Shown: piece by piece, positions 1-64,000 of the stretch
How positions within the stretch are numbered: the first letter of the stretch is position 1
Layout of the letters: each line of letters opens with the position of its first letter
Virus record (IMG/VR): IMGVR_UViG_3300042332_001447
Span: 31,774-95,773 of that record
Length of the DNA: 64,000 nt
Source of the DNA: a virus
Strand: one strand, 5' to 3'
Made by a program: the position numbers and the translations under genes
Notes under the pieces: model-generated
The model's input: the letters and a program-made list of their open reading frames with translations, nothing else
The model's database searches: none
What the model was told of the DNA's origin: nothing

Positions 1-74
1 GAAAATGTTTCAGCCTTACCGAAATTAAACGGCTGAGCTGTAAGGGATGGTACGAATTCAAAAGGAGGTGTCAT
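1..74 (-). CDS. Partial CDS, 5' end only
   Basis: An open frame starts with ATG at 74 and runs off the left edge (24 codons visible, beginning MTPPFEFVPSL). The ATG follows the stop codon of the next gene upstream by one base (TAA-G-ATG), the tight spacing usual for this operon. It probably encodes another tail-fibre or adhesin-associated protein by position. Too little is visible to name it. Confidence 0.5.
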   Translation of the reverse strand, partial: MTPPFEFVPSLTAQPFNFGKAETF

Positions 75-75
75 C

Positions 76-1386
76 TTAAATTATTTCAGCGTCTGCTATA
101 TAATGATATTGTAAAATTTTACCGTTCGCAATAGGTACCGATGTTGTAATTGTAGAAATTCTCGTTTCTGTGCTCTGTGTACTTGTTACTGTGTAAATAC
201 TACCACCTGTATCTATAAATTTATTAGAAGACGGTGCTGTTCCTGTGGGGTTAAAAACTGTAACTTGCGGAGCTTTAAACTTACGTGTTAAAAAGTTACC
301 ACTAGAGCCGTAAAGCGTATTACTTAAACCTGGTATTGCGTACTGTACAGCTTCAGTGGTTGCAGCTGTACCAGGGGCTTGATCTAAATCGTAGCTTTTT
401 TCGAAATATCTCTGACATAAATCAAGTTCGTAACCTATAGCTCTATACTCAAAAGGTGTTACAGTTACACCTAATTCAAACTGTACCCCAGTTATGTAAA
501 GGGTTTCATCAGCTCCTGCTGATCCTGCTTGTGGAGTATACTGTATAGAAAAACCGATTTCTTTGACATTATTTGCTATACTAACTGTTTGTGTTATTCT
601 TTGCCAGTTAAACGAAACTGGTATTACAGAGCTTGCTTGAGTGTTAATCCCGGTCCATGAATTACCGTGTAAACTCGTTATACCTTGATTTTCACTAACC
701 CCTGTGTATACGTAAGATGTAAGATCTGTACTTGTAAAATCTGTACCTCTTTTAACAAAGAAAGAAAGTGTTGCACTCTTACCACTAAACAGCAAGCAAT
801 CTTTTGCTTCTAGTACATAAATTAATTTCACAGTTTGCGTACTAGTATCTCCAGCTACTCTTTGTATTTTCATACAACTAGTAAAATTATCAGGATCCGA
901 AGGAAACTGCGAGGGAGTAGTTGTATCTTTCGTAACTGTTAAATTTGTTGAACCTGTACCTATCCCGCTACCGCCTCTTGTTACTAAAAAACGATCTGCT
1001 GTAAAATAGTTTGAACTTGTGAATGATGTACCTCTTTGCCATATTTCAAATGCACCGTTAATTACCTTATTTCTATGGCTTAAAGAACCGCCGTCAAATG
1101 CTAATTTACTTGTTGTAACATTGGAGTCTTTTATTTTTGCAGTTTCTACGGCATTATCTCCAAGTTCTATTACAGATACAGATAACGGGTTTAACGATGC
1201 GCTAACAACTCTTGTAGCAGGGTTAAATGTCATCGCTATAGTAGACGTGTTACTTACTCCTATACCGGTGGATGATAATGCACATACAGCATTATCGAGA
1301 TTAGAAAAATTTTGATTAATAATTGCACGGGAATCTCCAATACAATCTGTTCCGTTAATTGATACTGTATAGTTACAAACGCTCAT
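76..1386 (-). CDS. Tail fibre / adhesin protein with C-terminal jelly-roll domain
   Basis: A 436-residue structural protein, probably a distal tail fibre. Residues 1-100 hold a phage-fibre-like N-terminal segment (IGDSRAIINQNFSNLDNAV). A similar phrase (MGDSLDVINANFNHFD) occurs in the 230-aa protein at 23632-24324, so the two may share an attachment module. From about residue 105 a typical phage-fibre carbohydrate-binding-like module begins (NKVINGAFEIWQRGTSF, then YFTADRFLV), which in other phages folds as a CBM-like beta-sandwich. The module boundaries are seen in the sequence; receptor binding is inferred. The start at 1386 has no Shine-Dalgarno sequence, but a TATAAATA box lies just upstream. 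Confidence 0.65.
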   Translation of the reverse strand: MSVCNYTVSINGTDCIGDSRAIINQNFSNLDNAVCALSSTGIGVSNTSTIAMTFNPATRVVSASLNPLSVSVIELGDNAVETAKIKDSNVTTSKLAFDGGSLSHRNKVINGAFEIWQRGTSFTSSNYFTADRFLVTRGGSGIGTGSTNLTVTKDTTTPSQFPSDPDNFTSCMKIQRVAGDTSTQTVKLIYVLEAKDCLLFSGKSATLSFFVKRGTDFTSTDLTSYVYTGVSENQGITSLHGNSWTGINTQASSVIPVSFNWQRITQTVSIANNVKEIGFSIQYTPQAGSAGADETLYITGVQFELGVTVTPFEYRAIGYELDLCQRYFEKSYDLDQAPGTAATTEAVQYAIPGLSNTLYGSSGNFLTRKFKAPQVTVFNPTGTAPSSNKFIDTGGSIYTVTSTQSTETRISTITTSVPIANGKILQYHYIADAEII

Positions 1387-1392
1387 CAGTTA

Positions 1393-1400
1393 TATTTATA
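1393..1400 (-). promoter_or_regulatory. T4-type late promoter box TATAAATA
   Basis: An exact TATAAATA on the minus strand ends 6 bases before the ATG at 1386. In T4 this octamer is the -10 element read by the gp55 sigma factor. Transcription starting 6-7 bases downstream would begin at the start codon. Confidence 0.5.
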
Positions 1401-1425
1401 GGTTATCCTTTGAAATTCATTATTT

Positions 1426-2463
1426 TTACTCCTGTATGATAGGATCTCCACCTTCTTGTACTATAGTGTTTCCTTCTTCATCAAAAATACTGTTACCACC
1501 AATGATAGAAACGCTCGATGCATATATACCTGCTCCTAGGACAGGTGGTGGAGTTGCTGCTTGAGGAGCTGCAGAAAGCACTGGTATAGGTACGCCTTCT
1601 GGAGTAAAGTTAGTGCGTAAGTTTGCAAAATTTAAATTTACTTCCCCTGTAGTTGCAGCTTCATGTATTGAAAAACTCGCTAAAAAGTTCGTTTTAACTT
1701 CTTGAATTTGATTTATTTTAACGTTTTCGTTATTTTGTCTATCTTCAAAACTTAAAAAATACGAAACAATATTGTTTTTTGGAATAAATCCTAACGATTT
1801 TGCCTTTGGAGTGACTTCTATTACATTAAAAATATAATTATTAGGTATAGAATTACAAAGCATAGTACCAACTGCTCTTAATATATCATCATTATTATAT
1901 GCTAAGTATCTTACTCCTGCATTAGTCTGTATACTGAAACTGCAAGTATTACCTTGATACGTACATGTAAACCTTTGTCTATATAGATCTGCACCGCTAA
2001 ACGAATCTTCTGATAAATACACAGTGAACGGGTAATTTGGCTCTATCTGTAAATATTCATTATCTATAAGTACCTCGACTTCGGAAGTACCAGGTACTGG
2101 TCGAACGTGTATAAAAGAGGGGGTGTTGCTAATGGTAACTCTTTTGGTTAAAGGCTCTTTAGCTGCAAAAAAAGACGTGGAATTATTAGGTTGTATTAGT
2201 ATTGTACCTGGTATTGTGTTCAGTTGATTTTGTGTTAAGCCTCTAAACACACTACTTAATTCTGTATGAGATGTTAAAACTAAACAGTTACCTCTATTTT
2301 GTACAGTGTCTTGAAAGTTATTAAATGCCTGTAAACTCTCAATACGTAATCCGCCGACATACATTGTGCTCGTTTTGTTAAGCTCTTCGTCATTCTTATA
2401 CTCGTATCTAAGCTTTACAGGTTGTAAAGAGCTTAATGAAGAAATTGTAAGTTGCGGTATCAT
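1426..2463 (-). CDS. Structural protein of unknown function (tail fibre region)
   Basis: A 345-residue protein that I do not recognise. It has no signal peptide or membrane segment. The middle is beta-rich (for example RVTISNTPSFIHVRPVPG), and the C-terminus after about residue 295 is Pro/Ala/Gly-rich and ends in short acidic repeats (FDEEGNTIVQEGGDPIIQE). It lies between two fibre genes on the same strand with 19-39 base gaps, so it is probably a virion protein of the tail-tip or fibre complex. No Shine-Dalgarno sequence precedes the ATG. Confidence 0.5.
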   Translation of the reverse strand: MIPQLTISSLSSLQPVKLRYEYKNDEELNKTSTMYVGGLRIESLQAFNNFQDTVQNRGNCLVLTSHTELSSVFRGLTQNQLNTIPGTILIQPNNSTSFFAAKEPLTKRVTISNTPSFIHVRPVPGTSEVEVLIDNEYLQIEPNYPFTVYLSEDSFSGADLYRQRFTCTYQGNTCSFSIQTNAGVRYLAYNNDDILRAVGTMLCNSIPNNYIFNVIEVTPKAKSLGFIPKNNIVSYFLSFEDRQNNENVKINQIQEVKTNFLASFSIHEAATTGEVNLNFANLRTNFTPEGVPIPVLSAAPQAATPPPVLGAGIYASSVSIIGGNSIFDEEGNTIVQEGGDPIIQE

Positions 2464-2482
2464 TAGGTGTATGTATACTTAT

Positions 2483-3496
2483 TTACGGAAATACTACAAG
2501 TCTTATACCACAAAATTCTGCGCTGTAGTTACGCGTACTTACTCCGTTATTAGTACTACCTGTAAAGCTTGTAACATTACCCATATCTATAACCCGTATA
2601 GTAGCCGTGTCACCTACAGAAACTAAGCCTGCATGTACTGCAGCTGTGTTAATATCTGAGTCTGCTGTATATGGATTACTACCCCAGACGTTCCCTGTGC
2701 TAGTACCAGTAACAGTAATAATGAAAGGTATAAATCCGCATGCTCTCGTAGATGGGGTAACAGTCGGGGTCGGGGTGGTTGTTGGTGTGCACGTTGGGGT
2801 AGTTGTGATCGTCGGGGTTATCGTCGGGGTTACTGATGGAGTAGGAGTGTTTGTTGGTGTAACAGTATTAGTTACTGAAGGTGTTATAGTTATTGTAGGG
2901 GTGTTTGTAGGGGTCGGTGTTGGTGTGAGATTTCGTGTAAGAGTTGGAGTTGGTGTTACCGTAGGAGTTGGTACTGGGAAATTGTTCTGTACACTAGTTG
3001 TGTAATTGAACATGGTTGTGCTCGAAGGTAGTATGTAAAAATTACTGATAGAATTTGTTTTTATCAAATCATTAAAATCTACAGATAGGGATGTTAAGGA
3101 ATACGTAGCACTAATGCTATTAATACTAAAAGGCATTACTATATTATATGTATCAACAAAACCGGTAACCGAACATAATTGCTGAGTGAATACTGCTGAT
3201 ATTGACGTATTGACTGGGTATTGGGCTAGAGCTACATAATTAACTATCGTAGAACCTGGTGCAAACGTTGCATTTAACGTAATAGTATTAGGCGGTGTTA
3301 CATACAGTGTACATGTCTTGTTGTATTGCGAAAAAAAGAAATTATACGCACCGTACGGGTATGCAGATGTATTGTAAGTGTGCGGAAGTGTAAATAAGCC
3401 TAGATTTATCGTACTACCACCAGTGAGAGGCGAAAAGGTAACATTTGCGGATTTACCAGTGTAATTAAGAGATTTAAATTTTATCACAGTAGACAT
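2483..3496 (-). CDS. Tail adhesin with Pro-Thr stalk and LCCL-like C-terminal domain
   Basis: A 337-residue protein in three parts. Residues 1-170 are a beta-rich head. Residues 174-250 are a stalk made almost wholly of PT, TPT and NTP repeats. Residues 252-337 resemble an LCCL domain: VWGSNPYTADSDI is followed by AAVHAGLV, then TGSTNNGVSTRNY and FCGIRLVVF, matching the family pattern of a G-x-Y-T-x-D-S motif, an AxxHAG motif and a GSxxNGV motif. LCCL modules occur in secreted proteins and may bind surface glycans or lipids. The domain call comes from motif reading, without an alignment. Confidence 0.6.
   Translation of the reverse strand: MSTVIKFKSLNYTGKSANVTFSPLTGGSTINLGLFTLPHTYNTSAYPYGAYNFFFSQYNKTCTLYVTPPNTITLNATFAPGSTIVNYVALAQYPVNTSISAVFTQQLCSVTGFVDTYNIVMPFSINSISATYSLTSLSVDFNDLIKTNSISNFYILPSSTTMFNYTTSVQNNFPVPTPTVTPTPTLTRNLTPTPTPTNTPTITITPSVTNTVTPTNTPTPSVTPTITPTITTTPTCTPTTTPTPTVTPSTRACGFIPFIITVTGTSTGNVWGSNPYTADSDINTAAVHAGLVSVGDTATIRVIDMGNVTSFTGSTNNGVSTRNYSAEFCGIRLVVFP
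2747..2977 (-). repeat. Low-complexity Pro-Thr codon repeat
   Basis: This stretch encodes the PT stalk (residues 174-250 of the LCCL-like adhesin). On the plus strand it reads as reiterated GGAGT, GGGGT and TGTT units. Similar tracts lie in the genes at 3503-5701 and 5989-10098, so these are natural sites for unequal recombination between adhesin genes. Confidence 0.8.
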
Positions 3497-3502
3497 ATAT
3501 TG

Positions 3503-5701
3503 TTATATATTTACACTCCAGCCTCTACTTGCTAGTGTTAGTATATCTGCTGCTGCTGTTGTACTCGCAGTAGATGAACCTGGGTTACCAAACAGGCTTA
3601 GTGTTCCGTTATTTTTGTTAAATACGACAAGTTTTTGTATAATATCTACAATATCAATTGATTGCATCGCGCAACCATGAGCTGCAATACTCGTGAGATT
3701 ACTACAGCCGGTTATATCTAGACTCGTTAAAGAGGTATTAAAATAAGCGGTTATATTTTGTAGTGCTGAGCAGTTAGTTACGTTTAGAGTTGTTAAGTTA
3801 GCTGATACGTAGCACTCGATACTTGTAAGTGAAGGTGAATTGGAGTGATTGACTGTTTGCCAACCGAACGGAGCTGTTCGTGCTTTAATGAGATTGTTCA
3901 TCCCTGCAAAATTACCAGTAGCTAAGTTACCAGGAGAGAGGGGTAGAAAAATTTCAGTAATACCGTTTACATTATTTGTCAGTATTTGAGTGTTTCTATA
4001 CCACACATCAGTGCCTGGTGTTCTTGTAAAGTTACTGTTTAATGTAAGATTTAACGGGGCGTTATCTACGATTACCGTGCCAGCTCGGTTTGACGGAGTC
4101 GGGGTAGGGGTTATAGTTGCAGTCGGGGTTATTGTAGGAGTGATTGTTGGGGTTGGGGTTGGGGTAATTAGTGGGTTTAATTCAAAATCCAGATCGCATA
4201 GAGGTGGCGGAGTCGGTGTACGGGTAGGTGTTGGCGTAGGTGTCGGCGGAATACAAAGAGGTACGTCACAAGATGTGTTAGCTTGAGGTGGTGGATAGCC
4301 GGTACCTGGGTTACCCTGATACACTAACGGTAAGTTATTTACACAGTTACTTAAAGCGTTCGGTGGGGTAATGTGAGTTGATGTTCCGCTATTGCTTATA
4401 CTAGGTATATTAGGATCTTCAGATCTTACAAACCCGACACTATTCTCTACCTGTACAGTGTATACTACGTCATTGTTCTTATTTCTAGCTCCTAATAAAC
4501 GGGAGACAGGCTTTGTAATAACGCTACCTGTATTGACTACATTCACTGTTTTTGGTACTTGAGGATTAATAGGTCCTAATACAGTAGAGCTTGAATTACG
4601 AGAATCTGTATTACAGCTATGAGCTGTAATCGATGGGAAAAACATATGATAGCTATTAGCAGAGCGTATGTAGTTATGAACTACATCATAGTTTCTTGGA
4701 TCATTTACATCATTAGGAAATATATCCGTGTATGCAAAATACTGTGGATCAGGTGCTGCGTGTCTAGATACTGTTAGAAGCGGAGTTTCATCTCCAAGAT
4801 CCCATACTATTTTTTCAAAAGGAAAGCTACCAGGTACACTATATCTTGCAGTAATATGCGCGCTTAAAGGAGCTGTGCCGTGAGTCGGTGATGATAGTAT
4901 ACAAACTTTTGCAGTTGGTAGAATTTCTTTTACCTCTATTAAAAATGTCTGTAAATTAGTCTGCGTTGTAATATCTGATACCTCTTCAAATTTAAAACCT
5001 GTAGGAGTCTCACAATCAACAGCGGGTGGTTCATATTTCCATAATTTGGAAAATTCAGCAGACGGGTAAGTTTTATCCCATTTAACAGGGTTTCTACCGA
5101 CTTCTTTAAGCTCAGTCCAGCTCCAATCTTTACAATGTGTTTGTAAGCACGCAGTTTGGTTGTCCCAAGTTCTTGCTACTCTCCCGTTGAGTATACACGA
5201 AGCATCATCCCATGATACTCTGTTTTTTATATCAACAGCGTTGCACGTGATTTTATCCCAGTACCATAAAATATCAAAACTACCTATACACGGGTTACCT
5301 TCTTCTATAAAATTCTGCTTACGTTTAACTTCGTACTGAGTTAGCTTTACTGTGTAAATTCCTGGCATTACATATATATGGTCGATGTAATGATTCGGGC
5401 AGCTTACTCTTACTATATTAGTATCATCGTTATAGTAGTCTCCAAAATCCCATTCAAAATACGTTGATGTTCCATTTACAGGCGGATTTGCTTGAGATGT
5501 ACTATGAAACTGTACAATCAAGCCAGGGGAATAACCAGAGGTATAACTAGTAGTTAGATAAGCAGGTGTTATAGGAGCTCTATTAACTGAACTCGGTATA
5601 GAAGAAGGAAATGAACAGGATTGAACATTAGGTACACCATGATCCCAAGAGTATGTATTAAATACTGTTGAACTCGATACTATGGTAAACCCTGTTGTCA
5701 T
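3503..5701 (-). CDS. Tail adhesin: PKD-like domains, Pro-Thr stalks, LRR-like C-terminus
   Basis: A 732-residue protein, probably a tail fibre or baseplate spike. A PKD-like domain lies near residues 70-140 (YFEWDFGDYYND, then HIYVMPGIYTVKLTQYEV), and a second lies near 290-350 (IVWDLGDETPLL, then YDVVHNYI). Two short stalks of TPTPT repeats follow. The C-terminal 130 residues carry repeats of about 20 residues (LTTLNVTNCSALQNITAY, then LTSLDITGCSNLTSI) that look like a short BspA-type leucine-rich repeat. PKD and LRR modules are common in surface-binding proteins; the receptor role is inferred. Two TATAAATA boxes lie upstream (5709 and 5741). Confidence 0.65.
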   Translation of the reverse strand: MTTGFTIVSSSTVFNTYSWDHGVPNVQSCSFPSSIPSSVNRAPITPAYLTTSYTSGYSPGLIVQFHSTSQANPPVNGTSTYFEWDFGDYYNDDTNIVRVSCPNHYIDHIYVMPGIYTVKLTQYEVKRKQNFIEEGNPCIGSFDILWYWDKITCNAVDIKNRVSWDDASCILNGRVARTWDNQTACLQTHCKDWSWTELKEVGRNPVKWDKTYPSAEFSKLWKYEPPAVDCETPTGFKFEEVSDITTQTNLQTFLIEVKEILPTAKVCILSSPTHGTAPLSAHITARYSVPGSFPFEKIVWDLGDETPLLTVSRHAAPDPQYFAYTDIFPNDVNDPRNYDVVHNYIRSANSYHMFFPSITAHSCNTDSRNSSSTVLGPINPQVPKTVNVVNTGSVITKPVSRLLGARNKNNDVVYTVQVENSVGFVRSEDPNIPSISNSGTSTHITPPNALSNCVNNLPLVYQGNPGTGYPPPQANTSCDVPLCIPPTPTPTPTRTPTPPPLCDLDFELNPLITPTPTPTITPTITPTATITPTPTPSNRAGTVIVDNAPLNLTLNSNFTRTPGTDVWYRNTQILTNNVNGITEIFLPLSPGNLATGNFAGMNNLIKARTAPFGWQTVNHSNSPSLTSIECYVSANLTTLNVTNCSALQNITAYFNTSLTSLDITGCSNLTSIAAHGCAMQSIDIVDIIQKLVVFNKNNGTLSLFGNPGSSTASTTAAADILTLASRGWSVNI
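4085..4250 (-). repeat. Pro-Thr codon repeats, two blocks
   Basis: Two PT-rich blocks separated by a short linker (CDLDFELNP). They have the same codon pattern as the tracts at 2747-2977 and 9476-9893. Boundaries are approximate. Confidence 0.7.
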
Positions 5702-5708
5702 GTATTAC

Positions 5709-5716
5709 TATTTATA
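5709..5716 (-). promoter_or_regulatory. T4-type late promoter box TATAAATA
   Basis: An exact octamer ends 7 bases before the ATG at 5701 of the PKD/LRR adhesin. A second exact copy lies at 5741-5748, inside the 3' end of the preceding small gene. Either could drive the adhesin and the genes downstream of it. Confidence 0.5.
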
Positions 5717-5743
5717 TAAATCTTATCTTTGAAAGCTATATAT

Positions 5744-5992
5744 TTATAATTCTTTTTTTAAAAGAAAGCTTTGAAATTCTTCTTCAGAGATTTCTTGAGC
5801 ACCAGCTTTAATGAACCCCTCTGCAATCTCAGGCATTGCTGCAATGAGAACGTTACCTTGTTCATCCATTGGGGCATCAGTTACTGGAGCAAACCAAGTC
5901 TCAGCTTCATTGGAAGGATATCCAGAAGCTTTATCCATTGTGTCTCTAATTGTTTCGTATGTTACTGAATTAGTTTTGAAGTATTTGTTCAT
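5744..5992 (-). CDS. Small protein of unknown function (82 aa)
   Basis: An 82-residue, acidic, unrecognised protein ([21 protein letters not shown]-terminus [15 protein letters not shown]). Its start overlaps the stop codon of the 1369-aa adhesin by 4 bases (5989-5992), so translation is probably coupled. By size and position it could be a fibre chaperone or a small virion subunit; the sequence does not settle this. Confidence 0.6.
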
Positions 5993-8900
5993 ATGTTTTG
6001 GTATAGTCTTGTAATTTCAGCTTGTGTTAAATTTCTGTTGTAGTAAAGAATTTTGCTAATACTTCCTGTAAAATAATTTGTAAAATATGTAAAATTTCTA
6101 TATCTGCCAATTTCTGCTGTAGTATAGGTAGTTGTATCAGAGACAGTATAATTAGCATTAGTTACGGTTTGAAACTGTCCATTAACGCATAAAACTCCTG
6201 ATAACGTTCCTGTCGTACTTGGAGCAACGTAACTCACTGCACAAAAGTTCATTCTATTGGCACTTAAGGATGCAGCAGACGTCAAAGTGTATTCATAAGG
6301 ATGAGCACTGTGTGTGTTTGCAGTGTATTGAAGTTTATTGCTTCCTACTTGAATCGTTCCGTTGCCAGTACTAGTTGAGGTACGCTCATTTGAAATGAGA
6401 GCTCGACCATTTCCACTAGTCATGACAACAAACGTGCCGTTTGAACCTCTGCCCATATTCAACGAAAGATTGTTAATAGAGTCAAAAAAACTCGTCGAAC
6501 CGTTAAAGAACAGAGCACCTCCGCTCTTAGTTGGTCTGTTGTTAACGGTTCCTTGAATTGCATGTCTATTGTTTCCAGACTTATCAGCCCAGCGAGCAAC
6601 AGCAGAACCATCAGCAGTCACCAAAGAACCACCAGCAGTTGCATCAAAGAGAGTAGAGCTATCAGAAGCATCAAGCCAGAGTTGGAGACCAGAAATAGTA
6701 AGAGGAACTGGTGTAAGAAAGTTTTCAGCGTTCCGAGTAGGTATAAAAATTGTAGGAGACTTTATTCTATTTAAAGTGTTACCAATTAAATCTGAAGCTG
6801 TACCCGAAGGTGCAATATACTGATTGTCCGTAGATCTGTTTAAGTAATTTTTAAATAAAATAAACGAGGTTAGTACAACATCTTTATTTAAATTCATATT
6901 ACTATATGTTTTCGGGTATCTAGTAGAACTAAACGTACCGTTATCAAAGCTATATGTTACCGGGGTTGTGTTATTCCATTGTATAACCGGTGGAACTCCA
7001 TCGTCATCTCCGAGTTTAAATATATAACGACCACTTTGTAGTTGATCAGTAACATAACTGCCGACCCAATCTGCCCCGTTCTTCATAGCCCATGAGAGAG
7101 TGCTACCTGGAGCTTGTACAAAGCTGCTTCTACCGAAAATAACAGTACCATCGGTACTACTCAAACTCGGAAGAATAGTGCTGCTGTAATCATCATATGA
7201 ATTAACAGCAGATAGTAAATCTAAGCCTAGAAATAAATGCTGACTTTGAGATGTAAGCTGTACATTTGTTGTTATACCAGAAAGAGTGCAAGATGTATTG
7301 TCTTTACATGTTATACCTGGAACACCGAAACGATCAGTTATTAGCGTACCGTTTCTGGCTATTATAGGTGCTGTATCAACGCTCGTGTATATTATATCAT
7401 CACTATTGCCGCTCTGATCATAAAGTTTAGTTACGTAAACTGTATCTGTACCTGCCCAGCTTATTAAGTCACCACTTAAAACGCTTACTGCAGTAAAATT
7501 AACAGGTGTTATAAGGTCTGTATCTTTTACACATTGAACAACATTTGTCGCTGACCATGATAAATTAAAAAGAGCGTAACAACTAACAACACTATCTGGA
7601 AAACGTGAAACAATATACGCTGGTCCACCGACAAGAACACTATCAGTTAAGCTATTTACATTATAATATCTATTTGCTACAGAAACATTAGCTCTAACAA
7701 TCTGTCCGTTTACAGCACTACCTGGTATCCAATTCGTTGTTGGTGTACTCGTTAAATCTAACCATATCGTGAGTGATGAGCTATCTCCCACTTGCCACGT
7801 CGAAGATACGGGGTAGTATGCGTTACTCCAGGCTGGTATTATATTAATAGCGCTATTACATTCAAAGTAAACACTATTAGAAGTTAATAGAAGCGTGCCA
7901 GTTAATACTGGGGCAGTTGGCGTCGAAGATGTCGAAAAAGCTAAGACACTACTAACTGAATTAACTCCAGCAGCTACATATCTAATAGAGCTTCTGTATA
8001 AGCTTTCACTACTTAAAACAAACACATTATTATTAATATCTCCTACTGTTGTCCAAGTTGGGGTAGTAGCTGACAAAGGTGATACTTGCCATACAGAGCC
8101 TACACTATCTGCAAGACTCCATGTAGAACTACCCGTGAGAGTGTAATAACCTTGAGCATCATAAGCTGTTAATACGGTTAGTGCCCTGGGTATAGGTAGA
8201 TCATACGACCTTATGCTGGAGCTGTTAATTATAGTGCTACCAAAGGGGTTACTTGCAGACACACTGTAGCGTAAAAAGGATGAAAGATCAGATGTTGTTG
8301 TGGTATACGTGAGTCCAGATGCACCTGGTATAGTGCTCCATAGAGTAGGTAACGCTACACTGGCTTTTTGCCAATTTGCACTGAGTGTATCAACATTTAA
8401 CCACGTACCAGTTAATGCAGTTACAGTATCTAGATTTTGTAAATCTGTTGTTGCGGTTATACTTTGTAAGGCAATAGGTGTTTGCTGTATCGTTCTATTC
8501 CACTTACTTTGTAGTATTTTACAGATAGTTATAATTTCTTTATTTGTTAATAAAGAACTTGTAGAAAAATACTCACATATATCACTATCACTAAAGTATT
8601 CAGTGTTATTGAAGGATAGTTTTCCGAATGTATTATAACCTGTTATTGAAGTAAACAAAACAGGTTCGCCGTTTATATTACTGGTTTCAGAAAAAACGCT
8701 GTTGTTAAAAGTAGCAGGGCTACCATCTTGAAATAATATTGCAACTGTATTAATACTGCTATTGTTAAATATATCACTCTCTGTAAGAGTGTTTTGAGTT
8801 TTAATTTTTAACCTACTATCATCTGCATGCCATACCGAAAAAACGGAGTTGTTTTGAGCGTTAGCAAAACCTATATAATTGTTATTTCTTCTATAAACAG

Positions 8901-10098
8901 CAAAGTGTGTACCTTTAGAGTTACCAATTTCATTTTGTAAACTTAAAAATCGATTTGTACCACTAAAACTCAAAGCGTAATTATTGTATATATTTTCTCT
9001 AGATAGAGTCGGTCTTGAACTTAACACTGTTTGAGTTAATGTAAAGTTACCTGTTACTCTATCATTCCATCTTGCTATTCTTTCTCCTATATTATTAGGG
9101 GTAGTTGTACCCTCTATATCTGTAAAATACGTGCTACTATCTTCAGTGCTATACCATGTAGTAAGCTGTGGTATATCTATTGTATTGTTAACGCTTATAT
9201 TCAGTGTATTTGAGTCTACAGTAACCGTGTTCATCATGTTTACACCGGTTACTGTGAATATGAAATTGCAGTTATTAAAATCACTAACATCTACGTTTAA
9301 TACTTGAGATGATAATAATGTCCAGCCGTTTGTATTTGTGCCGCTTACTTTCCAATTATATGTTAGCGCAGGTTCAGGTACACCGCTCCATACCCCGAGA
9401 GTTGACGAGAGATTAAAAACAGAAGTTCTTGTTATAGACGGCGCTGTTACATTAATAACAGAGGCTACATAGGTAGTTGTTGGAGTGGGGGTGTTTGTAG
9501 GTGTAACTGACGTAGTAGGTGTAGGTGTCGGGGGTTCAGGAGTACCTGAGGGTGTCGGAGAGTTAGTGGGAGTGCTCGTGGGAGTTACTGAAGGAGACTG
9601 CGTAATAGTAGGAGTTACCGAAGGTGTTATTGTAAGGGTAACTGAAGGGGTTGGAGTAGAAGTACTAGTAGGTCTCGGTGTTATGGTAGGAGTTACTGTA
9701 GGAGTCGGGGTCTCTGTAGGAGTTGGAGTCGGGGTAGGCGTTGAAGTTTCTGTCGGAGTAACAGTGGGTGTCACAGAGCTCGTTGGTGTTTGAGTGGGAG
9801 TTTCTGTCGGGGTAGGAGTTGGAGTCGGGGTCTCGGGTGTACCAGATGGTGTTAGCGAAGGAGTCGGAGTCTGGGTTGTAGTCGGGGTAGGTGTTACAGG
9901 GTTTACAATTAATTTAACAACCTGCTGTACTGTTACTCCGTTATCTGTAAACAATATAGGTATTTCATATTCTCCAGGTTCTGTCGGAGCTGTACCAGAT
10001 AGAAGGCTAACGTATGCTCCAGGAACGAGCGTGTTAGATTTTTCAATACTAACCCATTCAGGAGAATTAGGATCTAAATTAAAAGGAGTTTGAGACAT
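5989..10098 (-). CDS. Giant tail adhesin with Ig-like, Pro-Thr and LamG-like modules
   Basis: A 1369-residue virion protein. Residues 1-65 look like a short putative-Ig repeat. Residues about 68-208 are a long PT-rich stalk. After this come at least three concanavalin/LamG-like or AbfB-like modules: one with [14 protein letters not shown] and [15 protein letters not shown], one with [14 protein letters not shown] (like the arabinofuranosidase-B sandwich), and a C-terminal one with [14 protein letters not shown] and [16 protein letters not shown], ending in a typical [15 protein letters not shown] tail. Ig-like linkers with repeated [18 protein letters not shown] phrases separate them. Glycan binding is inferred from the fold families. 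No Shine-Dalgarno sequence is seen at the start. Confidence 0.7.
9476..9893 (-). repeat. Long Pro-Thr codon repeat (about 140 codons)
   Basis: The largest PT tract of the window, inside the 1369-aa adhesin. On the plus strand it reads as GGAGTxGGGGT units and opens long antisense frames of Val-Gly repeats that are artefacts. Length variation between related phages is likely here. Confidence 0.8.
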
Positions 10099-10104
10099 AC
10101 TAGA

Positions 10105-12276
10105 TTATGAAAGAGAAAACTGCTGGGTGGGCGGAGTAAATGTATTAGTGTACCTCGCAAAATCTTTAGTAACTCTAAAATTATCAATATAACCTTTAAA
10201 AGAATTAGTAGCGGTTTTATACGTCCCTATACTCAAAGATGTAGCGATTATAGGATGTTTGTATAGAACATCTGTTGTAAATTTTTGAGAACCATTTAAA
10301 AAGAAAAACATTTGTCCGTTTTTTCTCGTAACAGCGATATGTTGCCACGAACTTACTACGTTTGTTGCATTTACAGGCATGATTACATCATGACCAGTAT
10401 AAGTGCTATTACAAACACGTAACACGTAAGCGCCTACTGCAGGGGTAACGGAAAGCGATAAACCAGTATTAAAATCGCTGTTATAACCTACATCCGTATA
10501 AGATGTTTGAAATATACCAGTTTCTTTTAAGTTATCTACTTCTTCCCATTGTAACCATGTCTCTACTGTAAAGTCTCCGTTAAAAGTGAGCTCATTAATA
10601 TCAAAAGGATTTACTACAATGAAGCTACTCGATCCTGTGAATTTATAACTATTTGCTTGAAATTTTTTAATACTACTTGAATCTTCAACTGTACCGTAGA
10701 TTTTGATGTCGTTCTTTGCACTTTTGTCGTACGCTTGTATATTATCAAAGTTAAGATATAAAGATGTGTTTGATGTTACAGGTGACGCTGTGAGTTGCGG
10801 TGTAAAGGGTTGAAGCCAGTCAGTACTTGCGTTACAAATTACGTTATTTTTAATAGCGGTATTAGAAACTCTAGCACCGGACACATACCCTTTAAAGAAG
10901 TCTACATAATTAGTATTTACCAATTTTGCGCCAATGGTAGAGTAGTAACTATTAACAACATCGTAAGTAAAGTCTGTACTCGGTGACATGACCGGTGCCC
11001 CGTTTAGATACATCATTAACACAGTGTCTCCAGGAGAGTAGGTACCAGGACCGTGATCAAGAATGTTATTTTTAAATATAACACATAATTGAGACCAGGT
11101 ACTATCGCTATAATCGAACCCATCTAATGCAAACATTCTACTGTATAATTCAGTGTTTACTCCTTGATATTCAAATGTTATAAAGTCTGTATTGGTACCT
11201 ATATCTTTCTGTAGACCTATTGTTATACCTGGGGTATTATTACCATCCCCTCCATATGTTGTGAACAGTGTTTGTGTGGGGTTACTACTCGTCAAACCGT
11301 GTGGATTAAACCACATATCTATACTCCAACTACTAACACCGAAATTAAAATTACTTGTCTGTGATATTAAACAGCTACTACCATCTAACAGAACGCTGCC
11401 CCCGTGTATAGATGGAGTGTAGTTCCGTGTTGGTGGATATGGAGCGTAGGGTGTTAATTGAGTACCTTGCACTGAAAGAGATGTATTAAACGTTAAAGGT
11501 ATCTTACCTCCTTGCTGCAAAGTATTTGTAGTGCTGATTATTTTACTATGATCTCGAAATATAGGTCCTTGGAACAATAATAATGTTGTGTTAATATCTG
11601 GTATAAATTTACTTGAACTAAGGTTAAAATTATCTTCTCCGTATCGGGCTATTTTTGAAACACGAAAGTTTGACATATACCCTATAAAAGAAACAGGGAA
11701 AGTACTATCTGTAGAATTAAACCCACCTATTGTCGGTGCTGTATTGCACGTGATATCAATGCTCTTATAAGTATCTGTTATTTTTTTGCCGTTTATATGT
11801 ACAATAAACCGTACACCTCCTTTACGAGTAACAGCTATATGAAACCAATTTGTTGTTAAAGCCTCGGGTATTACACCCACTACGACGCTTTCATTATTGT
11901 GAAAAAGTGTTATAACTGTTTGGGTGCCTACTATATTGTTTCCTTCATTAAGTTTAAGAGTAATATATAAACCGTTATTAGTTTGTTTATCGTAACTTGA
12001 AAAAATACAGTAACCTGTTGTGTCCCCGGTCTGAGAATTTACAGAGTTATACGTATCTATATTAACCCATGTTTCAATTGTAAAATCGTTTCCTCTAAAG
12101 CTAAAGTCGTCGTTTCTTTGGTTTATGTATATAGGTGACGTATTCTTATTAAAACGCATCGACCAATTTTCATAACTATAAGGAGAAACGCTCGATTGAA
12201 CTGGCTGTCCAAATGGTATTACGGAGACACTATTAGGCGACGTATCTCTAAAAACACTATTTGTTATAAGACTCAT
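10105..12276 (-). CDS. Adhesin with three LamG-like (concanavalin-type) domains
   Basis: A 723-residue protein built from three repeats of about 220 residues. Each opens with a beta-strand phrase of the LamG_3 type (DFTIETWVNIDTYN, then SWSIDMWFNPHGL, then DFTVETWLQWEEV). Each has a central WFHIAVTRKGG/WQHIAVTRKNG-type motif or variant, and each ends with GYMSNFRVSK, GYVSGARVSN or GYIDNFRVTKDFARY. These modules are common in phage fibres and usually bind glycans. There is no PT stalk here, unlike the neighbours. The gene sits 6 bases upstream of the giant adhesin gene and probably shares its transcript. Confidence 0.8.
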   Translation of the reverse strand: MSLITNSVFRDTSPNSVSVIPFGQPVQSSVSPYSYENWSMRFNKNTSPIYINQRNDDFSFRGNDFTIETWVNIDTYNSVNSQTGDTTGYCIFSSYDKQTNNGLYITLKLNEGNNIVGTQTVITLFHNNESVVVGVIPEALTTNWFHIAVTRKGGVRFIVHINGKKITDTYKSIDITCNTAPTIGGFNSTDSTFPVSFIGYMSNFRVSKIARYGEDNFNLSSSKFIPDINTTLLLFQGPIFRDHSKIISTTNTLQQGGKIPLTFNTSLSVQGTQLTPYAPYPPTRNYTPSIHGGSVLLDGSSCLISQTSNFNFGVSSWSIDMWFNPHGLTSSNPTQTLFTTYGGDGNNTPGITIGLQKDIGTNTDFITFEYQGVNTELYSRMFALDGFDYSDSTWSQLCVIFKNNILDHGPGTYSPGDTVLMMYLNGAPVMSPSTDFTYDVVNSYYSTIGAKLVNTNYVDFFKGYVSGARVSNTAIKNNVICNASTDWLQPFTPQLTASPVTSNTSLYLNFDNIQAYDKSAKNDIKIYGTVEDSSSIKKFQANSYKFTGSSSFIVVNPFDINELTFNGDFTVETWLQWEEVDNLKETGIFQTSYTDVGYNSDFNTGLSLSVTPAVGAYVLRVCNSTYTGHDVIMPVNATNVVSSWQHIAVTRKNGQMFFFLNGSQKFTTDVLYKHPIIATSLSIGTYKTATNSFKGYIDNFRVTKDFARYTNTFTPPTQQFSLS

Positions 12277-12304
12277 GCATATAATTATGGTAAACTCTCG
12301 AGAA

Positions 12305-12763
12305 CTAAAGCGAAAGAATTAAGCCAGTATACATGTTGTTGTTATATAGATAAGGTGTATTATACGAGTTGAGTAAGAATGACGTACGTGGTTGACGAAG
12401 TAGTATGGATGTATACGTTGGTATTGCTACTTCCTGATTTACCTCAGGGGATTCCGTAACACCGGCTACTGTTAGACTGAACGGTGTACCAGCTATTGCG
12501 GTTATGGTTAGTGGAGTAGTAATGTTTATCGGTACTGCTGCTCCGTTTGGAGTAAACACGCACGCCCTCTCTAAACTGTATATATCTGTTCTTTTTATTC
12601 TTAATTCGATTATATGTTCCTGAGAAAGATTGTTTCTACCTATAAAAGAGTATACTACCTGTTTTTTAAGAGTATCGTAACTTATAACGGGTCTATCAAT
12701 TTCAATGAATTTAAAATTAGCAAGTTGTGCTAAAAGCGTACTGTCATTTGTTATATTTGTCAT
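12305..12763 (-). CDS. Structural protein of unknown function (152 aa)
   Basis: A 152-residue, beta-rich protein that I do not recognise (NFKFIEIDRPVISYDTLKKQ). Its start overlaps the stop of the 1521-aa gene by four bases (12760-12763), so the two are translationally coupled and probably belong to the same tail assembly. Confidence 0.55.
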   Translation of the reverse strand: MTNITNDSTLLAQLANFKFIEIDRPVISYDTLKKQVVYSFIGRNNLSQEHIIELRIKRTDIYSLERACVFTPNGAAVPINITTPLTITAIAGTPFSLTVAGVTESPEVNQEVAIPTYTSILLRQPRTSFLLNSYNTPYLYNNNMYTGLILSL

Positions 12764-15700
12764 ACAGGGAACACTCTTTCTAAAGTTTCTTTTGAAATAT
12801 CAAGCTCGTAAATAGTTGGTAGTACATTACTTCCACTTAACTCACATACGCTTACTAATACAATTTTTTGTTCTGGAAAAAACCACGTATCTCCAACTAC
12901 AGCTAAAGGTGTACTTGCTAAATTTATTCGTGCAAATTCTCTACTGAGATTAGTAGTCACAGGGCACGGTAATGAGAGTGTGTGAGAACTATCTACAAAA
13001 CTGTAAATATTATCATCCTCGTAGCTGTATATTATTTTTTCAAAAATAACCGTGTTTGTAGTTTCGATATAGAGCGTGTCAAAAAACACATCTATTTTCT
13101 TAATACCATTACCTGTTAAATCAGCATATACACTTAACCCTTTATATGTATCAAAAACAGAATCTAAAGCAATATACGCTGGCTGTACGATTTGAGAATT
13201 TTTTCTTACCCATAATTCCCCGAGAACATTTTTTTGAGAGTAAAAATCAACTCCTGCTATATCTTTAAAAAGAGCGTACTGATTACCAAAAATATCTGTA
13301 GACCAATTATATATTCTTTTTTTTGTATTTTTTAATTGCTGAGAATCAACCCAGTTATCTATATTGAATACCCCTGTGAAGCTTCTCGGGGCATTAAGAG
13401 AATCTATCCACTTTTCATCTCGAGTACCACCCCAGGGGGTTAGCTTACTATTGGTTGTTACAAGCCCGTATTGTTTGTTTTTTACAGATTCTGAACTAGG
13501 TTGATATGGTATAAATTTTTGATATTTTTTAATTGCCTCTCGGTTTACGTTACCTGCAAGTTCCCCGGTAATAAACGAATCTTTTAACCATGTTGCGTTT
13601 TCTTGTAAATCTTTATAAGGCGTTATGTGATCGTGTTTTGACACACTTCTACCTGCAAAATGTACATTAACATCTTCAAAATCACTGGTAAGAGCGCTAG
13701 AGGTTGTACCGAGATTGAATGTATAGTCTTTAGAGTTGTACAAACTCGTACCTAGATTATTAGGTAGAAAGTATCCGCCAGTATCTTTTTGAGCGTATAT
13801 ACTCTCAAGAGTAGGCATACGCGCAACTGTAGGTGTAAATCTATTAGCAAAATGTGCCCATGGACGAGTAGCGTTGTAGCTTATATTTGCTGTATTTTCT
13901 GTAGTAATGGTTTTAAGTACTTGTGGTACAGCTGTTATATTCCATGTAAATGTGTTTATCGCGTTATAATAAATCTCTACAGGTTCGTTGTTAACAATAT
14001 TTGTTAACGTTATAGGCGAAGGACTTGAAAGCGGTATTACTACTAAATCAATGTTATCTCTTAGATTATCAATAACCCCTTGTAGCTTTGTAGTACTCGT
14101 GACTGTGAAATTAAGCGTGCACCATTGTTTTTCGTTAACCTCTATTTTTCTTTCTAGAGGTTGTTTCCATACTAATAGATTGTTATACTTTCTTTCATAT
14201 TCAACATATTGACCTGTCTCAAGCAAGATAGTTGAAATGTCAGGCTGAGTGATAAAATTATATGTGTCGTATACTTTTATCGGTATGCCCCAACTTTCTG
14301 TACCCTTAAAATCAGTTTTATTCGATTTATCTGTATAAGCTTTTGCCCAGAATGGTCTTGCACCTGGAGTTGTTGTAAATTTTTGCGCAAATGAGTTATA
14401 ATCCCAACCGAAGAGATCAGTGTTTAAAATAAACCCTGGAACCGGAGTGTCTATAGCTGTTAAGGATGTTGCTTCCTGTAATAAAGGTACAGCAGTTATA
14501 GAGGGTATATTATTAAAAGTATATAGCCCAGTTGTACCGGGTGTATATATTGCACCTCCAGTAGCGTTAAATGTGAAAGTTGTCTGGTTACCTGTTAACG
14601 CTACTACTGAGACCTTATATTCACCAGTAATAACCGGAGTAAACGAGAATCCAGCTACGTCATTATAAGTTGCTACCGTGCCAGATGGATCGGTTAAACT
14701 CCAGCTCTTAACGCTTAAAATACGATCTCTATTTAAAAGCGGTATCCCTCCAGGTATAATTGCTGCAGCTGCAGCTGGGTCTGTAAAAGAGTTATTAGGG
14801 TACGTTACGTAAACTGTCTGGGTAATATTTGTAATAGGACTGCTAGGGTCTACAATAGTTAAATAGTCGTAGTTAGACCATAGGCTTCCTTTATTTTCTG
14901 TTATTGTTAGTTGTTGAAGGTTATTACCTGTAATCTGGAAAGAAGTCGTACTCGCTTTTTCGTATATAAGTAAGTCTTCTTGATTTAGGATCATATCAGA
15001 AGCGATCCCGGTATTATACCAAACATTATCTACTTTCTTTGCCTTTACCCAGGTTTTTTCTCGAATGTCTGAATATTTGTGTCTTAGCGTGAGAGATGGT
15101 AAATTACTTGTACTATTATCTATAGCTTTTAAGTTCGGTCTATAAAAACAATACGGCTTACCTTTTACCAATCTTGGTATACCGCCAGGTATACCAGATA
15201 TCCACTTACCGTCTCCGAAACCTGTTTTACTGTTCGTTTTATACCATGCAAACGCTAAACTGTTTTTATAGTTATTATTAGCTGTATCTCTCCAATCAAG
15301 AAGTACAAACACGTCTTCAAGTTTTAAAATTCCGGTATCTTCAAAGATAATATCTGCATAGCTGTTATTATCTGTTACTGTTGCTCCTGCGTGACCGAAT
15401 GGCGAGAAATGCACTGCTCCGCAGGTACATTTACTGAAATCTGTATACGTTAAAGTTTTATCTGTTACATACGGACAATCATCTTGATGAGCATAAGTTT
15501 TAAAGACTGTGTTTATATCCGTCTGAGTCGTACCATCCCATATAAATCTCGTGAGGGTACCTGCTTCTCCTATGAGATTTAAACTAGTCTGTCTTGTAAA
15601 TATAAAACCAGATTGTTTTATATTTACGCCTGATAGCCATGCACACTCCGTGGCTTGTTCTTTAGTGTGTTTGTAGTTTGTGATCTTATACACTACATCT

Positions 15701-17325
15701 GCACTAGTTATAGCGTCAGAGGCTGTACTAAAGGGCAATTCTATACTCGTGAGCGATTTTTGATTGCAAATAAAAACATCTTTCGGGTAATAATCTGGAA
15801 AAGTTTCTTCTTTATTAACTCTCTCGTATGGCCAATAAATAACGTTTTCTCCAGGGGCAATCGGTATATCAGTACGGGTAAACCGGTACAGCCAAGCTTG
15901 ATTCGATTCTCCTTTATAGGATGATTCAAACGTATATGGCGGTACTTGCCATGTACGCATCTTATCAGCATTTGTGTAATTGGTACTCGCAAACGCCTTA
16001 CAGTCTATTAAGGAGGTATTATTTATTGCTACCGGTACTACTGTCGTAAGTGTGTGATTGAAATTCCAATACGCATACTCAACACTTTTTTTAAAAGAAT
16101 TATCTAGGTAAAAAAACTCCGAAGTAAAGGTCATAGATGGCCCTGTCCATTCCATATTTTCGCTTGACAGTCCGTAACCTGGATACGGAAAAATAAAGGA
16201 TGTTTTTTTGCTACTATCGATATATGAAATCATATCGACGTCTACGGTGTTATACTGTTTTAGCTGTAACCACGCACCTTCTACTCCGTTCGCTGTCTTA
16301 ACAAAAATAGTATCTGCACCTTCAATACTTACCCCTGCTGTACCTAATGTTTCTATATCCGTAGCTGTTAACGGCTGAGGCACATATCTTGTATCACTAA
16401 TGACCTCAGATCTATAAACTCCCACTGGCCACAAAAAGAAATTATTACCTGTATTAATATCGATACTATAATTCTCTACGTTCTGGGTTTGATTTATTAG
16501 ATCGCTTATGTAGTGATCTTGACCTGCGTATTTTGCTAAATACTCCGTAGCAATATCTAGTCCTGTGTCTGGGTTAAATAAGTCTCCTGTAAGGGTGATA
16601 TTATTAGTAAATAGCCATTCAAGCTCAGGCAAATTAAGATCTTTTGTTTTAAAAAACTTCTTTGTAGTAGAATCATTTAAATCAAAATACGCAGAAACCG
16701 GCATCGTACTACTATGATCAAAATAGCTATGATCATCGTAAATTTCTTCTACCTGGGCAACTAAGGTATCTTTTGTAGCACTTAAATCTGGTATATTTGC
16801 GAAAATATAGGAAGGGATATGTAATGTGTTGTACTCGGATTTTGAGAAGTTACTAAGTACATGTTCCTTTGAATCTAGAATAAACCCTGTACCTGTACCA
16901 CCTATGTTATATTGTAGTTTTGATCTTTTAAGTTTTTTACGTAGTTCAATGTAATATAATGATATTTCTTTTAATTTTTTTGCAAAAAAAGGTATAGCTA
17001 GTAAAACTTCTCGTTCGCTACTAAAATTAATAAAATTATACCATTTTTCTTTTTCTTCTTGCGTAAAAAAGACCTGTAACTGTTTTAATAATGATAAATA
17101 GCGAACTTTAAGATCATTAGTTTTTTCATTTATAAAAGTATCTTTTTTCGCTGTATACCAATCGGTGAGGTATTGATTGTATAGCGTGTACTCTTGACCC
17201 GGTATAATACCAACTCTCGTATTAACCCAATCTTTAAACGACAAAGGATCTTCTATATCGTGAGCTTTTGCCGTTGTGCTTATCGGGGCTGCATAAATTG
17301 AGAGATGTTGTTTATTAGTTTCCAC
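12760..17325 (-). CDS. Very large virion protein (1521 aa), baseplate or fibre region
   Basis: I do not recognise this 1521-residue protein. The N-terminal 150 residues are helical and Lys/Glu-rich (for example KLKEISLYYIELRKKLKRSKL), as in a baseplate attachment region. The rest is beta-rich with many short aromatic repeats. A Cys-containing patch (YTDFSKCTCGAVHFSPFGHAG, about residues 624-645) could bind metal. A PKD/Ig-like segment lies near residues 870-920 (SFTPVITGEYKVSVVALTG). The start is GTG at 17325. Its place after gp6 matches that of the large wedge proteins (gp7/gp10 region) in T4-like phages; this is inference. Confidence 0.5.
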   Translation of the reverse strand: METNKQHLSIYAAPISTTAKAHDIEDPLSFKDWVNTRVGIIPGQEYTLYNQYLTDWYTAKKDTFINEKTNDLKVRYLSLLKQLQVFFTQEEKEKWYNFINFSSEREVLLAIPFFAKKLKEISLYYIELRKKLKRSKLQYNIGGTGTGFILDSKEHVLSNFSKSEYNTLHIPSYIFANIPDLSATKDTLVAQVEEIYDDHSYFDHSSTMPVSAYFDLNDSTTKKFFKTKDLNLPELEWLFTNNITLTGDLFNPDTGLDIATEYLAKYAGQDHYISDLINQTQNVENYSIDINTGNNFFLWPVGVYRSEVISDTRYVPQPLTATDIETLGTAGVSIEGADTIFVKTANGVEGAWLQLKQYNTVDVDMISYIDSSKKTSFIFPYPGYGLSSENMEWTGPSMTFTSEFFYLDNSFKKSVEYAYWNFNHTLTTVVPVAINNTSLIDCKAFASTNYTNADKMRTWQVPPYTFESSYKGESNQAWLYRFTRTDIPIAPGENVIYWPYERVNKEETFPDYYPKDVFICNQKSLTSIELPFSTASDAITSADVVYKITNYKHTKEQATECAWLSGVNIKQSGFIFTRQTSLNLIGEAGTLTRFIWDGTTQTDINTVFKTYAHQDDCPYVTDKTLTYTDFSKCTCGAVHFSPFGHAGATVTDNNSYADIIFEDTGILKLEDVFVLLDWRDTANNNYKNSLAFAWYKTNSKTGFGDGKWISGIPGGIPRLVKGKPYCFYRPNLKAIDNSTSNLPSLTLRHKYSDIREKTWVKAKKVDNVWYNTGIASDMILNQEDLLIYEKASTTSFQITGNNLQQLTITENKGSLWSNYDYLTIVDPSSPITNITQTVYVTYPNNSFTDPAAAAAIIPGGIPLLNRDRILSVKSWSLTDPSGTVATYNDVAGFSFTPVITGEYKVSVVALTGNQTTFTFNATGGAIYTPGTTGLYTFNNIPSITAVPLLQEATSLTAIDTPVPGFILNTDLFGWDYNSFAQKFTTTPGARPFWAKAYTDKSNKTDFKGTESWGIPIKVYDTYNFITQPDISTILLETGQYVEYERKYNNLLVWKQPLERKIEVNEKQWCTLNFTVTSTTKLQGVIDNLRDNIDLVVIPLSSPSPITLTNIVNNEPVEIYYNAINTFTWNITAVPQVLKTITTENTANISYNATRPWAHFANRFTPTVARMPTLESIYAQKDTGGYFLPNNLGTSLYNSKDYTFNLGTTSSALTSDFEDVNVHFAGRSVSKHDHITPYKDLQENATWLKDSFITGELAGNVNREAIKKYQKFIPYQPSSESVKNKQYGLVTTNSKLTPWGGTRDEKWIDSLNAPRSFTGVFNIDNWVDSQQLKNTKKRIYNWSTDIFGNQYALFKDIAGVDFYSQKNVLGELWVRKNSQIVQPAYIALDSVFDTYKGLSVYADLTGNGIKKIDVFFDTLYIETTNTVIFEKIIYSYEDDNIYSFVDSSHTLSLPCPVTTNLSREFARINLASTPLAVVGDTWFFPEQKIVLVSVCELSGSNVLPTIYELDISKETLERVFPV

Positions 17326-17338
17326 GCTATATAAGTAT

Positions 17339-20300
17339 TTAAGTGTCGGGGAATAAATTTTTTGTTATAAGGTAATTAAAAGTGTTTTCTACAACTCCGG
17401 TTTCGCTATACCAATCTCTTTTACTAGATAAATTATAGCTTAAAGCAGTGTATTCATTATTCCAATCTATTATATTTTCTATGTATACTGCATTACCTTC
17501 TATTTCTGTAGACGGGTAGACGGGAACGTAATCATAAAATAAATAATTTACTGTTATTGGTTGTGCAAACCCTGTTCCGTCTAACGCTGTTAGCGGGTAT
17601 ACAGTTAGTCCTGATAATAACGGTATAGTTATTAGTGTGTAATCTGAACTAAATTTATTTTGTAAAAATATTTTCTTCCCCGCAGTTAATATAGCGGTTT
17701 CTGTGTTTAGAATTTTTCCAACACTCTTTGAGATAATAGGTATTGAATCTTTAACTCCGCGTATCTTTTCTTTAGGTACAGAAAAGAGGTCTAAAGCTTT
17801 TTTAATTTCTGCTGGAAGAGCGTGGGTGTATTCTATATTTTCTACATCTGTAGCGTTACAGTGAGATATAAGCTGCTCGACAGAACAAACGTCTAAATCC
17901 GCGTGCTGCGGTACAAAGCGAGCTATCCTTTCGTAAATCTTTTCACCTAAATCTTCGTTTACACTTGGTACACTATTACCTACAACTGCTCCAAAAAAAT
18001 CATCAAATAAAAAATCATTACTTTTTAAGTGCTCAGGTAACGCCAGATCTTTATATTCTTTTGCCGTGTTAAAATTTTCATCTACTGTTTTTACTCTAAA
18101 ACTGCTATTAAAATCGTACACAGTAAAAGGATCTGATACACCTGTTAAAAAAGCATCATCTGCTCCATATTTCTGTAACCACCTATTACCTGACCAATCA
18201 CCAGTGGCTTGAGCTGATTTGTAATATGGACTAGATAAAACAGTTGTTATTGCAGTTGTAATGTTAGGAGCGTAACCTATGATAGAATCTGGTAAGATCT
18301 TTATTTGTTTGCCTGTTAAGGTTGCTATAGTTGTCGAGTCCGTGGTGAGTAAGTGAACTATATTTTTTTGAGAATCTATTACCCAGAGTCTATTGAGAGC
18401 GTCTATTGTGAGACCGCCTAGCTCTTCATCTTCGGAAATGTATAGATCTATATTAGGGTTAGGTATAGGTATCTGTTTAAAACTATCTAATATTCCGTTT
18501 GACGTTAACGTCCAGGAAGAAGTCGCATACGTAGTTGAGTCTATATAACCTAATTCTCTAAACCCGTGTGTAAACCACGCATTTGCATCTTTATCTAGCA
18601 TTATATAACTCGGTCTCGAAAACCCGGTTATAGTGTTTACAAGAGTGCCGTCACTCTTGTAGTATTGTATATTACCCCCCGTTGGAGTGGAGTGCATGGT
18701 GTTTGTCACCCATACTCCATTGGACGGAGAAACAGCAACTCCTACAGGTATGCTGTTTATCGGTAAGTCGATTTTATATAACACGCTACCGAACTGATCG
18801 TATTTAAAAAGAGCACTACATAAGGGCTGAGCGTAAGTTACCCATATGTTGTTAAGTTTATCTGTTTCTGCAACTGGGGGTTTAAAAAGCCACTCATCTT
18901 CCTGTATAATATTGTACCCGTCATTCGGGCATGCAGCTAAAAGATAATTAAAATCTTTATCAAATTTAAGCACAGATACTGAATTAAAAAGCGTAATCCA
19001 TATATTGTAGTTTTTATCTATACTCAAATAACTAGGAGTTAACGCAATATCTTCCTGATAACCTATAGCTAGCGTACTACCGGTGCTTGTAACTATACCT
19101 GAACCGTTAGAGAGTGTTAGTCCGCCGCTTGATATTCTTAATTTTAAAGCACTAAGTAGAACTCCAGAGCTATTATATTTATAAATCGTATCACTCTCTG
19201 CATCTGCAGCTAATAGGTCTTGCTCTCTTATATCAACTGCTAAACCATAGACACCTGAAAAACCAGTGAGATTATAATTTTCTGTGCTCGTGGAGGATAT
19301 AAGCGGTACTCTTGTTGTAAGCATCGCACCATCAACCAAAGATCCGTTATTTTTTGCAGCTTTTATTGCGGAACAACTCTCTGTGTACGGTACAACCGTA
19401 ACTCTATGAAGAGTGTTCGATTCAGGGTTCGATACCCATGTGTAGGTTGGTATACTGTAACCAAACGGTTTGGAGAATTTTGTAGCTGTTAAATTTAGAT
19501 TAGAGGTTACTGTTGCAATAACCGCGGTATTAGTTACGGGTTCTAAAGGTATAATATCTGCATAAACATATCCGCCTGTATACGAGCCGTTTGCATCTGT
19601 AGATTGAAAATGTATAGATGGTTGAACAACTTTATACGCAGAAGCTGGTACTCCTTGTAAGGACAAATCAACACTCGTTTTCAACCCTCTAGCGTTTGTG
19701 CCTGGGTGAGAGTATAAAATACCAGATTGACCAGCAGATAACTGTACTTGATCTGTTAAGTGACTGTGAGATGTTATTAATACCGGTATTTTTTTATTAA
19801 CCCATTTTACAGGGTGTACCTTATCTAAATAGTTACCAGTGACTTTGAGATAATCAGGTGGCACTGGGTTAACCTGCCATAATATAGTGGTGTATGTAAC
19901 TTTACTGTTAGCAAAGCTAGGGTATATATACCTCGGAGAATCAGTAGGATTGTAGAAACTTGACGGTAAGAGTGTTAGAGTGAGCATTAGTGCACAATCT
20001 CCGTTAAGAGGATCGACGCCTAGATCATCTATATAATAAAATTCTGCAGTACCTGTAGATCCTACTATCTTAGAATTACAATAAACAGGTGTCGTTTTGA
20101 CAGGTAATTCAGTTATTATTTGATGATTTGAATCTGTGAATCTCCAAGTAGGAACTAAAAATTCCCATTTTTTGGAAACAAAATTATACGGGGTAGAGTT
20201 TGAATTAGAGGAAAATAACTGTATATGTAGAGTATCGCTAATTTGGGCAGAAGTAACTGAAACTACAAACGGTTTCGTAGTTGGTATACCTGGTTTAGAG

Positions 20301-20599
20301 AATGTCGGGGGTATTTGAGTAATTTCTATTAAATCTCTAATAAAATAATCCGCGGTAACGGATAAAACACTCGTACTCTGTTGCCCGCTTGAGTCTGTAG
20401 CTTGTAACTGTACGTTGTAGATGCCCGGGTAGGTGTAGGTATGAGTAACCGCATTGGTGTTATACGTAACATTACCGTCTCCGAGGTCCCAAAAATAGTT
20501 AACAACTGGTAGAGTGCTTACCGTTGTATCTGTAAACACAAAATCAGTACAACCAACAATACCTGTAGTAAAATTTGCACTAAAGTTAGCAGCAATCAT
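17339..20599 (-). CDS. Large virion protein with N-terminal PKD domain and NHL-like propeller
   Basis: A 1086-residue protein next to gp6, at the place where T4 has gp7 (1032 aa); equivalence is only inferred. Residues 1-85 form a clear PKD domain (VNYFWDLGDGNVTYNT, then HTYTYPGIYNVQLQATD). Residues about 450-770 contain repeats of a bacterial NHL/Vgb-type beta-propeller (SIDKNYNIWITLFNSVSVLKF, DKLNNIWVTYAQPL, VAVSPSNGVWVTNT, MLDKDANAWFTHG, IDALNRLWVIDSQ). The last 200 residues are helical/beta with no recognised domain. The propeller and PKD modules suggest a surface-exposed baseplate or fibre-network protein. Confidence 0.6.
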   Translation of the reverse strand: MIAANFSANFTTGIVGCTDFVFTDTTVSTLPVVNYFWDLGDGNVTYNTNAVTHTYTYPGIYNVQLQATDSSGQQSTSVLSVTADYFIRDLIEITQIPPTFSKPGIPTTKPFVVSVTSAQISDTLHIQLFSSNSNSTPYNFVSKKWEFLVPTWRFTDSNHQIITELPVKTTPVYCNSKIVGSTGTAEFYYIDDLGVDPLNGDCALMLTLTLLPSSFYNPTDSPRYIYPSFANSKVTYTTILWQVNPVPPDYLKVTGNYLDKVHPVKWVNKKIPVLITSHSHLTDQVQLSAGQSGILYSHPGTNARGLKTSVDLSLQGVPASAYKVVQPSIHFQSTDANGSYTGGYVYADIIPLEPVTNTAVIATVTSNLNLTATKFSKPFGYSIPTYTWVSNPESNTLHRVTVVPYTESCSAIKAAKNNGSLVDGAMLTTRVPLISSTSTENYNLTGFSGVYGLAVDIREQDLLAADAESDTIYKYNSSGVLLSALKLRISSGGLTLSNGSGIVTSTGSTLAIGYQEDIALTPSYLSIDKNYNIWITLFNSVSVLKFDKDFNYLLAACPNDGYNIIQEDEWLFKPPVAETDKLNNIWVTYAQPLCSALFKYDQFGSVLYKIDLPINSIPVGVAVSPSNGVWVTNTMHSTPTGGNIQYYKSDGTLVNTITGFSRPSYIMLDKDANAWFTHGFRELGYIDSTTYATSSWTLTSNGILDSFKQIPIPNPNIDLYISEDEELGGLTIDALNRLWVIDSQKNIVHLLTTDSTTIATLTGKQIKILPDSIIGYAPNITTAITTVLSSPYYKSAQATGDWSGNRWLQKYGADDAFLTGVSDPFTVYDFNSSFRVKTVDENFNTAKEYKDLALPEHLKSNDFLFDDFFGAVVGNSVPSVNEDLGEKIYERIARFVPQHADLDVCSVEQLISHCNATDVENIEYTHALPAEIKKALDLFSVPKEKIRGVKDSIPIISKSVGKILNTETAILTAGKKIFLQNKFSSDYTLITIPLLSGLTVYPLTALDGTGFAQPITVNYLFYDYVPVYPSTEIEGNAVYIENIIDWNNEYTALSYNLSSKRDWYSETGVVENTFNYLITKNLFPDT

Positions 20600-20601
20600 A
20601 A

Positions 20602-22422
20602 TTAATATTCTACTTGCTCAAAAGAACCAAACGATGAGTTAACCTGTATTCTTGTGTGTAGATTTTCTAAGTCGTGGAAAAACGGGTATTCAAAATATTG
20701 CATTAAAACATCATTTCTTGTTACTTGTATATCATTCTCTGGATAAGACGGGTTCCATATTAAAAACGATACACCATCTACTGATTCACCTGTGTCATCT
20801 CTAACTGTCTTAACTTCACCGACTCCTGGTATGTCCTTTATACCTTGATTTATTTCTCTTAAGTTAATAGTTTGCCCTAACCTTGTATCTACTCTGTTAA
20901 AGTATTTTTTTATAAATTCGACGACATCATTCACGATCATATCATCATTTACTCGTATATTTGGAGATTTACGAATTACAAGTTTACAAATATCTCCATC
21001 AATAGACGCTATATCCGTATCAGATGATTGTACACCAAAGCTTACTGCTTTATATACAGGGTCTACAAACGTTGTTTCAGTAGTAGCCATCTTGGTACTC
21101 AACATAGAGGAAGTTATTAATTCTTTCTGGGCAGGAGTTAAATAGTTGTAATTATTATTAACTGTTGCTCTAGGCACTATAATGAGGTATACATTATTAA
21201 AACTACAACTATCCGCATATAAGACTTGATTAAGAAGCGCTCTATCTGTTGCATAGGGAGCATTTAAACCTATATCATAGAAATATTTCATATAGCCAGA
21301 AGCGTAGGACCAATTATTTACAGCTTTGACATCAGATATTAAATTCGTAAAATTAGCTTTTACAAAAACTTCATAATCGTTTACTGTTACTAGTCTGTAC
21401 TGGCTTCGATAGACTGCTGGTGCAAGTTGCCTTATATCGTCAGCAGTCTCTGGTTCTTTAGGTAAAGTCGAGCTTGCTGCGTTTTTAATTAAAAAGCTTG
21501 GTAATTCGTTAGATTCAAGATATGTGAGCTTTTCGTTATTAACATCATTAATGATACTATCGTACTGTGGTGTATTATATCTTCTAAGCTCAGATGTAGT
21601 AAACTCTTCACCTACCACTCCACTGTCGCCGTCACTTACAAGGTAGTAAATAGCAACTATATCTCCTTCCTTTAAACTCTTACCGTTGATATCGTTACCG
21701 AATTTTAATTCGTATCTTTTATTACTGTTAAATCTTATTTCAAATTTTTCTGCTAAACCATCTTCAAGGTAAAGATTAGTTGTTTTACGGTATTGCTTCC
21801 ACAGTCCAGTTTGGACAGATTTTACATAAACATCAATATTGAAATGATCTACTTTATTGTCTGTGGTGTTTATAATTAAAATTTCATTACCTTCCCCGGT
21901 TGCAACATACTGGGGATATTCTTGATACTGACCTTGAAAAAGAAGTTTAAGTCTTGATAGTTCTAATAGCTCCTCTGTTGTACCGCTAACAGTCTTAACA
22001 ACTGATATATCTTCATTAAATGAATACGCTATACCGTTCATGTTAACAGTGGTATAGCGAGGTATTGCGTAAATACCTTGTGGTAAATTGCTTACTGAAA
22101 CTGAAATAGATAAAGTGGATGTTTGAAAGCCGATGGGGTTATAATCTAGAAGTTTAACAATACGATTCATGTTCTCGTATAATTGACTTTCTGTGAACAT
22201 CGATTCCGTTGATGTTTTGTTGAGATAGTAGATAAGAGTGTGAAAAGAGTAAGCTACTATATCTATAATTGAAGCTAAATTACTACCTATAAAATTTTGA
22301 TCTGTAAAAACTTTTTGTTCGTTGAGTCTACTTACTATTAGCTGTCTTAAAGATAGTGCGTCAAACGCAACGTAACCATCCTTTGGTATACTATAAACGC
22401 TGGAATCTGTTATATTACTCAT
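20602..22422 (-). CDS. 6: Baseplate wedge subunit gp6-like (baseplate J family)
   Basis: A 606-residue protein; T4 gp6 is 660 aa. It shows the baseplate_J/gp6 pattern: N-terminal AFDALSLRQLIVSRLNEQ with NFIGSNLASIIDIVAYSFHT, a middle LAPAVYRSQYRLVTVNDYE segment, and a C-terminal region that repeats the fold. In T4, gp6 dimers link adjacent wedges around the hub and trigger the change from dome to star. The gene lies 3 bases after gp25 on the same transcript, the order expected for wedge genes. Confidence 0.85.
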   Translation of the reverse strand: MSNITDSSVYSIPKDGYVAFDALSLRQLIVSRLNEQKVFTDQNFIGSNLASIIDIVAYSFHTLIYYLNKTSTESMFTESQLYENMNRIVKLLDYNPIGFQTSTLSISVSVSNLPQGIYAIPRYTTVNMNGIAYSFNEDISVVKTVSGTTEELLELSRLKLLFQGQYQEYPQYVATGEGNEILIINTTDNKVDHFNIDVYVKSVQTGLWKQYRKTTNLYLEDGLAEKFEIRFNSNKRYELKFGNDINGKSLKEGDIVAIYYLVSDGDSGVVGEEFTTSELRRYNTPQYDSIINDVNNEKLTYLESNELPSFLIKNAASSTLPKEPETADDIRQLAPAVYRSQYRLVTVNDYEVFVKANFTNLISDVKAVNNWSYASGYMKYFYDIGLNAPYATDRALLNQVLYADSCSFNNVYLIIVPRATVNNNYNYLTPAQKELITSSMLSTKMATTETTFVDPVYKAVSFGVQSSDTDIASIDGDICKLVIRKSPNIRVNDDMIVNDVVEFIKKYFNRVDTRLGQTINLREINQGIKDIPGVGEVKTVRDDTGESVDGVSFLIWNPSYPENDIQVTRNDVLMQYFEYPFFHDLENLHTRIQVNSSFGSFEQVEY

Positions 22423-22425
22423 ATA

Positions 22426-22929
22426 TTACTTAGTTAATGTATCTGTAGATAGGGATATAAAGCTTTGCTCTTTCGTATCTATTGCAAAGCTTGATTTTAT
22501 AAATTGACTTAAAATTCTTATAGTGTAGTAAACATCAATTATATATGTATTATCGTCAGGTATTGCTGTAATTTCTATATTTTCAACATTGATTCGTGGT
22601 TCATACTTCTCTATACCATGAAGAATAGCATTACCGATAGCGTCGCCATTAGTCTCGTTAATCTGTACAAAAACATATTTTAAAAGATCTACCCCATATT
22701 CAGGAAATAAAAATCTCTGCCCAGGTCTTGTATTAAAGAGATTTAGTAGGGAGTTTGAAATAGCTTTAGCATCTAAACTTACCTGTATATCTTTACCGGG
22801 TACGGATTTACTAAATCCGCTTTTAAGTGTTTTTTCTAAACCAATATCTAATGACAAATCCTTATACACGTACTGCTTGACACTGTACTGTTCAGAAAGA
22901 TCTTTAAGAGATTTAACTTTGATTGCCAT
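22426..22929 (-). CDS. 25: Baseplate wedge subunit gp25-like
   Basis: A 167-residue protein of the GPW/gp25 family. The diagnostic segment is NLFNTRPGQRFLFPEYGVDLLKYVF, followed by AILHGIEKYEPRINVENIEI and a strand NTYIIDVYYTIRI. T4 gp25 is 132 aa and contacts gp6, gp53 and the sheath initiation site; this protein has an N-terminal extension of about 40 residues. It heads the wedge gene row, and the next gene upstream is divergent. Confidence 0.85.
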   Translation of the reverse strand: MAIKVKSLKDLSEQYSVKQYVYKDLSLDIGLEKTLKSGFSKSVPGKDIQVSLDAKAISNSLLNLFNTRPGQRFLFPEYGVDLLKYVFVQINETNGDAIGNAILHGIEKYEPRINVENIEITAIPDDNTYIIDVYYTIRILSQFIKSSFAIDTKEQSFISLSTDTLTK

Positions 22930-23019
22930 GTATAATAATTAAGCAAAAAAATTTGAACTGTAAGTAATTTGTTTCGTGAAGTTTGTTGGGTTCTGGCATA
23001 AATATAATACATACGTAAT

Positions 23020-23580
23020 ATGAAAATGAACTTTAATGCCCTATATAATAAAATGCTTTCAGAGCATGTACTGGAAAGAGATCAACAAGGCGGATTTCAA
23101 CTCGGGGATAGAGTCGTTTTCAAAAAAGACTGGCAAAAAAATAACTATTTTGACGGTAAAGGTGCAAGTTTTCTTGAAACTATAAAGAGCTGTAGCTCGC
23201 CAGGGTTTGACTTACCGCTACGTATAAGTTCTTTTACAACATTAAAACCTACTAGTCTTCAAGATGTGGGTTACGGTAAAGTAAGTACTACAGGAATATT
23301 GGTTGATATTGTAATTGAGTACGCTCCAGGGCTCTTCCGCAACCCAATGACTGTTCCTATCGAAGTTCTCGAGAGACAAGATGATGGTATAAATACAGGG
23401 CCACGTGTTGCTAGCTGGACTCGTAAATCGAGAGTTCACAGCCCTGAAGAAATTAAAGCAAAAGGTGCAGAAAATTTTGATGTAAATCTTATAAACAAAA
23501 ATACTGTCTTACCTACAGCTACAAAATCTCGAGACGATACTAAGCCGTCTAAAAACTGGAAACCTTTTCCGACTAAGTGA
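23020..23580 (+). CDS. Conserved-looking protein of unknown function (186 aa)
   Basis: One of few plus-strand genes: 186 residues, basic, unrecognised. Residues about 25-35 (GFQLGDRVVFKKDW) look like an SH3/KOW-type beta-barrel start, and the C-terminus is disordered and Lys/Thr-rich. It is divergent from the gp25 operon across a 90-base gap that holds AT-rich promoter-like sequence (CATAAATATAATA at about 22999-23011). A weak hairpin with a T-rich tail follows its stop codon. Confidence 0.6.
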   Translation: MKMNFNALYNKMLSEHVLERDQQGGFQLGDRVVFKKDWQKNNYFDGKGASFLETIKSCSSPGFDLPLRISSFTTLKPTSLQDVGYGKVSTTGILVDIVIEYAPGLFRNPMTVPIEVLERQDDGINTGPRVASWTRKSRVHSPEEIKAKGAENFDVNLINKNTVLPTATKSRDDTKPSKNWKPFPTK

Positions 23581-23624
23581 ACTACCGATTAACTAAAGAT
23601 CTCCTAATCTCTGAGAGTAGGCTT
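23577..23624 (-). repeat. Degenerate copy of the GTGAACTACCGA / ACTAAAGATC element end
   Basis: Plus-strand sequence GTGAACTACCGA, three bases, ACTAAAGATC, then GGCTTTC downstream matches in order the end of the repeats at 34541 and 63874. The first bases overlap the TGA stop of the 186-aa gene. The hairpin arms no longer pair perfectly. The CCTA...TAGG hairpin at 23603-23621 followed by CTTTCTTATTTT may also act as a weak terminator for the plus-strand gene. Confidence 0.4.
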
Positions 23625-23631
23625 TCTTATT

Positions 23632-24324
23632 TTAACTTATTTTCCAAAATTCAGCCTGTCCACCTAAACTCGTTAAAACGGTGTTTGTGTTGCTAGCTTT
23701 TTGCTGTACTCCGTAAACGGTGCTTGTTGATGTTACTTTTATCGTACCTTCTAGTGTTAAATGATGAGTGGTATGTTGCAATGGTGTATTAGATGCACTC
23801 CCCGCATTTGTCATATTATCAAGCATAGGGGTAAATTTTATAAATTTAACTGCTGTGCCTTCAACAAACTGCACGGTTGTTGTATAGTATAACCCGCTCG
23901 TGTACACTAAGTTATCTTTGAGATGACAGGGAAGATGAATTTTACATTGATATACACCTGTAGATTTAAAGTTAAAATTACCTGATCCTTGATTATTAAT
24001 AAAAGAAATAGATGTTTCTTCTAAACCACTGTACACTCTGTTTTGAAATGTTGTTCCAATACTTACATTTGCTGAAGCTAGATTTTCATAAAGTCTAGCG
24101 TAAGGGTAGCTTCCGAGATTATTCATAACAATAGTATTTAATGCATTTAAACTAGCGGATAGTGAAGAAATTTTTGTTTGTAGTGCTATATCAGTAGCAT
24201 CAAAATGATTAAAGTTTGCATTAATAACATCTAAAGAATCTCCCATGCACCATTCTTGATAAATTCTATACGGTACATTAGGATATGGAGTTGAAGGTAG
24301 GACTGTCGTGTTAAAAAGAGCCAT
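23632..24324 (-). CDS. Probable short fibre / virion protein (230 aa)
   Basis: A 230-residue protein. Its N-terminal part (CMGDSLDVINANFNHFDATDIALQ, then a coiled-coil-like KISSLSASLNALNTIV) resembles the N-terminal attachment part of the 436-aa fibre at 76-1386. Its C-terminal half is a TNF/C1q-like beta-sandwich candidate (NFKSTGVYQCKIHLPCHL, then HHLTLEGTIKVTSTSTV). A trimeric small head or tail fibre is plausible, but this is inference. A TATAAATT box lies 5 bases before its ATG. Confidence 0.5.
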   Translation of the reverse strand: MALFNTTVLPSTPYPNVPYRIYQEWCMGDSLDVINANFNHFDATDIALQTKISSLSASLNALNTIVMNNLGSYPYARLYENLASANVSIGTTFQNRVYSGLEETSISFINNQGSGNFNFKSTGVYQCKIHLPCHLKDNLVYTSGLYYTTTVQFVEGTAVKFIKFTPMLDNMTNAGSASNTPLQHTTHHLTLEGTIKVTSTSTVYGVQQKASNTNTVLTSLGGQAEFWKIS

Positions 24325-24343
24325 AAGAATTTATATATTATAT

Positions 24344-24865
24344 TTATTCGTTAATTTCTGTTATGGATGTGTCTATAACTTGTATATCCTCTAATTGATC
24401 TACTTTTTGTACAATATCATCTTGTATTAGTGCTTTAAACATCTCACTCCTTGAAGCTATAACTACATTAGTATTATTAACAGTGTTTGTACCTGGTAAC
24501 AGAGCTGCAACTTCTTTTCTATTTTCAAGCTCCATTATTTTAAGTTCTTTTGTAGCTTCGTTTTTCTTTTTAAGTAAAACCATTTTATTTAAAGCTTCTA
24601 TAGCTCCTGTTGTAGAGGTAATCAAACTCGCTAAAGCATCTATTTCATCGGGGTTTTGACCCTGTACTATATAATCTCTTAAATCAGATACAGAATCTAG
24701 CCCTGCATTAATTAATGCTTCAGAGCTTTTAATGACAAAGTCAGTTACGTTGTCTTCGGTTATCTCGGTTTTTCTTGTTTCTCTGGTTCTAGGAACCGTA
24801 ATAGGTGGAAAGTTAAACCCTGAAAGCTCGTCGAGTAAAGTATCTAAACCATCATTCTCTGTCAT
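24344..24865 (-). CDS. 16: Small terminase subunit, gp16-like
   Basis: A 173-residue protein whose layout matches T4 gp16 (164 aa). It has a short N-terminal motif (DGLDTLLDELSGF against T4 GLDINKLLDI), a central helical hairpin (DEIDALASLITSTTGAIEALNKM, then a KKK-rich turn), and a C-terminal NNTNVVIASRSEMFKAL segment equivalent to the NIQNATVFMGSPTELM of gp16. gp16 rings recognise DNA and stimulate the gp17 ATPase during headful packaging. Unlike T4, it is about 20 kb from terL. The assignment comes from pattern comparison by eye. Confidence 0.6.
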   Translation of the reverse strand: MTENDGLDTLLDELSGFNFPPITVPRTRETRKTEITEDNVTDFVIKSSEALINAGLDSVSDLRDYIVQGQNPDEIDALASLITSTTGAIEALNKMVLLKKKNEATKELKIMELENRKEVAALLPGTNTVNNTNVVIASRSEMFKALIQDDIVQKVDQLEDIQVIDTSITEINE

Positions 24866-24887
24866 TTAAGTACTTATATCTTTTGAG

Positions 24888-24915
24888 TTGAAAAATCCTC
24901 TCTCTAATGTAATAT
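24888..24915 (+). promoter_or_regulatory. Candidate sigma70-like promoter
   Basis: TTGAAA (24888-24893) and TAATAT (24910-24915) are separated by 16 bases, just upstream of the 54-aa gene at 24924. In AT-rich DNA such matches are frequent, so this is tentative. Confidence 0.3.
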
Positions 24916-24923
24916 AGTATCGT

Positions 24924-25088
24924 ATGAACATAACTATTCAAACTAGAGAAGGTACGTTTATCGTACCACCTGAAAAACAAGACCAACTCGTTGCTTGGCT
25001 ATCTGCTAACGCAGTAAAAGTAGGGCAACAGACTGTTGGTGAAATTAGAGAACCAAACTTCACTGGTAGACAATTTATTACCGAATAG
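24924..25088 (+). CDS. Small protein (54 aa)
   Basis: A compact 54-codon frame (MNITIQTREGTFIVPPEKQD, ending FTGRQFITE) lies between the divergent gp16-like gene and the convergent homing endonuclease, with one base between its stop and the endonuclease stop. It has the amphipathic composition of a real small protein: two predicted strands, then a helix (QDQLVAWLSANAV). Function unknown. Confidence 0.5.
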   Translation: MNITIQTREGTFIVPPEKQDQLVAWLSANAVKVGQQTVGEIREPNFTGRQFITE

Positions 25089-25089
25089 T

Positions 25090-25878
25090 TCATCTATGCT
25101 TTTTTGTTTTCCATATACCTGTTTGCAGATAAGATAGAGCGTTATTTCTTCTCGTTTTAAGCATCTGTTGCACATTAGGGTGTTGGCTTTTTGTTTTTAA
25201 AAAAATTAAAAATTCTTGCTCTGTCATATTTGCTAATTTTAAATCTCCTTTTTTGCCGTTTTGATTACCCTTTAGCTTATCAGATGTAATTCTTCGACCT
25301 TCATTATTTTCTTTTGTTTTACCTAAATGTTGTTTTCTTATTTTTTCATTAATTTGATCGCGATATTTTGTTTGAGTTTCTTTAGAGCGTATAAGAGCAA
25401 TTAACGGCAATCTTTTACCTTTCATTCTTTCACTATGTTCCTTATCAGCTCTAATTCTTATTAAAGATCTGCCTTTTTTGTATTTTGTTTCAGCGCCTCT
25501 CTTTTGAGCTTCTGTGCGCTGATCTCCTTTTAAAAATACTTTGTAGTGAGATATTCTGTATTGTTCTGGGGTATAAATTGCGCTCACAGTTGTCCATTTA
25601 GCATTACCATTAATACGGTTGTAAAATTTTGGGTTATTTGACGCGTTAACTTTATGTAAGTATTTTTCTTCAGCCGTAATAGCTTCTTTTTCTGTTTCAT
25701 AATATCTAACAATAGTTTTTTTAAAAAACTGTATTCCGTACTTTTGTATATCTTCTTTAAGATATTTACTACTACTGTAATAATTACCATTATCTTTTTT
25801 AATTGTTTTATATCCAAAATAAAATTTAGGTCCTGGCAATTTATTATTTCTAACTATAATATAGGTGTATGCTTTCAT
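25090..25878 (-). CDS. GIY-YIG family free-standing homing endonuclease
   Basis: A 262-residue endonuclease of the T4 Seg/Mob kind. The N-terminal 90 residues form a GIY-YIG-like fold (AYTYIIVRNN, then FYFGYKT, YYSSSKYLKEDIQKYG, FFKKTIVRYYETEKEA, EEKYLHKV). The basic C-terminal half has NUMOD3-like DNA-binding motifs (SERMKGKR, RKQHLGKTKENNEGRR). Such enzymes cut related phage DNA and spread their own gene. I chose ATG 25878; a GTG one codon upstream (25881) is possible. The start region overlaps the start of the divergent dUTPase gene by about 10 bases. Confidence 0.8.
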   Translation of the reverse strand: MKAYTYIIVRNNKLPGPKFYFGYKTIKKDNGNYYSSSKYLKEDIQKYGIQFFKKTIVRYYETEKEAITAEEKYLHKVNASNNPKFYNRINGNAKWTTVSAIYTPEQYRISHYKVFLKGDQRTEAQKRGAETKYKKGRSLIRIRADKEHSERMKGKRLPLIALIRSKETQTKYRDQINEKIRKQHLGKTKENNEGRRITSDKLKGNQNGKKGDLKLANMTEQEFLIFLKTKSQHPNVQQMLKTRRNNALSYLQTGIWKTKKHR

Positions 25879-26351
25879 CACATAATACTTATAACACCTC
25901 GGTAGACATTATTAACAATAAAAAACCGTCTATAAAGTTTGCTAAAACTCACAAAGACGCGCATTTACCTTCAAGAGCACATGAAACTGATACAGGTTAC
26001 GATTTATATTGTGTTGAAGATATTACGATAAAATCACGATTTCATGGTGTTGTACCTGTGGGGTTACAAGTTGCAGATATTACTCCGGGGTATTGGTATC
26101 TCATCTTACCAAGAAGCGGTCTTGGGTTTAAACATCAATTACAGCCACATCTTGGCGTTATAGATTCAGGGTATCGGGGTTCTTTAGACGTACAGATTTA
26201 TAATTTTAGTGATAAAGACTATACCTTTATAAAGGGTGACAGAGTTGCACAACTAGCTTTTTATCCTCTTATTAGCATGGAAACTTCATTTATTGAAGAG
26301 GTAATACCTGCTGATAGAGGTAATAAAGGTCTTGGATCATCTGGTAAATGA
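25869..26351 (+). CDS. dut: dUTPase (deoxyuridine triphosphatase)
   Basis: A 160-residue trimeric-type dUTPase that hydrolyses dUTP to dUMP and pyrophosphate, keeping uracil out of phage DNA and feeding dTTP synthesis. All five motifs are present in order: HETDTGYDL (motif I), PRSGLGFK (II), GVIDSGYRG (III, with the catalytic Asp), KGDRVAQL (IV) and RGNKGLGSSGK (V, the flexible C-terminal arm). Length is normal. It is divergent from the GIY-YIG gene, whose start it overlaps, and is followed directly by gp44. Confidence 0.95.
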   Translation: MLSSHNTYNTSVDIINNKKPSIKFAKTHKDAHLPSRAHETDTGYDLYCVEDITIKSRFHGVVPVGLQVADITPGYWYLILPRSGLGFKHQLQPHLGVIDSGYRGSLDVQIYNFSDKDYTFIKGDRVAQLAFYPLISMETSFIEEVIPADRGNKGLGSSGK

Positions 26352-26360
26352 TGGTATAAT
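26332..26360 (+). promoter_or_regulatory. Candidate sigma70-like promoter for gp44
   Basis: TTGGAT (26332-26337) and TATAAT (26355-26360) are separated by 17 bases, inside and just after the 3' end of dut. A start 7 bases below the -10 would fall on the ATG of gp44 at 26367, giving a leaderless mRNA. The gp44 start has no Shine-Dalgarno sequence. Confidence 0.4.
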
Positions 26361-26366
26361 ATATGC

Positions 26367-27296
26367 ATGTTTACTGAACTTTTTGTAGAGCGTTACAGGC
26401 CAAAAAAACTCGAAGACCTTGTCTTAAGTGACGAAGATCTAAATTTTTTTACATCTTTAAAAGATAAAAAAGAAATACCTAATTTACTTTTTGCAGGTTC
26501 CCCTGGTACAGGTAAAACAAGTCTCGCTAAAATTATTGTTAATGATATTTTAAAGTGTCAGTATCTTTATATTAACGCGTCTGATGAGAACGGGATTGAC
26601 ACTATAAGAAATAAAGTTATCGGGTTCTCACAGACTAAGTCCTTTGATGGTGGTATTAAGATAGTACTACTTGATGAGGCAGATTCTATATCACTAGAAG
26701 GATCAAAGGCTCTTCGAAATGTTATCGAGGAATATTCTGAAAATACGAGATTTATATTTACGTGTAACTACCTCTTTAAGATAATACCCGCACTGCAATC
26801 AAGATGTCAGATTTTTAATCTTGTTCCTCCTCTCGATAAAGTCATCGGTAGAGTTGTGTCTATCCTCAAACAAGAAAATATTAATGTACCTGTTGAAGAG
26901 AAGCCTAAATTACTTGAATTAATTCGCTCTGGTTACCCAGATATACGGAGAATTGTAAACGACTTGCAAAAATTTTCTTTTACTGGTACACTACATATTA
27001 GTAGTAATAGAGCGAAGAGTGTCGCTGATAAGGTAATACAAAAACTTAACGATAAAATTAATATTACCGATATACGTAAATATGTTATTGAATCAGAACA
27101 AGATTTCTCAGGGGACTATATGCAACTTCTAAAAGAAATGTTTGAGTGCGTGTATAACCTACCAGATTCCTTTGTTACTAAAGGAATCTGGTTATTAACC
27201 ATATCTGAAGCTCTTTACAGAGATGCAATTGTAATTGATAAAGAAATAAACTGGTTTAGCTGCTGTTTACGTCTTAGCGGCCACAGCATCGTTTAG
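26367..27296 (+). CDS. 44: Sliding-clamp loader large subunit, gp44-like AAA+ ATPase
   Basis: A 309-residue AAA+ ATPase of the RFC/gp44 family (T4 gp44 is 319 aa). Walker A is GSPGTGKT (residues 44-51), Walker B is LLDEAD (101-106), sensor 1 is FIFTCNY, and the SRCQIF motif carries the arginine finger. With gp62 it opens the gp45 ring and loads it on primer-template ends. gp62 is not seen next to it, and the clamp gene is 20 kb away, so the T4 45-44-62 cluster is broken up here. Its 3' end overlaps the convergent 91-aa gene by 23 bases. Confidence 0.9.
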   Translation: MFTELFVERYRPKKLEDLVLSDEDLNFFTSLKDKKEIPNLLFAGSPGTGKTSLAKIIVNDILKCQYLYINASDENGIDTIRNKVIGFSQTKSFDGGIKIVLLDEADSISLEGSKALRNVIEEYSENTRFIFTCNYLFKIIPALQSRCQIFNLVPPLDKVIGRVVSILKQENINVPVEEKPKLLELIRSGYPDIRRIVNDLQKFSFTGTLHISSNRAKSVADKVIQKLNDKINITDIRKYVIESEQDFSGDYMQLLKEMFECVYNLPDSFVTKGIWLLTISEALYRDAIVIDKEINWFSCCLRLSGHSIV

Positions 27297-27549
27297 GCGG
27301 AGTAAACTCTGGAGCCGGAGTTGCTACTGTTTCAGTAGCTGGTGCTTGAAAAGTAGTTGTATTTGTAATATTTTGTTGCAGCACTGTTTCATTAGATGTA
27401 TTTTGCAAAAAGCTGTTAACATCTGTAATAGCATCAGAATGACTGCCATATCCTACAGTACGATACACTGCTTGGTTAGAAGTTGTATCATGTACAGTAC
27501 CGAAGAATTGACTGTCAACACGTTCAATAGAAGTAAAATAATTTTTCAT
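27274..27549 (-). CDS. Small Gln/Asn/Thr-rich protein with Cys-Cys tail (91 aa)
   Basis: I do not recognise this 91-residue protein. It has a folded-looking N-terminal half (FTSIERVDSQFFGTVHDTT), a polar linker (NITNTTTFQAPATETV), and ends in KRCCGR. A vicinal Cys-Cys near the C-terminus suggests metal binding, lipidation-like anchoring or a disulfide. The last 23 bases are antisense to the end of gp44. Confidence 0.5.
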   Translation of the reverse strand: MKNYFTSIERVDSQFFGTVHDTTSNQAVYRTVGYGSHSDAITDVNSFLQNTSNETVLQQNITNTTTFQAPATETVATPAPEFTPPKRCCGR

Positions 27550-27580
27550 ATAAAATAATATTTATTTCAAGTAATGTGAA

Positions 27581-29323
27581 TTATCTAGCTCTTTCAAAGT
27601 TGTTATCAATTGTACCTACAAACTCTACAGGTAATTTATCGAATCTATGTGTTTTAATAGCTGTAATTTCGTTGTAGTATATCTCTCCTTCAAAAACATG
27701 TTTAATGCTTATAATGAACCATTGTCCGTAAAATTTATCATTATGTGGAGTTTTATCTGCTCCCTCTGTACGATCTATCGCTATAAATCTCCCAATCTCT
27801 CTGCTCGGTAAACCGAGTGTTCTAAAGTGTATACACGCATTATGAAATAGACCGGTGTATAATAGTTTCTTAATACCATCACATTGTCTTAGTATAGGGT
27901 CTTCTCCGTATAGAGAATACGTCGGAGTTAAACTTAAATTGCGTTTATCTTTATCGAGAGTAATTAAGAACAGATCTTCTAAATTTGAATTGTTATTTTT
28001 ATATACCCCTTTAATATATTGTTTAGATATAAACTCTCTTGCTTTTTTAACAGTGTTATTTTCAAATTCAATATTGAATTTTCTTTCAGCGAAATTAAAA
28101 GAGTATACGGGACGAGTACGAAACACGCTAGAGTTTGTTAGAGGGGACATATCTACAAATCTATAATTTGTTATTAAACTATGTCTACCGGATTTTAAAT
28201 CTACTTTAGAAGATTCTCCGTTACTTATTGGAGCATAATGTCTTTTAGTAGCACCGTCACTGTTATCTGCATAGCCTTGTAAGAAGAAATGCTCAATCTG
28301 CATTGGACCTGGAGACTCTTTACTACTACCTGCTTGATTGAAGTACCAAGAAATCGGTTTTAAAGTGAAATAACCAACATCATACGGAGTCGGGCCTTTT
28401 TCTATAGTTAAAAGACTTAGATCATTAATTTGTGTTCCAGCACTTTCTATTTTTGTATTACTTGCATGATACCTATAAACATATGATAGACAATCATAAG
28501 CAGACATGTACGCAGGAGCTGTAAAGAATATACTACTACCACCATCTTCCCACTCTTCTGCTGAACCTACTAATTGTTTCACATTTAAACTTAAATCAGT
28601 AATACTACTCTCTATTATTTCTTTTATAGCAATACCTGTAGGTATAGAGTTATCTTTTTCTGCAAGGGACGCTTTAGATGCAACAGGAGAAAGTGCTGTA
28701 GAGTACTCTATTAAATTAGAGTTCATTTTTTGATACCTTATATCGTAAAAATAAAGCTTTAAGCATTTAATATCAGCTGAAGCTGCTCCAGTAGAGCCTA
28801 CAGGTTTATCTATTTCTTCTACATCATAAATTGCAAATAAATGAGATAGAGACCAAAATTTATCATTTGCATCTACAGTGTAACCTGCATATTGGGCGGT
28901 ACCTTCTTCTTTAAGATTTGAACTATCATCAACTTTAGGTGTAATTTTTATACGGAGTAAATCATCTCCGTCATTACGAAATATGTATCCAAAAAACTGA
29001 GCGGGGTCTCCTTTGCTATTTTTTTTTGAAAGCTCTGCAGGATCGATAACTTTTTTAGTATGAGCAGGTAACGCATCGGTGTGTTGCCCTGTTATATTGT
29101 CTATGCCGCTATCATTTGCATTAGGGCTATACATATATGTTAAAGTACCTCTTGTAACCCAGTCAGAAAGATCACTCTCAATAGATAAGTTAACTATAGA
29201 GTTCGGGTTAATTGGAAACTTTCTTTCAGCAGAATCCCCGTTACTGTTATCTAAATAGATTTCAATAGTGTGACGTAATTGATTGTATTTTGTTTCATAA
29301 ACAAATTGAGATGGTGCTGGCAT
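27581..29323 (-). CDS. Probable baseplate hub protein (gp27 / gpD-like)
   Basis: A 580-residue protein in the hub operon. It begins with a tail-protein strand pattern (RHTIEIYLDNSNGDSAERKF; then SDLSDWVTRGTLTYMY), and its C-terminus (YGQWFIISIKHVFEGEIYYNEITAIKTHR) matches the pattern that closes gp27/gpD-type hub proteins. Hub proteins form the trimeric ring between the tube and the spike. The call depends on this C-terminal pattern and on neighbours (gp53-like, gp48/54-like). The start at 29323 has a good Shine-Dalgarno sequence (AGGAG, 9 bases upstream), rare in this genome. Confidence 0.45.
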   Translation of the reverse strand: MPAPSQFVYETKYNQLRHTIEIYLDNSNGDSAERKFPINPNSIVNLSIESDLSDWVTRGTLTYMYSPNANDSGIDNITGQHTDALPAHTKKVIDPAELSKKNSKGDPAQFFGYIFRNDGDDLLRIKITPKVDDSSNLKEEGTAQYAGYTVDANDKFWSLSHLFAIYDVEEIDKPVGSTGAASADIKCLKLYFYDIRYQKMNSNLIEYSTALSPVASKASLAEKDNSIPTGIAIKEIIESSITDLSLNVKQLVGSAEEWEDGGSSIFFTAPAYMSAYDCLSYVYRYHASNTKIESAGTQINDLSLLTIEKGPTPYDVGYFTLKPISWYFNQAGSSKESPGPMQIEHFFLQGYADNSDGATKRHYAPISNGESSKVDLKSGRHSLITNYRFVDMSPLTNSSVFRTRPVYSFNFAERKFNIEFENNTVKKAREFISKQYIKGVYKNNNSNLEDLFLITLDKDKRNLSLTPTYSLYGEDPILRQCDGIKKLLYTGLFHNACIHFRTLGLPSREIGRFIAIDRTEGADKTPHNDKFYGQWFIISIKHVFEGEIYYNEITAIKTHRFDKLPVEFVGTIDNNFERAR

Positions 29324-29325
29324 AC

Positions 29326-29679
29326 TTAATTCTCCTGTACTGTAATCTGCTCAATTATAGACTTAACAACCTCAGATTTGAGTAAACGAATCTTTGTGCC
29401 TGTTACTAATTTACCTGTAGGATTTATAATATCGTTAGCACTAACTATTACCCACCAGAGATTTGGTGTACGATAGGCTTTATAAGAAATATAAGGCCAG
29501 GTATCTTCCTCTTGTATAACATATTCATTATAATAACCTTTCGGTAAATTACTCGGTACTACAACTGTTTGTAATATATTATAAAAATATTTTGAATCTT
29601 CATCTGAATACACGTTAAAAATATTTTCAAGATTTTCTACTTTAAGATTTTTTAAATCGTTTATTTGATTCTGCTTCAT
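29326..29679 (-). CDS. LysM-like baseplate protein (gp53-like)
   Basis: A 117-residue protein with a LysM-like core (EYVIQEEDTWPYISYKAYRTPNLWWVIVSANDI, then GTKIRLL), the module of T4 gp53, where it clamps the wedge. I chose ATG 29679. It has a strong GAGGAG site 7 bases upstream and lies just after the preceding stop codon, whereas the longer frame to 29733 overlaps the upstream gene by over 50 bases. Three bases separate its stop from the start of the hub gene. Confidence 0.6.
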   Translation of the reverse strand: MKQNQINDLKNLKVENLENIFNVYSDEDSKYFYNILQTVVVPSNLPKGYYNEYVIQEEDTWPYISYKAYRTPNLWWVIVSANDIINPTGKLVTGTKIRLLKSEVVKSIIEQITVQEN

Positions 29680-29680
29680 A

Positions 29681-30652
29681 TTAATCTCCTCTTCCAGGGC
29701 TTTGTAATTTTGTAAAAACTTTAGGATTTTCAATTTGTTGAAATAGGTTTTTACTCGGCATAACCATATCTGTTAAAGTTATAGTTACGTCGTACGCATC
29801 CGGTACAACACAACTCATATTTTTATCTAACAAGGGTAATTTTCTCATATTGCCTTTATTACCTATCGTAATATTTGTAACACAGGATGCATAACTATAA
29901 TGCTGACCTGGTACGAGTACTTCATAGAAAACGGGCGGTAAACTGGTTATTAAATCTCTTTTATTATATAAATTCTGATTTACTAGTAACATACATAGTT
30001 CTCTGTTTAATATCCAGTCATCAGGTGCAAGAGTATTAAAGAGTGAAAATTTTATATCTATACTTCTTTCGCTATGGGATTCCCACATTTTCGGTCTGTC
30101 CGTAGCGCCAACCTTTGGATAACCACCGAGAGTTGCAAGACCGGTACCGAGTGCTTGTTTGAGCATCTCAGCACCCGTACCTAATGCATTTGCAGCTTCA
30201 CTGCCAGCTATTAACCCGGTTAACCCTTTTGCAGCTTTACCTATACCTTCTACCTGATCTAAAGCTGTCCACTGAGCTGTTGTTACCTGAAAATTGATAT
30301 CAGAAAAATAAGGCATGTAATATTTAAACCCTGTAGGATTGTCTTTAGGGAACAAATTTTGATAGGGTTCTAACGGATCGTCTTGACCGAAAAGAGAATA
30401 TTCTAAAGCATTACCCGCACCTCGAGCGTATCTATACGCAGCTCTCTTAAGAGTTCCCTCATTGAATTCATACTCTTTTAATATAACATATGGAGTATCT
30501 TTTCTTGCTTCTTTCGGTGCAAGAGTCCACGGAAAATCGTTCGTTACGTTTATATCGCTACCGTAATCACTAGGGGTATATAGTTTTGCAAGCCCTGCTT
30601 GGCCTTGACTCCAAGTCATACTTTGATCTCTCTCTGCGTATATTTTTTTCAT
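29681..30652 (-). CDS. Tail tube cap / initiator protein (gp48/gp54-like)
   Basis: A 323-residue protein whose C-terminal half fits the tube-fold pattern of gp48/gp54: SIDIKFSLFNTLAPDDWILNRELC, then VFYEVLVPGQHYSYASCVTNITIG, MRKLPL and VPDAYDVTITLTDMVMPSKNL. The N-terminal part contains a Gly/Ala-rich hydrophobic stretch (GIGKAAKGLTGLIAGSEAANAL), similar to that of gp48. These proteins sit on the hub and start tube polymerisation. It lies directly downstream of the tape-measure candidate, as 48 follows 29 in T4. Confidence 0.5.
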   Translation of the reverse strand: MKKIYAERDQSMTWSQGQAGLAKLYTPSDYGSDINVTNDFPWTLAPKEARKDTPYVILKEYEFNEGTLKRAAYRYARGAGNALEYSLFGQDDPLEPYQNLFPKDNPTGFKYYMPYFSDINFQVTTAQWTALDQVEGIGKAAKGLTGLIAGSEAANALGTGAEMLKQALGTGLATLGGYPKVGATDRPKMWESHSERSIDIKFSLFNTLAPDDWILNRELCMLLVNQNLYNKRDLITSLPPVFYEVLVPGQHYSYASCVTNITIGNKGNMRKLPLLDKNMSCVVPDAYDVTITLTDMVMPSKNLFQQIENPKVFTKLQSPGRGD

Positions 30653-30660
30653 ATATTATT

Positions 30661-32454
30661 TTAAGCTACTGCAAAATTAGATCTAACTGCTCGAATAGGG
30701 TCAAAGTTGTTACTAGCTATTTGAGACATTGAAGGAGAATTGTTTTGGGCTTGTTGCTGAGGTATAATAAGAGGTTGTATAGAGGGTGTTTTAGAGTTAC
30801 CTAATGCCCCTGCAAGCTTTAGAATAGCCTGTGTCAGATTTGCAATTTGACTATTGGTATTATTTGTGTTAGCTGCAATTGTTTCTAGTATTGCTGAAGA
30901 TTTATCTGTTACTGGTTTAGCGGGTTCCTGAATTGGTGTGAATTTTTGTGCTGGCGTATCAGCTGGTAAGACCGTAGGCGGTGTAGGTGAAATACTAGGT
31001 ACATCTTCAGTCATATTATTTACTTTAGAAACTTCAGGAGATACAGTCTCATTATTAGCGTTATATGCGTCTCGTCCAGCTATTAAAGCATCTAAGCCAA
31101 ATGACGCTGCAGTACCGTAGCCTGGTATAGTACTTGCTGCTCCTGAAGCAAACTCCAGGCCTGCTCCTGCCCAGTCGCCACTTAATGCTCTTTGTGCACC
31201 AGCACCTATTCCAGCAACCAAGCCAACACCCGGTATTTTTTTAAGTAAGGATTTACCTAATGCTTTGGCGCCTACTTTAGCAGTTTCTTTACCAGCAACT
31301 TCTGTACCTGCTTTAACAACCTCTTTATCCATTACTTCTTTTCCAACTGACTTAGTACTAGTCTCTAAAACTTCTTTTGCTCCAACTTTAGTACTTTCTT
31401 TACTAACAGGTTTTGCTTCAGTTTCTAATGCTTCTTTTGTTTCGGTTTTAACTTTCTTTTTATTAGCTGTCTTTGCTTCCGGCTCTGAACCTTCTTTTTT
31501 CACCGGCTTAACATTCTCTTTCTTAGAGGGAGCTGTAGATGTTTTCTTACTAGACGGTTCTTTTGTGGTTGGTCTCGTAGAACTAGGTTTACCTGGTGCA
31601 GGTATCTTAGATTTAAATAAATCTTTTAAATACTTAATACCCACTAGTGTACCTAATATACCTGAGCCTGAACCTGAGCCTTCTTCTTCATTACTTGTTT
31701 TTTTAGCTGCTGTTAAGGATGATCCTACAGCTTTTGATAAACCACTTTCAATTGCAGTTTGTATGTTCTTAAAAACATCGGGGGATATTTTATCTATAGA
31801 TACGCTTTGAATTGATTCTTCATCTTTAATTAAATCTAACTGCTGTTCATTAGATTCGTTATCATTAACTTTAGAGCGTAGCGCTTCGAGTTTATCGTTA
31901 TCTACTTGTACTTCTTCAAGTTTTTTAGAATATTTTTCAAAAGGTTTAAATAATTCTTGCATAATACCTTTTGCATTATCCAGAGGGGTTTTACTCGTAG
32001 CAGATTCTTTTAATTTATTAAAATATGATGTTTTTTCACCATTTGCTGTCTCTCTTTGTTTGAGAAGAGCTTGTGTGATACCTATTAAACCTTTATCTTT
32101 TTCTTTTAAAAGTTGCTGAAAGATATTTTTTGGCTGCTTGTCACTTGATGTAAACTCAACAGGACGTTCTTCAAGAAATTTATTTGATTTTTCTTTAGCA
32201 GGTTCATATTGAGAAACAGCTTCTTCTTTATTTTTTTTAACTTGTTTTTTAGAAATTGCGTTAAAAACATTCTCAACTACACCGCCTTGGGTAGCTGGTT
32301 TTTCGTTTAACTGACCGTACTTTGCATTTATATCCTTAGCTATACTACCAATAAATTTCTGCACTAACTTATTATCTACATCATAAGTAGATAGAACTTC
32401 CATTACAAAGCTATGAAGTTCTTTTTTAGTCTTTTTTGTTAAAGTAGCTGCCAC
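30661..32454 (-). CDS. Tape-measure / hub protein candidate (gp29-like position)
   Basis: A 597-residue protein, close to T4 gp29 (590 aa). Residues 1-260 are helical and charged. Residues about 280-390 are a disordered Lys/Glu/Pro/Ser/Thr-rich linker with repeats such as KETAKVGAKAL. Residues 390-470 are hydrophobic Gly/Ala-rich (PGVGLVAGIGAGAQRAL), as in tape-measure proteins that insert into membranes. The C-terminus is Gln/Pro-rich. The start is GTG at 32454 and forms the edge of an 18-base palindrome. Function is inferred from size, composition and place between gp26-like and gp48/54-like genes. Confidence 0.45.
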   Translation of the reverse strand: MAATLTKKTKKELHSFVMEVLSTYDVDNKLVQKFIGSIAKDINAKYGQLNEKPATQGGVVENVFNAISKKQVKKNKEEAVSQYEPAKEKSNKFLEERPVEFTSSDKQPKNIFQQLLKEKDKGLIGITQALLKQRETANGEKTSYFNKLKESATSKTPLDNAKGIMQELFKPFEKYSKKLEEVQVDNDKLEALRSKVNDNESNEQQLDLIKDEESIQSVSIDKISPDVFKNIQTAIESGLSKAVGSSLTAAKKTSNEEEGSGSGSGILGTLVGIKYLKDLFKSKIPAPGKPSSTRPTTKEPSSKKTSTAPSKKENVKPVKKEGSEPEAKTANKKKVKTETKEALETEAKPVSKESTKVGAKEVLETSTKSVGKEVMDKEVVKAGTEVAGKETAKVGAKALGKSLLKKIPGVGLVAGIGAGAQRALSGDWAGAGLEFASGAASTIPGYGTAASFGLDALIAGRDAYNANNETVSPEVSKVNNMTEDVPSISPTPPTVLPADTPAQKFTPIQEPAKPVTDKSSAILETIAANTNNTNSQIANLTQAILKLAGALGNSKTPSIQPLIIPQQQAQNNSPSMSQIASNNFDPIRAVRSNFAVA

Positions 32455-32471
32455 ATGATTATTTAATCATG
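32454..32471 (-). promoter_or_regulatory. Start-site palindrome of the tape-measure candidate
   Basis: CATGATTA-TT-TAATCATG is a perfect 8-bp stem with a 2-base centre. Its 3' arm on the minus strand contains the first base of the GTG start and an out-of-frame ATG. A folded mRNA would hide the start. Late T4 genes use such start-site hairpins to block translation from early transcripts; that role here is inferred. Confidence 0.4.
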
Positions 32472-32499
32472 AAACGGGAGATGATTTAACTTTTAATTT

Positions 32500-33324
32500 T
32501 CAAAAGTTAAAAAGAGCTCCTGTGAGCGGTAATTCTTTTGAAAGAATAGCGTGTTTTTCATCACAAACACCGTCATTATTTATAAAAACAGTGGTTAATG
32601 AATTTAAAGGCTGTTTAATTTTTTCTATACTTTTGATAACATCATTAATAACACTAGATGGTATTTGTTTTATTAACTGCAATCTTTCCTCAACAACAAG
32701 TTTATTTGTAGATATACGTTTATCTTTAAATGAGATTACCTGTATATATTTTGTTATTTCTTTTAAAAAGAAATTTTCAACAGTCTTCTCTGGAGACTGA
32801 GTGTTTTCTAATGCTTGAAAGTATTCTTCGAGAAGAACTTCTGTAAATATAGTAGGTATAGAGCACAGTACGTTAATTTCATTACTATTTACAGATAGAG
32901 GTGGTAATGGTAGTAAGTTTTTACAATTTTTCTCAAAATGTTCTGTAAAAGAAACTTCTACTTTATTGGTTTTAAGTTCGTATGTTTCTATCTCTTCTGC
33001 TGTAAAATAAAATGTGTACATATCTGATACACTTACTTGTTTTGTTTTTAATACTAAATAACCGATATCGAACATTGATAGAGCTTTTAAATCGATATCT
33101 GGTGTTAAATTATTTTCATGAATAATAGTTAAAAATGATTTATAAAACTCTGCACTCGTATTACTTGTGTCAACTGTATAGGCTGCTAATATTTTATTAA
33201 ATTGTTCTGTATTTAACTGTTTTAACTGCAAGCTTTGCTGGGCGTGCGGCAAGAAAACATCATATGTTGAATTTTCTGAAAACTGTGTTAAAGCGTTTAA
33301 AAATTCTGAAAATTCTGTATCCAT
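32500..33324 (-). CDS. Baseplate hub assembly protein candidate (gp26/gp51-like), paralogue 1
   Basis: A 274-residue helical protein with the layout of T4-type hub assembly proteins. The segment LKQLNTEQFNKILAAY, then YKSFLTIIHENN, DIDLKALSMFDIGYLVLKTKQVS is followed by a beta-rich middle (TNKVEVSFTEHFEKNC) and a helical C-terminus. The next gene upstream has the same order of elements, so the two look like diverged duplicates. An exact TATAAATA lies 9 bases before the ATG. No Shine-Dalgarno sequence is present. Confidence 0.4.
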   Translation of the reverse strand: MDTEFSEFLNALTQFSENSTYDVFLPHAQQSLQLKQLNTEQFNKILAAYTVDTSNTSAEFYKSFLTIIHENNLTPDIDLKALSMFDIGYLVLKTKQVSVSDMYTFYFTAEEIETYELKTNKVEVSFTEHFEKNCKNLLPLPPLSVNSNEINVLCSIPTIFTEVLLEEYFQALENTQSPEKTVENFFLKEITKYIQVISFKDKRISTNKLVVEERLQLIKQIPSSVINDVIKSIEKIKQPLNSLTTVFINNDGVCDEKHAILSKELPLTGALFNF

Positions 33325-33333
33325 ATATTAAAC

Positions 33334-33341
33334 TATTTATA
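33334..33341 (-). promoter_or_regulatory. T4-type late promoter box TATAAATA
   Basis: The exact octamer ends 9 bases before the ATG at 33324. It would produce a leader of only about 2-3 bases for the hub assembly gene and could drive the downstream hub operon. Confidence 0.5.
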
Positions 33342-33366
33342 CTTGTAACTTAAAAACTCAATGGAG

Positions 33367-34245
33367 TTATAACTGCATTATTGAAGCTTCGTTTGTTTCA
33401 TTAGCTTTTTCAGTTACAAACGTTTTTTCAAGTTGTTTCATAAAAATATTATATTCCCCGGGTGTACAATTTTCTATATAATCTGCTGATATATTGCTAT
33501 GCTTGGACAGCATAAAAATATTTTCATATATTGCTGTTATATCTTCACTAAAAATAATTTTAAAAAGAGATATTATATATTCTGGGGTTATGTTGATAGG
33601 TATTTTTACTCTTTTATCTATTTTAAGATACTCTAATAAATTAACTGGTTCAAGTTTCTTTTTAACAGCATTAAATCTTTCTCTGACACCTAGCGCGGCT
33701 TTTATAGGTAGCTTGTTAAAAACTTCTATTTTTTTCTCATACGATATTTTATTGTAATCTATTTTTCTATGATCGCCTATAATAACACTCTCAATTACAG
33801 AGCAGGGTAAGTACGTAGGAGGTAAACAAAATATATCTTTTAAGACAGGTATTTTAAAGTTAATTGTTATGTCTTTAGTAATATATGCAGTTTGTAGTTC
33901 TTTAAAGTTTAATTTATCAATTGTTTCTGCGAAAAATAAGAGATTTGCCTGAATATTGGTTTGCTTATCATTTACCGTTGCAATAAGATCTACAATATTA
34001 GGGGAACTTAAGCACTTTATTTGAATTAATAGGCAAATAAAATCTAAAAAATTTAAAGATTCTACTCGTTCAAGCTGTAAGTCTGTTTTATTTGCTACAA
34101 AAGAATTAATGTTATCAATAAAATCTGAAGGAGCACTTTCACATAATAATAAATTTTTAAGTATAAACTTTAAATCTCTTACAGAGTATTCAGCAATCAT
34201 AACATTTTTATCTTTAATGTTAATTTTTACACCAAAAGTATTCAT
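33367..34245 (-). CDS. Baseplate hub assembly protein candidate (gp26/gp51-like), paralogue 2
   Basis: A 292-residue helical protein with the same layout as the following gene: an N-terminal strand pair, then YSVRDLKFILKNLLL, DIFCLPPTYLPCSVIESVII in the middle (compare NVLCSIPTIFTEVLLEEYF in the neighbour) and LNFLDFICLLIQIKCLS (compare LSMFDIGYLVLKTKQVS). The parallel order supports an old tandem duplication. T4 gp26 and gp51 are both small hub-assembly proteins. Its ATG overlaps the stop of the 74-aa gene (34242-34245). Confidence 0.4.
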   Translation of the reverse strand: MNTFGVKINIKDKNVMIAEYSVRDLKFILKNLLLCESAPSDFIDNINSFVANKTDLQLERVESLNFLDFICLLIQIKCLSSPNIVDLIATVNDKQTNIQANLLFFAETIDKLNFKELQTAYITKDITINFKIPVLKDIFCLPPTYLPCSVIESVIIGDHRKIDYNKISYEKKIEVFNKLPIKAALGVRERFNAVKKKLEPVNLLEYLKIDKRVKIPINITPEYIISLFKIIFSEDITAIYENIFMLSKHSNISADYIENCTPGEYNIFMKQLEKTFVTEKANETNEASIMQL

Positions 34246-34466
34246 AATGATGGCGGAGTAGATGCTTTGTTAATCTGTTCTTTACTCGTTTCCTTTGTTT
34301 GAGGAGCTTTATTTACCAGGGTCTGTTTGAGAATATTATTTACATTTTCTGCTGCTTTTGTATTTCCGTACATAATTGCATTAGCGTTATAATTTTCTAC
34401 AATCGACTGTCTTTGATTATCGTTTAAATTTTTCCACAATTCAGGCTTAACGCCTCGAGGTAACAT
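34242..34466 (-). CDS. Small protein heading the hub operon (74 aa)
   Basis: A 74-residue hydrophilic protein (MLPRGVKPELWKNLNDNQRQ; C-terminus Lys/Thr/Ser/Pro-rich) that I do not recognise. It is the first gene of the hub operon and is translationally coupled to the next one by a 4-base overlap. A 14-base palindrome (AGGTAGATCTACCT) lies just upstream at about 34476-34489 and could be an operator or a hairpin over the leader. Confidence 0.5.
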   Translation of the reverse strand: MLPRGVKPELWKNLNDNQRQSIVENYNANAIMYGNTKAAENVNNILKQTLVNKAPQTKETSKEQINKASTPPSL

Positions 34467-34540
34467 GGTTGAGGTAGATCTACCTATAGTTATATTATCA
34501 TTCAGCGTTTCTTTTAGTTGTTTGTTTTGTAATTCTTTGA

Positions 34541-34667
34541 GTGAACTACCGAACGACTAAAGATCGTTCGGCTTCAGAACATAAATGTTCTTTCTTTTTA
34601 GACACTTCATAGCCGCTGCTTTTAAATGAATTTAAAAGTCTTATGTCAGCTCCATGCCTGTAATCGA
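34541..34667 (-). repeat. 127-bp repeat, copy 1
   Basis: Matches 63874-64000 at 121 of 127 positions with no gaps. Similarity begins sharply at GTGAAC, with unrelated sequence before it in both copies, so this is an element boundary. Copy 2 reaches the window edge, so the true repeat is longer. Confidence 0.9.
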
Positions 34668-34851
34668 CAGTTCCTGCCGATGAACATCCATAGTATGTTC
34701 TTTTTGCCTTTGATATACTTGGTATCAGCATCCAAAAGGAAGACGGAGTCTTCCTTGCTACGCCACTGAAAGGTCTTTTCATTATTTGTTTTAGATCTGT
34801 TTCCATTGAAGGGGTCTGTTTATATTTATCTCTTTTATTTATCTTTTGCAA
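34546..34851 (-). pseudogene. 101-codon open frame, possible tnpB 3' remnant
   Basis: The frame ends KKEHLCSEAERSLVVR at a TAG inside the closing hairpin. This resembles the way many tnpB genes end, with the last codons overlapping guide RNA and right-end hairpin. The preserved part of copy 2 (63874-64000) keeps the same frame, with three substituted residues. The N-terminal half shows no zinc-finger or RuvC motif, so a working nuclease is excluded. It may instead be a small unknown protein or simply structured RNA. Composition is richer in G and C than the neighbours. Confidence 0.3.
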
Positions 34852-34890
34852 GGCTGAGTTTCATCTGAGTGACTAAAGATCACTCGGCTT

Positions 34891-35649
34891 TCACTCAGTC
34901 CTGAAATGTAAAGCTTTATTGTTTTTGTATAACTGTAAAAGTTTGTTATCCGTAAAGGTGTCAAGAGTGTAGTAATGATATAAAAAACTTACACCTCTTG
35001 TATCAGATCTAATACCTGCTGAATAATTCCACTCCTCAGAGTCAATCTCAATAGGACATGCACCCCAAAACGTATAGTGCTGAGTAACAGTTGGAGGCTC
35101 TTCTGCTGATGTTACACCGAGCTTCCATATAGAAAAATTACATCTATAATTTTCATCTCCCTTTCTAGCTATTAAACCAAGTCTACTAGTAGCTATTACC
35201 CATGCTCTTAACGTATTATCAACAAAACTGATATTAGTATCTAAAAACTGCATCTTCATTGCCGGGTAAACGTCTCTACCCCCGCCAACATAAGAACGTA
35301 AAAACCCGTTCATTTGATCACCTACAGGGTTAACCGTAGTGCTTTCTCCTGGCATTTGTACGGCTTGGACAAACACACATCCTTTACGGGTTTGATAGGT
35401 TTCGTCAACTGTTGCGTTCACACAATCATCTATAACCCATTTACCAGGTTGGGTTGTAGTACCGTATGTTTTTATAGCCTTAACAGGTATAACATCACTT
35501 TTTGCATCAACAGTCTGACCGTTATAGAGTCCTTCAAACTGCAACATCCATTGCGCGCCTTTCGGTATACTACCAGCAGGACTTGCAAGAACTTCATTAA
35601 GAAAATATGGTACTCTACCTGAAAATGGTGTTGCTTGGAACGTAGACAT
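34891..35649 (-). CDS. Tail tube-fold protein (252 aa), possible tube terminator or tube-like paralogue
   Basis: A 252-residue protein that starts MSTFQATPFSGRVPYFLNEV and has a C-terminal strand pattern FWGACPIEIDSEEWNYSAG, then GVSFLYHYYTLDTF, the arrangement seen in gp19-like tube proteins (a 'P-I-x-I' turn and a closing beta-hairpin). It lies next to another tube-like gene. Other options are a tail-completion protein such as gp3 or gp15. A TATAAATA box (35652-35659) sits only 2 bases before the ATG. Its stop codon abuts the opening hairpin of the mini-element. Confidence 0.45.
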   Translation of the reverse strand: MSTFQATPFSGRVPYFLNEVLASPAGSIPKGAQWMLQFEGLYNGQTVDAKSDVIPVKAIKTYGTTTQPGKWVIDDCVNATVDETYQTRKGCVFVQAVQMPGESTTVNPVGDQMNGFLRSYVGGGRDVYPAMKMQFLDTNISFVDNTLRAWVIATSRLGLIARKGDENYRCNFSIWKLGVTSAEEPPTVTQHYTFWGACPIEIDSEEWNYSAGIRSDTRGVSFLYHYYTLDTFTDNKLLQLYKNNKALHFRTE

Positions 35650-35700
35650 GTTATTTATATTTAAGACTACGTAATATGTACCGCACGGGTAAAGTTACCT

Positions 35701-36282
35701 TTAAAACGGGAACATATTTTTTAACATAGACTTCCAACTAGAGCTTGAACCATTCTGTGTTACTTCCCAATACTGGTACGCCATAGTACACTCTATTTTA
35801 ACGACAGAGCCGTTATCTCCTATATCGTACGTAGCTTGCCCGATGTTGGTTAAATACGCACCGACTAAACGATATTGTCTTATAGGGGCTGCGTTAATGT
35901 CTTTCCCAAGCAGATTAATTACTATACTTTGAGACGCTGGTGGGGTTTTGTATGCTCCTCCTGAAATAGATTCATCAAACACGTTGAATGAAGCGTCTTC
36001 AAGTATCGAGCGTAATTTATACTCTTGATCACATCTGAAGGTAATAGACCAGCTATCAGAATTTGGATAACTAGCTGTACCAGGTACGTTAAACTGAAGA
36101 CCCATAAAAGGTACAGGAATATTAGCTATAGAACGACCAGGGAGAGTTGCTGATTCCATATATACAAGTATATCTGGATCAATTAATGAGCCGAGCTGTT
36201 CGACTCTGTACTGAAACGCTCTTGCGAAATCTTGCTTTTGGGCAGCTGAATAAAATTGTGTTATACCTTGTGGAGTAGCCAT
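35701..36282 (-). CDS. Tail tube protein, gp19-like (paralogue)
   Basis: A 193-residue tube-fold protein: AFQYRVEQLGSLIDPDILVYMESATLPGRSIANIPVPFMG, then FNVPGTASYPNSDSWSITFRCDQEYKLRSILED, and a closing RLVGAYLTNIGQATYDIG / IECTMAYQYWEV pair. This is the gp19 pattern ('A-x-x-P-G-R', 'W-x-x-T-F', 'G-A-Y-x-x-x-I'). A second gp19-like gene lies at 42399-42986 next to the sheath. One of the two may be the main tube subunit and the other a tube cap or distal tube protein. Confidence 0.6.
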   Translation of the reverse strand: MATPQGITQFYSAAQKQDFARAFQYRVEQLGSLIDPDILVYMESATLPGRSIANIPVPFMGLQFNVPGTASYPNSDSWSITFRCDQEYKLRSILEDASFNVFDESISGGAYKTPPASQSIVINLLGKDINAAPIRQYRLVGAYLTNIGQATYDIGDNGSVVKIECTMAYQYWEVTQNGSSSSWKSMLKNMFPF

Positions 36283-36337
36283 ATTATTATTTATTCAGTC
36301 AATTGTATTTTTTTATTGAAAGTTACAAATATATTTT

Positions 36338-38104
36338 TTACGGAGTATATGTATATACAAAGCTTCCGCAGTCGTATATTTTTCTGTAACCGTTATTATA
36401 CATAATTTGTGTCTCTGTAAGATGTTTGCTAGATTCATCGCATATTTTATGTTTTTGAAACTTAACCCTGTGAAAAAGATTTACTGTATCATTGGTGTAC
36501 CAGTAGTTCGGTGAACTACAATGAGATAATGTAAAGCCTAGTGTGCTATATAAATTACCGTTTGAGTATCTTCTATCAGCATAAGATATGACTTTTTTAG
36601 GTGTATATGTCTTTATAAAAAATTGAAACAGCTTCGATGCACCTCCAACAGTTATCGTATTCAAAGTATTACAAAAACGCAAAAGTTCCATTTCTGGTGC
36701 TTTTGATGTAATTTTTCTAGCGCCAAATGTCATAACAGCTACGAGTTCATCTTTATAATAAAGACCTAAATTTATTTTTGACGCACAATCTCCTTGGATA
36801 TGGTTAGTTACAAGAAATTGTTCTTTAGTGAAATTATCGAGAGCTTTTATATGGCAATTTCTTGCGTATATTTTTCTATCAATAACGCCTAATTTACTTT
36901 TAATAACAGATTCTACAATAGGTCTTTTATCTAACCATTCATTTTCAAAAACATGTATTAGCTGTATATTTTTTTCAAGACATAGCACGGTTTTATTTAA
37001 GTGGCTCTTTTTATTTACACTTTCGAGATACGAGTTGTTGGGGTATGTAGTACCAAAACTATGCCATAAAATACCGTTATATTCAATAGCTAATTGTTTT
37101 TGAGGTACTAAAATATCTAATTCTTTTCCGTTTAAAGTGGTAGTATCGTTCTCAATAATATTGAAACCTAAACTTTCTATAAATGCACATATTACTTTTT
37201 CTTCCCTTGATATCCCTTTATCTCCATAGCACCCCGAGCAATAAATATCTTTCCACCTAGCATTTGTGAGTGTTTTTTTGTGAACTTTTTTACATACATT
37301 GCACTGTAATGTAAAAGTGGTGTTTTTTAAACAACTAATATCTTCACTTAAAACAGTGAAATTTTGTTGTTCTATATTTTCAATAATGTTTTTGGTGAGT
37401 TGTTTTATTCTTTCTTTGTTACTACTATTTTTTCTATAACCGGTTATAAAATTATTAAAAACAGCTTTTTGCCCATTGTTGCTTGAACATAAAGGAGGTT
37501 CTATTTTATACTTTAATAAATAAAACCTCTCGCTCCAATTTACATCTTTCAGGTCTTCAAATTTAAGTAAGTAATGCTCTGTATAATGTAAAAGCGAGCA
37601 CAAAATATCACTATGTGCGGTTTTATCTTTTACGTTAATAAAATTCGATAATCTCCCAGTATCCGTATCACGGATTTTCTTATCAACAAACTCTTCTACA
37701 ATCTCTCTTGAAAGTAACGTGTAATGCGAGCTTCTATAGCGACAGAGTAGTTTTTTATTAATATCTTTAATATTTTCTTTCTTATTAAACGATATTTTTT
37801 TATTTCTTTCTTTGAAGTTTATAACATGTTTACTGTTTTCTCTACCGCTTACAAAAGCATATCTTTTTACGCTCGGTAAAAATTTTAAAGGTTGCTTTGT
37901 AACCTCACATATAGGTAGATGTGTTATATTTTCTCGAATACAAAATACTCTCTCTGAAATTGATCTATCTGCAGGGAGAAAGCTAGTAGCATCTAATATA
38001 TCTCTATATAGCTTAGATGCTCTAAACCACTCTCTACGAATTAGAGCGGTATTTACTTTACCAGTTTTTGTTAAAATACAACGCTTAATATCATCTAAAA
38101 GCAT
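36338..38104 (-). CDS. EDxHD (Vsr-like) homing endonuclease, free-standing
   Basis: A 588-residue endonuclease. Residues 60-90 hold a short module (HLPICEVTKQPLKF, then YAFVSGR), likely DNA-binding. Cys 268, 271, 289 and 292 form a zinc finger. Residues 300-350 form the nuclease core (REEKVICAFIESLGF, KELDILVPQKQLAIEYNGILWH), the pattern of the I-Bth0305I/EDxHD group related to Vsr. The C-terminal 200 residues form a conserved domain (KINLGLYYKDELVAVMTFG, LLRFCNTLNTITVGGASKLF, VISYADRRYSNG). It is inserted between tail tube and sheath genes, back to back with a related endonuclease. Its start codon lies in a perfect palindrome. Confidence 0.8.
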   Translation of the reverse strand: MLLDDIKRCILTKTGKVNTALIRREWFRASKLYRDILDATSFLPADRSISERVFCIRENITHLPICEVTKQPLKFLPSVKRYAFVSGRENSKHVINFKERNKKISFNKKENIKDINKKLLCRYRSSHYTLLSREIVEEFVDKKIRDTDTGRLSNFINVKDKTAHSDILCSLLHYTEHYLLKFEDLKDVNWSERFYLLKYKIEPPLCSSNNGQKAVFNNFITGYRKNSSNKERIKQLTKNIIENIEQQNFTVLSEDISCLKNTTFTLQCNVCKKVHKKTLTNARWKDIYCSGCYGDKGISREEKVICAFIESLGFNIIENDTTTLNGKELDILVPQKQLAIEYNGILWHSFGTTYPNNSYLESVNKKSHLNKTVLCLEKNIQLIHVFENEWLDKRPIVESVIKSKLGVIDRKIYARNCHIKALDNFTKEQFLVTNHIQGDCASKINLGLYYKDELVAVMTFGARKITSKAPEMELLRFCNTLNTITVGGASKLFQFFIKTYTPKKVISYADRRYSNGNLYSTLGFTLSHCSSPNYWYTNDTVNLFHRVKFQKHKICDESSKHLTETQIMYNNGYRKIYDCGSFVYTYTP

Positions 38105-38124
38105 ACGATTAATTAATCGTATGC
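38101..38124. promoter_or_regulatory. 24-bp perfect palindrome over the start codon of an endonuclease
   Basis: Each half-site is GCATACGATTAA and its exact complement follows without a spacer. Its left arm (plus coordinates) contains the ATG of the 588-aa endonuclease. It sits between two divergent endonuclease genes. As RNA it would hide the start codon; as DNA it could be an operator or the recognition site of one of the nucleases. Confidence 0.6.
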
Positions 38125-38150
38125 GATTAAATTTTCAAGAAGCTTTTATA

Positions 38151-38158
38151 TATAAATA
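38151..38158 (+). promoter_or_regulatory. T4-type late promoter box TATAAATA, plus strand
   Basis: The exact octamer lies 27 bases before the ATG of the 619-aa endonuclease. A start 6-7 bases below gives a leader of about 20 bases, unlike the nearly leaderless late promoters on the other strand. An AAAGGA stretch follows, but too far from the ATG for a normal Shine-Dalgarno role. Confidence 0.5.
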
Positions 38159-38185
38159 TAAAGGACTGTATAATTAAAACTACAT

Positions 38186-40045
38186 ATGGATATAGTTTTA
38201 TGTAGCTTACAAAATAAAGAGCTTATTTTAAGTTTAAGACTTCAACACCCTAAGCATTACGTTAAGTTTATAAAAATGAAACATCAAGTATTATGGAGAG
38301 ATGCGTTATGCTATAATCAAGTGCTCTTTAAAGATACAGACATGTTCACTGCTCCTCATATATTATACAATTGGATATTTAATATACAAATAATACCGCT
38401 CTGCCCAGTTAAGCAGACACCGTTAAAATTCCACGACAGGTTATTTGAATATAGAAAATTTAGCGGCCGTGGGATATTCACTGAAGAGTTTGTTGCATCT
38501 AGAATGAAAACAAGAACAAGGTTTCCAAATTTTAAAGAAAGATTTAAAGCAAAAAGAGAAGAGTATAGCTGGGATGATGAGTATAAGGAGATCGCGAAAA
38601 AAACAATCACTACGCTTTTGCACGAGAAGAATGATAATATAGGTGGCGTATGTGCAATTATAAAAACGACAAAAAATGCAAAGCTTTATTTTTTCTTAAC
38701 AGAAACATATTTCGACGCCAATACTCTTACGGAGTGTATTTACAGGCTTGTGAATGATATTGAAAAACTTCCTTTGTGTCAATATACACAAAAACCTCTA
38801 AAGTTCATAAATTTCAATAAAGGCTATAAATCATATGACGTAACTGCTGTTATTGAGTATAAAGCAAGCAGAAAGAAAGAGAGAATTGCTTTGGGTATTT
38901 TGCTTTCTAAAGAGGAGACACGTAAGAAGTTAAAGGAAATACTAGAGAGTTGCAAGGAAGCTGGAATGAGTGCTAGAAACTTAAAACAAACCGCACTATC
39001 ACACGACCCTAGCGTTGTGTACTCAGTATACGAACATACAAAAACACTTTCAACTCTCACAACTAGATGGGCTGAAAGAGCGTATACACTTCTGCATGAT
39101 TACGATCCATCTGAAAAGAGGCAGCGGTTTATTTCCTTTGAAGATGGTTATTGTGACACATTCACAAGTGTTAATAGTTCTCGAGGTGAGAACGAACTGG
39201 CTGATTGGCTGCAAAGTGTTTGTATTAATAGAGAGATAAGCAGACATGAGAGAATCTTGAATGGTATGGAGATTGATATACTCATTGAAAATAAAATAGG
39301 GTTTGAATATCACGGGGAGTATTTTCATAATTTTGAATTCAAAGGTAAAGATTATCATAAACAAAAAGCTGATTTAGCTCTTTTAAATAACGTAAAACTT
39401 ATTCAAGTCTTTGAAACTGAGTGGTACAATAAGAAAGATATTGTGAAGTCTATTCTATTATCTAAACTCGGTATCATACAACAGAAAATATACGCAAGAG
39501 AGTGCTCTGTGCAAGTATTGGATACAGATATTAAAAACAGTTTTCTACAGGAAAATCATATACAAGGTCAAGATAGAGCTTCGGTTAATTTAGGCCTTAT
39601 GCACAAGGGTAACTTAGTTGCCTGTATGACATTCGGTAGAGGTTACATGGAAAAAGATAATTCAACCGAGTTAGTGCGATTCTGTAATAAGCTCAATACT
39701 ATCGTTGTAGGTGGCGCAAGTAAATTACTTCAGTCATACATAAAGACATACAAACCTTCAAGTATTTTTACGTATGCAGACAGAAGATACTCAAACGATA
39801 GTTCGTTTTACGAGCAACTAGGCTTTACACGAACCGGTCAGACAGTGCCAAATTATTTTTACTTTAAGCCAGCTTTACCACAGTATATGAAGCTCCAGCA
39901 CCGTTATAATTTTGCAAAACATAATCTCAGTAAAAAACTTATGTATTTTGATTCAACACAAACAGAATATCAGAATATGAAAAATAACGGCTATTTTAAA
40001 ATATACGATGCAGGTAGCTACAAATATATTTTAGAGTTAAACTAG
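38186..40045 (+). CDS. EDxHD (Vsr-like) homing endonuclease, free-standing, second copy
   Basis: A 619-residue paralogue of the divergent 588-aa endonuclease. It carries the N-terminal module twice (IPLCPVKQTPLKFHD with KFSGR; KLPLCQYTQKPLKFINF). The nuclease core reads SSRGENELADWLQSV, NGMEIDILIENKIGFEYHGEYFHNF, LIQVFETEW. The C-terminal domain is conserved (ASVNLGLMHKGNLVACMTFG, LVRFCNKLNTIVVGGASKLL, FTYADRRYSND). The zinc finger of the other copy is not seen. Its 3' end overlaps the end of the sheath gene by 9 bases. Two divergent related nucleases at one site suggest a duplication or successive invasions. Confidence 0.8.
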   Translation: MDIVLCSLQNKELILSLRLQHPKHYVKFIKMKHQVLWRDALCYNQVLFKDTDMFTAPHILYNWIFNIQIIPLCPVKQTPLKFHDRLFEYRKFSGRGIFTEEFVASRMKTRTRFPNFKERFKAKREEYSWDDEYKEIAKKTITTLLHEKNDNIGGVCAIIKTTKNAKLYFFLTETYFDANTLTECIYRLVNDIEKLPLCQYTQKPLKFINFNKGYKSYDVTAVIEYKASRKKERIALGILLSKEETRKKLKEILESCKEAGMSARNLKQTALSHDPSVVYSVYEHTKTLSTLTTRWAERAYTLLHDYDPSEKRQRFISFEDGYCDTFTSVNSSRGENELADWLQSVCINREISRHERILNGMEIDILIENKIGFEYHGEYFHNFEFKGKDYHKQKADLALLNNVKLIQVFETEWYNKKDIVKSILLSKLGIIQQKIYARECSVQVLDTDIKNSFLQENHIQGQDRASVNLGLMHKGNLVACMTFGRGYMEKDNSTELVRFCNKLNTIVVGGASKLLQSYIKTYKPSSIFTYADRRYSNDSSFYEQLGFTRTGQTVPNYFYFKPALPQYMKLQHRYNFAKHNLSKKLMYFDSTQTEYQNMKNNGYFKIYDAGSYKYILELN

Positions 40046-42340
40046 TTCTGAGAAGTTCTGACTCGTGCGAGTTGCAATAAAGTTGATCAAAATAAACTCT
40101 GCTGTACGGACAGGTTTTAAATAAATATCTACGATTAATTCGTTATTATCTATAGTAGCTGGCGTGTTATTTCTATCATCGCAGACTATTAAATAGTCGT
40201 ACACGCCTTCTGTGTTCTTAGCAAGTTCAAATATCGGTGTTATTGTATTAACGAAACGGCTGCGAGTTACAGCTGTGTTAGACTCAAAAACAAAATACTT
40301 TGCTACTCTCAATACAGCTTTTTCAAGCGTCAAGAAAAGTCTTCTAACATTAACTCTATCAAAAGCAGATGGCTTTACTTGTAAGGTCTTTTGACCGAAA
40401 ACTGCATAACCGTCTCCTGTAAAGAAGCATACAGGGTTTACTGATATTGTATATAGGTAGTCTCTTTGCTTTTGATTTGGGTTAAATCCGATGTCGTTAA
40501 TGTTGTTAACAACGCCTCTTGTGAGACCAGCAGGTGCAAACCAAGGATAAGCTACAGCGTCTGTTCTAGCATATATAGCTGCAGCAAAACCGGAAAACGG
40601 AACCCACATTAAATTATCAAGAGAGTTATCGTTAACTCTCACCCAGTTGCCGTATGTTACACTATAATTACTATTTACACCTGCATAGGATTGTTTTAAA
40701 TGAGCGTAAATATCCGTAGTAAAATTTGTTGTCTTTTTAGATAGTGTTTTAACTGCACCATTTACAAAGATATTTCTTAACGGATCTGAAATAAATACAC
40801 AATCCTTACGTACGTAAGTGGCAAAATTATTGAATATGTTGAATATAGTTCTCCAACCACCGTCTATAGTGGCTGGTATAGCTGCAGACGATTGATTTAT
40901 AGAATCATCATATAACTGAGTTACAGTGTCTTTATACGCATTAATTGTACTCAATCCTCCGTCAACTACGATATCAAGATCTATTGTATCTGAGGTTTCA
41001 ACCAAGCGAAGCACACGTTCTACTTTAGTGGGTATATCGCCTAGAAGTTTTTCAACTCCATCGTTATACGAAGGTTTATATACCCCTTTCGGGAAGAGCG
41101 ATTTTGCATCACTACTTAACCTTACATTTTTATTCGGGTTATTATTGGTTAAACTTACCCAATCTGTTCTTAAAGATATTTCAGGGTTTACTAGAACAGT
41201 AATATTAGGAGATTTAGAATTTATAACATTCTCAATAAAATACGATCTAGATTTACCGGCACCGCTTGTCGCTAATTCTTTCTTGGTACTATCCAAGGAA
41301 CCTGCATAAGATTCTGCTAAAGAAATACTGAGTGTTTGTGGTTCATTGTTACTACGGAATACTTTAAACACGTTAACAAGCAAGCTGTCTCTGTAGTAAT
41401 CATCAGCAAAATAATATGTTTGTGTTCTTTCTATGGCTTCAGATACACTGTCTTTCGGGAATGTGTTCTGAGCAGATAAAGCAAACCCTAAGCGAGCTGG
41501 AGGAATCGGGTAAAAGACATTTGCTGCTGTAAGAGAATATATATTTGATACTGAGTCAAAATTGGTCTCAGGTCCAATATTAGCATTGTCAGTAATAGAA
41601 ACGTAATAACCTTCAAAGTTTTGATTGATTACGGTTTGGGAGTCGTTTAGAATTATAATACCTGCAGACATCTGTCTTGTTACTGAAGTAAATGCTGCAG
41701 TACCGATATTGTTAACGACGAGCGCAGTTGTTTCGTATGTTAATGTAGCTGATACAGGTACACCGAAACTATCGGATGAAAAGGTAATTTGAAAGGTATC
41801 ATCAGGATCTACTCCAATGACTGAGCTAATTAAAGTAGGGTCTCCAGCCATACCTGCAGGTACTGTTACTGAAGTTAATACATACCCAATAGATGTACTA
41901 GCACCAGCGACACCGGCTGTAGCACTCCATGAAAAATCTCCTTGTTTAATAGCGTTATATTCACCTTCGTTTAGCGTAATATGAGTAGGTTGATCAATGA
42001 CAAAACCGGAAGTACTTGAAACTACAGGGTATAAGAGTGCACTATATGCTGTTGCAAATTGATCTCCTGCACCTGAACCATAAGGTAGACGAGAAACTAT
42101 AAGACTTGCAGGGGAATTTAAAATTTCTTTACAGGTATTGTGGAAATAACGCTCTGCAGGAGTTGTTGGTTTACCTAAGGTGCTCTCAAGTTCTGAAGTC
42201 GTTGTAATATTTAAAATTACATCTGTAGGTCCTTCTGCAGCAAAGCCGGTTGCAAGCACTCTTGTGCCAACTGGTGTAGCGGGGTTGACTGATAAATCTT
42301 TTTCTGTTATTTGTACGCCGGGTGAATTTATAGAACGCAT
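40037..42340 (-). CDS. 18: Tail sheath protein, gp18-like
   Basis: A 767-residue contractile sheath subunit (T4 gp18 is 659 aa). Key patterns: N-terminal RSINSPGVQITEKDLSV and the GTRVLATGFAAEGPTDV segment, and a C-terminal core with GYAVFGQKTLQVKPSAFDRVNVRRLFLTLEKAVLRVAKYFVFESNT, the hallmark of the family. The extra length is in the middle (about residues 130-260), probably a surface-exposed beta domain. It lies 58 bases downstream of the tube gene. CATAAATA, a one-base variant of the late box, lies 12 bases before the ATG. Confidence 0.95.
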   Translation of the reverse strand: MRSINSPGVQITEKDLSVNPATPVGTRVLATGFAAEGPTDVILNITTTSELESTLGKPTTPAERYFHNTCKEILNSPASLIVSRLPYGSGAGDQFATAYSALLYPVVSSTSGFVIDQPTHITLNEGEYNAIKQGDFSWSATAGVAGASTSIGYVLTSVTVPAGMAGDPTLISSVIGVDPDDTFQITFSSDSFGVPVSATLTYETTALVVNNIGTAAFTSVTRQMSAGIIILNDSQTVINQNFEGYYVSITDNANIGPETNFDSVSNIYSLTAANVFYPIPPARLGFALSAQNTFPKDSVSEAIERTQTYYFADDYYRDSLLVNVFKVFRSNNEPQTLSISLAESYAGSLDSTKKELATSGAGKSRSYFIENVINSKSPNITVLVNPEISLRTDWVSLTNNNPNKNVRLSSDAKSLFPKGVYKPSYNDGVEKLLGDIPTKVERVLRLVETSDTIDLDIVVDGGLSTINAYKDTVTQLYDDSINQSSAAIPATIDGGWRTIFNIFNNFATYVRKDCVFISDPLRNIFVNGAVKTLSKKTTNFTTDIYAHLKQSYAGVNSNYSVTYGNWVRVNDNSLDNLMWVPFSGFAAAIYARTDAVAYPWFAPAGLTRGVVNNINDIGFNPNQKQRDYLYTISVNPVCFFTGDGYAVFGQKTLQVKPSAFDRVNVRRLFLTLEKAVLRVAKYFVFESNTAVTRSRFVNTITPIFELAKNTEGVYDYLIVCDDRNNTPATIDNNELIVDIYLKPVRTAEFILINFIATRTSQNFSELV

Positions 42341-42398
42341 ATCTTATGTTATTATTTATGCGTTTTTGATAAATTTTTTATGAGTAATAAAAAAATCT

Positions 42399-42986
42399 CT
42401 ATGCGTCGGTCAGATGCTTAACGTCAAATTGACTGTACTGTAATGTGAACTCTGAGTCCATTACACTATTTTCCCTATAGTTATAGTTAATACCGCCTAA
42501 ACTAGTAATAAAACAATAATAATAAACAAACTCTACAACCGGGGCATTATACTCGTTAAGGCCAAAAACTGACACGTTTGTTTGATACTCCACCATATCA
42601 TCACTACCTTTTAATGACCCAGAGCTTCCAGCGTAATTACTCTCTCTAGGTGTATTTAAAACTGATAACCACTTCCACAAATACCAGTAATTATAAAACG
42701 TGTTATCTACAACAAATTTTACATTTAATGGCTCGTAATTAGGTCTCGTGTGACTAGATACATTATAAGTCTGACCACCAAAAGGAACTTGTATGGCTGG
42801 TACTTGTATAGATGGTACTACGGAGCCAAATACGCTAATCTGTAGCGGATCAATATTTAATTTTTTATTATCAAAAATTTTATGTCTTATAAGTTCAGGT
42901 ACATTTAAAACCAATAAAAATTTATCAGTACTCGGTCTATTGAGTACTGATTGCTCTGTTGGGTTCGGACAAATACTTTCAGACAT
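42399..42986 (-). CDS. 19: Tail tube protein, gp19-like
   Basis: A 195-residue protein next to the sheath gene. The N-terminal DKFLLVLNVPELIRHK, VVPSIQVPAIQVPFGGQTYNVSS, PLNVKFVVDNTFYNYWYLWKWL and the C-terminal VVEFVYYYCFITSLGGINYNYR, DSEFTLQYSQFDV fit the tube-fold pattern of T4 gp19 (163 aa). I use ATG at 42986; a TTG two codons upstream is also in frame. Two further tube-like proteins are encoded at 34891-36282. Confidence 0.7.
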   Translation of the reverse strand: MSESICPNPTEQSVLNRPSTDKFLLVLNVPELIRHKIFDNKKLNIDPLQISVFGSVVPSIQVPAIQVPFGGQTYNVSSHTRPNYEPLNVKFVVDNTFYNYWYLWKWLSVLNTPRESNYAGSSGSLKGSDDMVEYQTNVSVFGLNEYNAPVVEFVYYYCFITSLGGINYNYRENSVMDSEFTLQYSQFDVKHLTDA

Positions 42987-42997
42987 TATCAATATAC

Positions 42998-44539
42998 TTA
43001 TTGCAAAGGCACGTAACCTAAAGATAATAACTCTTCCATATCTTGATCTGCTTGTACTTCAATTTTAGATAACTCTTCCGGTGTTATTAACCTTTCGTGC
43101 TTACTTTCAGTAAATGTGTTATTAGGATCTGCAATATGGTTCTCAACTAAGTGACCGACTATATACAAATTCGGGTCTTTAGTATCATATCCATTAGATA
43201 AAATTTTTAAAGGTTTTTCCTGAGTATCATGCTCAGCAATTTCAAAATACTGTTGACATATTTCTGACTCTAATATAAACAACGCCCATACAGTTGCCAT
43301 TACTTTATCGTCAGTGTACGTGTCATTTTTCTTGCGATAAGTACCGTTTGGATAACGGATAAACGTTTCAAGTTCTTTAATAGTGTCCATGTCGTTTATG
43401 CTCACTACCTGTAATGTATTCATCCAGTATCGCATATTAGCAACACTTGCAAATCGCATATTATTATGACTCAAGACTCCTAAGTGTCTTGTGTTTGACA
43501 TAGAACCTGTGCTTGATAGCTTTGAACAACTTACTATTTTTTCATACATATGCTTATGAAACATAGTATCTATAACCTGCCCTCCACAGTTATTTCTCTC
43601 TATAAGCAAAGGTGGTTTGCCCCATTGATTGCAAAGAAAGTTTAATTTATTTGCAAAATGATACGGTTCAACGACATTAGTGCTATATACAGCCACTTGC
43701 TTAATATCTGTTAAATCGGTTACATCTAGTACCTGTGCCACTGAAAATGCTCTACCTATGCCTTCTCCTACATCGACTCCTATAACATAGAGACTTTGCG
43801 GTGACGGTTCTTCAAATACTTGATAACAACCTTCTTCACCAGTCCATATAGGTTTTTTATGCTGTTCTTTAAAACGCTCTATAACCGAAGCGCCTATTGC
43901 AGAGTTATTAATATCTGTAAACTGGTTGCCAAATTCTTGTTGAAAACTTTCTTCAGAACCAAGAGCACTTATCATCTGTTTTTTCCACTTATCGGTTCTA
44001 TCTGGTACATCCCACCAATCAATGCGCTCTGCAGTCCACCCGTTTGCGTTCTTTTCAGCCTCGGAATAAATCTCATAAAATTTATTACCGACTCCATTCG
44101 GGGTACTTACCATAAAAATTTTTGTTTTTTTACCTGAAGAAACAATAGGTATAACAGACTTCCAAAATTCTTCAAGAAGATGTGTATTATGTTGTAAGAT
44201 GTTATTTGCAAAATATGTATGCGTGTCTTTTACGTTCTTAATATCATAAACAAAGTCTTTTTTAAATTTGTTAATGCTTATTACTTTTGAAAATCCGCTT
44301 TTTGTTGAAATGTTACGATTTAGACTATTTTTACAAAAAATTCTTTCACCGTTTTCTCCTATAAAAGCGTGAGTACTTGTACACTTAACAGATTCTCCGT
44401 TCTCTGTTACCACAGTGTATAATTGTTTCTTTTTTAGCTTAATAATCCCATCGAAAGATTTCCATCCTTGCGGGGTCTGTATCTCCCAATCCCCTGTGTT
44501 TAGAGCAGTTTGTAAAATATCGTCATATGGTAGTTTCAT
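42998..44539 (-). CDS. 17: Large terminase, C-terminal gene: split intein C-part plus ATPase end and nuclease
   Basis: A 513-residue product. Residues 1-118 are the C-part of a naturally split intein: block B-like VKCTSTHAFIG, then VYDIKNVKDTHTYFANNILQHN, with Thr119 as the +1 residue. Residues 119-513 are the TerL extein: coupling motif IFMVSTPNG, then the RNase-H-like nuclease with VIGVDVGEGIGR, LLIERNNCGGQVIDT and TDDKVMATVWAL. The nuclease cuts concatemeric DNA at headful packaging. Trans-splicing with the upstream product would yield a 601-aa TerL (T4 gp17 is 610 aa). Confidence 0.9.
   Translation of the reverse strand: MKLPYDDILQTALNTGDWEIQTPQGWKSFDGIIKLKKKQLYTVVTENGESVKCTSTHAFIGENGERIFCKNSLNRNISTKSGFSKVISINKFKKDFVYDIKNVKDTHTYFANNILQHNTHLLEEFWKSVIPIVSSGKKTKIFMVSTPNGVGNKFYEIYSEAEKNANGWTAERIDWWDVPDRTDKWKKQMISALGSEESFQQEFGNQFTDINNSAIGASVIERFKEQHKKPIWTGEEGCYQVFEEPSPQSLYVIGVDVGEGIGRAFSVAQVLDVTDLTDIKQVAVYSTNVVEPYHFANKLNFLCNQWGKPPLLIERNNCGGQVIDTMFHKHMYEKIVSCSKLSSTGSMSNTRHLGVLSHNNMRFASVANMRYWMNTLQVVSINDMDTIKELETFIRYPNGTYRKKNDTYTDDKVMATVWALFILESEICQQYFEIAEHDTQEKPLKILSNGYDTKDPNLYIVGHLVENHIADPNNTFTESKHERLITPEELSKIEVQADQDMEELLSLGYVPLQ
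44186..44539 (-). other. Split intein, C-terminal part (TerL)
   Basis: 118 residues from the ATG to Asn118, including the block B histidine and blocks F and G ending in QHN. The partner N-part has only 35 residues. A very short N-part with block B in the C-part is the atypical split known from the AceL-TerL-type inteins of environmental phage terminases. Confidence 0.85.
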
Positions 44540-44648
44540 TATAAAAATTAAAATCTTTTTCGGTTATAAGTTTGTAGTTGTTGTTATTATTACATTCCTC
44601 AGTGAAAAATTTTATTATTTCTACTCTTGCTTTAACTCTATCAAACAT
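44523..44648 (-). CDS. Small frame between the TerL halves (41 aa)
   Basis: The ATG at 44648 follows the stop of the TerL N-gene by one base (TAA-T-ATG), and the frame ends 17 bases inside the intein C-part gene, in another frame. The product begins MFDRVKARVEIIKFFTEECN, which looks like a helix. It may couple translation of the second half or be the stub of a lost endonuclease gene. It could also be chance. Confidence 0.3.
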   Translation of the reverse strand: MFDRVKARVEIIKFFTEECNNNNNYKLITEKDFNFYNETTI

Positions 44649-44649
44649 A

Positions 44650-45798
44650 TTACACTTCCCTCGTATTAAGATCGACAAACAAATGTTCTAAACTAATTGT
44701 TTTTATTTCTTGAGTGTATTTATTTTTTATAACTACTTCGGAATCTCCAGCCAAGCAATCAATAAACGCTGCTTCGTCTATGCAATTATGAATCAAGATG
44801 TTATTAGCAAAAAAATAACCAGTATCTGTATTAACAACATCATAAACCCGTATTGGAGGGTTATGCTTCTGTTCTGAAACACTAATTACACTATCCTTAC
44901 CAGATGTTGTTAGTAGTACATCGCTTAATTTAACGTTCTTTGCTTCGACCCATTCATCTAATTCGCATACATAAATCTTGTGCTCTGGTGTTACGGAGAT
45001 AGTATTACCGTTTGTAGTTTCGATATTAATAAAGGTATCTGATTCCCCAGTGCATTTTATATCTTGAAAATTAATAAACCCGTTTCGAGATTTTATTTCG
45101 TAGAGTTGTTTATCTTTTATTTGCAAGCAGCTCTCTTCTATAGTCGGTTCAAAAATTTCGTTAGTAATTTTATTTCTAAGCATTAGCTTAGCATCTCCAC
45201 GTACACACAAAATACTTGCCGTATCTCCACGGGCAGCTGTCGATGTTGTTGTGCTAATACCTATACTGGAATCATTATCAAATGTTACACCTGTTTTTCC
45301 GTATTCTTTAACCCCTGGTTTTAAAAAATTAGGTAAAAGCTCGTATGCAAGTCTGATCTTTTTAAAAATTTTAATAGCTGTATTTTCATTATTAGCTACA
45401 ATAAGAGCTCTTTGATCAGCTGAAAAGCATGTGCTCCATAACGTATATACAGTTAGAATTGTTGACTTACCGCATTGTCTAGAAGCTAACAATACCACAA
45501 ACCGGTTATTTGCAAGTGAACGTAATGCCTTTTTTTGTTTAGGGTAAAGCTTAATTGTTTCTTTACCTCTATCAATATTAGTTATAGTAAAATATTTTTC
45601 AGCAAAATAAACTATATCCTCTGTACATCTTTTAAGCTCCTTAACCATCGCGGGTGTCCAGGTAAACTGAGCATCTTCCTTTGGTATTTTTTTATCTCCT
45701 CTATAGTATTGTGCATCATCTACAGGCTCTAATATAATACTATCTGCAGAATGCTCTACAGGTGCGCTTTGAATAGCGTTTTTACGCGGTCTCCCCAT
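44650..45798 (-). CDS. 17: Large terminase, N-terminal gene: ATPase part with one mini-intein and a split intein N-part
   Basis: A 382-residue product. Extein residues 1-197 carry the TerL ATPase front: KLYPKQKKALRSLANNR and Walker A LASRQCGKST (104-113). Residues 198-338 are a contiguous mini-intein (Cys198 to His337-Asn338, +1 Cys339). Residues 339-347 (CIDEAAFID) are the Walker B extein. Residues 348-382 are the N-part of the split intein (CLAGDSEVVIKNK). The ATPase drives DNA into the head. Both splicing reactions are needed for a complete Walker B region and nuclease. It lies 2 bases after the 122-aa gene. Confidence 0.9.
   Translation of the reverse strand: MGRPRKNAIQSAPVEHSADSIILEPVDDAQYYRGDKKIPKEDAQFTWTPAMVKELKRCTEDIVYFAEKYFTITNIDRGKETIKLYPKQKKALRSLANNRFVVLLASRQCGKSTILTVYTLWSTCFSADQRALIVANNENTAIKIFKKIRLAYELLPNFLKPGVKEYGKTGVTFDNDSSIGISTTTSTAARGDTASILCVRGDAKLMLRNKITNEIFEPTIEESCLQIKDKQLYEIKSRNGFINFQDIKCTGESDTFINIETTNGNTISVTPEHKIYVCELDEWVEAKNVKLSDVLLTTSGKDSVISVSEQKHNPPIRVYDVVNTDTGYFFANNILIHNCIDEAAFIDCLAGDSEVVIKNKYTQEIKTISLEHLFVDLNTREV
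44653..44757 (-). other. Split intein, N-terminal part (TerL), 35 residues
   Basis: Starts with Cys348 right after CIDEAAFID and ends at the TAA stop. Block A (CLAGDSEV) is present; block B is missing and lies in the partner encoded at 44186-44539. Confidence 0.85.
44785..45207 (-). other. Contiguous mini-intein in TerL (141 residues)
   Basis: Block A is CVRGDAKLML, block B is SVTPEHKIYV, blocks F/G are VYDVVNTDTGYFFANNILIHN, followed by Cys. No endonuclease domain is present. It is inserted directly before the Walker B aspartate segment. Confidence 0.9.
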
Positions 45799-45800
45799 AC

Positions 45801-46169
45801 CTACTCTCCACCATTCATTATTGAGAGAAACGTTGTTCTTAAATGTTCTATTAAAGAATCTCTAGCTGCTGGAGTAGATGCATGTGAAATGCAGATTTTT
45901 TCACCGTTAATATCGTACCCTAGAATCATAAACGTCTGCAAGTATTCTGCAACGATAGTATCTAAGTGTTGTAGATCGTGTATCTTACTCTGTTTACCTC
46001 TCGATGCTTCATAGAAACGGGTTAGTGCTTGCTCTATGACATCATCTATTTGCTTTTGTACGAAAGGAGCAGTAGTTACCGGTTTTACTGGGTTTACTGA
46101 TTTAACGGGTCCGTTAGTTTTACGTACACGGGGTTTATTTTTTTTCGGTGTTTCACCTTCTGTTGGCAT
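45801..46169 (-). CDS. Protein of unknown function upstream of terL (122 aa)
   Basis: A 122-residue protein. Residues 1-35 are basic and disordered (KKNKPRVRKTNGPVKSVNPVK). The rest is helical (QIDDVIEQALTRFYEASRG, HLDTIVAEYLQTFMILGYD). Its place next to terL would suit a small terminase, but the gp16 pattern is found in the protein at 24344-24865 instead, so I leave this unnamed. CATAAATA lies 13 bases upstream of the ATG. Confidence 0.55.
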   Translation of the reverse strand: MPTEGETPKKNKPRVRKTNGPVKSVNPVKPVTTAPFVQKQIDDVIEQALTRFYEASRGKQSKIHDLQHLDTIVAEYLQTFMILGYDINGEKICISHASTPAARDSLIEHLRTTFLSIMNGGE

Positions 46170-46211
46170 AACTTATGTCAAATATTTATGTAACTTATTC
46201 ACTTAAACAAG

Positions 46212-46556
46212 TTATTTGTTTTTTATGTTTAATTTTTTTTCAGAAGGATAACTCTCGGATTTATTATTAATACCATAACGAACAAGGTGTTCTACTAACA
46301 CTTCAAAAGAATCTGTCTTTAATTTTAGTCGCCCGGGTATAAATTGCCCGCCATCGTATAACTCTAAATACGTTTCTTCAATAAGAGGGTCTTCTACATA
46401 ACATGTACAAAAAACAGACGCATAACCAGGATCAATAATTATTGACCATACCCGAGGGTCTATGTCATTATAATCAGTAAAAAGTTTATAAGCATAGTAA
46501 CCACTATCTCTTAATCGTTTGAGTGTGTATCCTAGAGTTGTGAGTTTATTCGCCAT
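46212..46556 (-). CDS. Conserved-looking protein of unknown function (114 aa)
   Basis: A 114-residue alpha/beta protein (LGYTLKRLRDSGYYAYKLFTDY, then VWSIIIDPGYASVFCTCYV) with a basic C-terminal tail. It follows the sliding clamp gene by 13 bases, so it may belong to replication or late-transcription control. I do not recognise it. Confidence 0.5.
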   Translation of the reverse strand: MANKLTTLGYTLKRLRDSGYYAYKLFTDYNDIDPRVWSIIIDPGYASVFCTCYVEDPLIEETYLELYDGGQFIPGRLKLKTDSFEVLVEHLVRYGINNKSESYPSEKKLNIKNK

Positions 46557-46569
46557 AATTTTTATTAAT

Positions 46570-47310
46570 CTACTTTACAAGACCTGAAATAATAAATTTC
46601 ACATCTATATATTCATCAACATACTCAATACACGCGATTTTAAGAGTAGCATTAATTTTAACATTAAATGCATGTGTTTTAAGACCTGCTAGCAATCTCA
46701 CACTTTCTAACCCCAATATTATTGGAACTGTAATATCATTACCCGTGTAAGTATCTGCAATCTGGTAACACACATTATTTACATTGTGTCTTTCAAAATC
46801 ATTAAGCTCGGCGTATACTTTTGTATCTTTAGTGGATATGTAAATTTTATCAGATTCTGTCGCTATAGAACTACCCTTTAAAAGTTCTTGTAACTTGTTC
46901 ACGGTTAGCACAAACTCACTATCATAATTAAACTTTTTAATTTTTTCTGGGCTAATAGGGCAGCGAGGCATTACTCCATCTTCAAGTAGAAAATAATTAA
47001 ATTTGAATATATCGTCTTTATATCGTAAATGATTACCATGTATTTCTATTTCAATATCATCTTTTTCTATACAATCTAACAAACGTATAAATTTCTTAAT
47101 ATCTGGTATATTAATATTACTCTTTATATCTGTGCACTCTGCTGCTTTATAGCTAGCGTATAAAACCGCACTACCACCTGCTTGAGATGTGCATATAGTA
47201 TAAAAAATATCTTCTTGTTTTATTATAGATACATTATCTGCTACCTTGCTTATAGGTAGCAGATAATGAGATAAAAAACTATTTTTCTTAAATTTAATTA
47301 TTGAATTCAC
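46570..47310 (-). CDS. 45: Sliding clamp, gp45-like
   Basis: A 246-residue protein with the gp45/PCNA layout (T4 gp45 is 228 aa): two similar beta-rich halves. The first reads FLSHYLLPISKVADNVSIIKQEDIFYTICTSQAG, then IPDIKKFIRLLDCI. The second ends CIEYVDEYIDVKFIISGLVK. The trimeric ring tethers the polymerase and, in T4, couples replication to late transcription. The polymerase ends in a clamp-binding tail (DLFDLFGM), which supports the pair. The start is GTG at 47310, overlapping the previous stop. Confidence 0.75.
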   Translation of the reverse strand: MNSIIKFKKNSFLSHYLLPISKVADNVSIIKQEDIFYTICTSQAGGSAVLYASYKAAECTDIKSNINIPDIKKFIRLLDCIEKDDIEIEIHGNHLRYKDDIFKFNYFLLEDGVMPRCPISPEKIKKFNYDSEFVLTVNKLQELLKGSSIATESDKIYISTKDTKVYAELNDFERHNVNNVCYQIADTYTGNDITVPIILGLESVRLLAGLKTHAFNVKINATLKIACIEYVDEYIDVKFIISGLVK

Positions 47311-47732
47311 GTTTTTTGTAATACAGCAACAATAGTATTAAGTGTTTCGTTAATATCAACTAAATTTGTAGATAACTTTTCTAGTACGTCTATTACGCTT
47401 TTATCTAATACACTGCTACTATGTGAAGTGTTATTATATTTTTCATTAAGAGGGAATTGAGGTAATTGAGGCATACTTGCTACAGGCGGCGGTAGAGGAT
47501 ATGCCATTGCAGCCTCTCTATTTAACTGATCAATTATAGCTTGCTGATTTACTACACTACTCTCTGTTTGTATTTGCTGTGCTTGCTGTATGGATGGTAT
47601 AAACGAAATAGGATTTAGTCTATTTGCTGGACCTAGACTTGAAGTCTGAGTCGTATACTGGTCTATAGTATGTAGCTCATTTGCTGCAGATTTAGCTAGA
47701 AAAGCTATTGCTAGTTCATCATCATTAATCAT
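47307..47732 (-). CDS. Protein of unknown function (141 aa)
   Basis: A 141-residue, Gln/Pro-rich, probably disordered protein with a helical C-terminus (LDKSVIDVLEKLSTNLVDINETLNTIVAVLQ), likely a coiled coil. Its end overlaps the GTG start of the clamp gene by four bases. By position it might be a clamp- or transcription-associated factor, but no motif shows it. Confidence 0.5.
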   Translation of the reverse strand: MINDDELAIAFLAKSAANELHTIDQYTTQTSSLGPANRLNPISFIPSIQQAQQIQTESSVVNQQAIIDQLNREAAMAYPLPPPVASMPQLPQFPLNEKYNNTSHSSSVLDKSVIDVLEKLSTNLVDINETLNTIVAVLQKT

Positions 47733-47741
47733 AAGTATATA

Positions 47742-48797
47742 TTATCTTATTAGAGATTTATAAACATCAAGCGTTACTCCAGGTTTGAAACCATCTTCTA
47801 CTCCCTTTACTATCACTGACACTGCATCATGAGAGTGTAGAGATTCTAGATGCGAACACACTACCTTGAAGTCTTTAATGCGTTGATCGTTGTTAAGTTT
47901 TTCGTAGAGCAGTCTTGCCGCGTCTTCGACAAATTTGAGATTAGAACCGTTAAGCTCTGCAAACGCTTGCTCGTCCTCTCTCTTAACGATTACTTGAGTC
48001 TCTGTTTTAAGAGCACTCAAACAAATTTCTTGAAGATCTTCGATCCAAAGCATATCTTCAAATAAAACAGATACTCTTGCAACTGATCTCTGGCTATGTG
48101 AAACTACTGCTCTATTTCTATATTTTGATGCATGCTCTCCTAACTCATAGCTGCACGGGCACGCACTACTATACACAAAATCAAAATGTATATATTTTTT
48201 AAAGTTGTTATCTCTCAACCAATCTCCTTCAAGCGTTACTGAGTAGTACTGATACCCTGAATTACCTGAACGCAGTGACTTCTGAACAATGGGGTAAGAA
48301 ATGTTCAGCATAATTCTCGCATCAAAAACATCGAGACGATCTTTATAAGCTTGTAATACGTCTTTAATTTTATCGATGCAAAAAATATGATCTTTAAACT
48401 CGTAAAAAGATCTCATAATACGAGACATATTAATACCTTTCTTGTGAGATTCCAAAGAAACAGTGCCTGTAATGCTTGTTTCTAAATCTAAAAACGAACC
48501 AGTTCTCGTACGATATCTGAGTGGTAGCTTAAAGTTGTTAATACCGACTTGTTGTATGGGTACCGGTGCTCCGCAGATTAGCGAGCTCGGACCATTCTGT
48601 AAATCTGGTAACGACTGCAAATACTTTTCAGTTACTTCTAATTTATCATCATATATTCTAATAGGGGGTATATATGTATCCGCATAAACTGAGGTAGTGC
48701 ATTGCTTGGCTAGCTTATCTTTTTCAGTGTTGTTTGCAAATTCATGTTCATCTTCCAACCAATCGTAGGTGTTTTTATTTGGCATGTTCATACTCAT
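47742..48797 (-). CDS. folE2: GTP cyclohydrolase IB (FolE2)
   Basis: A 351-residue enzyme that converts GTP to 7,8-dihydroneopterin triphosphate, the first step towards folate and 7-deazaguanines (preQ0/preQ1). Family motifs are clear: GTVSLESHKKGINMSR (residues 111-126), SACPCS (211-216), HSQRS (234-238), and ESLHSHDA (318-325) with likely metal ligands. Length fits the long FolE2 forms. It sits 6 bases after gp32. With queF and the dpdA-like gene on the same strand, it most likely feeds a DNA-modification pathway. QueD, QueE and QueC are not in this window. Confidence 0.9.
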   Translation of the reverse strand: MSMNMPNKNTYDWLEDEHEFANNTEKDKLAKQCTTSVYADTYIPPIRIYDDKLEVTEKYLQSLPDLQNGPSSLICGAPVPIQQVGINNFKLPLRYRTRTGSFLDLETSITGTVSLESHKKGINMSRIMRSFYEFKDHIFCIDKIKDVLQAYKDRLDVFDARIMLNISYPIVQKSLRSGNSGYQYYSVTLEGDWLRDNNFKKYIHFDFVYSSACPCSYELGEHASKYRNRAVVSHSQRSVARVSVLFEDMLWIEDLQEICLSALKTETQVIVKREDEQAFAELNGSNLKFVEDAARLLYEKLNNDQRIKDFKVVCSHLESLHSHDAVSVIVKGVEDGFKPGVTLDVYKSLIR

Positions 48798-48803
48798 ATA
48801 AAA

Positions 48804-49727
48804 TTACAGACCTGCAAGCAATTCCTTAAGTTTTGCATCTGTATCGTCTTCTGTGACCGGGTCTTTTGCACTCTCTACTCCTTCGAAAATCATATCAAGA
48901 TCTGCGTTCTTAGCTGGTGTCTCAATATCTAGCGTAGGTTTAGCTAGAGCAGCTGTAACATTAGCGGTAGAAATCTCTTCATTAATCTCGTCTTCAGTTT
49001 CTGTGTCTTGGATACAGAAGAAATGTTGATCAATCATACGCTGCAATTCTGCACGTGTCTTCGGCTTAAACATCTTAGTGAGATCAAATACTCCATTATG
49101 AATAGCTTCAATTTTTGCTTCACTGACACCTTCGAGCGCTGTTGGTGAGATAAATTTTGAAGATGCATATGTAACAAAATTACGAGCATTAGCACTACCT
49201 GCTCTTGATTCGCATTTAATACGCAAGCTACAGCCATTAGCTACATCGAAAATTTTCTCTGCTCCAAATTCATCTGCATCATCTCCGTCAATAGCGCTAG
49301 TAATGATCTTAGCAAGTTCTTTACCATAACGAATAATCTTAACCTTACCTTCGTTATCTGAATTAGATGGATCAGAAATAACATACGCATTAACCATCCA
49401 AGCTTCTTTCCGTGTAATAGGTTTCATACGTTCTTTCTCTTCCGTTGTACCGGTGCGGTACGTCTTAATGACGTAATCATCAATAGGGCATCCTTCATTA
49501 TAGGTAGCTGGGCAAAGAGCTGTAACAAACTGCCCTGTGGCAATACTATTCCAGCTATGATGCCAGTAATGATAGATAGACTGTCTAGGTTCAACAATAT
49601 TAGGTACAAGACGAACCACATAGGTTTTTCCTGGTTCGAATTTCATTATTTCTTTATACGGGCTATCATCTTTTTTTGTTGTAAGAGACGCTTTAATTTC
49701 GCTGAATAGGTTTTTTGTTAATGTCAT
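48804..49727 (-). CDS. 32: Single-stranded DNA-binding protein gp32-like
   Basis: A 307-residue protein (T4 gp32 is 301 aa). The OB-fold core includes YVVRLVPNIVEPRQSIYHYWHHSWNS, then LCPATYNEGCPID, whose His and three Cys fit the zinc site of gp32. The acidic C-terminal tail (TEDDTDAKLKELLAGL) recruits partner proteins. It coats ssDNA in replication and recombination. The gene order 33-59-32 of T4 seems kept upstream of it. Confidence 0.9.
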   Translation of the reverse strand: MTLTKNLFSEIKASLTTKKDDSPYKEIMKFEPGKTYVVRLVPNIVEPRQSIYHYWHHSWNSIATGQFVTALCPATYNEGCPIDDYVIKTYRTGTTEEKERMKPITRKEAWMVNAYVISDPSNSDNEGKVKIIRYGKELAKIITSAIDGDDADEFGAEKIFDVANGCSLRIKCESRAGSANARNFVTYASSKFISPTALEGVSEAKIEAIHNGVFDLTKMFKPKTRAELQRMIDQHFFCIQDTETEDEINEEISTANVTAALAKPTLDIETPAKNADLDMIFEGVESAKDPVTEDDTDAKLKELLAGL

Positions 49728-49734
49728 ACGTTTA

Positions 49735-50406
49735 TTATTGTATATTGTTATATGTTTTATGCAAGGTTTTATCTACAAAAAATTTTATTTTATTATATGC
49801 TACTGTAAGAAAAGGCTTTAATGCTCTAGAATTGTTATATCTATTTTTATAGTCTAAAAAATTAGAACCAAAATCTCCTAAAAATAAATTTTTCTCGTCT
49901 TGAGGTAGATTAGTGATTATATCATGAATTCCAGGAAACTCCATAAGCACGTAACAGTTTATTTTAGATCTTTTAATATGATATATCCATTCTGGCTCTA
50001 GGCTTGATGTACGAAAATAAGAGTACTCGTCAAGTTGAATTTTATGTTCTAAACAAAATTTAGCTATATAATGTAACGATTCTTCGACTTCTCTCTTACA
50101 ATTATCTGGCTGCTTGTGAGATATTTCTTGTTTGAAGATAGAGTAACTTTTCACAGCTCTCGGGGATGCAAAATATGATAAATCAAAATACTGTACATCT
50201 GTATATAGCTTATACGGAGCTATAAAATATGTGTTTAAATCTATGTCTGGGTATTTTGTAAAAAATATCGATAGTTTTTTTACAAAACGGTAATTTGTGT
50301 CACCCTCAAAACCTGTGAAGTCGTTTCTCTTCTTGAATGGTTTACCTCTAAGAGAGCGTGAAACTGCAAGGTGAGTGTTATAAATTCTTTTTTCTAGTTC
50401 GGTCAT
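49735..50406 (-). CDS. Possible helicase loader (gp59-like by position)
   Basis: A 223-residue, mostly helical basic protein (T4 gp59 is 217 aa). A segment NYRFVKKLSIFFTKYPDIDLNTYF resembles the N-terminal region of gp59 loosely, and the gene lies directly upstream of gp32 and downstream of gp41, where a loader is expected. Sequence evidence alone is weak. Its ATG lies 29 bases inside the end of the 113-aa gene. Confidence 0.4.
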   Translation of the reverse strand: MTELEKRIYNTHLAVSRSLRGKPFKKRNDFTGFEGDTNYRFVKKLSIFFTKYPDIDLNTYFIAPYKLYTDVQYFDLSYFASPRAVKSYSIFKQEISHKQPDNCKREVEESLHYIAKFCLEHKIQLDEYSYFRTSSLEPEWIYHIKRSKINCYVLMEFPGIHDIITNLPQDEKNLFLGDFGSNFLDYKNRYNNSRALKPFLTVAYNKIKFFVDKTLHKTYNNIQ

Positions 50407-50719
50407 TCTTTTTTTTACTAAACGATGAATTAAAAAGTTTTTTAGTATTTTTTGATTTTATTAAATTCGGATAAAGTTGCAACAGTCCTAATAAAGCTTC
50501 ATGCACACTTTGAGAGCCCGTAATGAAAATAAAAAGTTCTCTCATTTCTAAATCTTGTAAAACTGATGTAAATAACCCTGATGCGTTAATTTTTTTGTTA
50601 TTTATGATTGAAAGGAAAGAACCAAAAATTAAAACTCCTTCTATATATTCTTTTGTACAAATTTGCTCCAAAGGATTACCTTGAAACATATATTTTTGAA
50701 GAGTTCTCTCGTTTAACAT
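50378..50719 (-). CDS. Small protein, possible late transcription co-activator (gp33 position)
   Basis: A 113-residue helical protein (T4 gp33 is 112 aa), with IEGVLIFGSFLSIINN and MRELFIFITGSQSVHEALLGLLQL helices and a very basic C-terminus (SSFSKKKNDRTRKKNL). In T4, gp33 lies next to gp59 and links RNA polymerase to the clamp for late transcription. Only size and gene order support that here. Confidence 0.35.
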   Translation of the reverse strand: MLNERTLQKYMFQGNPLEQICTKEYIEGVLIFGSFLSIINNKKINASGLFTSVLQDLEMRELFIFITGSQSVHEALLGLLQLYPNLIKSKNTKKLFNSSFSKKKNDRTRKKNL

Positions 50720-50761
50720 ATAAGATGTACTTACATGTTAAACGTAACTATTGCAACTCTT

Positions 50762-51283
50762 CTATTTATCAGCTAGAGATTCGAGTACCGATTCCGCAGA
50801 ATTAACTGCAGAGTCAGGTGAATCGCTCGCAAAATAATCAGGATTCGTTTCCTTTAGTGTTAGTGTTTCATATTTTACCTTAAAAGCGCAATGCCCGAAA
50901 TTAGCTCCAAACCGATTTTTCTGCATACCGAGATTAATAATACCTAACTCTTTCTCTTGCTCTTCCTGCCACAAAGAGCATATTACGTCGCATGTAGCCG
51001 CAAGTCCAATTGAATTTTTTGTAAGTATATCATTACAAAAGAATAGACTATCACCTGTAACAGAAATATCTATAGTCTCCATTTCTCCGACAGGTTCTAT
51101 ACTAACGATCTCGTCATTATAATCAATAGACTTATCGGTTATAGCATTTTTCTCTTCTTGTTCTTCAAGAATTTTCGCTGCGACTTCGATGTACTTTTCT
51201 TTGTCTGTTTCTCTATCAGCTAATCCTAGGTTTTGCAGAGCTTCAAACCTATTATTTAAAAAGTGAATAATTTTCTCGTTCAT
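50762..51283 (-). CDS. 41: Replicative helicase gp41, C-terminal gene: split intein C-part plus helicase end
   Basis: A 173-residue product. Residues 1-90 are the C-part of a split intein: an unusual helical extension of about 55 residues, then EIVSIEPVGEMETIDISVTGDSLFFCNDILTKN, with Ser91 at +1. The residue before Asn90 is Lys where nearly all inteins have His. Residues 91-173 are the last part of the DnaB-type helicase (SIGLAATCDVICSLWQEEQE, then GMQKNRFG). Spliced gp41 would be 449 aa (T4: 475). The start is 1 base from the stop of the N-gene. Confidence 0.9.
   Translation of the reverse strand: MNEKIIHFLNNRFEALQNLGLADRETDKEKYIEVAAKILEEQEEKNAITDKSIDYNDEIVSIEPVGEMETIDISVTGDSLFFCNDILTKNSIGLAATCDVICSLWQEEQEKELGIINLGMQKNRFGANFGHCAFKVKYETLTLKETNPDYFASDSPDSAVNSAESVLESLADK
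51014..51283 (-). other. Split intein, C-terminal part (gp41)
   Basis: 90 residues. The last 36 align in pattern with the gp41-8 intein C-part (SIEYVGVEETIDINVTNDRLFFANGILTHN in memory; only short phrases compared). The N-terminal 50 residues are extra. The penultimate His is replaced by Lys. Confidence 0.85.
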
Positions 51284-51284
51284 T

Positions 51285-52655
51285 TTAAGAATTCCTTGTG
51301 TTTAGTTTAGCACCAATCTTAAGACCGTCTTCTACAGATAATCTTCCATCAGATGTCGGGAATTTGTGTTTGGAGCTAACTATAATTTCTTTTCCAGACT
51401 TCAATTTAAGTTTATAGCATAATTTAATGTTTCTGTGATGAACTTGCGTAACAGTCTTGTAACCGTCATGTGAAGTGATTTGATCTCCGAATTCAACATC
51501 TCCAATTTTCTTTTTTGTACCGTCTCGAAGAGTTATCATTTGATTAACCTCAATACACTCTGAAATACCCTCCATACCCGGATTAGCAGTATTAAAGGAG
51601 CTCCTCGTTAATTGGCTTGCAGTTACAAAGGGAATGTTGTACTTAAAGGACAACGCTCTAAGTTGCTCCGCTACCTCTTTAACGGACTCGTATGAGTTTA
51701 AGTTTTTAGATGAGGGTTTTAAAAGATTAATATAATCAATAACTACAACCTCTGGTTTAAAACCTCTATGGCCTAATTTTGTTATATAAGCATCAATGTG
51801 TCTAACAGTTATAGTTTTTGGCGGATACTCTTTAATTACAAGTTTACTCTCAAGCTGTCTTTCAACATGCTCTACTTGCTGTTTAAGTTCGTCGGTATAT
51901 ACGCTCAATTGATTATGTGGTATCTGTGTAACCTGTGCACTTATTCTTTTGGCGTACATAAACTCAGACATTTCAAGCGAGATGAGTAAGACGTTGTGGT
52001 TTGCGAGTACCATATTAGCTGCAATATTACCTAAGAAAATACTCTTACCTACGTTAACTTGCCCGACAAGACAAGTTAACGTTTTTGGAAATAACCCGCC
52101 TTCGAGTCTTTCATCTAAAAACTTCCAGCCTGTTGGAAGTGGGTTATAAACAGTCGTTAGCTCTTTTATGTGTCTTTCAATATCTTCGAAATAAAAATAA
52201 CCTAAATCTTCAACTAACGAGATATTGTATACTTTTTCAAATTGAGATAGAGTTTCTTGTAAATCTATTTTACCCGATGTGTATTTTTCTGCAGCTTCAT
52301 TAATAGCTTTTACTAAGCTTCTTTCTTTTAAGAACCTCTCTGTATTTGCAATTAATTCATCTTTATTAAAATTAGTATCAAGTTGCTTTAATTTTAAACC
52401 GACATCTGTAAAAGCTTTTTTTTCATTTTCAGTTGTTAGTCTTGACTTAATTTCTGTTAACGTGGGCGGTGCACCACGCTCTAAGAAAAACGAAATAATA
52501 GAATTAAAAACAATACCTATATTTTTGTCATTAAAATAACTAGGATCGAGATGCTCAATTACGCACGCTAAATATTCTTGATTTAAAAGCGAATTAAGAA
52601 GTATGACATTTTCATAATAATCGAGATCTAATTTACTCGGTTCAGTGTTTGTCAT
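51285..52655 (-). CDS. 41: Replicative helicase gp41, N-terminal gene: helicase core plus split intein N-part
   Basis: A 456-residue product. Residues 1-366 are the DnaB-like helicase: N-terminal helical domain, PLPTGWKFLDERLEGGLFP, Walker A GQVNVGKS (198-205), SLEMSEFMYAKRIS, Walker B VVVIDYINLL (303-312), and TASQLTRSS. Residues 367-456 are the split intein N-part (CIEVNQMITLRDGTKKK; block B VSSKHKFPTSDG). gp41 unwinds DNA 5'-3' ahead of the fork. The insertion is in the GISE/SIGLAATCDV motif, the site used by the known gp41 split inteins. Confidence 0.92.
   Translation of the reverse strand: MTNTEPSKLDLDYYENVILLNSLLNQEYLACVIEHLDPSYFNDKNIGIVFNSIISFFLERGAPPTLTEIKSRLTTENEKKAFTDVGLKLKQLDTNFNKDELIANTERFLKERSLVKAINEAAEKYTSGKIDLQETLSQFEKVYNISLVEDLGYFYFEDIERHIKELTTVYNPLPTGWKFLDERLEGGLFPKTLTCLVGQVNVGKSIFLGNIAANMVLANHNVLLISLEMSEFMYAKRISAQVTQIPHNQLSVYTDELKQQVEHVERQLESKLVIKEYPPKTITVRHIDAYITKLGHRGFKPEVVVIDYINLLKPSSKNLNSYESVKEVAEQLRALSFKYNIPFVTASQLTRSSFNTANPGMEGISECIEVNQMITLRDGTKKKIGDVEFGDQITSHDGYKTVTQVHHRNIKLCYKLKLKSGKEIIVSSKHKFPTSDGRLSVEDGLKIGAKLNTRNS
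51288..51557 (-). other. Split intein, N-terminal part (gp41), 90 residues
   Basis: Runs from Cys367 to the stop codon. Block A (CIEVNQMITL) and block B (IIVSSKHKFPT) are present: the canonical split position, as in gp41-1, gp41-8 and NrdJ-1 inteins. Confidence 0.88.
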
Positions 52656-52660
52656 GTGTT

Positions 52661-53377
52661 TCAGATCTCTTCTACTTCTTCTTCAATCTCCTCGACTTTG
52701 GTAGTATTTTCGCCGTAACAAAGCTTTTCTTGTAATGTTTTTTCAAGCTCTGGCATTATCTTCTCCCAGAACGCTGGATCTTTTTCTAGATCTTTTCTAT
52801 ACCCTAGGCTCTCACCTTTATACATTACAGTTCTACCTGGTTTTTCTATAACACTAAACGCTTCTGCAATTTCAAATAACCCGGCATGCTTATCTAGACC
52901 AGATTTAAAATTAAGATATAACTCTGTCTTGAGATAAGAAGGAACGAACCGGTTTTTAACCGTAAGAGCTCCTAGAGTTACACCTGAAACGTTATGTGCA
53001 ATAGCGATAGATTGTTCGTCTGGATTGTCACTAGCTTTTTCGTTCTTAGTGCTAAGCTGCACTAAGACTGAAGCAAGATATATTGGTCCTTTTCCACCGC
53101 TTTGTGTTTTAACTAAAGTAGGAAACATCTCCATACCCTCGTAAATATGGTTACTAAAGAGAATAGGTACCTTAGCCTTGGCTGCCTTGTAAGTAAGTGT
53201 ACGCATCATTGATTTACAGTTATGTGAAACAATACTGCTATCCGTAATACAGAACGTACTATCATCTTCTACACTAATATCAATTAGATCTTCATCAATA
53301 TCAATTTCACTGATATCGTTTATGGTAAGGTACTCGTAATTATCTTCCGCAAAAATAAATTCGTTGTTTGGATTCAT
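52661..53377 (-). CDS. uvsX: Recombinase UvsX, C-terminal gene: split intein C-part plus UvsX end
   Basis: A 238-residue product. Residues 1-53 are the split intein C-part (DEDLIDISVEDDSTFCITDSSIVSHN), and Cys54 is +1. Residues 54-238 are the second half of the RecA-like recombinase (CKSMMRTLTYKAAKAKVPILFSNHIYE, GGKGPIYLASVLVQL, FVPSYLKTELYLNF) with an acidic tail (KVEEIEEEVEEI), as in T4 UvsX. Spliced UvsX would be 371 aa (T4: 391). It has its own promoter-like sequence, because a terminator separates it from the N-gene. Confidence 0.9.
   Translation of the reverse strand: MNPNNEFIFAEDNYEYLTINDISEIDIDEDLIDISVEDDSTFCITDSSIVSHNCKSMMRTLTYKAAKAKVPILFSNHIYEGMEMFPTLVKTQSGGKGPIYLASVLVQLSTKNEKASDNPDEQSIAIAHNVSGVTLGALTVKNRFVPSYLKTELYLNFKSGLDKHAGLFEIAEAFSVIEKPGRTVMYKGESLGYRKDLEKDPAFWEKIMPELEKTLQEKLCYGENTTKVEEIEEEVEEI
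53219..53377 (-). other. Split intein, C-terminal part (UvsX), 53 residues
   Basis: Blocks F and G (LIDISVEDDSTFCITDSSIVSHN) end directly before Cys54. The first 25 residues are an acidic, Tyr/Asn-rich extension that could pair with the basic N-part. Confidence 0.87.
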
Positions 53378-53456
53378 CGTTTAGAATTGTAGTATAAACT
53401 TCATAAAAATCCATAAATGTTTTTATTGGATGTTTAAGAAATGTTTCCATTCATAT

Positions 53457-53484
53457 ATTATATTTATCAAAACATACATACCAA
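53457..53484 (-). promoter_or_regulatory. Candidate promoter for the UvsX C-terminal gene
   Basis: On the minus strand, TTGGTA (53479-53484) and TATAAT (53457-53462) are 16 bases apart, between the terminator and the ATG at 53377. The leader would be about 75 bases and contains a short 24-codon frame in another register. Confidence 0.4.
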
Positions 53485-53508
53485 AACGTTAAAAATAATA
53501 CCAACAAA

Positions 53509-53540
53509 AAACCGGTTGATTTTTAAAAATCAACCGGTTT
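53509..53540. terminator. Strong hairpin terminator between the UvsX halves
   Basis: A 32-base perfect inverted repeat (arm AAACCGGTTGATTTTT). On the minus strand it is followed by a T-run and GTTGG, as in a factor-independent terminator placed just after the UvsX N-gene. It could also work on the other strand. Confidence 0.8.
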
Positions 53541-53560
53541 AAGTATCAGGATGGTGAGGT

Positions 53561-54397
53561 TTAATTACTCAATTTAACAAGTTTATCTGATGGTTTAATA
53601 TGTTGAGCAACTACATATTGTAGTTGCTTGTTACGCTGAACAAGCATTTTATGATTCTTAGACATAACGATTTGCATACCGTTAACAGTTAGTTTTATAG
53701 CTTTACTATGTTTCGTCTTCCACTTATCTGTTACAGTCTTGTATCTACCAAGATGTGTTAATACTTTATCCCCTGTATTTACGTCTGCAATTCTCTTCAT
53801 ACCGCTTTCGGTTTGCACTAATGTATCCGGGTGCAAGCATGCTTTAGCGCGCTGCCCAACATCTGCTGCATCCTTACCGGCTGATGCATCTCTAACCTCT
53901 TTTGCACTTGCTAGATTACCGAGCGAGTCAATAGCTACAATAAATTTAAGATCAGGGTTTGTTTCTCTCGCTTTAATTACGTTATCAAGGAACACGCACA
54001 TCTGGTTACGGCAATCTTCAATAGTCTCTACTGGATAGTACTTAACTCTCGACGTATCCATTCCTGCTCCTTGTGCGCTTTTCTTATCTACTGCTACCTC
54101 AGAATCCCAAATAACAGGTATATAACCTATCTTCTGAGCGTTAGCCATAATCTTATTCATGATAAGAGTCTTACCAGCCATACTCGGTCCAGCGAACCCT
54201 GTAATACGACCAGAAGGAATACCTTTATAGAGAGATCCTGAAATAATTGCATTTAATGCGTAAGAGCTAGTGTCAATCCATTCATCTGCTGTAGAGAGTG
54301 TTGCAGCATCAAGTACTGCTGCGTCTGGATTGAGATCGTCTACAGATTTAAAAATATCTTTAAGACCGGATAGTTCGTTTTTTGTTTTTGGTGCCAT
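53561..54397 (-). CDS. uvsX: Recombinase UvsX, N-terminal gene: RecA core plus split intein N-part
   Basis: A 278-residue product. Residues 1-186 are the first half of UvsX: RITGFAGPSMAGKT with Walker A at 70-77, VIWDSEVAVDK, IVAIDSLGNLASAKEV (Walker B and loop 1), and DVGQRAKA. Residues 187-278 are the split intein N-part (CLHPDTLVQTESGMKR; block B IVMSKNHKMLV). UvsX makes the presynaptic filament for strand invasion and recombination-primed replication. The split lies within the loop 1 to loop 2 region, so the halves cannot work separately. Confidence 0.92.
   Translation of the reverse strand: MAPKTKNELSGLKDIFKSVDDLNPDAAVLDAATLSTADEWIDTSSYALNAIISGSLYKGIPSGRITGFAGPSMAGKTLIMNKIMANAQKIGYIPVIWDSEVAVDKKSAQGAGMDTSRVKYYPVETIEDCRNQMCVFLDNVIKARETNPDLKFIVAIDSLGNLASAKEVRDASAGKDAADVGQRAKACLHPDTLVQTESGMKRIADVNTGDKVLTHLGRYKTVTDKWKTKHSKAIKLTVNGMQIVMSKNHKMLVQRNKQLQYVVAQHIKPSDKLVKLSN
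53564..53839 (-). other. Split intein, N-terminal part (UvsX), 92 residues
   Basis: Runs from Cys187 to the last codon. Blocks A and B are both present, with a basic body (KWKTKHSKAIKL) complementary in charge to the acidic C-part extension. Confidence 0.88.
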
Positions 54398-54433
54398 ACG
54401 TATATAATATACTATCTAATAAAAATCTCAACA

Positions 54434-54462
54434 AAAAAGCCGAGCTTTTAGCTCGGCTTTTT
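54434..54462. terminator. Bidirectional hairpin terminator
   Basis: AAGCCGAGC-TTTTA-GCTCGGCTT with A-run on one side and T-run on the other. On the minus strand it ends the transcript of the 119-aa gene just before UvsX. The 39 bases left before the UvsX ATG must hold its promoter, or read-through supplies it. Confidence 0.85.
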
Positions 54463-54488
54463 TGATCCACGGCATCTATACAAATGTT

Positions 54489-54848
54489 TTATTCGTCATC
54501 AAAAAGTTTAATGACAGCTGGTTGTTCAGGTTGCTGAACAGGTGCTACAGGCGCAAAAAGCTGTTGATATTGAGCATTAAGCTTAAAATCAAACAAGACA
54601 TCTTTACACTGAGTAATTTTATCTTTATTATAAAGCCAAATAGTTGATTCGTTTTTATCAGCTAAAAATTCTTTAAAAAACAAAGGTAGAATTTGTAGCT
54701 GTAGACCGTTTTGCTGTTGAGAGACAGCAACAACTGCTGGGTTCTTAATCGCTAAGTGAGTGTTAGTTGTGTCACCGATAACTAGTTCTCCTAGTACAGT
54801 ACGACCTACTGCATCAAGGAATGTGATAAGGTTATTTTCTTGTTTCAT
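54489..54848 (-). CDS. Protein of unknown function (119 aa)
   Basis: A 119-residue protein. Residues 1-90 look like a small beta-barrel (FLDAVGRTVLGELVIGDTTNTHLAIKNPAVVAV, then IWLYNKDKI) of the Sm/LSm-like kind. The C-terminus is Gln/Pro-rich and ends acidic (VIKLFDDE), a tail type common in ssDNA- or clamp-binding partners. It is followed by a strong terminator. Function not known to me. Confidence 0.55.
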   Translation of the reverse strand: MKQENNLITFLDAVGRTVLGELVIGDTTNTHLAIKNPAVVAVSQQQNGLQLQILPLFFKEFLADKNESTIWLYNKDKITQCKDVLFDFKLNAQYQQLFAPVAPVQQPEQPAVIKLFDDE

Positions 54849-54887
54849 GTGCTAGATAATTTATAGTTATTTTTTTAATAAATCAAC

Positions 54888-55796
54888 TTACTGTCTCGGC
54901 ATTTTAAAAAACGGCGTTTCCGGGGTTTTCAAAAATGACGGAATCATACTCTCACTACTAGCTCGTACCGGGTTAATATCCAGACTACCACGTCTCACGT
55001 AGAAGCAACCTACAAAGAGTTCTTCTGCCTCATATACTTCTTTTAAGCGAGCGTAAAAACATTCACAAATTTCTTCATGAAAATGGCACTCATTTCTAAA
55101 GCTTATAATATACTTTAAAAGGCTTTCTGGATCAATATTATGTTTTGTCGTAATACTAATATATACATCCCCAGCGTCAGGTTGATTTGTAACTCGGCAA
55201 TTCGAACGAAGCAAACTACTGCAATAGCGCTGATTAATAGCAGCCCCTATATTGTCTTCAGTATTAATAGTTTTCAACAAACTAGGTGTTTCATTATACG
55301 TTTCCGTAACAAGTTTACTATTAATTAAATCGATATTCTTAAACGTTTTAAAAAATACATCACTATCTGTAGACGGGTGTTTAGCAGCTGTAAAAATTTT
55401 AACAACCACATCTGTTTCAAGATAATCAGACAAATCTTTACTCGAGGTATTTTCAATATTTTTAATTACATCTGCTGGCGTTTTACCGAAACGCGACATA
55501 TTAAAAGAGTTAAAATATAGTTTTGCTGACTTAGATTCAACAATATATTTACTACTACATGGATACGTGATCTTAGCAATACCCGTTACTGGTAACCCAG
55601 TATCTGTTAGCGCACTAATCTCCCAGTTATTCCAAATATCAATACCGATAAAAGGTAAATTATCATCCTTAATATTGAGATACTCTCTGTTATTTGCACG
55701 CTTCTCTCTTACGAGGATACTTTTATCATACTGTTTTGGTGCATCAACTCGTTGACCTAATACTTTGCTTATTTCTGTGTTATCTAATTTACTCAT
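54888..55796 (-). CDS. queF: NADPH-dependent 7-cyano-7-deazaguanine reductase (QueF, long type)
   Basis: A 302-residue enzyme of the YqcD type (E. coli QueF is 282 aa). It reduces the nitrile of preQ0 to the aminomethyl of preQ1. Motifs: KITYPCSSKY and the QueF motif ESKSAKLYFNSFN (residues 87-99), catalytic Cys200 in RSNCRVTNQPDAGDVYI with Asp207, and FRNECHFHEEICE (233-245). The gene overlaps the kinase-like gene by 4 bases. It ends the row dpdA-like, formyltransferase, kinase-like, queF, so preQ1 is the expected intermediate for DNA modification. Confidence 0.92.
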   Translation of the reverse strand: MSKLDNTEISKVLGQRVDAPKQYDKSILVREKRANNREYLNIKDDNLPFIGIDIWNNWEISALTDTGLPVTGIAKITYPCSSKYIVESKSAKLYFNSFNMSRFGKTPADVIKNIENTSSKDLSDYLETDVVVKIFTAAKHPSTDSDVFFKTFKNIDLINSKLVTETYNETPSLLKTINTEDNIGAAINQRYCSSLLRSNCRVTNQPDAGDVYISITTKHNIDPESLLKYIISFRNECHFHEEICECFYARLKEVYEAEELFVGCFYVRRGSLDINPVRASSESMIPSFLKTPETPFFKMPRQ

Positions 55797-56311
55797 AAAT
55801 TGTTTTTAATTTGCTCAATTCTATCACTAACAGTTCCTGTTAGTCTTATAATATTAAGATTATAATCTCTAATAATATTTTCAAAATTTATATTTACCGC
55901 GTTAAAAAATTCTCTATTTACAGATCTTTCTCCGTCCTCTACAAGAGGTAATTCCGGTACAATATAAAACAAACGATCGTAGCTATATATCATAGCTTCA
56001 AACATTTTAGTAATAATACTTCTAAAAGGTAGATCTATTTTATCATAAAAATACATACTATACGCAAGACCGTCTAGTGCACTTCGATCTAGTACAACAT
56101 TATTTCCTTGATTTAGTCTCTCATAATGCTTTAACATTACATGTAACTGCGTAACAGTCGTTCCGTTTTCATTAATCGGTATACCTTGTTGTTGTAAGTT
56201 ACGTGTGAGATTAGTTAAAAATAGATAATCTTTAAAGATAGACTCGTCTTTCAGTGCGTTTACTAGTGTACTTTTACCTTGACTTGCTCCACCTGAAATT
56301 GCAATTTTCAT
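55793..56311 (-). CDS. P-loop nucleotide kinase-like protein
   Basis: A 172-residue P-loop protein (MKIAISGGASQGKST, Walker A at residues 7-15) with a lid-like and LDRSALDGLAYSMYF segment resembling AAA_28/NadR-type and deoxynucleoside-kinase-like phage proteins. It is placed between the formyltransferase and queF, overlapping queF by 4 bases. A role in nucleotide metabolism or in handling the 7-deazaguanine precursor is possible, but the substrate is unknown. Confidence 0.65.
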   Translation of the reverse strand: MKIAISGGASQGKSTLVNALKDESIFKDYLFLTNLTRNLQQQGIPINENGTTVTQLHVMLKHYERLNQGNNVVLDRSALDGLAYSMYFYDKIDLPFRSIITKMFEAMIYSYDRLFYIVPELPLVEDGERSVNREFFNAVNINFENIIRDYNLNIIRLTGTVSDRIEQIKNNL

Positions 56312-56315
56312 ATTA

Positions 56316-56852
56316 TTATTTTACCCTCTCTTTTAAAAAATTATACCATAAACCTGAAGCTTTTTTATGTGTTAATGCAATAAGAGTATCTAAGTTTAGT
56401 CCTCGAACGTTAAAGTTTTCCTCTAAAAGAATTTCTCCGCTATCTAATTCTGCTGTACATCTATGTATAGTGTTACCGCCTAAAGATAGTTTCTGTTCGA
56501 ATATCTTTTTTTGAGGATCCTGACCTTTTAAAAATGGGTATGTGGTTAACGGAGCGGGGTGTAGGTTATAAATCTCATAATTTTCACAAATTGTTGCAGG
56601 TATAATACGTAGATATCCGTGTAAGGTAACGACACTACCCTCAGGTATAGCTGTTTCATATTCCTCAATATTTGGTTTTTTTGGTAAAAATAAAATTCTA
56701 TCAAAATACTCGTCAACGAGACCTTTATTAATAGTGTCTATATTATCAATTGACTTATTCGTAATAATGACATCTGGCACTCTCTTGAGAGTTTTAGATA
56801 AATTATATATCTCTGAACCTGTCTGACTAAAGAAGCAACTCCAAATTTTCAC
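56316..56852 (-). CDS. Formyltransferase, candidate dPreQ1 formyltransferase (DpdN-like)
   Basis: A 178-residue formyltransferase of the PurN/Fmt fold. Catalytic triad residues are visible: Asn96 and His98 in IYNLHPAP, His130 in NTIHRCTAELDSGEI and Asp137. The 10-formyl-THF fold region VVTLHGYLRIIP is present. In purine synthesis this fold formylates glycinamide ribotide, but no other purine gene is near. It lies between a dpdA-like gene (4-base overlap) and queF, so the better reading is formylation of preQ1 in DNA to 7-(formylamino)methyl-7-deazaguanine, the reaction predicted for DpdN. The substrate is inferred. Confidence 0.75.
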   Translation of the reverse strand: MKIWSCFFSQTGSEIYNLSKTLKRVPDVIITNKSIDNIDTINKGLVDEYFDRILFLPKKPNIEEYETAIPEGSVVTLHGYLRIIPATICENYEIYNLHPAPLTTYPFLKGQDPQKKIFEQKLSLGGNTIHRCTAELDSGEILLEENFNVRGLNLDTLIALTHKKASGLWYNFLKERVK

Positions 56853-57679
56853 TTATTAATAATCCTTTTAAACATATTGACGTTATACCACACATCCTTA
56901 ATTTGCTGTGAAGTCAAATCAGCTTCTATATACTCAACAAGCTTTTGAGACCACTTTTCGTCTAATCCATGTTCCTTATAACGCTTACCTAAAATACCAG
57001 CCACTATAGGGTTTGATGTATCAATTGTATCAATATATGTATCTAAGTCAAGATATTTGTAGAACCCGAATTCAACTGGTAAAGAGCAACCAAGGAGATG
57101 TAGTTTCTTTTTTTCTGAAAGTAAACCGTCTTCTTTAAGTCTGAAGAGAACTGCTGCTCTACCTAAAGCAAAGTTCCACCATTTATCTTCTCTTGTTTCA
57201 AAATTAATTCTCTTAGCATACTCTTTACAATCATCGCTAAGATAATAACTGTAGTCAAACGAAATAGCTATCTTATTAACTGCTTCACTGTTTAAAAAAT
57301 ATAAATAAAGATCTCTAATTTCTTCATACGATTTACCCTGGACAACAGCTATACGTTTACCGGGTAAATTATTATATTTTGCTAAGAAACTGTCAAAGTT
57401 TGCTTTTGTTTTTTCAGCTTCTTCTAATACGTCTGGTATAATATACTCTGTGGGGGTTAAATCGTTAATCCATTTTGCAAACTCATCAGGATCGTAAGAC
57501 TCTCCAAGTTCAAAAATACTATTATCTAACAGTACGTGTCTGCCTGAATTAACAGCATTAAAATAATGCTCTCTGTATTTTTCATACAGAGGTAGCAAAT
57601 GTACAAGGCAGTATTCGTAATCGCAAAAAGTGTGTGATATATCGAGAAGAGATATAGGGGTTTCGTGAGAAATTCGCAT
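56849..57679 (-). CDS. dpdA: 7-deazaguanine DNA transglycosylase, DpdA-like
   Basis: A 276-residue TIM-barrel protein of the TGT/DpdA kind, which swaps guanine in DNA for a 7-deazaguanine base. Segments: LLDNSIFELGE (51-60), EYIIPDVLEEA (78-88), RIAVVQGKSYEEI (109-121), KIAISFDY (136-143), LHLLGCSLPVEF (193-204) and IDTIDTSNPIVAG (216-228), where an Asp may be the nucleophile. I chose ATG 57679, since the longer frame overlaps the polymerase end by 80 bases. It is 16 bases after the polymerase gene and overlaps the formyltransferase start. Short for bacterial TGT, normal for phage DpdA2-type proteins. Confidence 0.75.
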   Translation of the reverse strand: MRISHETPISLLDISHTFCDYEYCLVHLLPLYEKYREHYFNAVNSGRHVLLDNSIFELGESYDPDEFAKWINDLTPTEYIIPDVLEEAEKTKANFDSFLAKYNNLPGKRIAVVQGKSYEEIRDLYLYFLNSEAVNKIAISFDYSYYLSDDCKEYAKRINFETREDKWWNFALGRAAVLFRLKEDGLLSEKKKLHLLGCSLPVEFGFYKYLDLDTYIDTIDTSNPIVAGILGKRYKEHGLDEKWSQKLVEYIEADLTSQQIKDVWYNVNMFKRIINK

Positions 57680-57695
57680 AAAGCAATATAATAAA

Positions 57696-60600
57696 TTACA
57701 TTCCAAATAAGTCAAATAAATCTGTCTGTACTTCTCTAGAAAAATTAGGCATTCTCCATTCAATCGCTTCGTAAACACTTTCTACTGGAGCAGCTACTAT
57801 TTTTTCAAACATCTTATCATAATCAATTTTTATAAGATCTCTAAATTCTTTTGGATACTCTGCTACGAAAGCTACTGCATCAAGGTTGTGCGCATTCTTT
57901 ACAGCGTAAAAATACTTTATTTTTTGACCGGAGTTAATTTTTTCATACTTACTTTGTAAGTTGTATTTTTCAAGTAGGAGATTGTATGCAATAGCTGCCT
58001 TTACGTGACAAGGTGTACCTTTTTCAAATTTACTCAATGAAGCAGTTTTACTGTATTTTTCATAATCTTTTACAGCTCTACGAAACGAAGCATCTTGTAT
58101 ATCGAGATGCTTAAACTCCTCGTAAGCTTCTCTAAAGATTGCATTGGTCTGTTTTACATCTTTTGTTAGAAACGCTGTCTCAACAGTCTTTTTAATAAGT
58201 TCTTTTACTTTTTTTGGAGTTGTCGATCTTGCTATCTCCACTCCTACGTATTTAAACTTATTAACTGCTATACCTTCATCATCTAGTACTTGAATAATAT
58301 AGCGCTTTTTCATTAAAAACGCTCCTACTCCTGCTATTGCTTCTCTTTTAAATTCAAATCTCGGATCTATAGAGTTGAGCTCTTCTCTAGCCCATTTAAG
58401 AATCTCTGTATTAACAACCCTATCCAAATCATCCACTACTTCGTGCGCCTCTTTTGATACTACACTAGTCTCGTCTGTTAATTTAATACCGAGTTTTTTG
58501 AGTATAGGGGTAATTGTGATATAACAGGAATTGTGTACAAGTATGTCGTTTGCAAAAAATGTATGCTCTGTTTCGTCTTGCATCTCTAAATCATAAACAT
58601 ACTCATCTTCAAACTCCCCTATGTATTCTACTACAGTAATATCAGTTATTTCGTATTGCTTATTGTCGCATGTATTTTCCCTAACAACTATCATCTTGTC
58701 CGTCTTAATATTAATATCTTTAGGGGACACTCTTATTAGCTTACTGTCTCTAATTACCATACAACCGTGATCCTCGGTCATAATCACCTCTTTACCGTCA
58801 ACCACTATTCTATATTTCTTTTTAGATACTTTATGTCTTATTATATTTTTCACTCTACCTTGAACAACCTGCTCTGTTACTGAATTGTATGTTAATGCTC
58901 GGACATTATTATCTTGAACGTCTATGATTTCGTGTCCATGGTGAGTTATGTTTTTTCTATTATCTTTATAGTTTTCGTATAAAATTTCTATAGATATCTG
59001 GCCTTGATTTGTTCTTATAAGAGTTTCACCAACTACAGAATCGGTATCTCCGTATACGACAACATCTTCCGCTATACCATATTTATTAATAGCATATTGT
59101 CTAAGAATGTCAGATCCAGCTCTTGCAACTGCTTGTCCTGTGAGAGTAATAGATGAGGCATTATCAATATCCATAAACGGCGAATGCTTGTTTCCGAATA
59201 CCCCGAAAATCGAGTTAAGTAGAATCTTTAACGTGTACTGAAGTGTATCGTAATAGATAATAGAATCCTGTGTCTCTTTATCTTTTTTCTTTGAAAGCTC
59301 AAGCTCTTTCATCTTCTTTTTTGCTTCAACTCTCTCCGTATAGATCTTATTAATCAAGTTCGGGCAAACCCCTTTAAACTTCTGTGAATATAATACTCCA
59401 GCTTTAGAAACCGCAATTTTTTCTTTTTTTATAAATTCTTTAAACTTCTCTGTGCTAATACCCGAAACTTTACCGTTAACAAGCTTTATTTCAATTTTTT
59501 CGTCTTTCTCGTAATCACCTGTAACTATCTTTCCAAGCTTTGTCTCTGATGAGATGTTAAGCGTAATAATAACGTTAGGGTATAGTGAGTTTACGTCAAA
59601 GCTTACAATGCTCTCGTGTAAACCTCTGACCGGGTCTCTTACAAAGCCACCGGCTAGTGGGTCTCTAATCTCATCATTAATAAATGTAGGTATTACATAT
59701 TCTTGTTCGCTTGCTTGCAATGACATTGCACCAGTTACAATAGCGATCTTACCTAAAGCTGATTCAAAATTCGTACATCCTTTATATGCCAATAATCTAA
59801 CAATGTTGAGGTAGTTTAATTTCTCATCAAGTTTAATAAGAAGATTTACGTCTTGTATGTTGTAGTCTACAAAATTCTCCCAATCTGTTTCAGCTAAATT
59901 TGAAAGATTGGTGGCGTTAATTGCTAGTTTTCCTTCCTTAAGCTCATACTCAGAAATGTAGTTAAGAGAATATGATTCTCTATCTCCTTTTGAGAATTTT
60001 TTATATAACTCCATATAATCGATACAGCTAATACCGTGTATATTCCACTTACCCGTCTCTTGCCCGAATTCGTTTCTAAACTCTCTATAATGTAATTTTT
60101 TTAGAGGTGATAGCTGATTAATAAAATCATCATTTAATAATTTTCTACCTCTATTGATAATATACGGTATGTCAAAGTTGTTTGAATTCCACCCGACAAA
60201 TACATCTGGTGGATCAGCTTTCCAAAAATTCATGAATTTTTCAAAGAGTTCACTTTCAGAATTACATCTATGATATCTAACGTTAGAGGATTTAGGTGTA
60301 TATTCTTTCTCGACACCCCATGTATCAATCTGATTGTTTAGAGAGTTATAAACCGTTATAAGAATAACGGGGTCCTTAGCTTCCTTAGGAACGGGAAATG
60401 AGGTTGGTGAAAAAGTTTCAATGTCAAAATAGTATACCTTTAAAGGAAACTTACTAAAATCTTTACTATGTACAGTGTCTCTGTACATGTCAATTAAAAA
60501 TTGTTGATCTGGTGGTAAATTTCCGAAAAAACGTTTTCTGCTAGAATCTTTTACAAACTTACTACGCTCAAAGCTATTTCTAAAGACATGCTTCTTAAGA

Positions 60601-60758
60601 GGGGTTTTAAAAATAGATGTGGCATCTTTACCTCTTTCATCTTCTGTATACAAATACGGAGAAAAAGGCATTTCAGTATCAATTCTTACACCTTCTTCAG
60701 ACCACGTACGTAGAAATACAGATCCGTTAAAACTATCATAATAACAATTACGGTACAT
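57696..60758 (-). CDS. 43: B-family DNA polymerase gp43 with a mini-intein
   Basis: A 1020-residue precursor; 850 aa after splicing (T4 gp43 is 898). The 3'-5' exonuclease has YYFDIETF (109-116), VGWNSNNFDIPYI and DYNIQDV (298-304). Polymerase motif A is SFDVNSLYPNVI (386-397), motif B KILLNSIFGVFGN (511-523) and motif C YGDTDS, interrupted by the intein. The C-terminus QTDLFDLFGM is a clamp-binding peptide. The intein (574-743) splits the motif C aspartates from the following CYI strand, so the enzyme is inactive until splicing. The gene starts a row with the DNA-modification genes. Confidence 0.95.
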   Translation of the reverse strand: MYRNCYYDSFNGSVFLRTWSEEGVRIDTEMPFSPYLYTEDERGKDATSIFKTPLKKHVFRNSFERSKFVKDSSRKRFFGNLPPDQQFLIDMYRDTVHSKDFSKFPLKVYYFDIETFSPTSFPVPKEAKDPVILITVYNSLNNQIDTWGVEKEYTPKSSNVRYHRCNSESELFEKFMNFWKADPPDVFVGWNSNNFDIPYIINRGRKLLNDDFINQLSPLKKLHYREFRNEFGQETGKWNIHGISCIDYMELYKKFSKGDRESYSLNYISEYELKEGKLAINATNLSNLAETDWENFVDYNIQDVNLLIKLDEKLNYLNIVRLLAYKGCTNFESALGKIAIVTGAMSLQASEQEYVIPTFINDEIRDPLAGGFVRDPVRGLHESIVSFDVNSLYPNVIITLNISSETKLGKIVTGDYEKDEKIEIKLVNGKVSGISTEKFKEFIKKEKIAVSKAGVLYSQKFKGVCPNLINKIYTERVEAKKKMKELELSKKKDKETQDSIIYYDTLQYTLKILLNSIFGVFGNKHSPFMDIDNASSITLTGQAVARAGSDILRQYAINKYGIAEDVVVYGDTDSVVGETLIRTNQGQISIEILYENYKDNRKNITHHGHEIIDVQDNNVRALTYNSVTEQVVQGRVKNIIRHKVSKKKYRIVVDGKEVIMTEDHGCMVIRDSKLIRVSPKDINIKTDKMIVVRENTCDNKQYEITDITVVEYIGEFEDEYVYDLEMQDETEHTFFANDILVHNSCYITITPILKKLGIKLTDETSVVSKEAHEVVDDLDRVVNTEILKWAREELNSIDPRFEFKREAIAGVGAFLMKKRYIIQVLDDEGIAVNKFKYVGVEIARSTTPKKVKELIKKTVETAFLTKDVKQTNAIFREAYEEFKHLDIQDASFRRAVKDYEKYSKTASLSKFEKGTPCHVKAAIAYNLLLEKYNLQSKYEKINSGQKIKYFYAVKNAHNLDAVAFVAEYPKEFRDLIKIDYDKMFEKIVAAPVESVYEAIEWRMPNFSREVQTDLFDLFGM
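58530..59039 (-). other. Mini-intein in DNA polymerase (170 residues)
   Basis: Starts at Ser574 (SVVGETLIRTNQG), has block B VIMTEDHGCMV and blocks F/G VYDLEMQDETEHTFFANDILVHN, and is followed by Ser744. It sits after YGDTD, the same site as one archaeal PolB intein family. No endonuclease motifs. The first residue is Ser, not Cys. Confidence 0.92.
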
Positions 60759-60796
60759 AATTTATACCGTATATTGTATATTAGATCTACTCTCTA

Positions 60797-62047
60797 TCAA
60801 GCCTTTTTCGGGTTTGTTTCTAGGAGATACTTTCTTTCTGGTGAATTATACGCAGTAAAATACGCTTCTTGATGTTTACCGATATTCTTCTCGTCTTCAA
60901 GCCAATGTCCTTCTGCAAAACCTCTAGATTTTTTACAAAGATCTACATAACGGCTTTGATCTTTAAGTGCGTATTTTACTTGATCGATAAATTCTTCACC
61001 AGTTTTGTATTTTAAGAAAGCATCTTTGTACGTCACCATATCTGGACATACACAAGGTACGCCAAGAGCTCCTGCCTCAAGCAATTTAATATTACTCTTT
61101 GCTCTATTGAAATTGTTATCTTCTAGAGCTGCAAAAGTGAGTTGAGAGCCTGAGTTTGCAACAGCTTCAGGGAACTCAGGTAACTGGACCCAAGGCACAT
61201 ACGAGATCTCACCAGAGTCAATAAATGGTTTTAGTGGTAACGGGTAGCTGCCATAAAATTGCCATTTAAAGTCTTTTCTAGATTTTATAATAGCAGGAAC
61301 AACAGCGGTAAAATCATCTCTTTGATTTGTTCTATTAACAACATCAACGTGTGTACCAGAAGCAAAGATAGAAACTACAGGTTTCTTTTTATTTTTCTCG
61401 TAACCTTTAATTAGCTTATTAATATCATAATACCTATCAAACCACCATTTGAGCAGATAATTGGGTATTACTGTTACATTTTGATTCTTTGTTTTACTCT
61501 TAAAGTAATCTCTCATGTAGTCACATGTAACGGTAACCTCATCGCACATTTCTATAATATCGATAATAGAGTTTCTGATTTCGTCAGAAGTAAACGCATC
61601 TTTATTACGATTAAAATCCGGAATATCTTCTCTAAAGACTATATCATCAATCTCGTAAATAATTTTAAATCCAATTTGTTTTGAGAGTTCTTTTAAAAAT
61701 TTAACAAAATCTCTCTGTACAGGTGTAGCTTGTCTTTGTATTTTTACAGCCTTAAGACCTTGGTAGAACCGTGGGTCTAATACCATTGCAGTAGACTCTA
61801 TAACAACCGCCTTTTGATATAGGTTAAGCATTAAATTAGGCGCCATACACCTATAAAAACTACAACCACCGTAATCCGCTAGATAGTTAAGTGCTCTCGG
61901 TAATCCTTGACCAGGCATCTCCGGAGGGGGGAGTGCATGTCTTGCAGACTGCACTGCGTGTACTGAATTTGGTATAAAGGGCGGTAAACCAATCGGTGCT
62001 CCAACTATAGAATTTAGTCCAGAATGCGTAAATGAATATTCGGTCAT
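60797..62047 (-). CDS. Glycosyltransferase-like protein (GT4/GT-B type)
   Basis: A 416-residue protein. The C-terminal half has the GT-B pattern: VVSIFASGTHVDVV, FKWQFYGSYPLPL, SYVPWVQLPEFPEAVANS and the donor-site motif NIKLLEAGALGVPCVCPDM. The N-terminal half has IIYEIDDIVF and EVTVTCDYMRDYF, VTVIPNYL, typical of GT4 enzymes. Residues 1-60 form an extra Pro-rich lead. It lies between polymerase and gp46 in a replication operon, so its target might be modified DNA or a host component. Substrate unknown. It overlaps gp46 by 4 bases. Confidence 0.7.
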   Translation of the reverse strand: MTEYSFTHSGLNSIVGAPIGLPPFIPNSVHAVQSARHALPPPEMPGQGLPRALNYLADYGGCSFYRCMAPNLMLNLYQKAVVIESTAMVLDPRFYQGLKAVKIQRQATPVQRDFVKFLKELSKQIGFKIIYEIDDIVFREDIPDFNRNKDAFTSDEIRNSIIDIIEMCDEVTVTCDYMRDYFKSKTKNQNVTVIPNYLLKWWFDRYYDINKLIKGYEKNKKKPVVSIFASGTHVDVVNRTNQRDDFTAVVPAIIKSRKDFKWQFYGSYPLPLKPFIDSGEISYVPWVQLPEFPEAVANSGSQLTFAALEDNNFNRAKSNIKLLEAGALGVPCVCPDMVTYKDAFLKYKTGEEFIDQVKYALKDQSRYVDLCKKSRGFAEGHWLEDEKNIGKHQEAYFTAYNSPERKYLLETNPKKA

Positions 62048-63840
62048 GATAATATATATGTAATACCATTTCGTTTTTCAAGCATAATAGTATTATCTAT
62101 ATTACCTAAGACTACTGAACCTCTATGTGTTATTATATAGCTACTCTCGTTATATAAACTAAAACGCTCTCTTAATATATCTAGAACTAACTCTACCCCT
62201 TTTTCATCTAGCGCCGAGTCAATTAATTCATCATAAAACACTGTACTAAAAACTATATCTCCCTGTAGTCTCTTAATATCTAGAAACGCAAATAAACAAG
62301 CAAGATCTATTCTCTTTCTTTCACCGCCCGAGAAATTAAAATACGACTTTATATTACTTTGTTCATCTGTAATCTCGTCTTCAAAAAACTCATTAAATTT
62401 ACATATACAGTTAGCGTGTAATTTTCCTAGATAATAGGAAAGTCTTGAGTTTAACAAATCAAGCACCTTTTTAACAATATACGATTTTACACCTTCCTCA
62501 GATACAATAAACTTTACATGCTCTAAAACTTGTAATTCTGTATTAAGCTCGTTAACTTTTTGCTCTATGTTTAAAAATTCTTTTTGCGTACTATCAATAA
62601 GAGCTAATAACTGATCATTAGTTTCTAATTTTATTTTAACAATATCCTCGTGATACTGAGTTATAGATTCTTTTATATACTTAATTTTTTCAATTATCTT
62701 GTTATTGTTATCATTGATATCTAAAAGATTTTTTTTCTTTTTACTAAACGTATCTACTTCTGCTTGAGCAGTATTTCTCTCAGATACTATTTTATTAAAT
62801 ACTTCTGTCTGCTGTAATAACTCTATCTCTGTATCTTCAATTTGTTTTTCTAATTGACTTATACGTTCTTCTCTGTGTTTATTATCAACATCATCGTACG
62901 GTCTTGAACACGCCGAACAAACAGCGCCAACTTTTTTAACATCAACTATTTGTTGTTTATAATTCTGTACCTTATCTTTAACACTGTTTATTAAAACTTT
63001 TGTGCTAATGAATTTTTCATCATTCGTTTGTTTTAAAGTAATAAGAGTGTTAATTTTAGTATCAATAAGAGAGAGCGCTTTCTCCGGTACTTTTTTAAGA
63101 TGAGTGTTTAATTGCTTTATAGTTAATTCATGCTTGTTTATCTTATCTTTTATGTCTTCTTCTCTTTTAATTTTACTCTGTTCAAAATATTCAAGTTGTG
63201 TTTTATTATTCGTAATTGTATTTGTTAAGCTCGTTTGCTTTGCAAAAAATACTTCATAATCTTTTTTTGTATCATTATACTCTTCTCGTACTTGCTGAAG
63301 CATTTTAGAAAAAACTTCTAAATTTAAAACATTTTCGATATACTTTCGTTTATCTATTTTACTCTGAGCCATAAACGGCACTGTATTATTTACCGTCATC
63401 ACTACAGAGTTTTGAAACACATCGCTCGTTGCTCTTATTATGTTTTGAATAAGTTCGTTTGTTTTCGGTAAAGTAGAGAGTGTTATATCTTCATCATTTT
63501 TAAATAATTGACACTTTGTAGGTGCTATGCTTCTTTTAATAACATATCTGTCTACTACGTTATTATGTACTAAATCGAAGTGTAAAGTAACCTCACAATT
63601 CTTTTTATTGCTAGAATTAACAATAAATTCTTTACTGAGCTCCCGTATTGTTGTGCCGTAGAGTGCGAAGTGTAGAGCTTCTGTTATTGTAGATTTCCCT
63701 ACACCGTTTTTTGAGTCTTCTTTATCTCTATTAATCCCTGTAATTGCATTAATACCTCTTAGAAAAGATATTTCTGAAACATTGTTACCAAAGGAAAGAA
63801 AATTTTTAATTACGAGGTCTTTGAATACAATTATTTTCAC
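62044..63840 (-). CDS. 46: Recombination endonuclease ATPase subunit gp46-like (Rad50/SbcC family)
   Basis: A 598-residue SMC-like ATPase (T4 gp46 is 560 aa). N-terminal FKDLVIKNFLSFGNN and Walker A SKNGVGKST; long coiled coils with a zinc hook (CSACSRP) near the middle; C-terminal signature NFSGGERKRIDLA and Walker B region STVFYDELIDSALDEKG. With gp47 (not in the window) it resects DNA ends for UvsX-driven recombination. The start is GTG at 63840. The repeat copy 2 lies 33 bases upstream. Confidence 0.92.
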   Translation of the reverse strand: MKIIVFKDLVIKNFLSFGNNVSEISFLRGINAITGINRDKEDSKNGVGKSTITEALHFALYGTTIRELSKEFIVNSSNKKNCEVTLHFDLVHNNVVDRYVIKRSIAPTKCQLFKNDEDITLSTLPKTNELIQNIIRATSDVFQNSVVMTVNNTVPFMAQSKIDKRKYIENVLNLEVFSKMLQQVREEYNDTKKDYEVFFAKQTSLTNTITNNKTQLEYFEQSKIKREEDIKDKINKHELTIKQLNTHLKKVPEKALSLIDTKINTLITLKQTNDEKFISTKVLINSVKDKVQNYKQQIVDVKKVGAVCSACSRPYDDVDNKHREERISQLEKQIEDTEIELLQQTEVFNKIVSERNTAQAEVDTFSKKKKNLLDINDNNNKIIEKIKYIKESITQYHEDIVKIKLETNDQLLALIDSTQKEFLNIEQKVNELNTELQVLEHVKFIVSEEGVKSYIVKKVLDLLNSRLSYYLGKLHANCICKFNEFFEDEITDEQSNIKSYFNFSGGERKRIDLACLFAFLDIKRLQGDIVFSTVFYDELIDSALDEKGVELVLDILRERFSLYNESSYIITHRGSVVLGNIDNTIMLEKRNGITYILS

Positions 63841-63873
63841 GTGTACACTTTATTTGATTACTTACCTGCTTTC

Positions 63874-64000
63874 GTGAACTACCGAACGACTAAAGATCGT
63901 TCGGCTTCAGAACATAAATGTTCTTTCTTTTTAGACACTTCATCGCCGCTGCTTTTAAATTGCTTTAATAGTCTTATATCAGCTCCATGCCTGTAATCGA
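63874..64000 (-). repeat. 127-bp repeat, copy 2, running off the right edge
   Basis: Matches 34541-34667 at 121 of 127 bases. It carries the same closing hairpin (63882-63904) with perfect 8-bp stem and the CTAAAGA loop. The open frame is kept (ends SEAERSLVVR). The full element, perhaps with a tnpB gene, would lie to the right of the window. It sits just upstream of gp46. Confidence 0.9.

What the first reader, a model, noticed from the sequence alone, without database searches (positions are those of the whole stretch)
34541..34887. Transposase-free mini-element with TnpB-like right end, present at least twice
A 127-bp segment recurs at 63874-64000 with 121 identical positions and a sharp boundary at GTGAAC. 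The boundary hairpin plus GTAGTTCAC is the style of IS200/IS605 right ends, where tnpB overlaps its guide RNA. Here only this part is present, with four strong hairpins, so it may be a guide-RNA-only or non-autonomous element that another TnpB could use. The putative guide would be the sequence just beyond GTTCAC on the minus strand.
Basis: partly seen in the sequence, partly recalled or inferred. Interest (0 to 1): 0.75.

Follow-up and report, generated by a model that had tools for sequence, protein, structure and literature searches.

The report
Phage-borne mobile guide-RNA-only TnpB elements
A T4-type virus of bacteria carries many copies of a roughly 360-base mobile element that holds no gene, only what looks like a guide RNA for an RNA-guided DNA cutter (TnpB, a relative of the ancestor of CRISPR Cas12) whose gene sits elsewhere in the same virus, so one cutter could be aimed at many sites.

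Summary
The element is 34541-34907 (367 bp, read on the minus strand), not 34541-34887. It starts right after TTTAC and ends in GTAGTTCAC. The second copy looks 127 bp long only because the contig ends there. The record, with three contigs that appear to belong to the same phage, holds 14 TnpB-type right ends (omegaRNA cores), each with a different flanking guide. Three end an intact tnpB with RuvC D-E-D; eleven have no tnpB. No tnpA was found. Ten of 12 left ends follow TTTAY. The RNA keeps the ISDra2 omegaRNA core: stem 1, pseudoknot letters, UUUA-capped stem 4, with compensatory changes. The mini-elements also carry a structured 5' RNA domain that tnpB-linked right ends lack; it is their most conserved part in a second phage. 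Best reading: non-autonomous (PATE-like) IS200/IS605 derivatives that make guide RNAs for the phage's own TnpB, which cuts element-free copies of each site in co-infecting phages, so elements spread by homing. Guide-only ends are known; a phage carrying 11 with a mini-specific RNA domain is a new variant. No transcript, cleavage or empty allele was shown.

The parts
34541..34907 (-). Guide-only mini-element A (367 bp)
   Evidence: Both edges defined by 12 left ends and 14 right ends with unrelated flanks
34908..34912 (-). TTTAC, target/TAM-like pentamer directly 5' of the element
   Evidence: 10 of 12 left ends follow TTTAY; background frequency 0.6%
34850..34907 (-). Left end with subterminal hairpin (TCTTTAG loop)
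   Evidence: Shared with the tnpB1 element and 10 other left ends; as DNA it folds only weakly better than shuffles, z -1.6
34823..34843 (-). Two GATAAATA copies (34836-34843, 34823-34830), candidate phage late promoter
   Evidence: ATAAATA occurs 47 times on the sense strand vs 10 on the antisense strand in the 80 nt upstream of 196 ORFs; function inferred
34682..34781 (-). Mini-specific 5' RNA domain with two covarying hairpins
   Evidence: Helices 1 and 2 (3 of 4 and 4 of 6 pairs with double changes); strong model matches only in mini-elements
34541..34681 (-). omegaRNA core: stem 1 with GGAAC loop (34663-34681), stem 4 hairpin with UUUA (34549-34571), 3' end GTAGTTCAC
   Evidence: cmsearch E 3.4e-33; covariation; ISDra2 layout
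34525..34540 (-). Predicted 16-nt guide TCAAAGAATTACAAAA
   Evidence: Position by analogy with ISDra2, about 16 nt of flank; two other places in the 196 kb match with 1 and 2 mismatches, neither after TTTAY
34891..35649 (-). 5' part of the interrupted gene (252-aa ORF whose last codons lie in the element)
   Evidence: Joined flanks read in frame ...NNKAL|LKELQ...
34242..34540 (-). 3' part of the interrupted gene; open up to the element edge, first ATG only at 34466
63874..64000 (-). Second copy, right-end part only because the contig ends; guide at 63858-63873
   Evidence: 127 bp identical to the start of contig G003, which holds the rest

Best explanation
These are non-autonomous IS200/IS605-type elements (left end plus right end, no tnpA, no tnpB) that encode a TnpB guide RNA. 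Transcription on the element's sense strand, possibly from a late-type promoter inside the element, would give a 5' domain, the omegaRNA core and about 16 nt of flanking phage sequence as guide. One of the phage's TnpB proteins would take up this RNA in trans and cut DNA bearing TTTAY followed by the guide sequence, which is the same locus without the element. In a mixed infection the element-free genome would be cut and repaired from, or displaced by, the element-bearing one, so each mini-element spreads like a homing element using a borrowed nuclease. New sites would need a Y1 transposase from elsewhere, and each new insertion would write a new guide. Shown by sequence: edges, copies, TTTAY, core structure, distinct guides, active-site residues. 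Inferred: transcription, loading in trans, cutting, homing, source of transposase.
For: TnpB in the same record: Pfam OrfB_IS605 2.4e-24, TNB 4.1e-23; best solved non-designed relatives are the ISDra2 TnpB chains, E about 1e-79. Two further tnpBs in G002, RuvC D-E-D present in all three. The tnpB1 element has the same left and right ends. 14 distinct cores in four contigs, 3 with tnpB and 11 without, all guides different. 10 of 12 left ends follow TTTAY, binomial P 6e-21. Pair counts: 98.1% of cells paired, 14 of 29 pairs with changes on both sides, 0 of 500 shuffles reach either; with tnpB-linked ends included 97.7% and 7 of 18 pairs. Joining the flanks of A gives an in-frame gene; at G2e it restores an ATGA stop/start overlap (the latter read by hand). 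None of 15 guides has a second match next to TTTAY in the four contigs, so the own genome would be spared. The reading frame is broken in 4 of 9 mini-elements, so they are not coding.
Against: No RNA data. No empty allele found: relatives of the interrupted gene's 5' part and of the neighbouring tail tube were not found in IMG/VR, nor of the interrupted gene or the gene cut by tnpB1 in the phage records. Of nine junctions examined, only A reads through in frame and G2e by the ATGA overlap; B and tnpB1 do not restore a frame, the other five show no clear interrupted gene. No TnpA in any of the four contigs. G020, the second phage with such an element, has no tnpB on its 29-kb contig. The mini cores are only about 75% identical to the tnpB1 right end. 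That the four contigs are one phage is inferred from shared elements and a 127-base end overlap.
Confidence: 0.66

Rival explanations
1. Ordinary PATE passengers: deletion derivatives of a TnpB element that moved with a transposase in trans and keep the right end only because it is the transposase substrate. Any omegaRNA is a by-product without function.
For: PATE-like ends-only IS605 elements are described, one keeping 58 nt of tnpB and a 160-nt right end (PMC7290912). Right ends without tnpB are common: 21 of 93 distinct right ends in other IMG/VR contigs have over 1.5 kb upstream and no tnpB. A 53-bp left-right fusion (G2solo) shows simple decay.
Against: The 5' domain does not come from tnpB, carries compensatory changes and is the best conserved segment between two phages: 89% against 75-76% for the rest. 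One copy, G2b, has lost its left end but keeps the best-scoring core.
Confidence: 0.17
2. A phage regulatory RNA: the 5' domain is the working part, and TnpB loaded with these RNAs, or the RNA alone, controls phage or host genes rather than homing.
For: 5' domain conservation and its restriction to mini-elements. TnpB-derived RNA-guided repressors exist in phages (TldR; abstract start of PMC13418256 in the listing).
Against: All three TnpBs keep the RuvC residues, unlike nuclease-dead TldR (recalled). Guides find no own-genome target beside TTTAY. Each guide is simply the flank.
Confidence: 0.1
3. An intron-like element (IStron or other self-splicing intron) that removes itself from the interrupted gene's mRNA.
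For: The flanks of A join in frame.
Against: No Rfam intron family reaches threshold. The element starts AUUUC and ends CAC, with no group I or group II borders (recalled rules). Several copies sit outside clear genes.
Confidence: 0.03
4. DNA sites (replication, recombination or packaging hairpins) with no RNA role.
For: Strong right-end palindrome as DNA, z -4.9; loop inversion and arm exchange in copies B and G2f.
Against: Inner hairpins far from the ends covary too, and the pseudoknot letters and UUUA loop follow the omegaRNA.
Confidence: 0.04

Closest known systems
ISDra2 TnpB and its omegaRNA/reRNA (IS200/IS605)
   Same: GUUCA near the 3' end, GGAA(C) loop of stem 1, UUUA-capped stem 4, guide from the flank (PMC10097598 passages and section 8, PMC8612924 passages). 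TnpB related at E about 1e-79.
   Different: TTTAY instead of TTGAT. No tnpB in the element. The 5' part is not tnpB sequence but a separate structured domain.
PATE, palindrome-associated transposable elements of IS200/IS605
   Same: Ends only, no tnpA and no complete tnpB (PMC7290912 passages).
   Different: Here 11 copies in a phage, a complete omegaRNA core, and an added conserved RNA domain.
TnpB gene drive of insertion sequences in plasmids
   Same: Proposed mode of spread: cutting of element-free copies (PMC11870625, abstract and Discussion).
   Different: There TnpB is carried by the spreading element; here the guide elements would borrow it, in a phage.
Stand-alone IscB omegaRNAs of Ktedonobacter (Altae-Tran 2021, recalled; paper not held)
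   Same: Many guide loci without a nuclease gene in one genome.
   Different: IscB rather than TnpB, bacterial chromosome rather than phage.
Free-standing and intron homing endonucleases of T4-type phages
   Same: Spread by cutting element-free alleles; two such genes lie close to the element.
   Different: Specificity here would be set by RNA, and the nuclease is shared.

Membership tests
TnpB omegaRNA (right-end guide RNA) | Stem 1, 3' GUUCA pairing letters and UUUA-capped stem as in ISDra2 | tested here: met
   the pseudoknot pairs are invariant, so not supported by covariation
TnpB omegaRNA (right-end guide RNA) | Guide taken from sequence directly 3' of the element, TAM directly 5' | tested here: met
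   Distinct flanks after GTTCAC (14 right ends) and TTTAY before 10 of 12 left ends; geometry only
TnpB omegaRNA (right-end guide RNA) | RNA is made and bound by TnpB | not testable with these tools
   No RNA data
Active TnpB nuclease in the same phage | OrfB/TNB domains with RuvC D, E, D and zinc ribbon | tested here: met
   (sequence only)
Autonomous IS200/IS605 element | Y1 transposase TnpA | tested here: not met
   PF01797 absent from all four contigs at E up to 10; contigs may be incomplete
PATE (ends-only IS200/IS605 derivative) | Left and right ends of a full element with no gene between | tested here: met
   Ends shared with tnpB1; frame broken in 4 of 9 copies. An extra non-coding 5' domain is present
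IStron / self-splicing intron | Group I or II intron core | tested here: not met
   No Rfam match at threshold
TldR (nuclease-dead TnpB repressor) | Loss of RuvC residues | tested here: not met
   D-E-D retained in three TnpBs
Rfam RNA family for the 5' domain | Match to a described RNA family | tested here: not met
   Only matches below the gathering scores in the window; none for the G020 copy

The most novel reading that the evidence does not exclude
The phage runs a dispersed, self-writing guide library: a few TnpB nucleases in trans serve many mobile guide-only elements, each insertion records its site as a new guide, and a dedicated 5' RNA module that did not come from tnpB (for processing, stability or loading) makes the guides independent of tnpB mRNA. 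In effect this would be a mobile guide array used against co-infecting relatives.
Probability: 0.35. Interest if true: 0.85.

Novelty: new variant of a known kind. Interest (0 to 1): 0.64.

Why it matters
It separates guide from nuclease in a TnpB system in nature, within one virus. That makes two questions directly testable: whether TnpB accepts omegaRNAs in trans, and whether guide-only elements spread by homing on a borrowed nuclease. It also gives a covarying RNA domain of unknown role joined to omegaRNAs, and a possible picture of how nuclease and guide genes came apart on the way to CRISPR-Cas12.

Tried and rejected
Protein-coding origin: the 101-aa ORF of A has no Pfam match, and its frame is broken in G2d, G2e, G3a and G020. 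Intron: rejected on Rfam and borders. A long-range pairing AGACCUUUCA/UGAAGUGUCU suggested by folding was not used: the 3' side changes in G020 while the 5' side does not. Empty sites in relatives: none found. In one search four element starts were set one base off (tnpB1, G2d, G2e, G3b); I read those junctions by hand. Left ends of tnpB3 (different sequence) and G2b (lost) are not among the 12 counted. In the 93-row survey I dropped own contigs, genome-contig loci and duplicates; the list of own contigs was set by hand.

Literature: searches listed no paper whose title or abstract start describes guide-only TnpB elements in phages; two of them returned nothing. I read only these listings, plus passages or sections of PMC10097598, PMC8612924, PMC11870625 and PMC7290912, and searched PMC12558985 for six terms with no hit. 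The library lacks most subscription papers.

Full report
WHAT IS THERE. The window is bases 31,774-95,773 of a 95,773-base virus record, so the second copy ends at 64000 because the contig ends. Contig G003 starts with the same 127 bases and goes on into a full element. An overlap of exactly 127 bases is typical of an assembly graph broken at a repeat (recalled), so the 127-bp length carries no biology. Three IMG/VR contigs of metagenome 3300042332 (G001 9,144; G002 57,748; G003 33,520 bp) hold further copies. I take them as parts of the same or a sibling phage; this is inference.

EDGES. On the minus strand element A is ATTTCAGGACTGAG...GTAGTTCAC, window 34907 to 34541, 367 bp, directly after TTTAC. 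Twelve left ends were found by pattern in the four contigs; ten follow TTTAY, the others CTTAC and TCTAC. TTTAY has a background frequency of 0.6%, giving a binomial P of 6e-21. Copies are related, but their flanks are unrelated, so these are separate insertions. All right ends finish in GTAGTTCAC and are followed by different sequence.

NUCLEASE. A 413-aa TnpB lies at record bases 21,031-22,272, outside the window. It has HTH_OrfB, OrfB_IS605 and TNB domains, and its nearest solved non-designed relatives are the ISDra2 TnpB chains, E 7e-79. Its element has the same left end and a right end about 75% identical to A. G002 holds two more tnpBs, 60% identical to the first and 88% to each other, and all three keep the RuvC D, E and D. 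No Y1 transposase was found in the four contigs.

COPY NUMBER AND GUIDES. A covariance model of the core finds 14 distinct right ends at E below 1e-20 in the four contigs, counting the G000-end and G003-start copies as one. Three follow tnpB and eleven do not. All guides differ. Of 15 predicted guides (these 14 and the 53-bp fusion G2solo), none has another match with up to 2 mismatches in 16 next to TTTAY in 196,185 bases. A TnpB loaded with them should spare its own genome and cut the same site where the element is missing.

RNA. The ISDra2 omegaRNA has a 116-nt scaffold: stem 1, a pseudoknot between GUUCA near the 3' end and a GAA run, and a stem capped by UUUA; its 5' region (-231 to -117), which overlaps tnpB, is dispensable for cutting (PMC10097598, passages and section 8). 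The mini-elements have GUUCA at -6 to -2, UUUA at -21 to -18 and GGAAC in the stem 1 loop. With a structure that I named, 98.1% of cells pair and 14 of 29 pairs show changes on both sides; none of 500 shuffles reaches the observed value for four of five measures (3 of 500 for the fifth), and slid versions pair 29-46% of cells. With tnpB-linked ends included it is 97.7% and 7 of 18 pairs. The pseudoknot pairs never vary, so covariation says nothing about them. The structure was partly drawn from these sequences, which favours it against the slid controls.

THE 5' DOMAIN. Upstream of the core the mini-elements have about 100 nt that tnpB-linked ends lack. A model of this part plus stem 1 matches the 9 complete mini-elements, from which it was built, at E 2e-27 or better and two contig-end halves at 6e-15 and 1e-7, while the tnpB-linked ends score 15-24 bits against 132-156. 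No strong match appears in 57 other right-end loci, apart from the cut-off copy of the same phage, L190. A copy in an independent contig (IMGVR_UViG_3300032331_003909, G020) is 74% identical overall, but the 5' domain is 89% identical against 75-76% for left end, spacer and core. Two hairpins in it covary (helices 1 and 2). Helix 2 exists in three forms with the same loop pattern, so the independent changes are few. No Rfam family matches. The most constrained part of the mini-element is therefore not the part that TnpB is known to need. A processing, stability or loading role is my guess.

EXPRESSION. ATAAATA, the core of the T4 late promoter (recalled), is found 47 times on the sense strand against 10 on the antisense strand in the 80 nt upstream of 196 ORFs. 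The tail tube is of T4 type. A and most copies carry two GATAAATA-like sites between left end and 5' domain, which could start the RNA. GATAAATA itself is the rarest of the four forms upstream of ORFs (4 of 47), so this is a lead only.

INSERTION EFFECT. Joining the flanks of A gives one open frame...YKNNKAL|LKELQNKQ..., through a downstream part that otherwise has no ATG before 34466. At G2e joining restores an ATGA overlap of two genes (read by hand). B and tnpB1 do not rejoin in frame, and the other five junctions show no clear interrupted gene. No natural empty allele was found.

MECHANISM. Best supported: PATE-like, non-autonomous elements whose omegaRNA is used in trans by the phage TnpB, spreading by homing. 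TnpB as a drive for IS elements is reported in plasmids (PMC11870625, abstract and Discussion), and a copying role was proposed with its discovery (PMC8612924, passages). The step from anatomy to function is inference. Passive PATE passengers are the main rival; the 5' domain is the main argument against it.

HOW COMMON. Lone right ends are thus common in phages, but some may follow decayed or unrelated tnpBs. The mini-specific 5' domain was seen only in the G000-G003 contigs and G020.

VERDICT. Real, correctly guessed, and more extensive than guessed: a new variant of a known kind.

Noticed in passing
window 36338-38104 (-) and 38186-40045 (+): Two divergent large homing endonucleases of PHROG 3339 (E 1e-103 and 3e-88) sit side by side next to the tail tube gene, close to the element.
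   Followed up: partly
L010:588-2510 (record 18588-20510): A PhoH-like ATPase ORF appears to carry an intein (insert after GPAGTSKA..., ending ...CIVTHN), from reading the translation only.
   Followed up: no
L065:2348-2400 (G002 22348-22400): A 53-bp element, left end fused straight to right end through the shared TCTTTAG loop, with TTTAT before it: a minimal remnant.
   Followed up: partly
L009:14786-14844 and G002:57577-57640: In copies B and G2f the left-end hairpin has an inverted loop or swapped arms, making perfect palindromes, as if flipped by strand switching.
   Followed up: no
L118, L125, L148, L164, L165, L189: A lone right end with the same flank ATGAACCTACAAGAAAACAT recurs in six viral loci; possibly a fixed guide just before a gene start.
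   Followed up: no
L089-L099: Methanosarcina-type archaeal genomes carry several right ends of the same motif without tnpB close by.
   Followed up: partly
L197:11571-11683: In another phage a left-end-like hairpin stands almost directly before an omegaRNA core: a guide-only element of about 170 bp without a clear 5' domain.
   Followed up: no
window 55779-55843 (-) and L067:12855-12993 (+): Weak core-model matches (E 0.002 and 0.008), perhaps decayed copies or chance.
   Followed up: no
window about 63500-63830 (-): The gene next to the second copy reads like a T4 gp46/SbcC-type ATPase (GVGKST); recognised by eye only.
   Followed up: no

Follow-up and report, generated by a model that had tools for sequence, protein, structure and literature searches.

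A T4-type large terminase encoded by two genes that carry the halves of an atypically split intein

The large terminase (TerL) of the virus in IMG/VR record IMGVR_UViG_3300042332_001447 is encoded as two genes, and the halves carry the N- and C-terminal parts (IntN and IntC) of one split intein. We analyzed a 64,000-nt stretch of this record (positions 31,774 to 95,773), referred to here as the window, and coordinates are positions within it. We consider it very likely that the TerL motor is made in two pieces that are rejoined by protein trans-splicing, and that the split was left by an endonuclease gene that has since been lost. Both the trans-splicing of TerL and a dependence of packaging on such splicing would follow from the gene structure.

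Organization of the two-gene terL

The first-pass annotation, made from the letters of the window, had the first gene (terL-N) stop 35 residues into an intein with block A only, and had the second gene (terL-C) begin with 118 residues that contain blocks B, F and G, followed by Thr at +1. The open reading frames bear out both statements, and the parts of the locus are as follows.

44650..45798, minus strand: TerL-N gene, 382 aa (reading of the open reading frame, intein models)
45208..45798, minus strand: TerL extein 1, 197 aa, ATPase domain with Walker A (aligns colinearly with the unbroken TerL of relatives L004, L005 and L006)
44785..45207, minus strand: intein 1, contiguous cis mini-intein, 141 aa, Cys1 to His-Asn, Cys+1 (Pfam Intein_splicing 5.9e-8, TIGR01445 2.1e-7)
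44758..44784, minus strand: nine-residue extein CIDEAAFID (Walker B) between both inteins (reading frame, alignment with relatives)
44653..44757, minus strand: IntN of intein 2, 35 aa, then a TAA stop (motifs, alignment)
44186..44539, minus strand: IntC of intein 2, 118 aa, ending in QHN, with Thr at +1 (motifs, intein models, PDB match, alignment)
42998..44185, minus strand: TerL extein 2, 395 aa and stop, rest of the ATPase domain and nuclease domain (alignment with uninterrupted relatives)

The N-piece is composed of extein residues 1-197 (Walker A, ASRQCGKST), the cis intein at 198-338, extein residues 339-347 and the IntN of intein 2 at 348-382. This IntN (CLAGDSEVVIKNKYTQEIKTISLEHLFVDLNTREV) contains block A only, has the nucleophilic Cys at position 1, and is 41% identical over 27 aa to the IntN of Campylobacter phage CP39. 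The C-piece of 513 aa (44539..42998, minus strand) provides block B (TSTH), block F (FVYDIKNVKDTHTYFANNI, residues VYDIKNV..YFANNI) and block G (QHN), then Thr at +1. Across 18 aligned intein sequences, G25, H57, D99, N112, H117 and N118 are invariant. Comparison with intein models, which the first-pass annotation had put forward as a check, came out in its favor: Pfam Intein_splicing (PF14890) matches the TerL-N gene at 5.9e-8 and the TerL-C gene at 1.4e-6, and TIGR01445 (intein_Nterm) matches them at 2.1e-7 and 1.1e-4, all above chance. Joined into one sequence of 153 aa, IntN and IntC find their best PDB sequence match in CatC, an atypically split consensus intein (E 1.7e-9). A full-length terL elsewhere, named beforehand as evidence against a split gene, was not found in the 95,773-bp record, an absence that holds for that record only, which is possibly incomplete.

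Intein 1 sits immediately before Walker B (SIL|CIDEAAF), so that the motif is isolated between two inteins, an arrangement that is new here as judged against the open-licence literature. The two inteins lie nine extein residues apart and are homologous (34% identity over 107 aa, E 7e-10), which raises the prospect that the N-part of intein 1 cross-reacts with the IntC of intein 2 to yield TerL without Walker B, an analogue of exon skipping and possibly a regulatory switch. We think this very unlikely: without the catalytic Asp-Glu of Walker B the product should be inactive, intein 1 is expected to splice faster in cis, and nothing points to a use. In the mechanism that we propose instead, intein 1 would excise itself in cis from the N-piece. 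The 35-aa IntN of this piece would then dock onto the 118-aa IntC of the C-piece. The single HINT domain formed in this way would link the Asp that follows AAFI to the Thr of THLLEEFW and release a 601-aa TerL. We infer both the splicing activity and the order of these steps.

Intein-free relatives and the predicted spliced product

The 4.1-kb IMG/VR contig L004, from a close relative, encodes a TerL without interruption that is exactly 601 aa long, as predicted for the spliced product. Both intein sites are empty in this gene, as they are in L005 and L006. The first-pass annotation had given the same 601 residues for the spliced extein; its sum is exact, but reaching it requires that the complete 141-aa intein 1 be removed too. 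The TerL of L004 matches T4 gp17 structures (1.7e-54), and the tail-tube gene adjoining terL matches Pfam gp19. By this homology, the TerL of the window is a T4-type large terminase with gp17-like ATPase and nuclease domains.

We compared the window extein with L004 codon by codon. All 601 codons align with no indel, and the genes differ by 130 silent and 27 replacement changes (dN/dS 0.04). Replacement distances to the outgroup L006 are 0.092 for the window and 0.098 for L004, and the window branch is not accelerated. The sole replacement at the splice points between the window and the empty alleles is the +1 residue, which is Val, Ala or Pro in the intein-free relatives and Thr (codon ACA) in the window, as required of a Thr+1 nucleophile. 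No co-conversion tract was detected around the insertion sites in the comparison with L004; identity is high and even along the gene, and only the +1 codon is changed.

These data also bear on whether the halves remain unspliced, either as decaying pseudogene pieces or as two proteins that assemble without a peptide bond. The latter has a precedent in nrdA/mobE, a ribonucleotide reductase gene that was split by a homing endonuclease and is described, in the papers that cite it, as working as two polypeptides (cited in PMC10448857, PMC3322345). For terL this outcome is improbable, given that all catalytic residues of the intein are kept, that the extein shows a dN/dS of 0.04 and no indel, and that the break falls between Walker B and the remainder of the ATPase, with intein sequence on both new ends. 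The selection argument has a caveat, in that the insertion could be so recent that strong selection on the extein mostly predates the intein.

Kind of intein and insertion site

Atypically split inteins have an IntN of 15-37 aa (PMC11766414, PMC10189870), and the known examples include GOS-TerL, AceL-TerL and Cat, with IntN/IntC lengths of 37/115, 25/104 and 30/104 aa (PMC11766414). Intein 2 is split 35/118, near the intein N end and on two polypeptides. A profile of the inteins at its insertion site, referred to here as the THL site, matches CatC (2.4e-18) and VidaL (4.2e-10) in the PDB. We modeled the unsplit intein that occupies the same site in the relative L025; the model has a pLDDT of 93.2 and forms a HINT domain, with gp41-1 (4.8e-7), VidaL (7.4e-6), RadA and Cat among its PDB matches in Foldseek. 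By proxy of this homologue, a HINT fold is predicted for intein 2. The least confident stretch of the model, residues 31-40, is the loop that follows the first two strands and the short helix, and it is at this loop that the window and other split members are cut. With an insertion in such a loop, the catalytic core should still be able to come together. The 35/118 split, the CatC matches, the predicted fold of the same-site homologue and the intein-free 601-aa TerL together support the assignment of intein 2 to the AceL/GOS/Cat-TerL type of atypically split inteins, in which the IntN is very short.

The first-pass annotation had proposed an AceL-TerL-type split, which stands for the kind of intein (short IntN, CatC as best match) but not for the allele, because intein 2 has a different site and Thr rather than Cys at +1. 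AceL-TerL, GOS-TerL and Cat share a short IntN and a long IntC with intein 2, and AceL and GOS are also found in T4-type TerL. However, AceL and Cat have Glu at -2 and Cys-Glu at +1/+2, as a review describes (PMC11766414), whereas intein 2 is inserted after Walker B at AFID|THLLEEFW with Thr at +1. Because the insertion site and the +1 residue differ, intein 2 is not an allele of AceL/GOS-TerL; the site comparison rests on the description in the review, and that kind of site is seen in Serratia phage 92A1. AceL, GOS and Cat are also without a cis intein nine residues upstream and without the endonuclease remnant in the gap that we describe below. Judged against the open-licence literature, AFID|THLLEEFW is a new TerL insertion site.

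Other phage terminases with inteins differ as well. The mycobacteriophage inteins TerL1-a to -e and TerL6-f reside in Terminase_1 and Terminase_6 proteins, some with an endonuclease inside the intein (PMC5050341), whereas the window has mini-inteins in a T4-type TerL, one of them split. The TerL of Campylobacter coli phage IBB_35 is interrupted by an intein and an endonuclease gene (PMC3322345), at a site different from those of the window as judged from the related phage CP39 (FIDE|CAFID).

States of the insertion site and other split genes

The gap between the terL halves is only 110 nt, and it is covered by one small open reading frame.

44523..44648, minus strand: orfX, 41 aa and stop, probably what a deletion left of a TnsA-like homing endonuclease gene (endonuclease profile matches at both ends, junction geometry)

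orfX begins 1 nt past the stop codon of terL-N, and its last 17 nt lie within terL-C. In relative L007, which also has a split terL, the endonuclease gene begins 8 nt past the terL-N stop and runs 14 nt into terL-C; it shares with orfX both the relative frame and the AATGAA bases. We built profiles from four such endonucleases and scored orfX against 1064 control ORFs of 30-60 codons and 5000 shuffles. Residues 1-26 match the nuclease start (11.4 bits) and residues 19-34 match the nuclease end (13.0 bits; CNNNNNYKLITEKDFN versus CDANNFEFKLITEKEIN of L007). Each match is weak by itself (E about 0.02-0.07), and the two overlap by about 8 residues. None of the 1064 control ORFs reached either score; among the 5000 shuffles, four reached the N-terminal score and none the C-terminal one. 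The joint score is 24.4, and the best control of either kind scored 16.1. orfX is therefore probably an endonuclease gene of about 400 codons that was deleted internally in frame with both ends kept, although the matches are short. No TerL-gap endonuclease was found elsewhere in the window's phage. Such an endonuclease scar in a terL gap is new, again with respect to the open-licence literature.

A self-splicing RNA intron between the halves could also restore a single frame, and an intron does interrupt terL in phage ICP1 (PMC10448857). Here this has almost no probability. We rejected it because the gap is small and a scan of 42900-46200 against Rfam gave no match with an E-value up to 1; in addition, the 153 aa of intein sequence would stay in TerL after such an intron was removed.

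When viral contigs were searched for the pattern HN-THLxxEFW, 12 of them, including some near-copies, proved to have an intein at exactly this position of TerL; a pattern scan of the genome collection returned no relatives. The intein is contiguous in L025/L027/L029 and L032. Split halves with an endonuclease gene of 387-403 aa between them are found in L007/L031, L024/L033, L026 and L030, and the gene product contains a Pfam TnsA-like nuclease (3.9e-9 in L007, 2.8e-10 in L024, 1.7e-6 in L030). In L022 and L023 the halves have nothing between them, and terL-C starts inside the terL-N stop (ATGA). When the L007 endonuclease was used as the query, the viral contigs yielded only its own contig.

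These contigs argue against an assembly or sequencing error, in which frameshifts in an ordinary cis intein make one gene appear as two. Such an error would suit a single metagenomic contig from one assembly, with IntN and IntC adjacent and the intein residues apparently complete. We regard it as highly improbable. Reading of the three frames showed that rejoining takes two frameshifts, for which a single-frame read-through of the gap was rejected, and adds 41 foreign residues. Moreover, the N stop and C start fall at the same point in the window and in the independent contigs L007, L022, L023, L024, L026 and L030, and orfX resembles the endonuclease of those contigs.

The one site is therefore seen in all states: empty, unsplit, split with an endonuclease, split with the scar, and split with nothing left. 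Within the open-licence literature, a series of states that explains split-gene formation is new. We propose that intein 2 began as an ordinary contiguous intein. A TnsA-like homing endonuclease gene, bringing a start and a stop codon of its own, would have entered the surface loop that follows the first two beta strands and so divided terL, and the later in-frame deletion of this endonuclease gene to the 41 codons of orfX would have left a split gene dependent on trans-splicing. The direction of these steps is what we infer from the series. In the intein tree, the split, endonuclease-bearing L007 and the unsplit L032 are sisters (support 100/99); inteins of the THL site neither form one clade nor are excluded as such, and the window intein has no supported closest partner. 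Between L024 and L026, dN/dS is about 0.15 for IntC and IntN and 0.18 for the endonuclease, indicating purifying selection. Their dS of 0.4-0.5 for intein and endonuclease is much lower than the pS of the adjacent extein (0.74, saturated), suggesting joint movement of intein and endonuclease into terL genes that had already diverged.

In the fractured genes of Dassa et al. 2009 (cited in PMC10448857), a free-standing endonuclease gene reportedly lies between the two parts of a split intein. The same-site relatives L007, L024, L026 and L030 have a free-standing nuclease gene between IntN and IntC in the same way, as do L070 (RecA) and L201 (helicase), described below. Fractured genes keep an intact endonuclease, whereas the nuclease is gone from each of the three split genes of the window. 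The terL nuclease also differs from that pattern in being TnsA-like and in lying at an atypical split point near the intein N end.

Among other ARRANGEMENTS, that of Serratia phage 92A1 is split at QEH|CAEF with a GIY-YIG-like gene between the halves. In Campylobacter phage CP39, TerL is split inside Walker B (FIDE|CAFID), and the N-piece lies 24.5 kb away on the opposite strand. E. coli Krischvirus phiS, TB34 and Shewanella Thanatos-2 encode TerL-N, IntN and a TnsA-like nuclease in one frame and TerL-C in the next open reading frame. In L026 and L033 at least three genes encode TerL, each separated from the next by a nuclease-like gene, and the middle gene contributes only 11 residues, CLVIDEMAFIE (Walker B), between IntC and IntN. 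We think it likely that inteins have repeatedly invaded T4-type TerL, been opened by free-standing endonuclease genes and later lost those genes, turning an essential motor into a multi-piece, serially trans-spliced protein. The window would represent the endonuclease-free end stage, with Walker B between inteins, and L026/L033 the extension to three or more genes.

The origin of split inteins has so far been argued mostly from scattered end products; the THL site offers all states. With endonuclease-free repeats in two other essential genes, both the sequence of events and what the split costs can be put to a direct test. The THL site also adds new atypical IntN/IntC pairs (IntN of 28-35 aa, Thr+1) for protein semisynthesis, and serial trans-splicing would have a natural example in the related three-piece terminase, whose middle extein has 11 residues.

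Intein models run on the whole 95.8-kb record revealed the two further split genes and a polymerase intein.

53561..54397, minus strand: RecA/UvsX-like N-half with canonical IntN, residues 187-278, 92 aa (Pfam RecA 4.1e-9, Hint_2 2.1e-6)
52661..53377, minus strand: RecA/UvsX-like C-half, IntC 53 aa, SHN|CKSMMRTL (intein models; same split in L070)
51285..52655, minus strand: DnaB/gp41-like helicase N-half with IntN, residues 369-456, 88 aa (Pfam DnaB_C 2.2e-25, TIGR01445 match)
50762..51283, minus strand: helicase C-half, IntC 90 aa ending in TKN|SIGLAATCD (L006 uninterrupted there, MEGISESIGLAATC)
58530..59039, minus strand: cis mini-intein, 170 aa, Ser1, Ser+1, in a family B DNA polymerase at YGDTD|S (intein models, alignment)

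Both additional splits are at canonical split points, and relatives match the RecA/UvsX-like N-half only to residue 186-187. Among the fetched relatives, 53 of 62 read through the RecA site and 41 of 70 the helicase site; the others are cut off or unmatched by a simple pattern. An endonuclease-like gene lies between the halves of the RecA split in L070 (364 aa) and of the helicase split in L201 (370 aa), and neither split of the window contains one. With terL, this gives the phage three split genes, all of them free of an endonuclease gene. The first-pass annotation was silent on the cis intein of terL, the endonuclease remnant and the two further split genes.

Terminase pieces in related viruses and named phages

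TerL of L022 and L023, two viral contigs with an intein at the terL site of the window, carries inteins at up to four positions (at Walker A, on each side of Walker B, and at QEF|C, where the bar marks the splice point). The QEF|C inteins of these contigs are nearly identical, and their dS of 0.14, compared with 1.24 for the flanking extein, suggests a recent transfer. Two further contigs with an intein at the window's site, L026 and L033 (reverse strand), have TerL in at least three pieces. Their order is an N-piece with IntN, an endonuclease-like gene, a middle gene, a TnsA-like endonuclease gene and the C-piece, and the middle gene comprises IntC, an 11-aa extein (CLVIDEMAFIE) and IntN. L026 has an additional IntN-like end at RQEF|CS, followed by another ORF.

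Split TerL is also found in named phages. In Campylobacter phage CP39 (L010, L018), TerL-C begins with a 100-aa IntC (HN|CAFID) and is annotated as a plain terminase subunit; TerL-N terminates in a 31-aa IntN and is encoded 24.5 kb from there, on the other strand. In E. coli phages phiS and TB34 and Shewanella phage Thanatos-2 (L051, L052, L054), a single reading frame encodes TerL-N, IntN and a TnsA-like nuclease, and the next encodes IntC and TerL-C. Each half carries the annotation of a terminase or packaging-enzyme gene.

Inteins in replication and recombination genes of the window

54397-52661 (-), RecA/UvsX-like recombinase gene, divided by a canonical split intein with a 92-aa IntN and a 53-aa IntC (SHN|CKSMMR)
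52655-50762 (-), DnaB/gp41-like helicase gene, split by a gp41-1-like split intein
58530-59039 (-), cis mini-intein (Ser1, Ser+1) at the YGDTD|S motif of family B DNA polymerase

The 183-bp gap between the recombinase halves contains a perfect, terminator-like 16-nt inverted repeat (53509-53540); in the relative L070, the RecA gap is occupied by an endonuclease-like gene. Lys-Asn replaces His-Asn at the terminus of the helicase IntC (TKN|SIGLAATC), a feature common to the window and comparison loci L201 and L164.

Other window genes

38186-40045 (+), large ORF beside the tail-sheath gene, resembling Vsr/EDxHD-like free-standing nucleases by eye
36338-38104 (-), large ORF beside the tail-sheath gene, weak Pfam Mom match (1.7e-4)
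47742-48797 and 54888-55796 (-), deazaguanine (queuosine-type) metabolism genes, FolE2 GTP cyclohydrolase and QueF

The two large ORFs may encode Hef-type homing endonucleases. Given FolE2 and QueF, the phage DNA is possibly modified.

What the first reader, a model, noticed from the sequence alone, without database searches (positions are those of the whole stretch)
44653..45207. Two different inteins nine residues apart, flanking the TerL Walker B motif
A contiguous mini-intein (141 aa) ends just before CIDEAAFID, and the split intein begins just after it. The nine-residue extein between them is the Walker B motif. Double insertion at both sides of one catalytic motif is rare and raises the question of the order and cross-talk of the splicing reactions.
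Basis: seen in the sequence. Interest (0 to 1): 0.8.

Follow-up and report, generated by a model that had tools for sequence, protein, structure and literature searches.

The report
Two inteins flanking a 9-residue micro-extein
In this T4-like phage the DNA-packaging motor gene is cut by two unrelated self-removing protein inserts (one whole, one split over two genes) that leave only nine residues of the motor's ATP-hydrolysis motif between them; relatives take this further and put an 11-residue stretch of that motif on a gene piece of its own.

Summary
Confirmed. On the minus strand, a T4-type TerL gene is split in two. The upstream gene (45798-44650) encodes TerL 1-197, a complete 141-aa class-1 mini-intein (45207-44785), nine extein residues CIDEAAFID (44784-44758) and a 35-aa IntN (44757-44653). 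The downstream gene (44539-42998) encodes a 118-aa IntC (to 44186) and the rest of TerL. A 92%-identical colinear phage contig (L001) lacks both inteins, so both boundaries are exact. The mini-intein cuts inside Walker B (SIL|CIDE). The two inteins belong to different lineages: the split one falls in a site-specific clade of 13, the mini-intein outside it. The 41-codon ORF between the gene halves is a homing endonuclease shrunk in frame to its first ~22 and last ~18 residues; it keeps the overlap with the C gene. Double occupancy around Walker B is uncommon (2 of 79 close TerL contigs) but recurrent: found in seven IMG/VR contigs and two Campylobacter phages, 8-11 residues apart. In four contigs a 153-160 aa gene carries IntC + 11 extein residues + IntN, so TerL must be assembled from three or more polypeptides. 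Splicing itself is inferred, not shown. New variant of a known kind.

The parts
45208..45798 (-). TerL N-extein, residues 1-197 (Walker A ASRQCGKS, ends ..TASIL)
   Evidence: PHROG terminase large subunit 1.4e-49; 96% aa identical in L001
44785..45207 (-). contiguous class-1 mini-intein, 141 aa (CVRGD...ILIHN), no endonuclease domain, inserted inside Walker B two residues before the Asp (SIL|CIDE)
   Evidence: AlphaFold2 pLDDT 94, VidaL E 2e-8
44758..44784 (-). nine-residue micro-extein CIDEAAFID (catalytic half of Walker B and the following residues); Cys is the +1 nucleophile of the mini-intein
   Evidence: the same nine residues are contiguous with flanking TerL in L001 and L004
44653..44757 (-). 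IntN of the split intein, 35 aa (CLAGDSEV...NTREV), ends at stop 44652-44650
   Evidence: site-b intein clade
44523..44648 (-). 41-codon stub of a homing endonuclease gene: HEG residues ~1-22 fused in frame to the last ~18; starts 2 nt after the N-gene stop, overlaps the C-gene start by 16 nt
   Evidence: N part and C part each 0/10000 shuffles against the L064 HEG termini
44186..44539 (-). IntC of the split intein, 118 aa (MKLPYDD...ILQHN), own ATG
   Evidence: AlphaFold2 pLDDT 93; hits Cat, gp41-1, VidaL
42998..44185 (-). TerL C-extein, 395 aa plus stop, begins THLLEEFW; Thr is the +1 nucleophile of the split intein
   Evidence: (PHROG terminase 1.2e-22)

Best explanation
The TerL of this phage is made from two polypeptides by two protein-splicing events. 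(1) The mini-intein in the N gene product should excise itself in cis, joining ..TASIL to CIDEAAFID; it needs no partner, so it is probably complete before or independently of step 2 (inferred). (2) The 35-aa IntN left at the end pairs with the 118-aa IntC of the C gene product and splices in trans, joining ..AAFID to THLLEEF.. and giving the 601-aa TerL (inferred). Until both are done Walker B is interrupted, so the ATPase should be inactive (inferred). The two inteins arrived separately as mobile elements at two closely spaced target sites in the conserved ATPase motif. The split one once carried a TnsA-like endonuclease gene between its halves, as relatives still do. Here that gene has shrunk in frame to a 41-codon stub that keeps the start and stop needed to pass ribosomes from the N gene to the C gene (coupling inferred). 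Shown: anatomy, exact insertion points, separate lineages, intact catalytic residues and folds, the stub. Not shown: splicing, its order, any regulatory role.
For: Colinear exteins with a 92% nt-identical empty allele, gap-free at both junctions. Cys1, block-B His, block-F Asp, penultimate His and Asn intact in both inteins. Both predicted folds are inteins. Tree and AU tests place them in different lineages. No second TerL copy in the 95.8-kb record. Site-b +1 residue is Thr in every complete junction read except Ser in L038, but Thr in 0 of 67 intein-free alleles, as expected if the codon came with the intein. Stub ORF. Charge: IntN -2 and IntC +5 attract, the mini-intein's two parts are -1 and -5. 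Independent recurrence.
Against: No expression, splicing or proteome data. Mini-intein support rests on only 141 aa at about 21-34% identity to relatives, and no other intein at exactly its position was found. Trees of short divergent inteins are weakly resolved outside the site-b, Walker A and -4 clades. The record may be incomplete, so a TerL copy outside it cannot be excluded. The Thr pattern is partly selected, since one pattern search required Thr.
Confidence: 0.87

Rival explanations
1. The two inteins are a tandem duplication of one intein, or pieces of one intein, rather than separate invasions.
For: They align over full length at 28% identity (E 5e-13) and share the ending FANNIL.HN.
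Against: Each has a full catalytic set. Site-b inteins form a 95/96 clade without the mini-intein; pairing the two is rejected, AU p 0.038. Other inteins at TerL sites are related at a similar level.
Confidence: 0.05
2. Cross-talk is a normal outcome: IntC of the C gene captures the N-terminal part of the mini-intein (a homologous IntN-like segment), skipping CIDEAAFID and giving a 592-aa TerL without the Walker B acid pair, which could act as inhibitor or waste.
For: The first 26 residues of mini-intein and IntN are similar (about 10 of 26 identical); the skipped segment is 27 nt, so frame is kept.
Against: The mini-intein's own C part is covalently attached and should win; the lineages differ; a 592-aa product would be a dead ATPase.
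Confidence: 0.06
3. One of the inteins is dead and the gene is on its way out: TerL function is supplied by another copy or another phage.
For: HEG reduced to a stub; three inteins in the record suggest a heavy load.
Against: All catalytic residues intact; the exteins are 96% identical to L001 TerL; no other TerL in the record.
Confidence: 0.05
4. The gap between the halves is removed at RNA level (intron), not by protein splicing.
For: ICP1 terL has a spliced intron (PMC10448857), and the IBB_35 authors read part of their terL interruption as an intron (PMC3322345).
Against: No Rfam intron match in 38000-53000. IntN and IntC are translatable, keep intein catalytic residues and fold, and fall in a clade that includes contiguous inteins at the same site (L026, L033).
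Confidence: 0.02

Closest known systems
Atypically split TerL-type inteins (AceL-TerL, VidaL, consensus Cat)
   Same: short IntN, long IntC of 100-120 aa; AceL-TerL also sits in a terminase gene (recalled; PMC7891396 mentions the AceL TerL intein). PDB VidaL and Cat are among the best matches of IntC and mini-intein
   Different: here the split intein sits after AAFID with +1 Thr; AceL-TerL sits (from memory) at a +1 Cys site, probably the nuclease-domain site seen in L038; and a second intein lies nine residues upstream
'Fractured genes' with split inteins and a homing endonuclease between halves (Dassa et al. 2009, paper not held)
   Same: site-b relatives L064, L031, L034, L037, L038, L007 have an endonuclease ORF between IntN and IntC
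   Different: in the window the endonuclease is an in-frame-deleted 41-codon stub; the relatives' endonuclease scores as Pfam TnsA-like
Haloarchaeal MCM double inteins (PMC10643990)
   Same: two inteins in neighbouring sites of one ATPase gene; serine-for-proline change at +1 parallels Thr at site b
   Different: there the double inteins are contiguous and carry endonucleases; here one is split, neither has an intact endonuclease, and they are nine residues apart
Mycobacterium smegmatis DnaB with two inteins (PMC6195587)
   Same: two inteins with different properties in one ATPase
   Different: neither is split and the sites are not nine residues apart (recalled)
Campylobacter phages vB_CcoM-IBB_35 and CP21 terL
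   Same: two inteins around Walker B with 8 extein residues CNIIVVDE between
   Different: positions are -6 and directly after DE; authors of IBB_35 described an intein plus an intron with endonuclease (PMC3322345), not a micro-extein

Membership tests
Class 1 intein (mini-intein, site a) | Cys1, block-B His, block-F Asp, His-Asn at the end, Cys/Ser/Thr at +1 | tested here: met
   C1, H76, D123, H140, N141, +1 Cys
Class 1 intein (mini-intein, site a) | HINT fold and curated profile | tested here: met
   Pfam Intein_splicing and NCBIfam intein_Nterm above cut-off; AF2 pLDDT 94 with VidaL top hit
Class 1 intein (both) | protein splicing activity | not testable with these tools
   needs expression
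Atypically split intein (AceL-TerL/VidaL/Cat type) | IntN shorter than about 40 aa and IntC of 100-120 aa on separate genes | tested here: met
   35 and 118 aa
Atypically split intein (AceL-TerL/VidaL/Cat type) | sequence/fold relation to known members | tested here: met
   profile hits Cat 1e-15 and VidaL 1e-8; fold VidaL TM 0.75. gp41-1 also hits, so the tie is not exclusive
AceL-TerL allele (same insertion site) | same extein position | not tested
   AceL-TerL sequence not available here; from memory its +1 residue is Cys, which would be a different site
Fractured-gene arrangement (Dassa) | endonuclease gene between the two halves | tested here: not met
   only a 41-codon in-frame stub remains; met in relatives
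T4-type large terminase (gp17 family) | N-terminal ATPase with Walker A/B and C-terminal nuclease domain, T4-like gene order | tested here: met
   PHROG terminase hits, neighbours tail sheath and tail tube; 2516 phage records match, T4-like and cyanophages prominent

The most novel reading that the evidence does not exclude
T4-like phages assemble TerL through natural micro-exteins, the protein counterpart of microexons: 8-11 residues of the Walker B motif are delivered between two mutually orthogonal inteins, in some phages by a separate 153-160-aa gene product whose only lasting contribution is 11 residues. The two inteins on one molecule must not mispair, so these loci are natural experiments in intein orthogonality.
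Probability: 0.75. Interest if true: 0.75.

Novelty: new variant of a known kind. Interest (0 to 1): 0.64.

Why it matters
If both inteins splice, these phages tolerate two splicing reactions around a segment of eight to eleven residues in an essential motor, which sets a very small natural extein size and demands order or orthogonality between two inteins on one molecule. The relatives with a gene for just the micro-extein offer ready-made, naturally orthogonal split-intein pairs for three-piece ligation. The locus also shows an unusually clear end state of the homing cycle: the endonuclease cut down in frame to a stub that keeps the gene-to-gene junctions.

Tried and rejected
the mini-intein as a single query found no close relative in viral contigs; my first site-a pattern only covered a Cys three residues before the Asp and could not have matched the window; one search used the right spacing and gave one unrelated match (L036), so the exact position is unique so far. 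Tandem-duplication origin rejected. Intron rejected. A first alignment put the stub wholly at the endonuclease C-terminus; one search showed it is N-terminus plus C-terminus. CP21 IntN was started one residue late in the tree input; with the first Cys the RG-to-DE spacing is the usual eight. Literature: no paper in the held library was found that names the micro-extein arrangement, but the library lacks most subscription papers and the 2009 fractured-genes paper.

Full report
WHAT IS THERE. The window is bases 31774-95773 of a 95,773-base virus record from a T4-like phage (tail sheath, tail tube, DnaB-type helicase and terminase genes). The large terminase lies on the minus strand as two genes. 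The N gene (45798-44650, 382 aa) holds TerL residues 1-197, then CVRGD...ILIHN (141 aa), then CIDEAAFID, then CLAGDSEV...NTREV (35 aa) and a stop. The C gene (44539-42998, 513 aa) starts with 118 aa ending in ILQHN and continues with THLLEEFW... (395 aa). Joined, the exteins are a 601-aa TerL.

EMPTY ALLELE. IMG/VR contig L001 encodes the same TerL at 96% amino-acid identity without any insert. Its DNA is colinear with the window at 92% upstream and 91% downstream, and the window's flanks joined across both inteins align to it without gaps. Both inteins are thus precise insertions relative to a near relative. Because Walker B is the hydrophobic strand plus Asp-Glu (SILCI-DE), the mini-intein sits inside the motif, not at its edge.

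BOTH ARE INTEINS. The mini-intein passes the curated cut-offs of Pfam Intein_splicing and NCBIfam intein_Nterm. All catalytic positions are intact in both. AlphaFold2 models have pLDDT 94 (mini-intein) and 93 (IntC), and their best solved-structure matches are VidaL, gp41-1, Cat and DnaB inteins. With a 35-aa IntN and 118-aa IntC the split one is of the atypically split kind known from AceL-TerL, VidaL and Cat (AceL-TerL recalled).

TWO LINEAGES. The two inteins are 28% identical. In a tree of 35 phage inteins, the 13 inteins at the second site (after AFI[DE], before Thr-His), split and contiguous, form one clade (95/96), the Walker A inteins another (97/95), and the window's mini-intein falls outside both. 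Holding the two window inteins together is rejected (AU p 0.038), as is putting the mini-intein into the second-site clade (p 0.029). They are separate invasions.

+1 RESIDUES. At the second site the residue after the intein is Thr in the window and in every junction read except L038, where it is Ser; part of that set was selected for Thr, but L064, L072/L073 and L100/L116 also came from the unselected survey. Among 67 intein-free TerLs (66 from that survey and one from a GTDB genome contig) the same position is Pro 40, Gln 9, Ser 6, Ala 5, Asn 3, Asp 2, Val 1, Glu 1, never Thr. The codon probably came in with the intein, as reported for Ser/Pro at the MCM-d site (PMC10643990). At the first site the +1 Cys is already present in 26 of 67 empty alleles.

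THE STUB. Between the halves is a 41-codon ORF, MFDRVKARVEIIKFFTEECNNNNNYKLITEKDFNFYNETTI (44648-44523). In relatives this place holds a 387-405-aa endonuclease gene (Pfam TnsA-like N, E 2.8e-10; PHROG endonuclease). The first 24 residues of the stub align to residues 1-24 and its later part to residues 381-398 of the 398-aa endonuclease of L064, each better than all 10,000 shuffles; a C-terminus profile finds it as the best of 1,561 six-frame segments of the window. So the endonuclease was reduced by an internal in-frame deletion of about 350 codons. In five of six intact loci the endonuclease starts 5-15 nt after the N-gene stop (the start used for L007 is further away), and in all six its stop lies 0-22 nt past the C-gene start; in the stub these are 2 and 16 nt. 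I infer that the stub survives because it hands ribosomes from the N to the C gene.

HOW COMMON. Of the 80 closest TerL contigs found by a query that does not touch the intein sites, one is truncated. Of 79, 10 have an intein just before Walker B, 5 at the second site, and 2 both; in three of the ten the contig ends too early to see the second site. Pattern searches added more doubles: L022, L023, L024, L034, L027, L037, L038, all with 11 residues between inteins; L024 and L034 are near-identical sequences on different contigs, and L022 and L023 are the contigs of L100 and L116. The upstream positions differ: relative to the Walker B Asp the first extein residue is -2 in the window, -3 in L021, -4 in L022, L023, L034, L037 and L038, and -6 in Campylobacter phages CP21 and IBB_35. 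Cultured CP21 and IBB_35 have two inteins 8 residues apart around CNIIVVDE plus a third at Walker A. In IBB_35 what the authors called an intron with an endonuclease (PMC3322345) reads as a split intein.

MICRO-EXTEIN GENES. In L034, L037, L038 and L027 both inteins are split, so a middle gene of 153-160 aa encodes IntC1 (114 aa) + 11 extein residues (CLVIDEMAFIE or CLVIDECAFVE) + IntN2 (28-35 aa). In L022 the middle ORF also carries an endonuclease. L038 adds a further split intein at a nuclease-domain site and a Walker A intein, so its TerL comes from at least four polypeptides. The window is the two-polypeptide form of the same theme, with nine residues.

MECHANISM. Shown: anatomy, exact sites, separate lineages, intact catalytic residues and folds, stub, no second TerL in the record, no RNA intron match. 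Inferred: the mini-intein splices in cis without help; IntN and IntC (net charges -2 and +5) trans-splice; order is not forced, but the cis reaction needs no encounter and is likely first. Mispairing of IntC with the mini-intein's N-terminal part would skip CIDEAAFID and give a dead ATPase; that is the cross-talk to test.

NOVELTY. Split TerL inteins, endonucleases between halves, and double inteins in one gene are known. What I did not find described in the held literature is two inteins around an 8-11-residue extein in a catalytic motif, the genes that carry only such a micro-extein, and the endonuclease stub. I therefore call it a new variant of a known kind. The literature check is limited (no subscription papers).

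Noticed in passing
window 52655-51285 and 51283-50762 (-): DnaB/gp41-type helicase also split by an intein: IntN 90 aa (51557-51288), IntC with a roughly 50-residue N-terminal extension (51283-51014); it ends LTKN, so the usual penultimate His is a Lys.
   Followed up: partly
window 38186-40045 (+): 619-aa ORF matching PHROG homing endonuclease families (3e-88), convergent with and overlapping the end of the tail sheath gene. Homologues lie near terL/tail sheath in L022, L030, L032, L013, L020 (intein carriers) and L078; a link with the TerL inteins was not tested.
   Followed up: partly
L037:9884-10366, L034:3666-4133 (-), L038:702-1163, L027:4063-4530 (-): Separate genes of 153-160 aa encoding IntC + 11-residue Walker B extein + IntN: three-piece TerL.
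   Followed up: yes
L038: TerL in at least four polypeptides with three split inteins plus a Walker A intein.
   Followed up: partly
L120 (HM246721.1), L012 (HE815464.1): Campylobacter phage terL: three inteins, two of them 8 residues apart; database annotation leaves pieces unannotated or the paper calls them intron. IBB_35 also shows a frame change near L120:5063 that may be a sequencing error.
   Followed up: partly
pre-Walker B position across loci (L012, L018, L021, L022, L023, L034, L037, L038, window): Inteins sit at different residues (-1, -2, -3, -4, -6) of one short strand, always before a Cys, instead of one conserved insertion point. None of the intein-free alleles seen has Cys at both -2 and -4.
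   Followed up: partly
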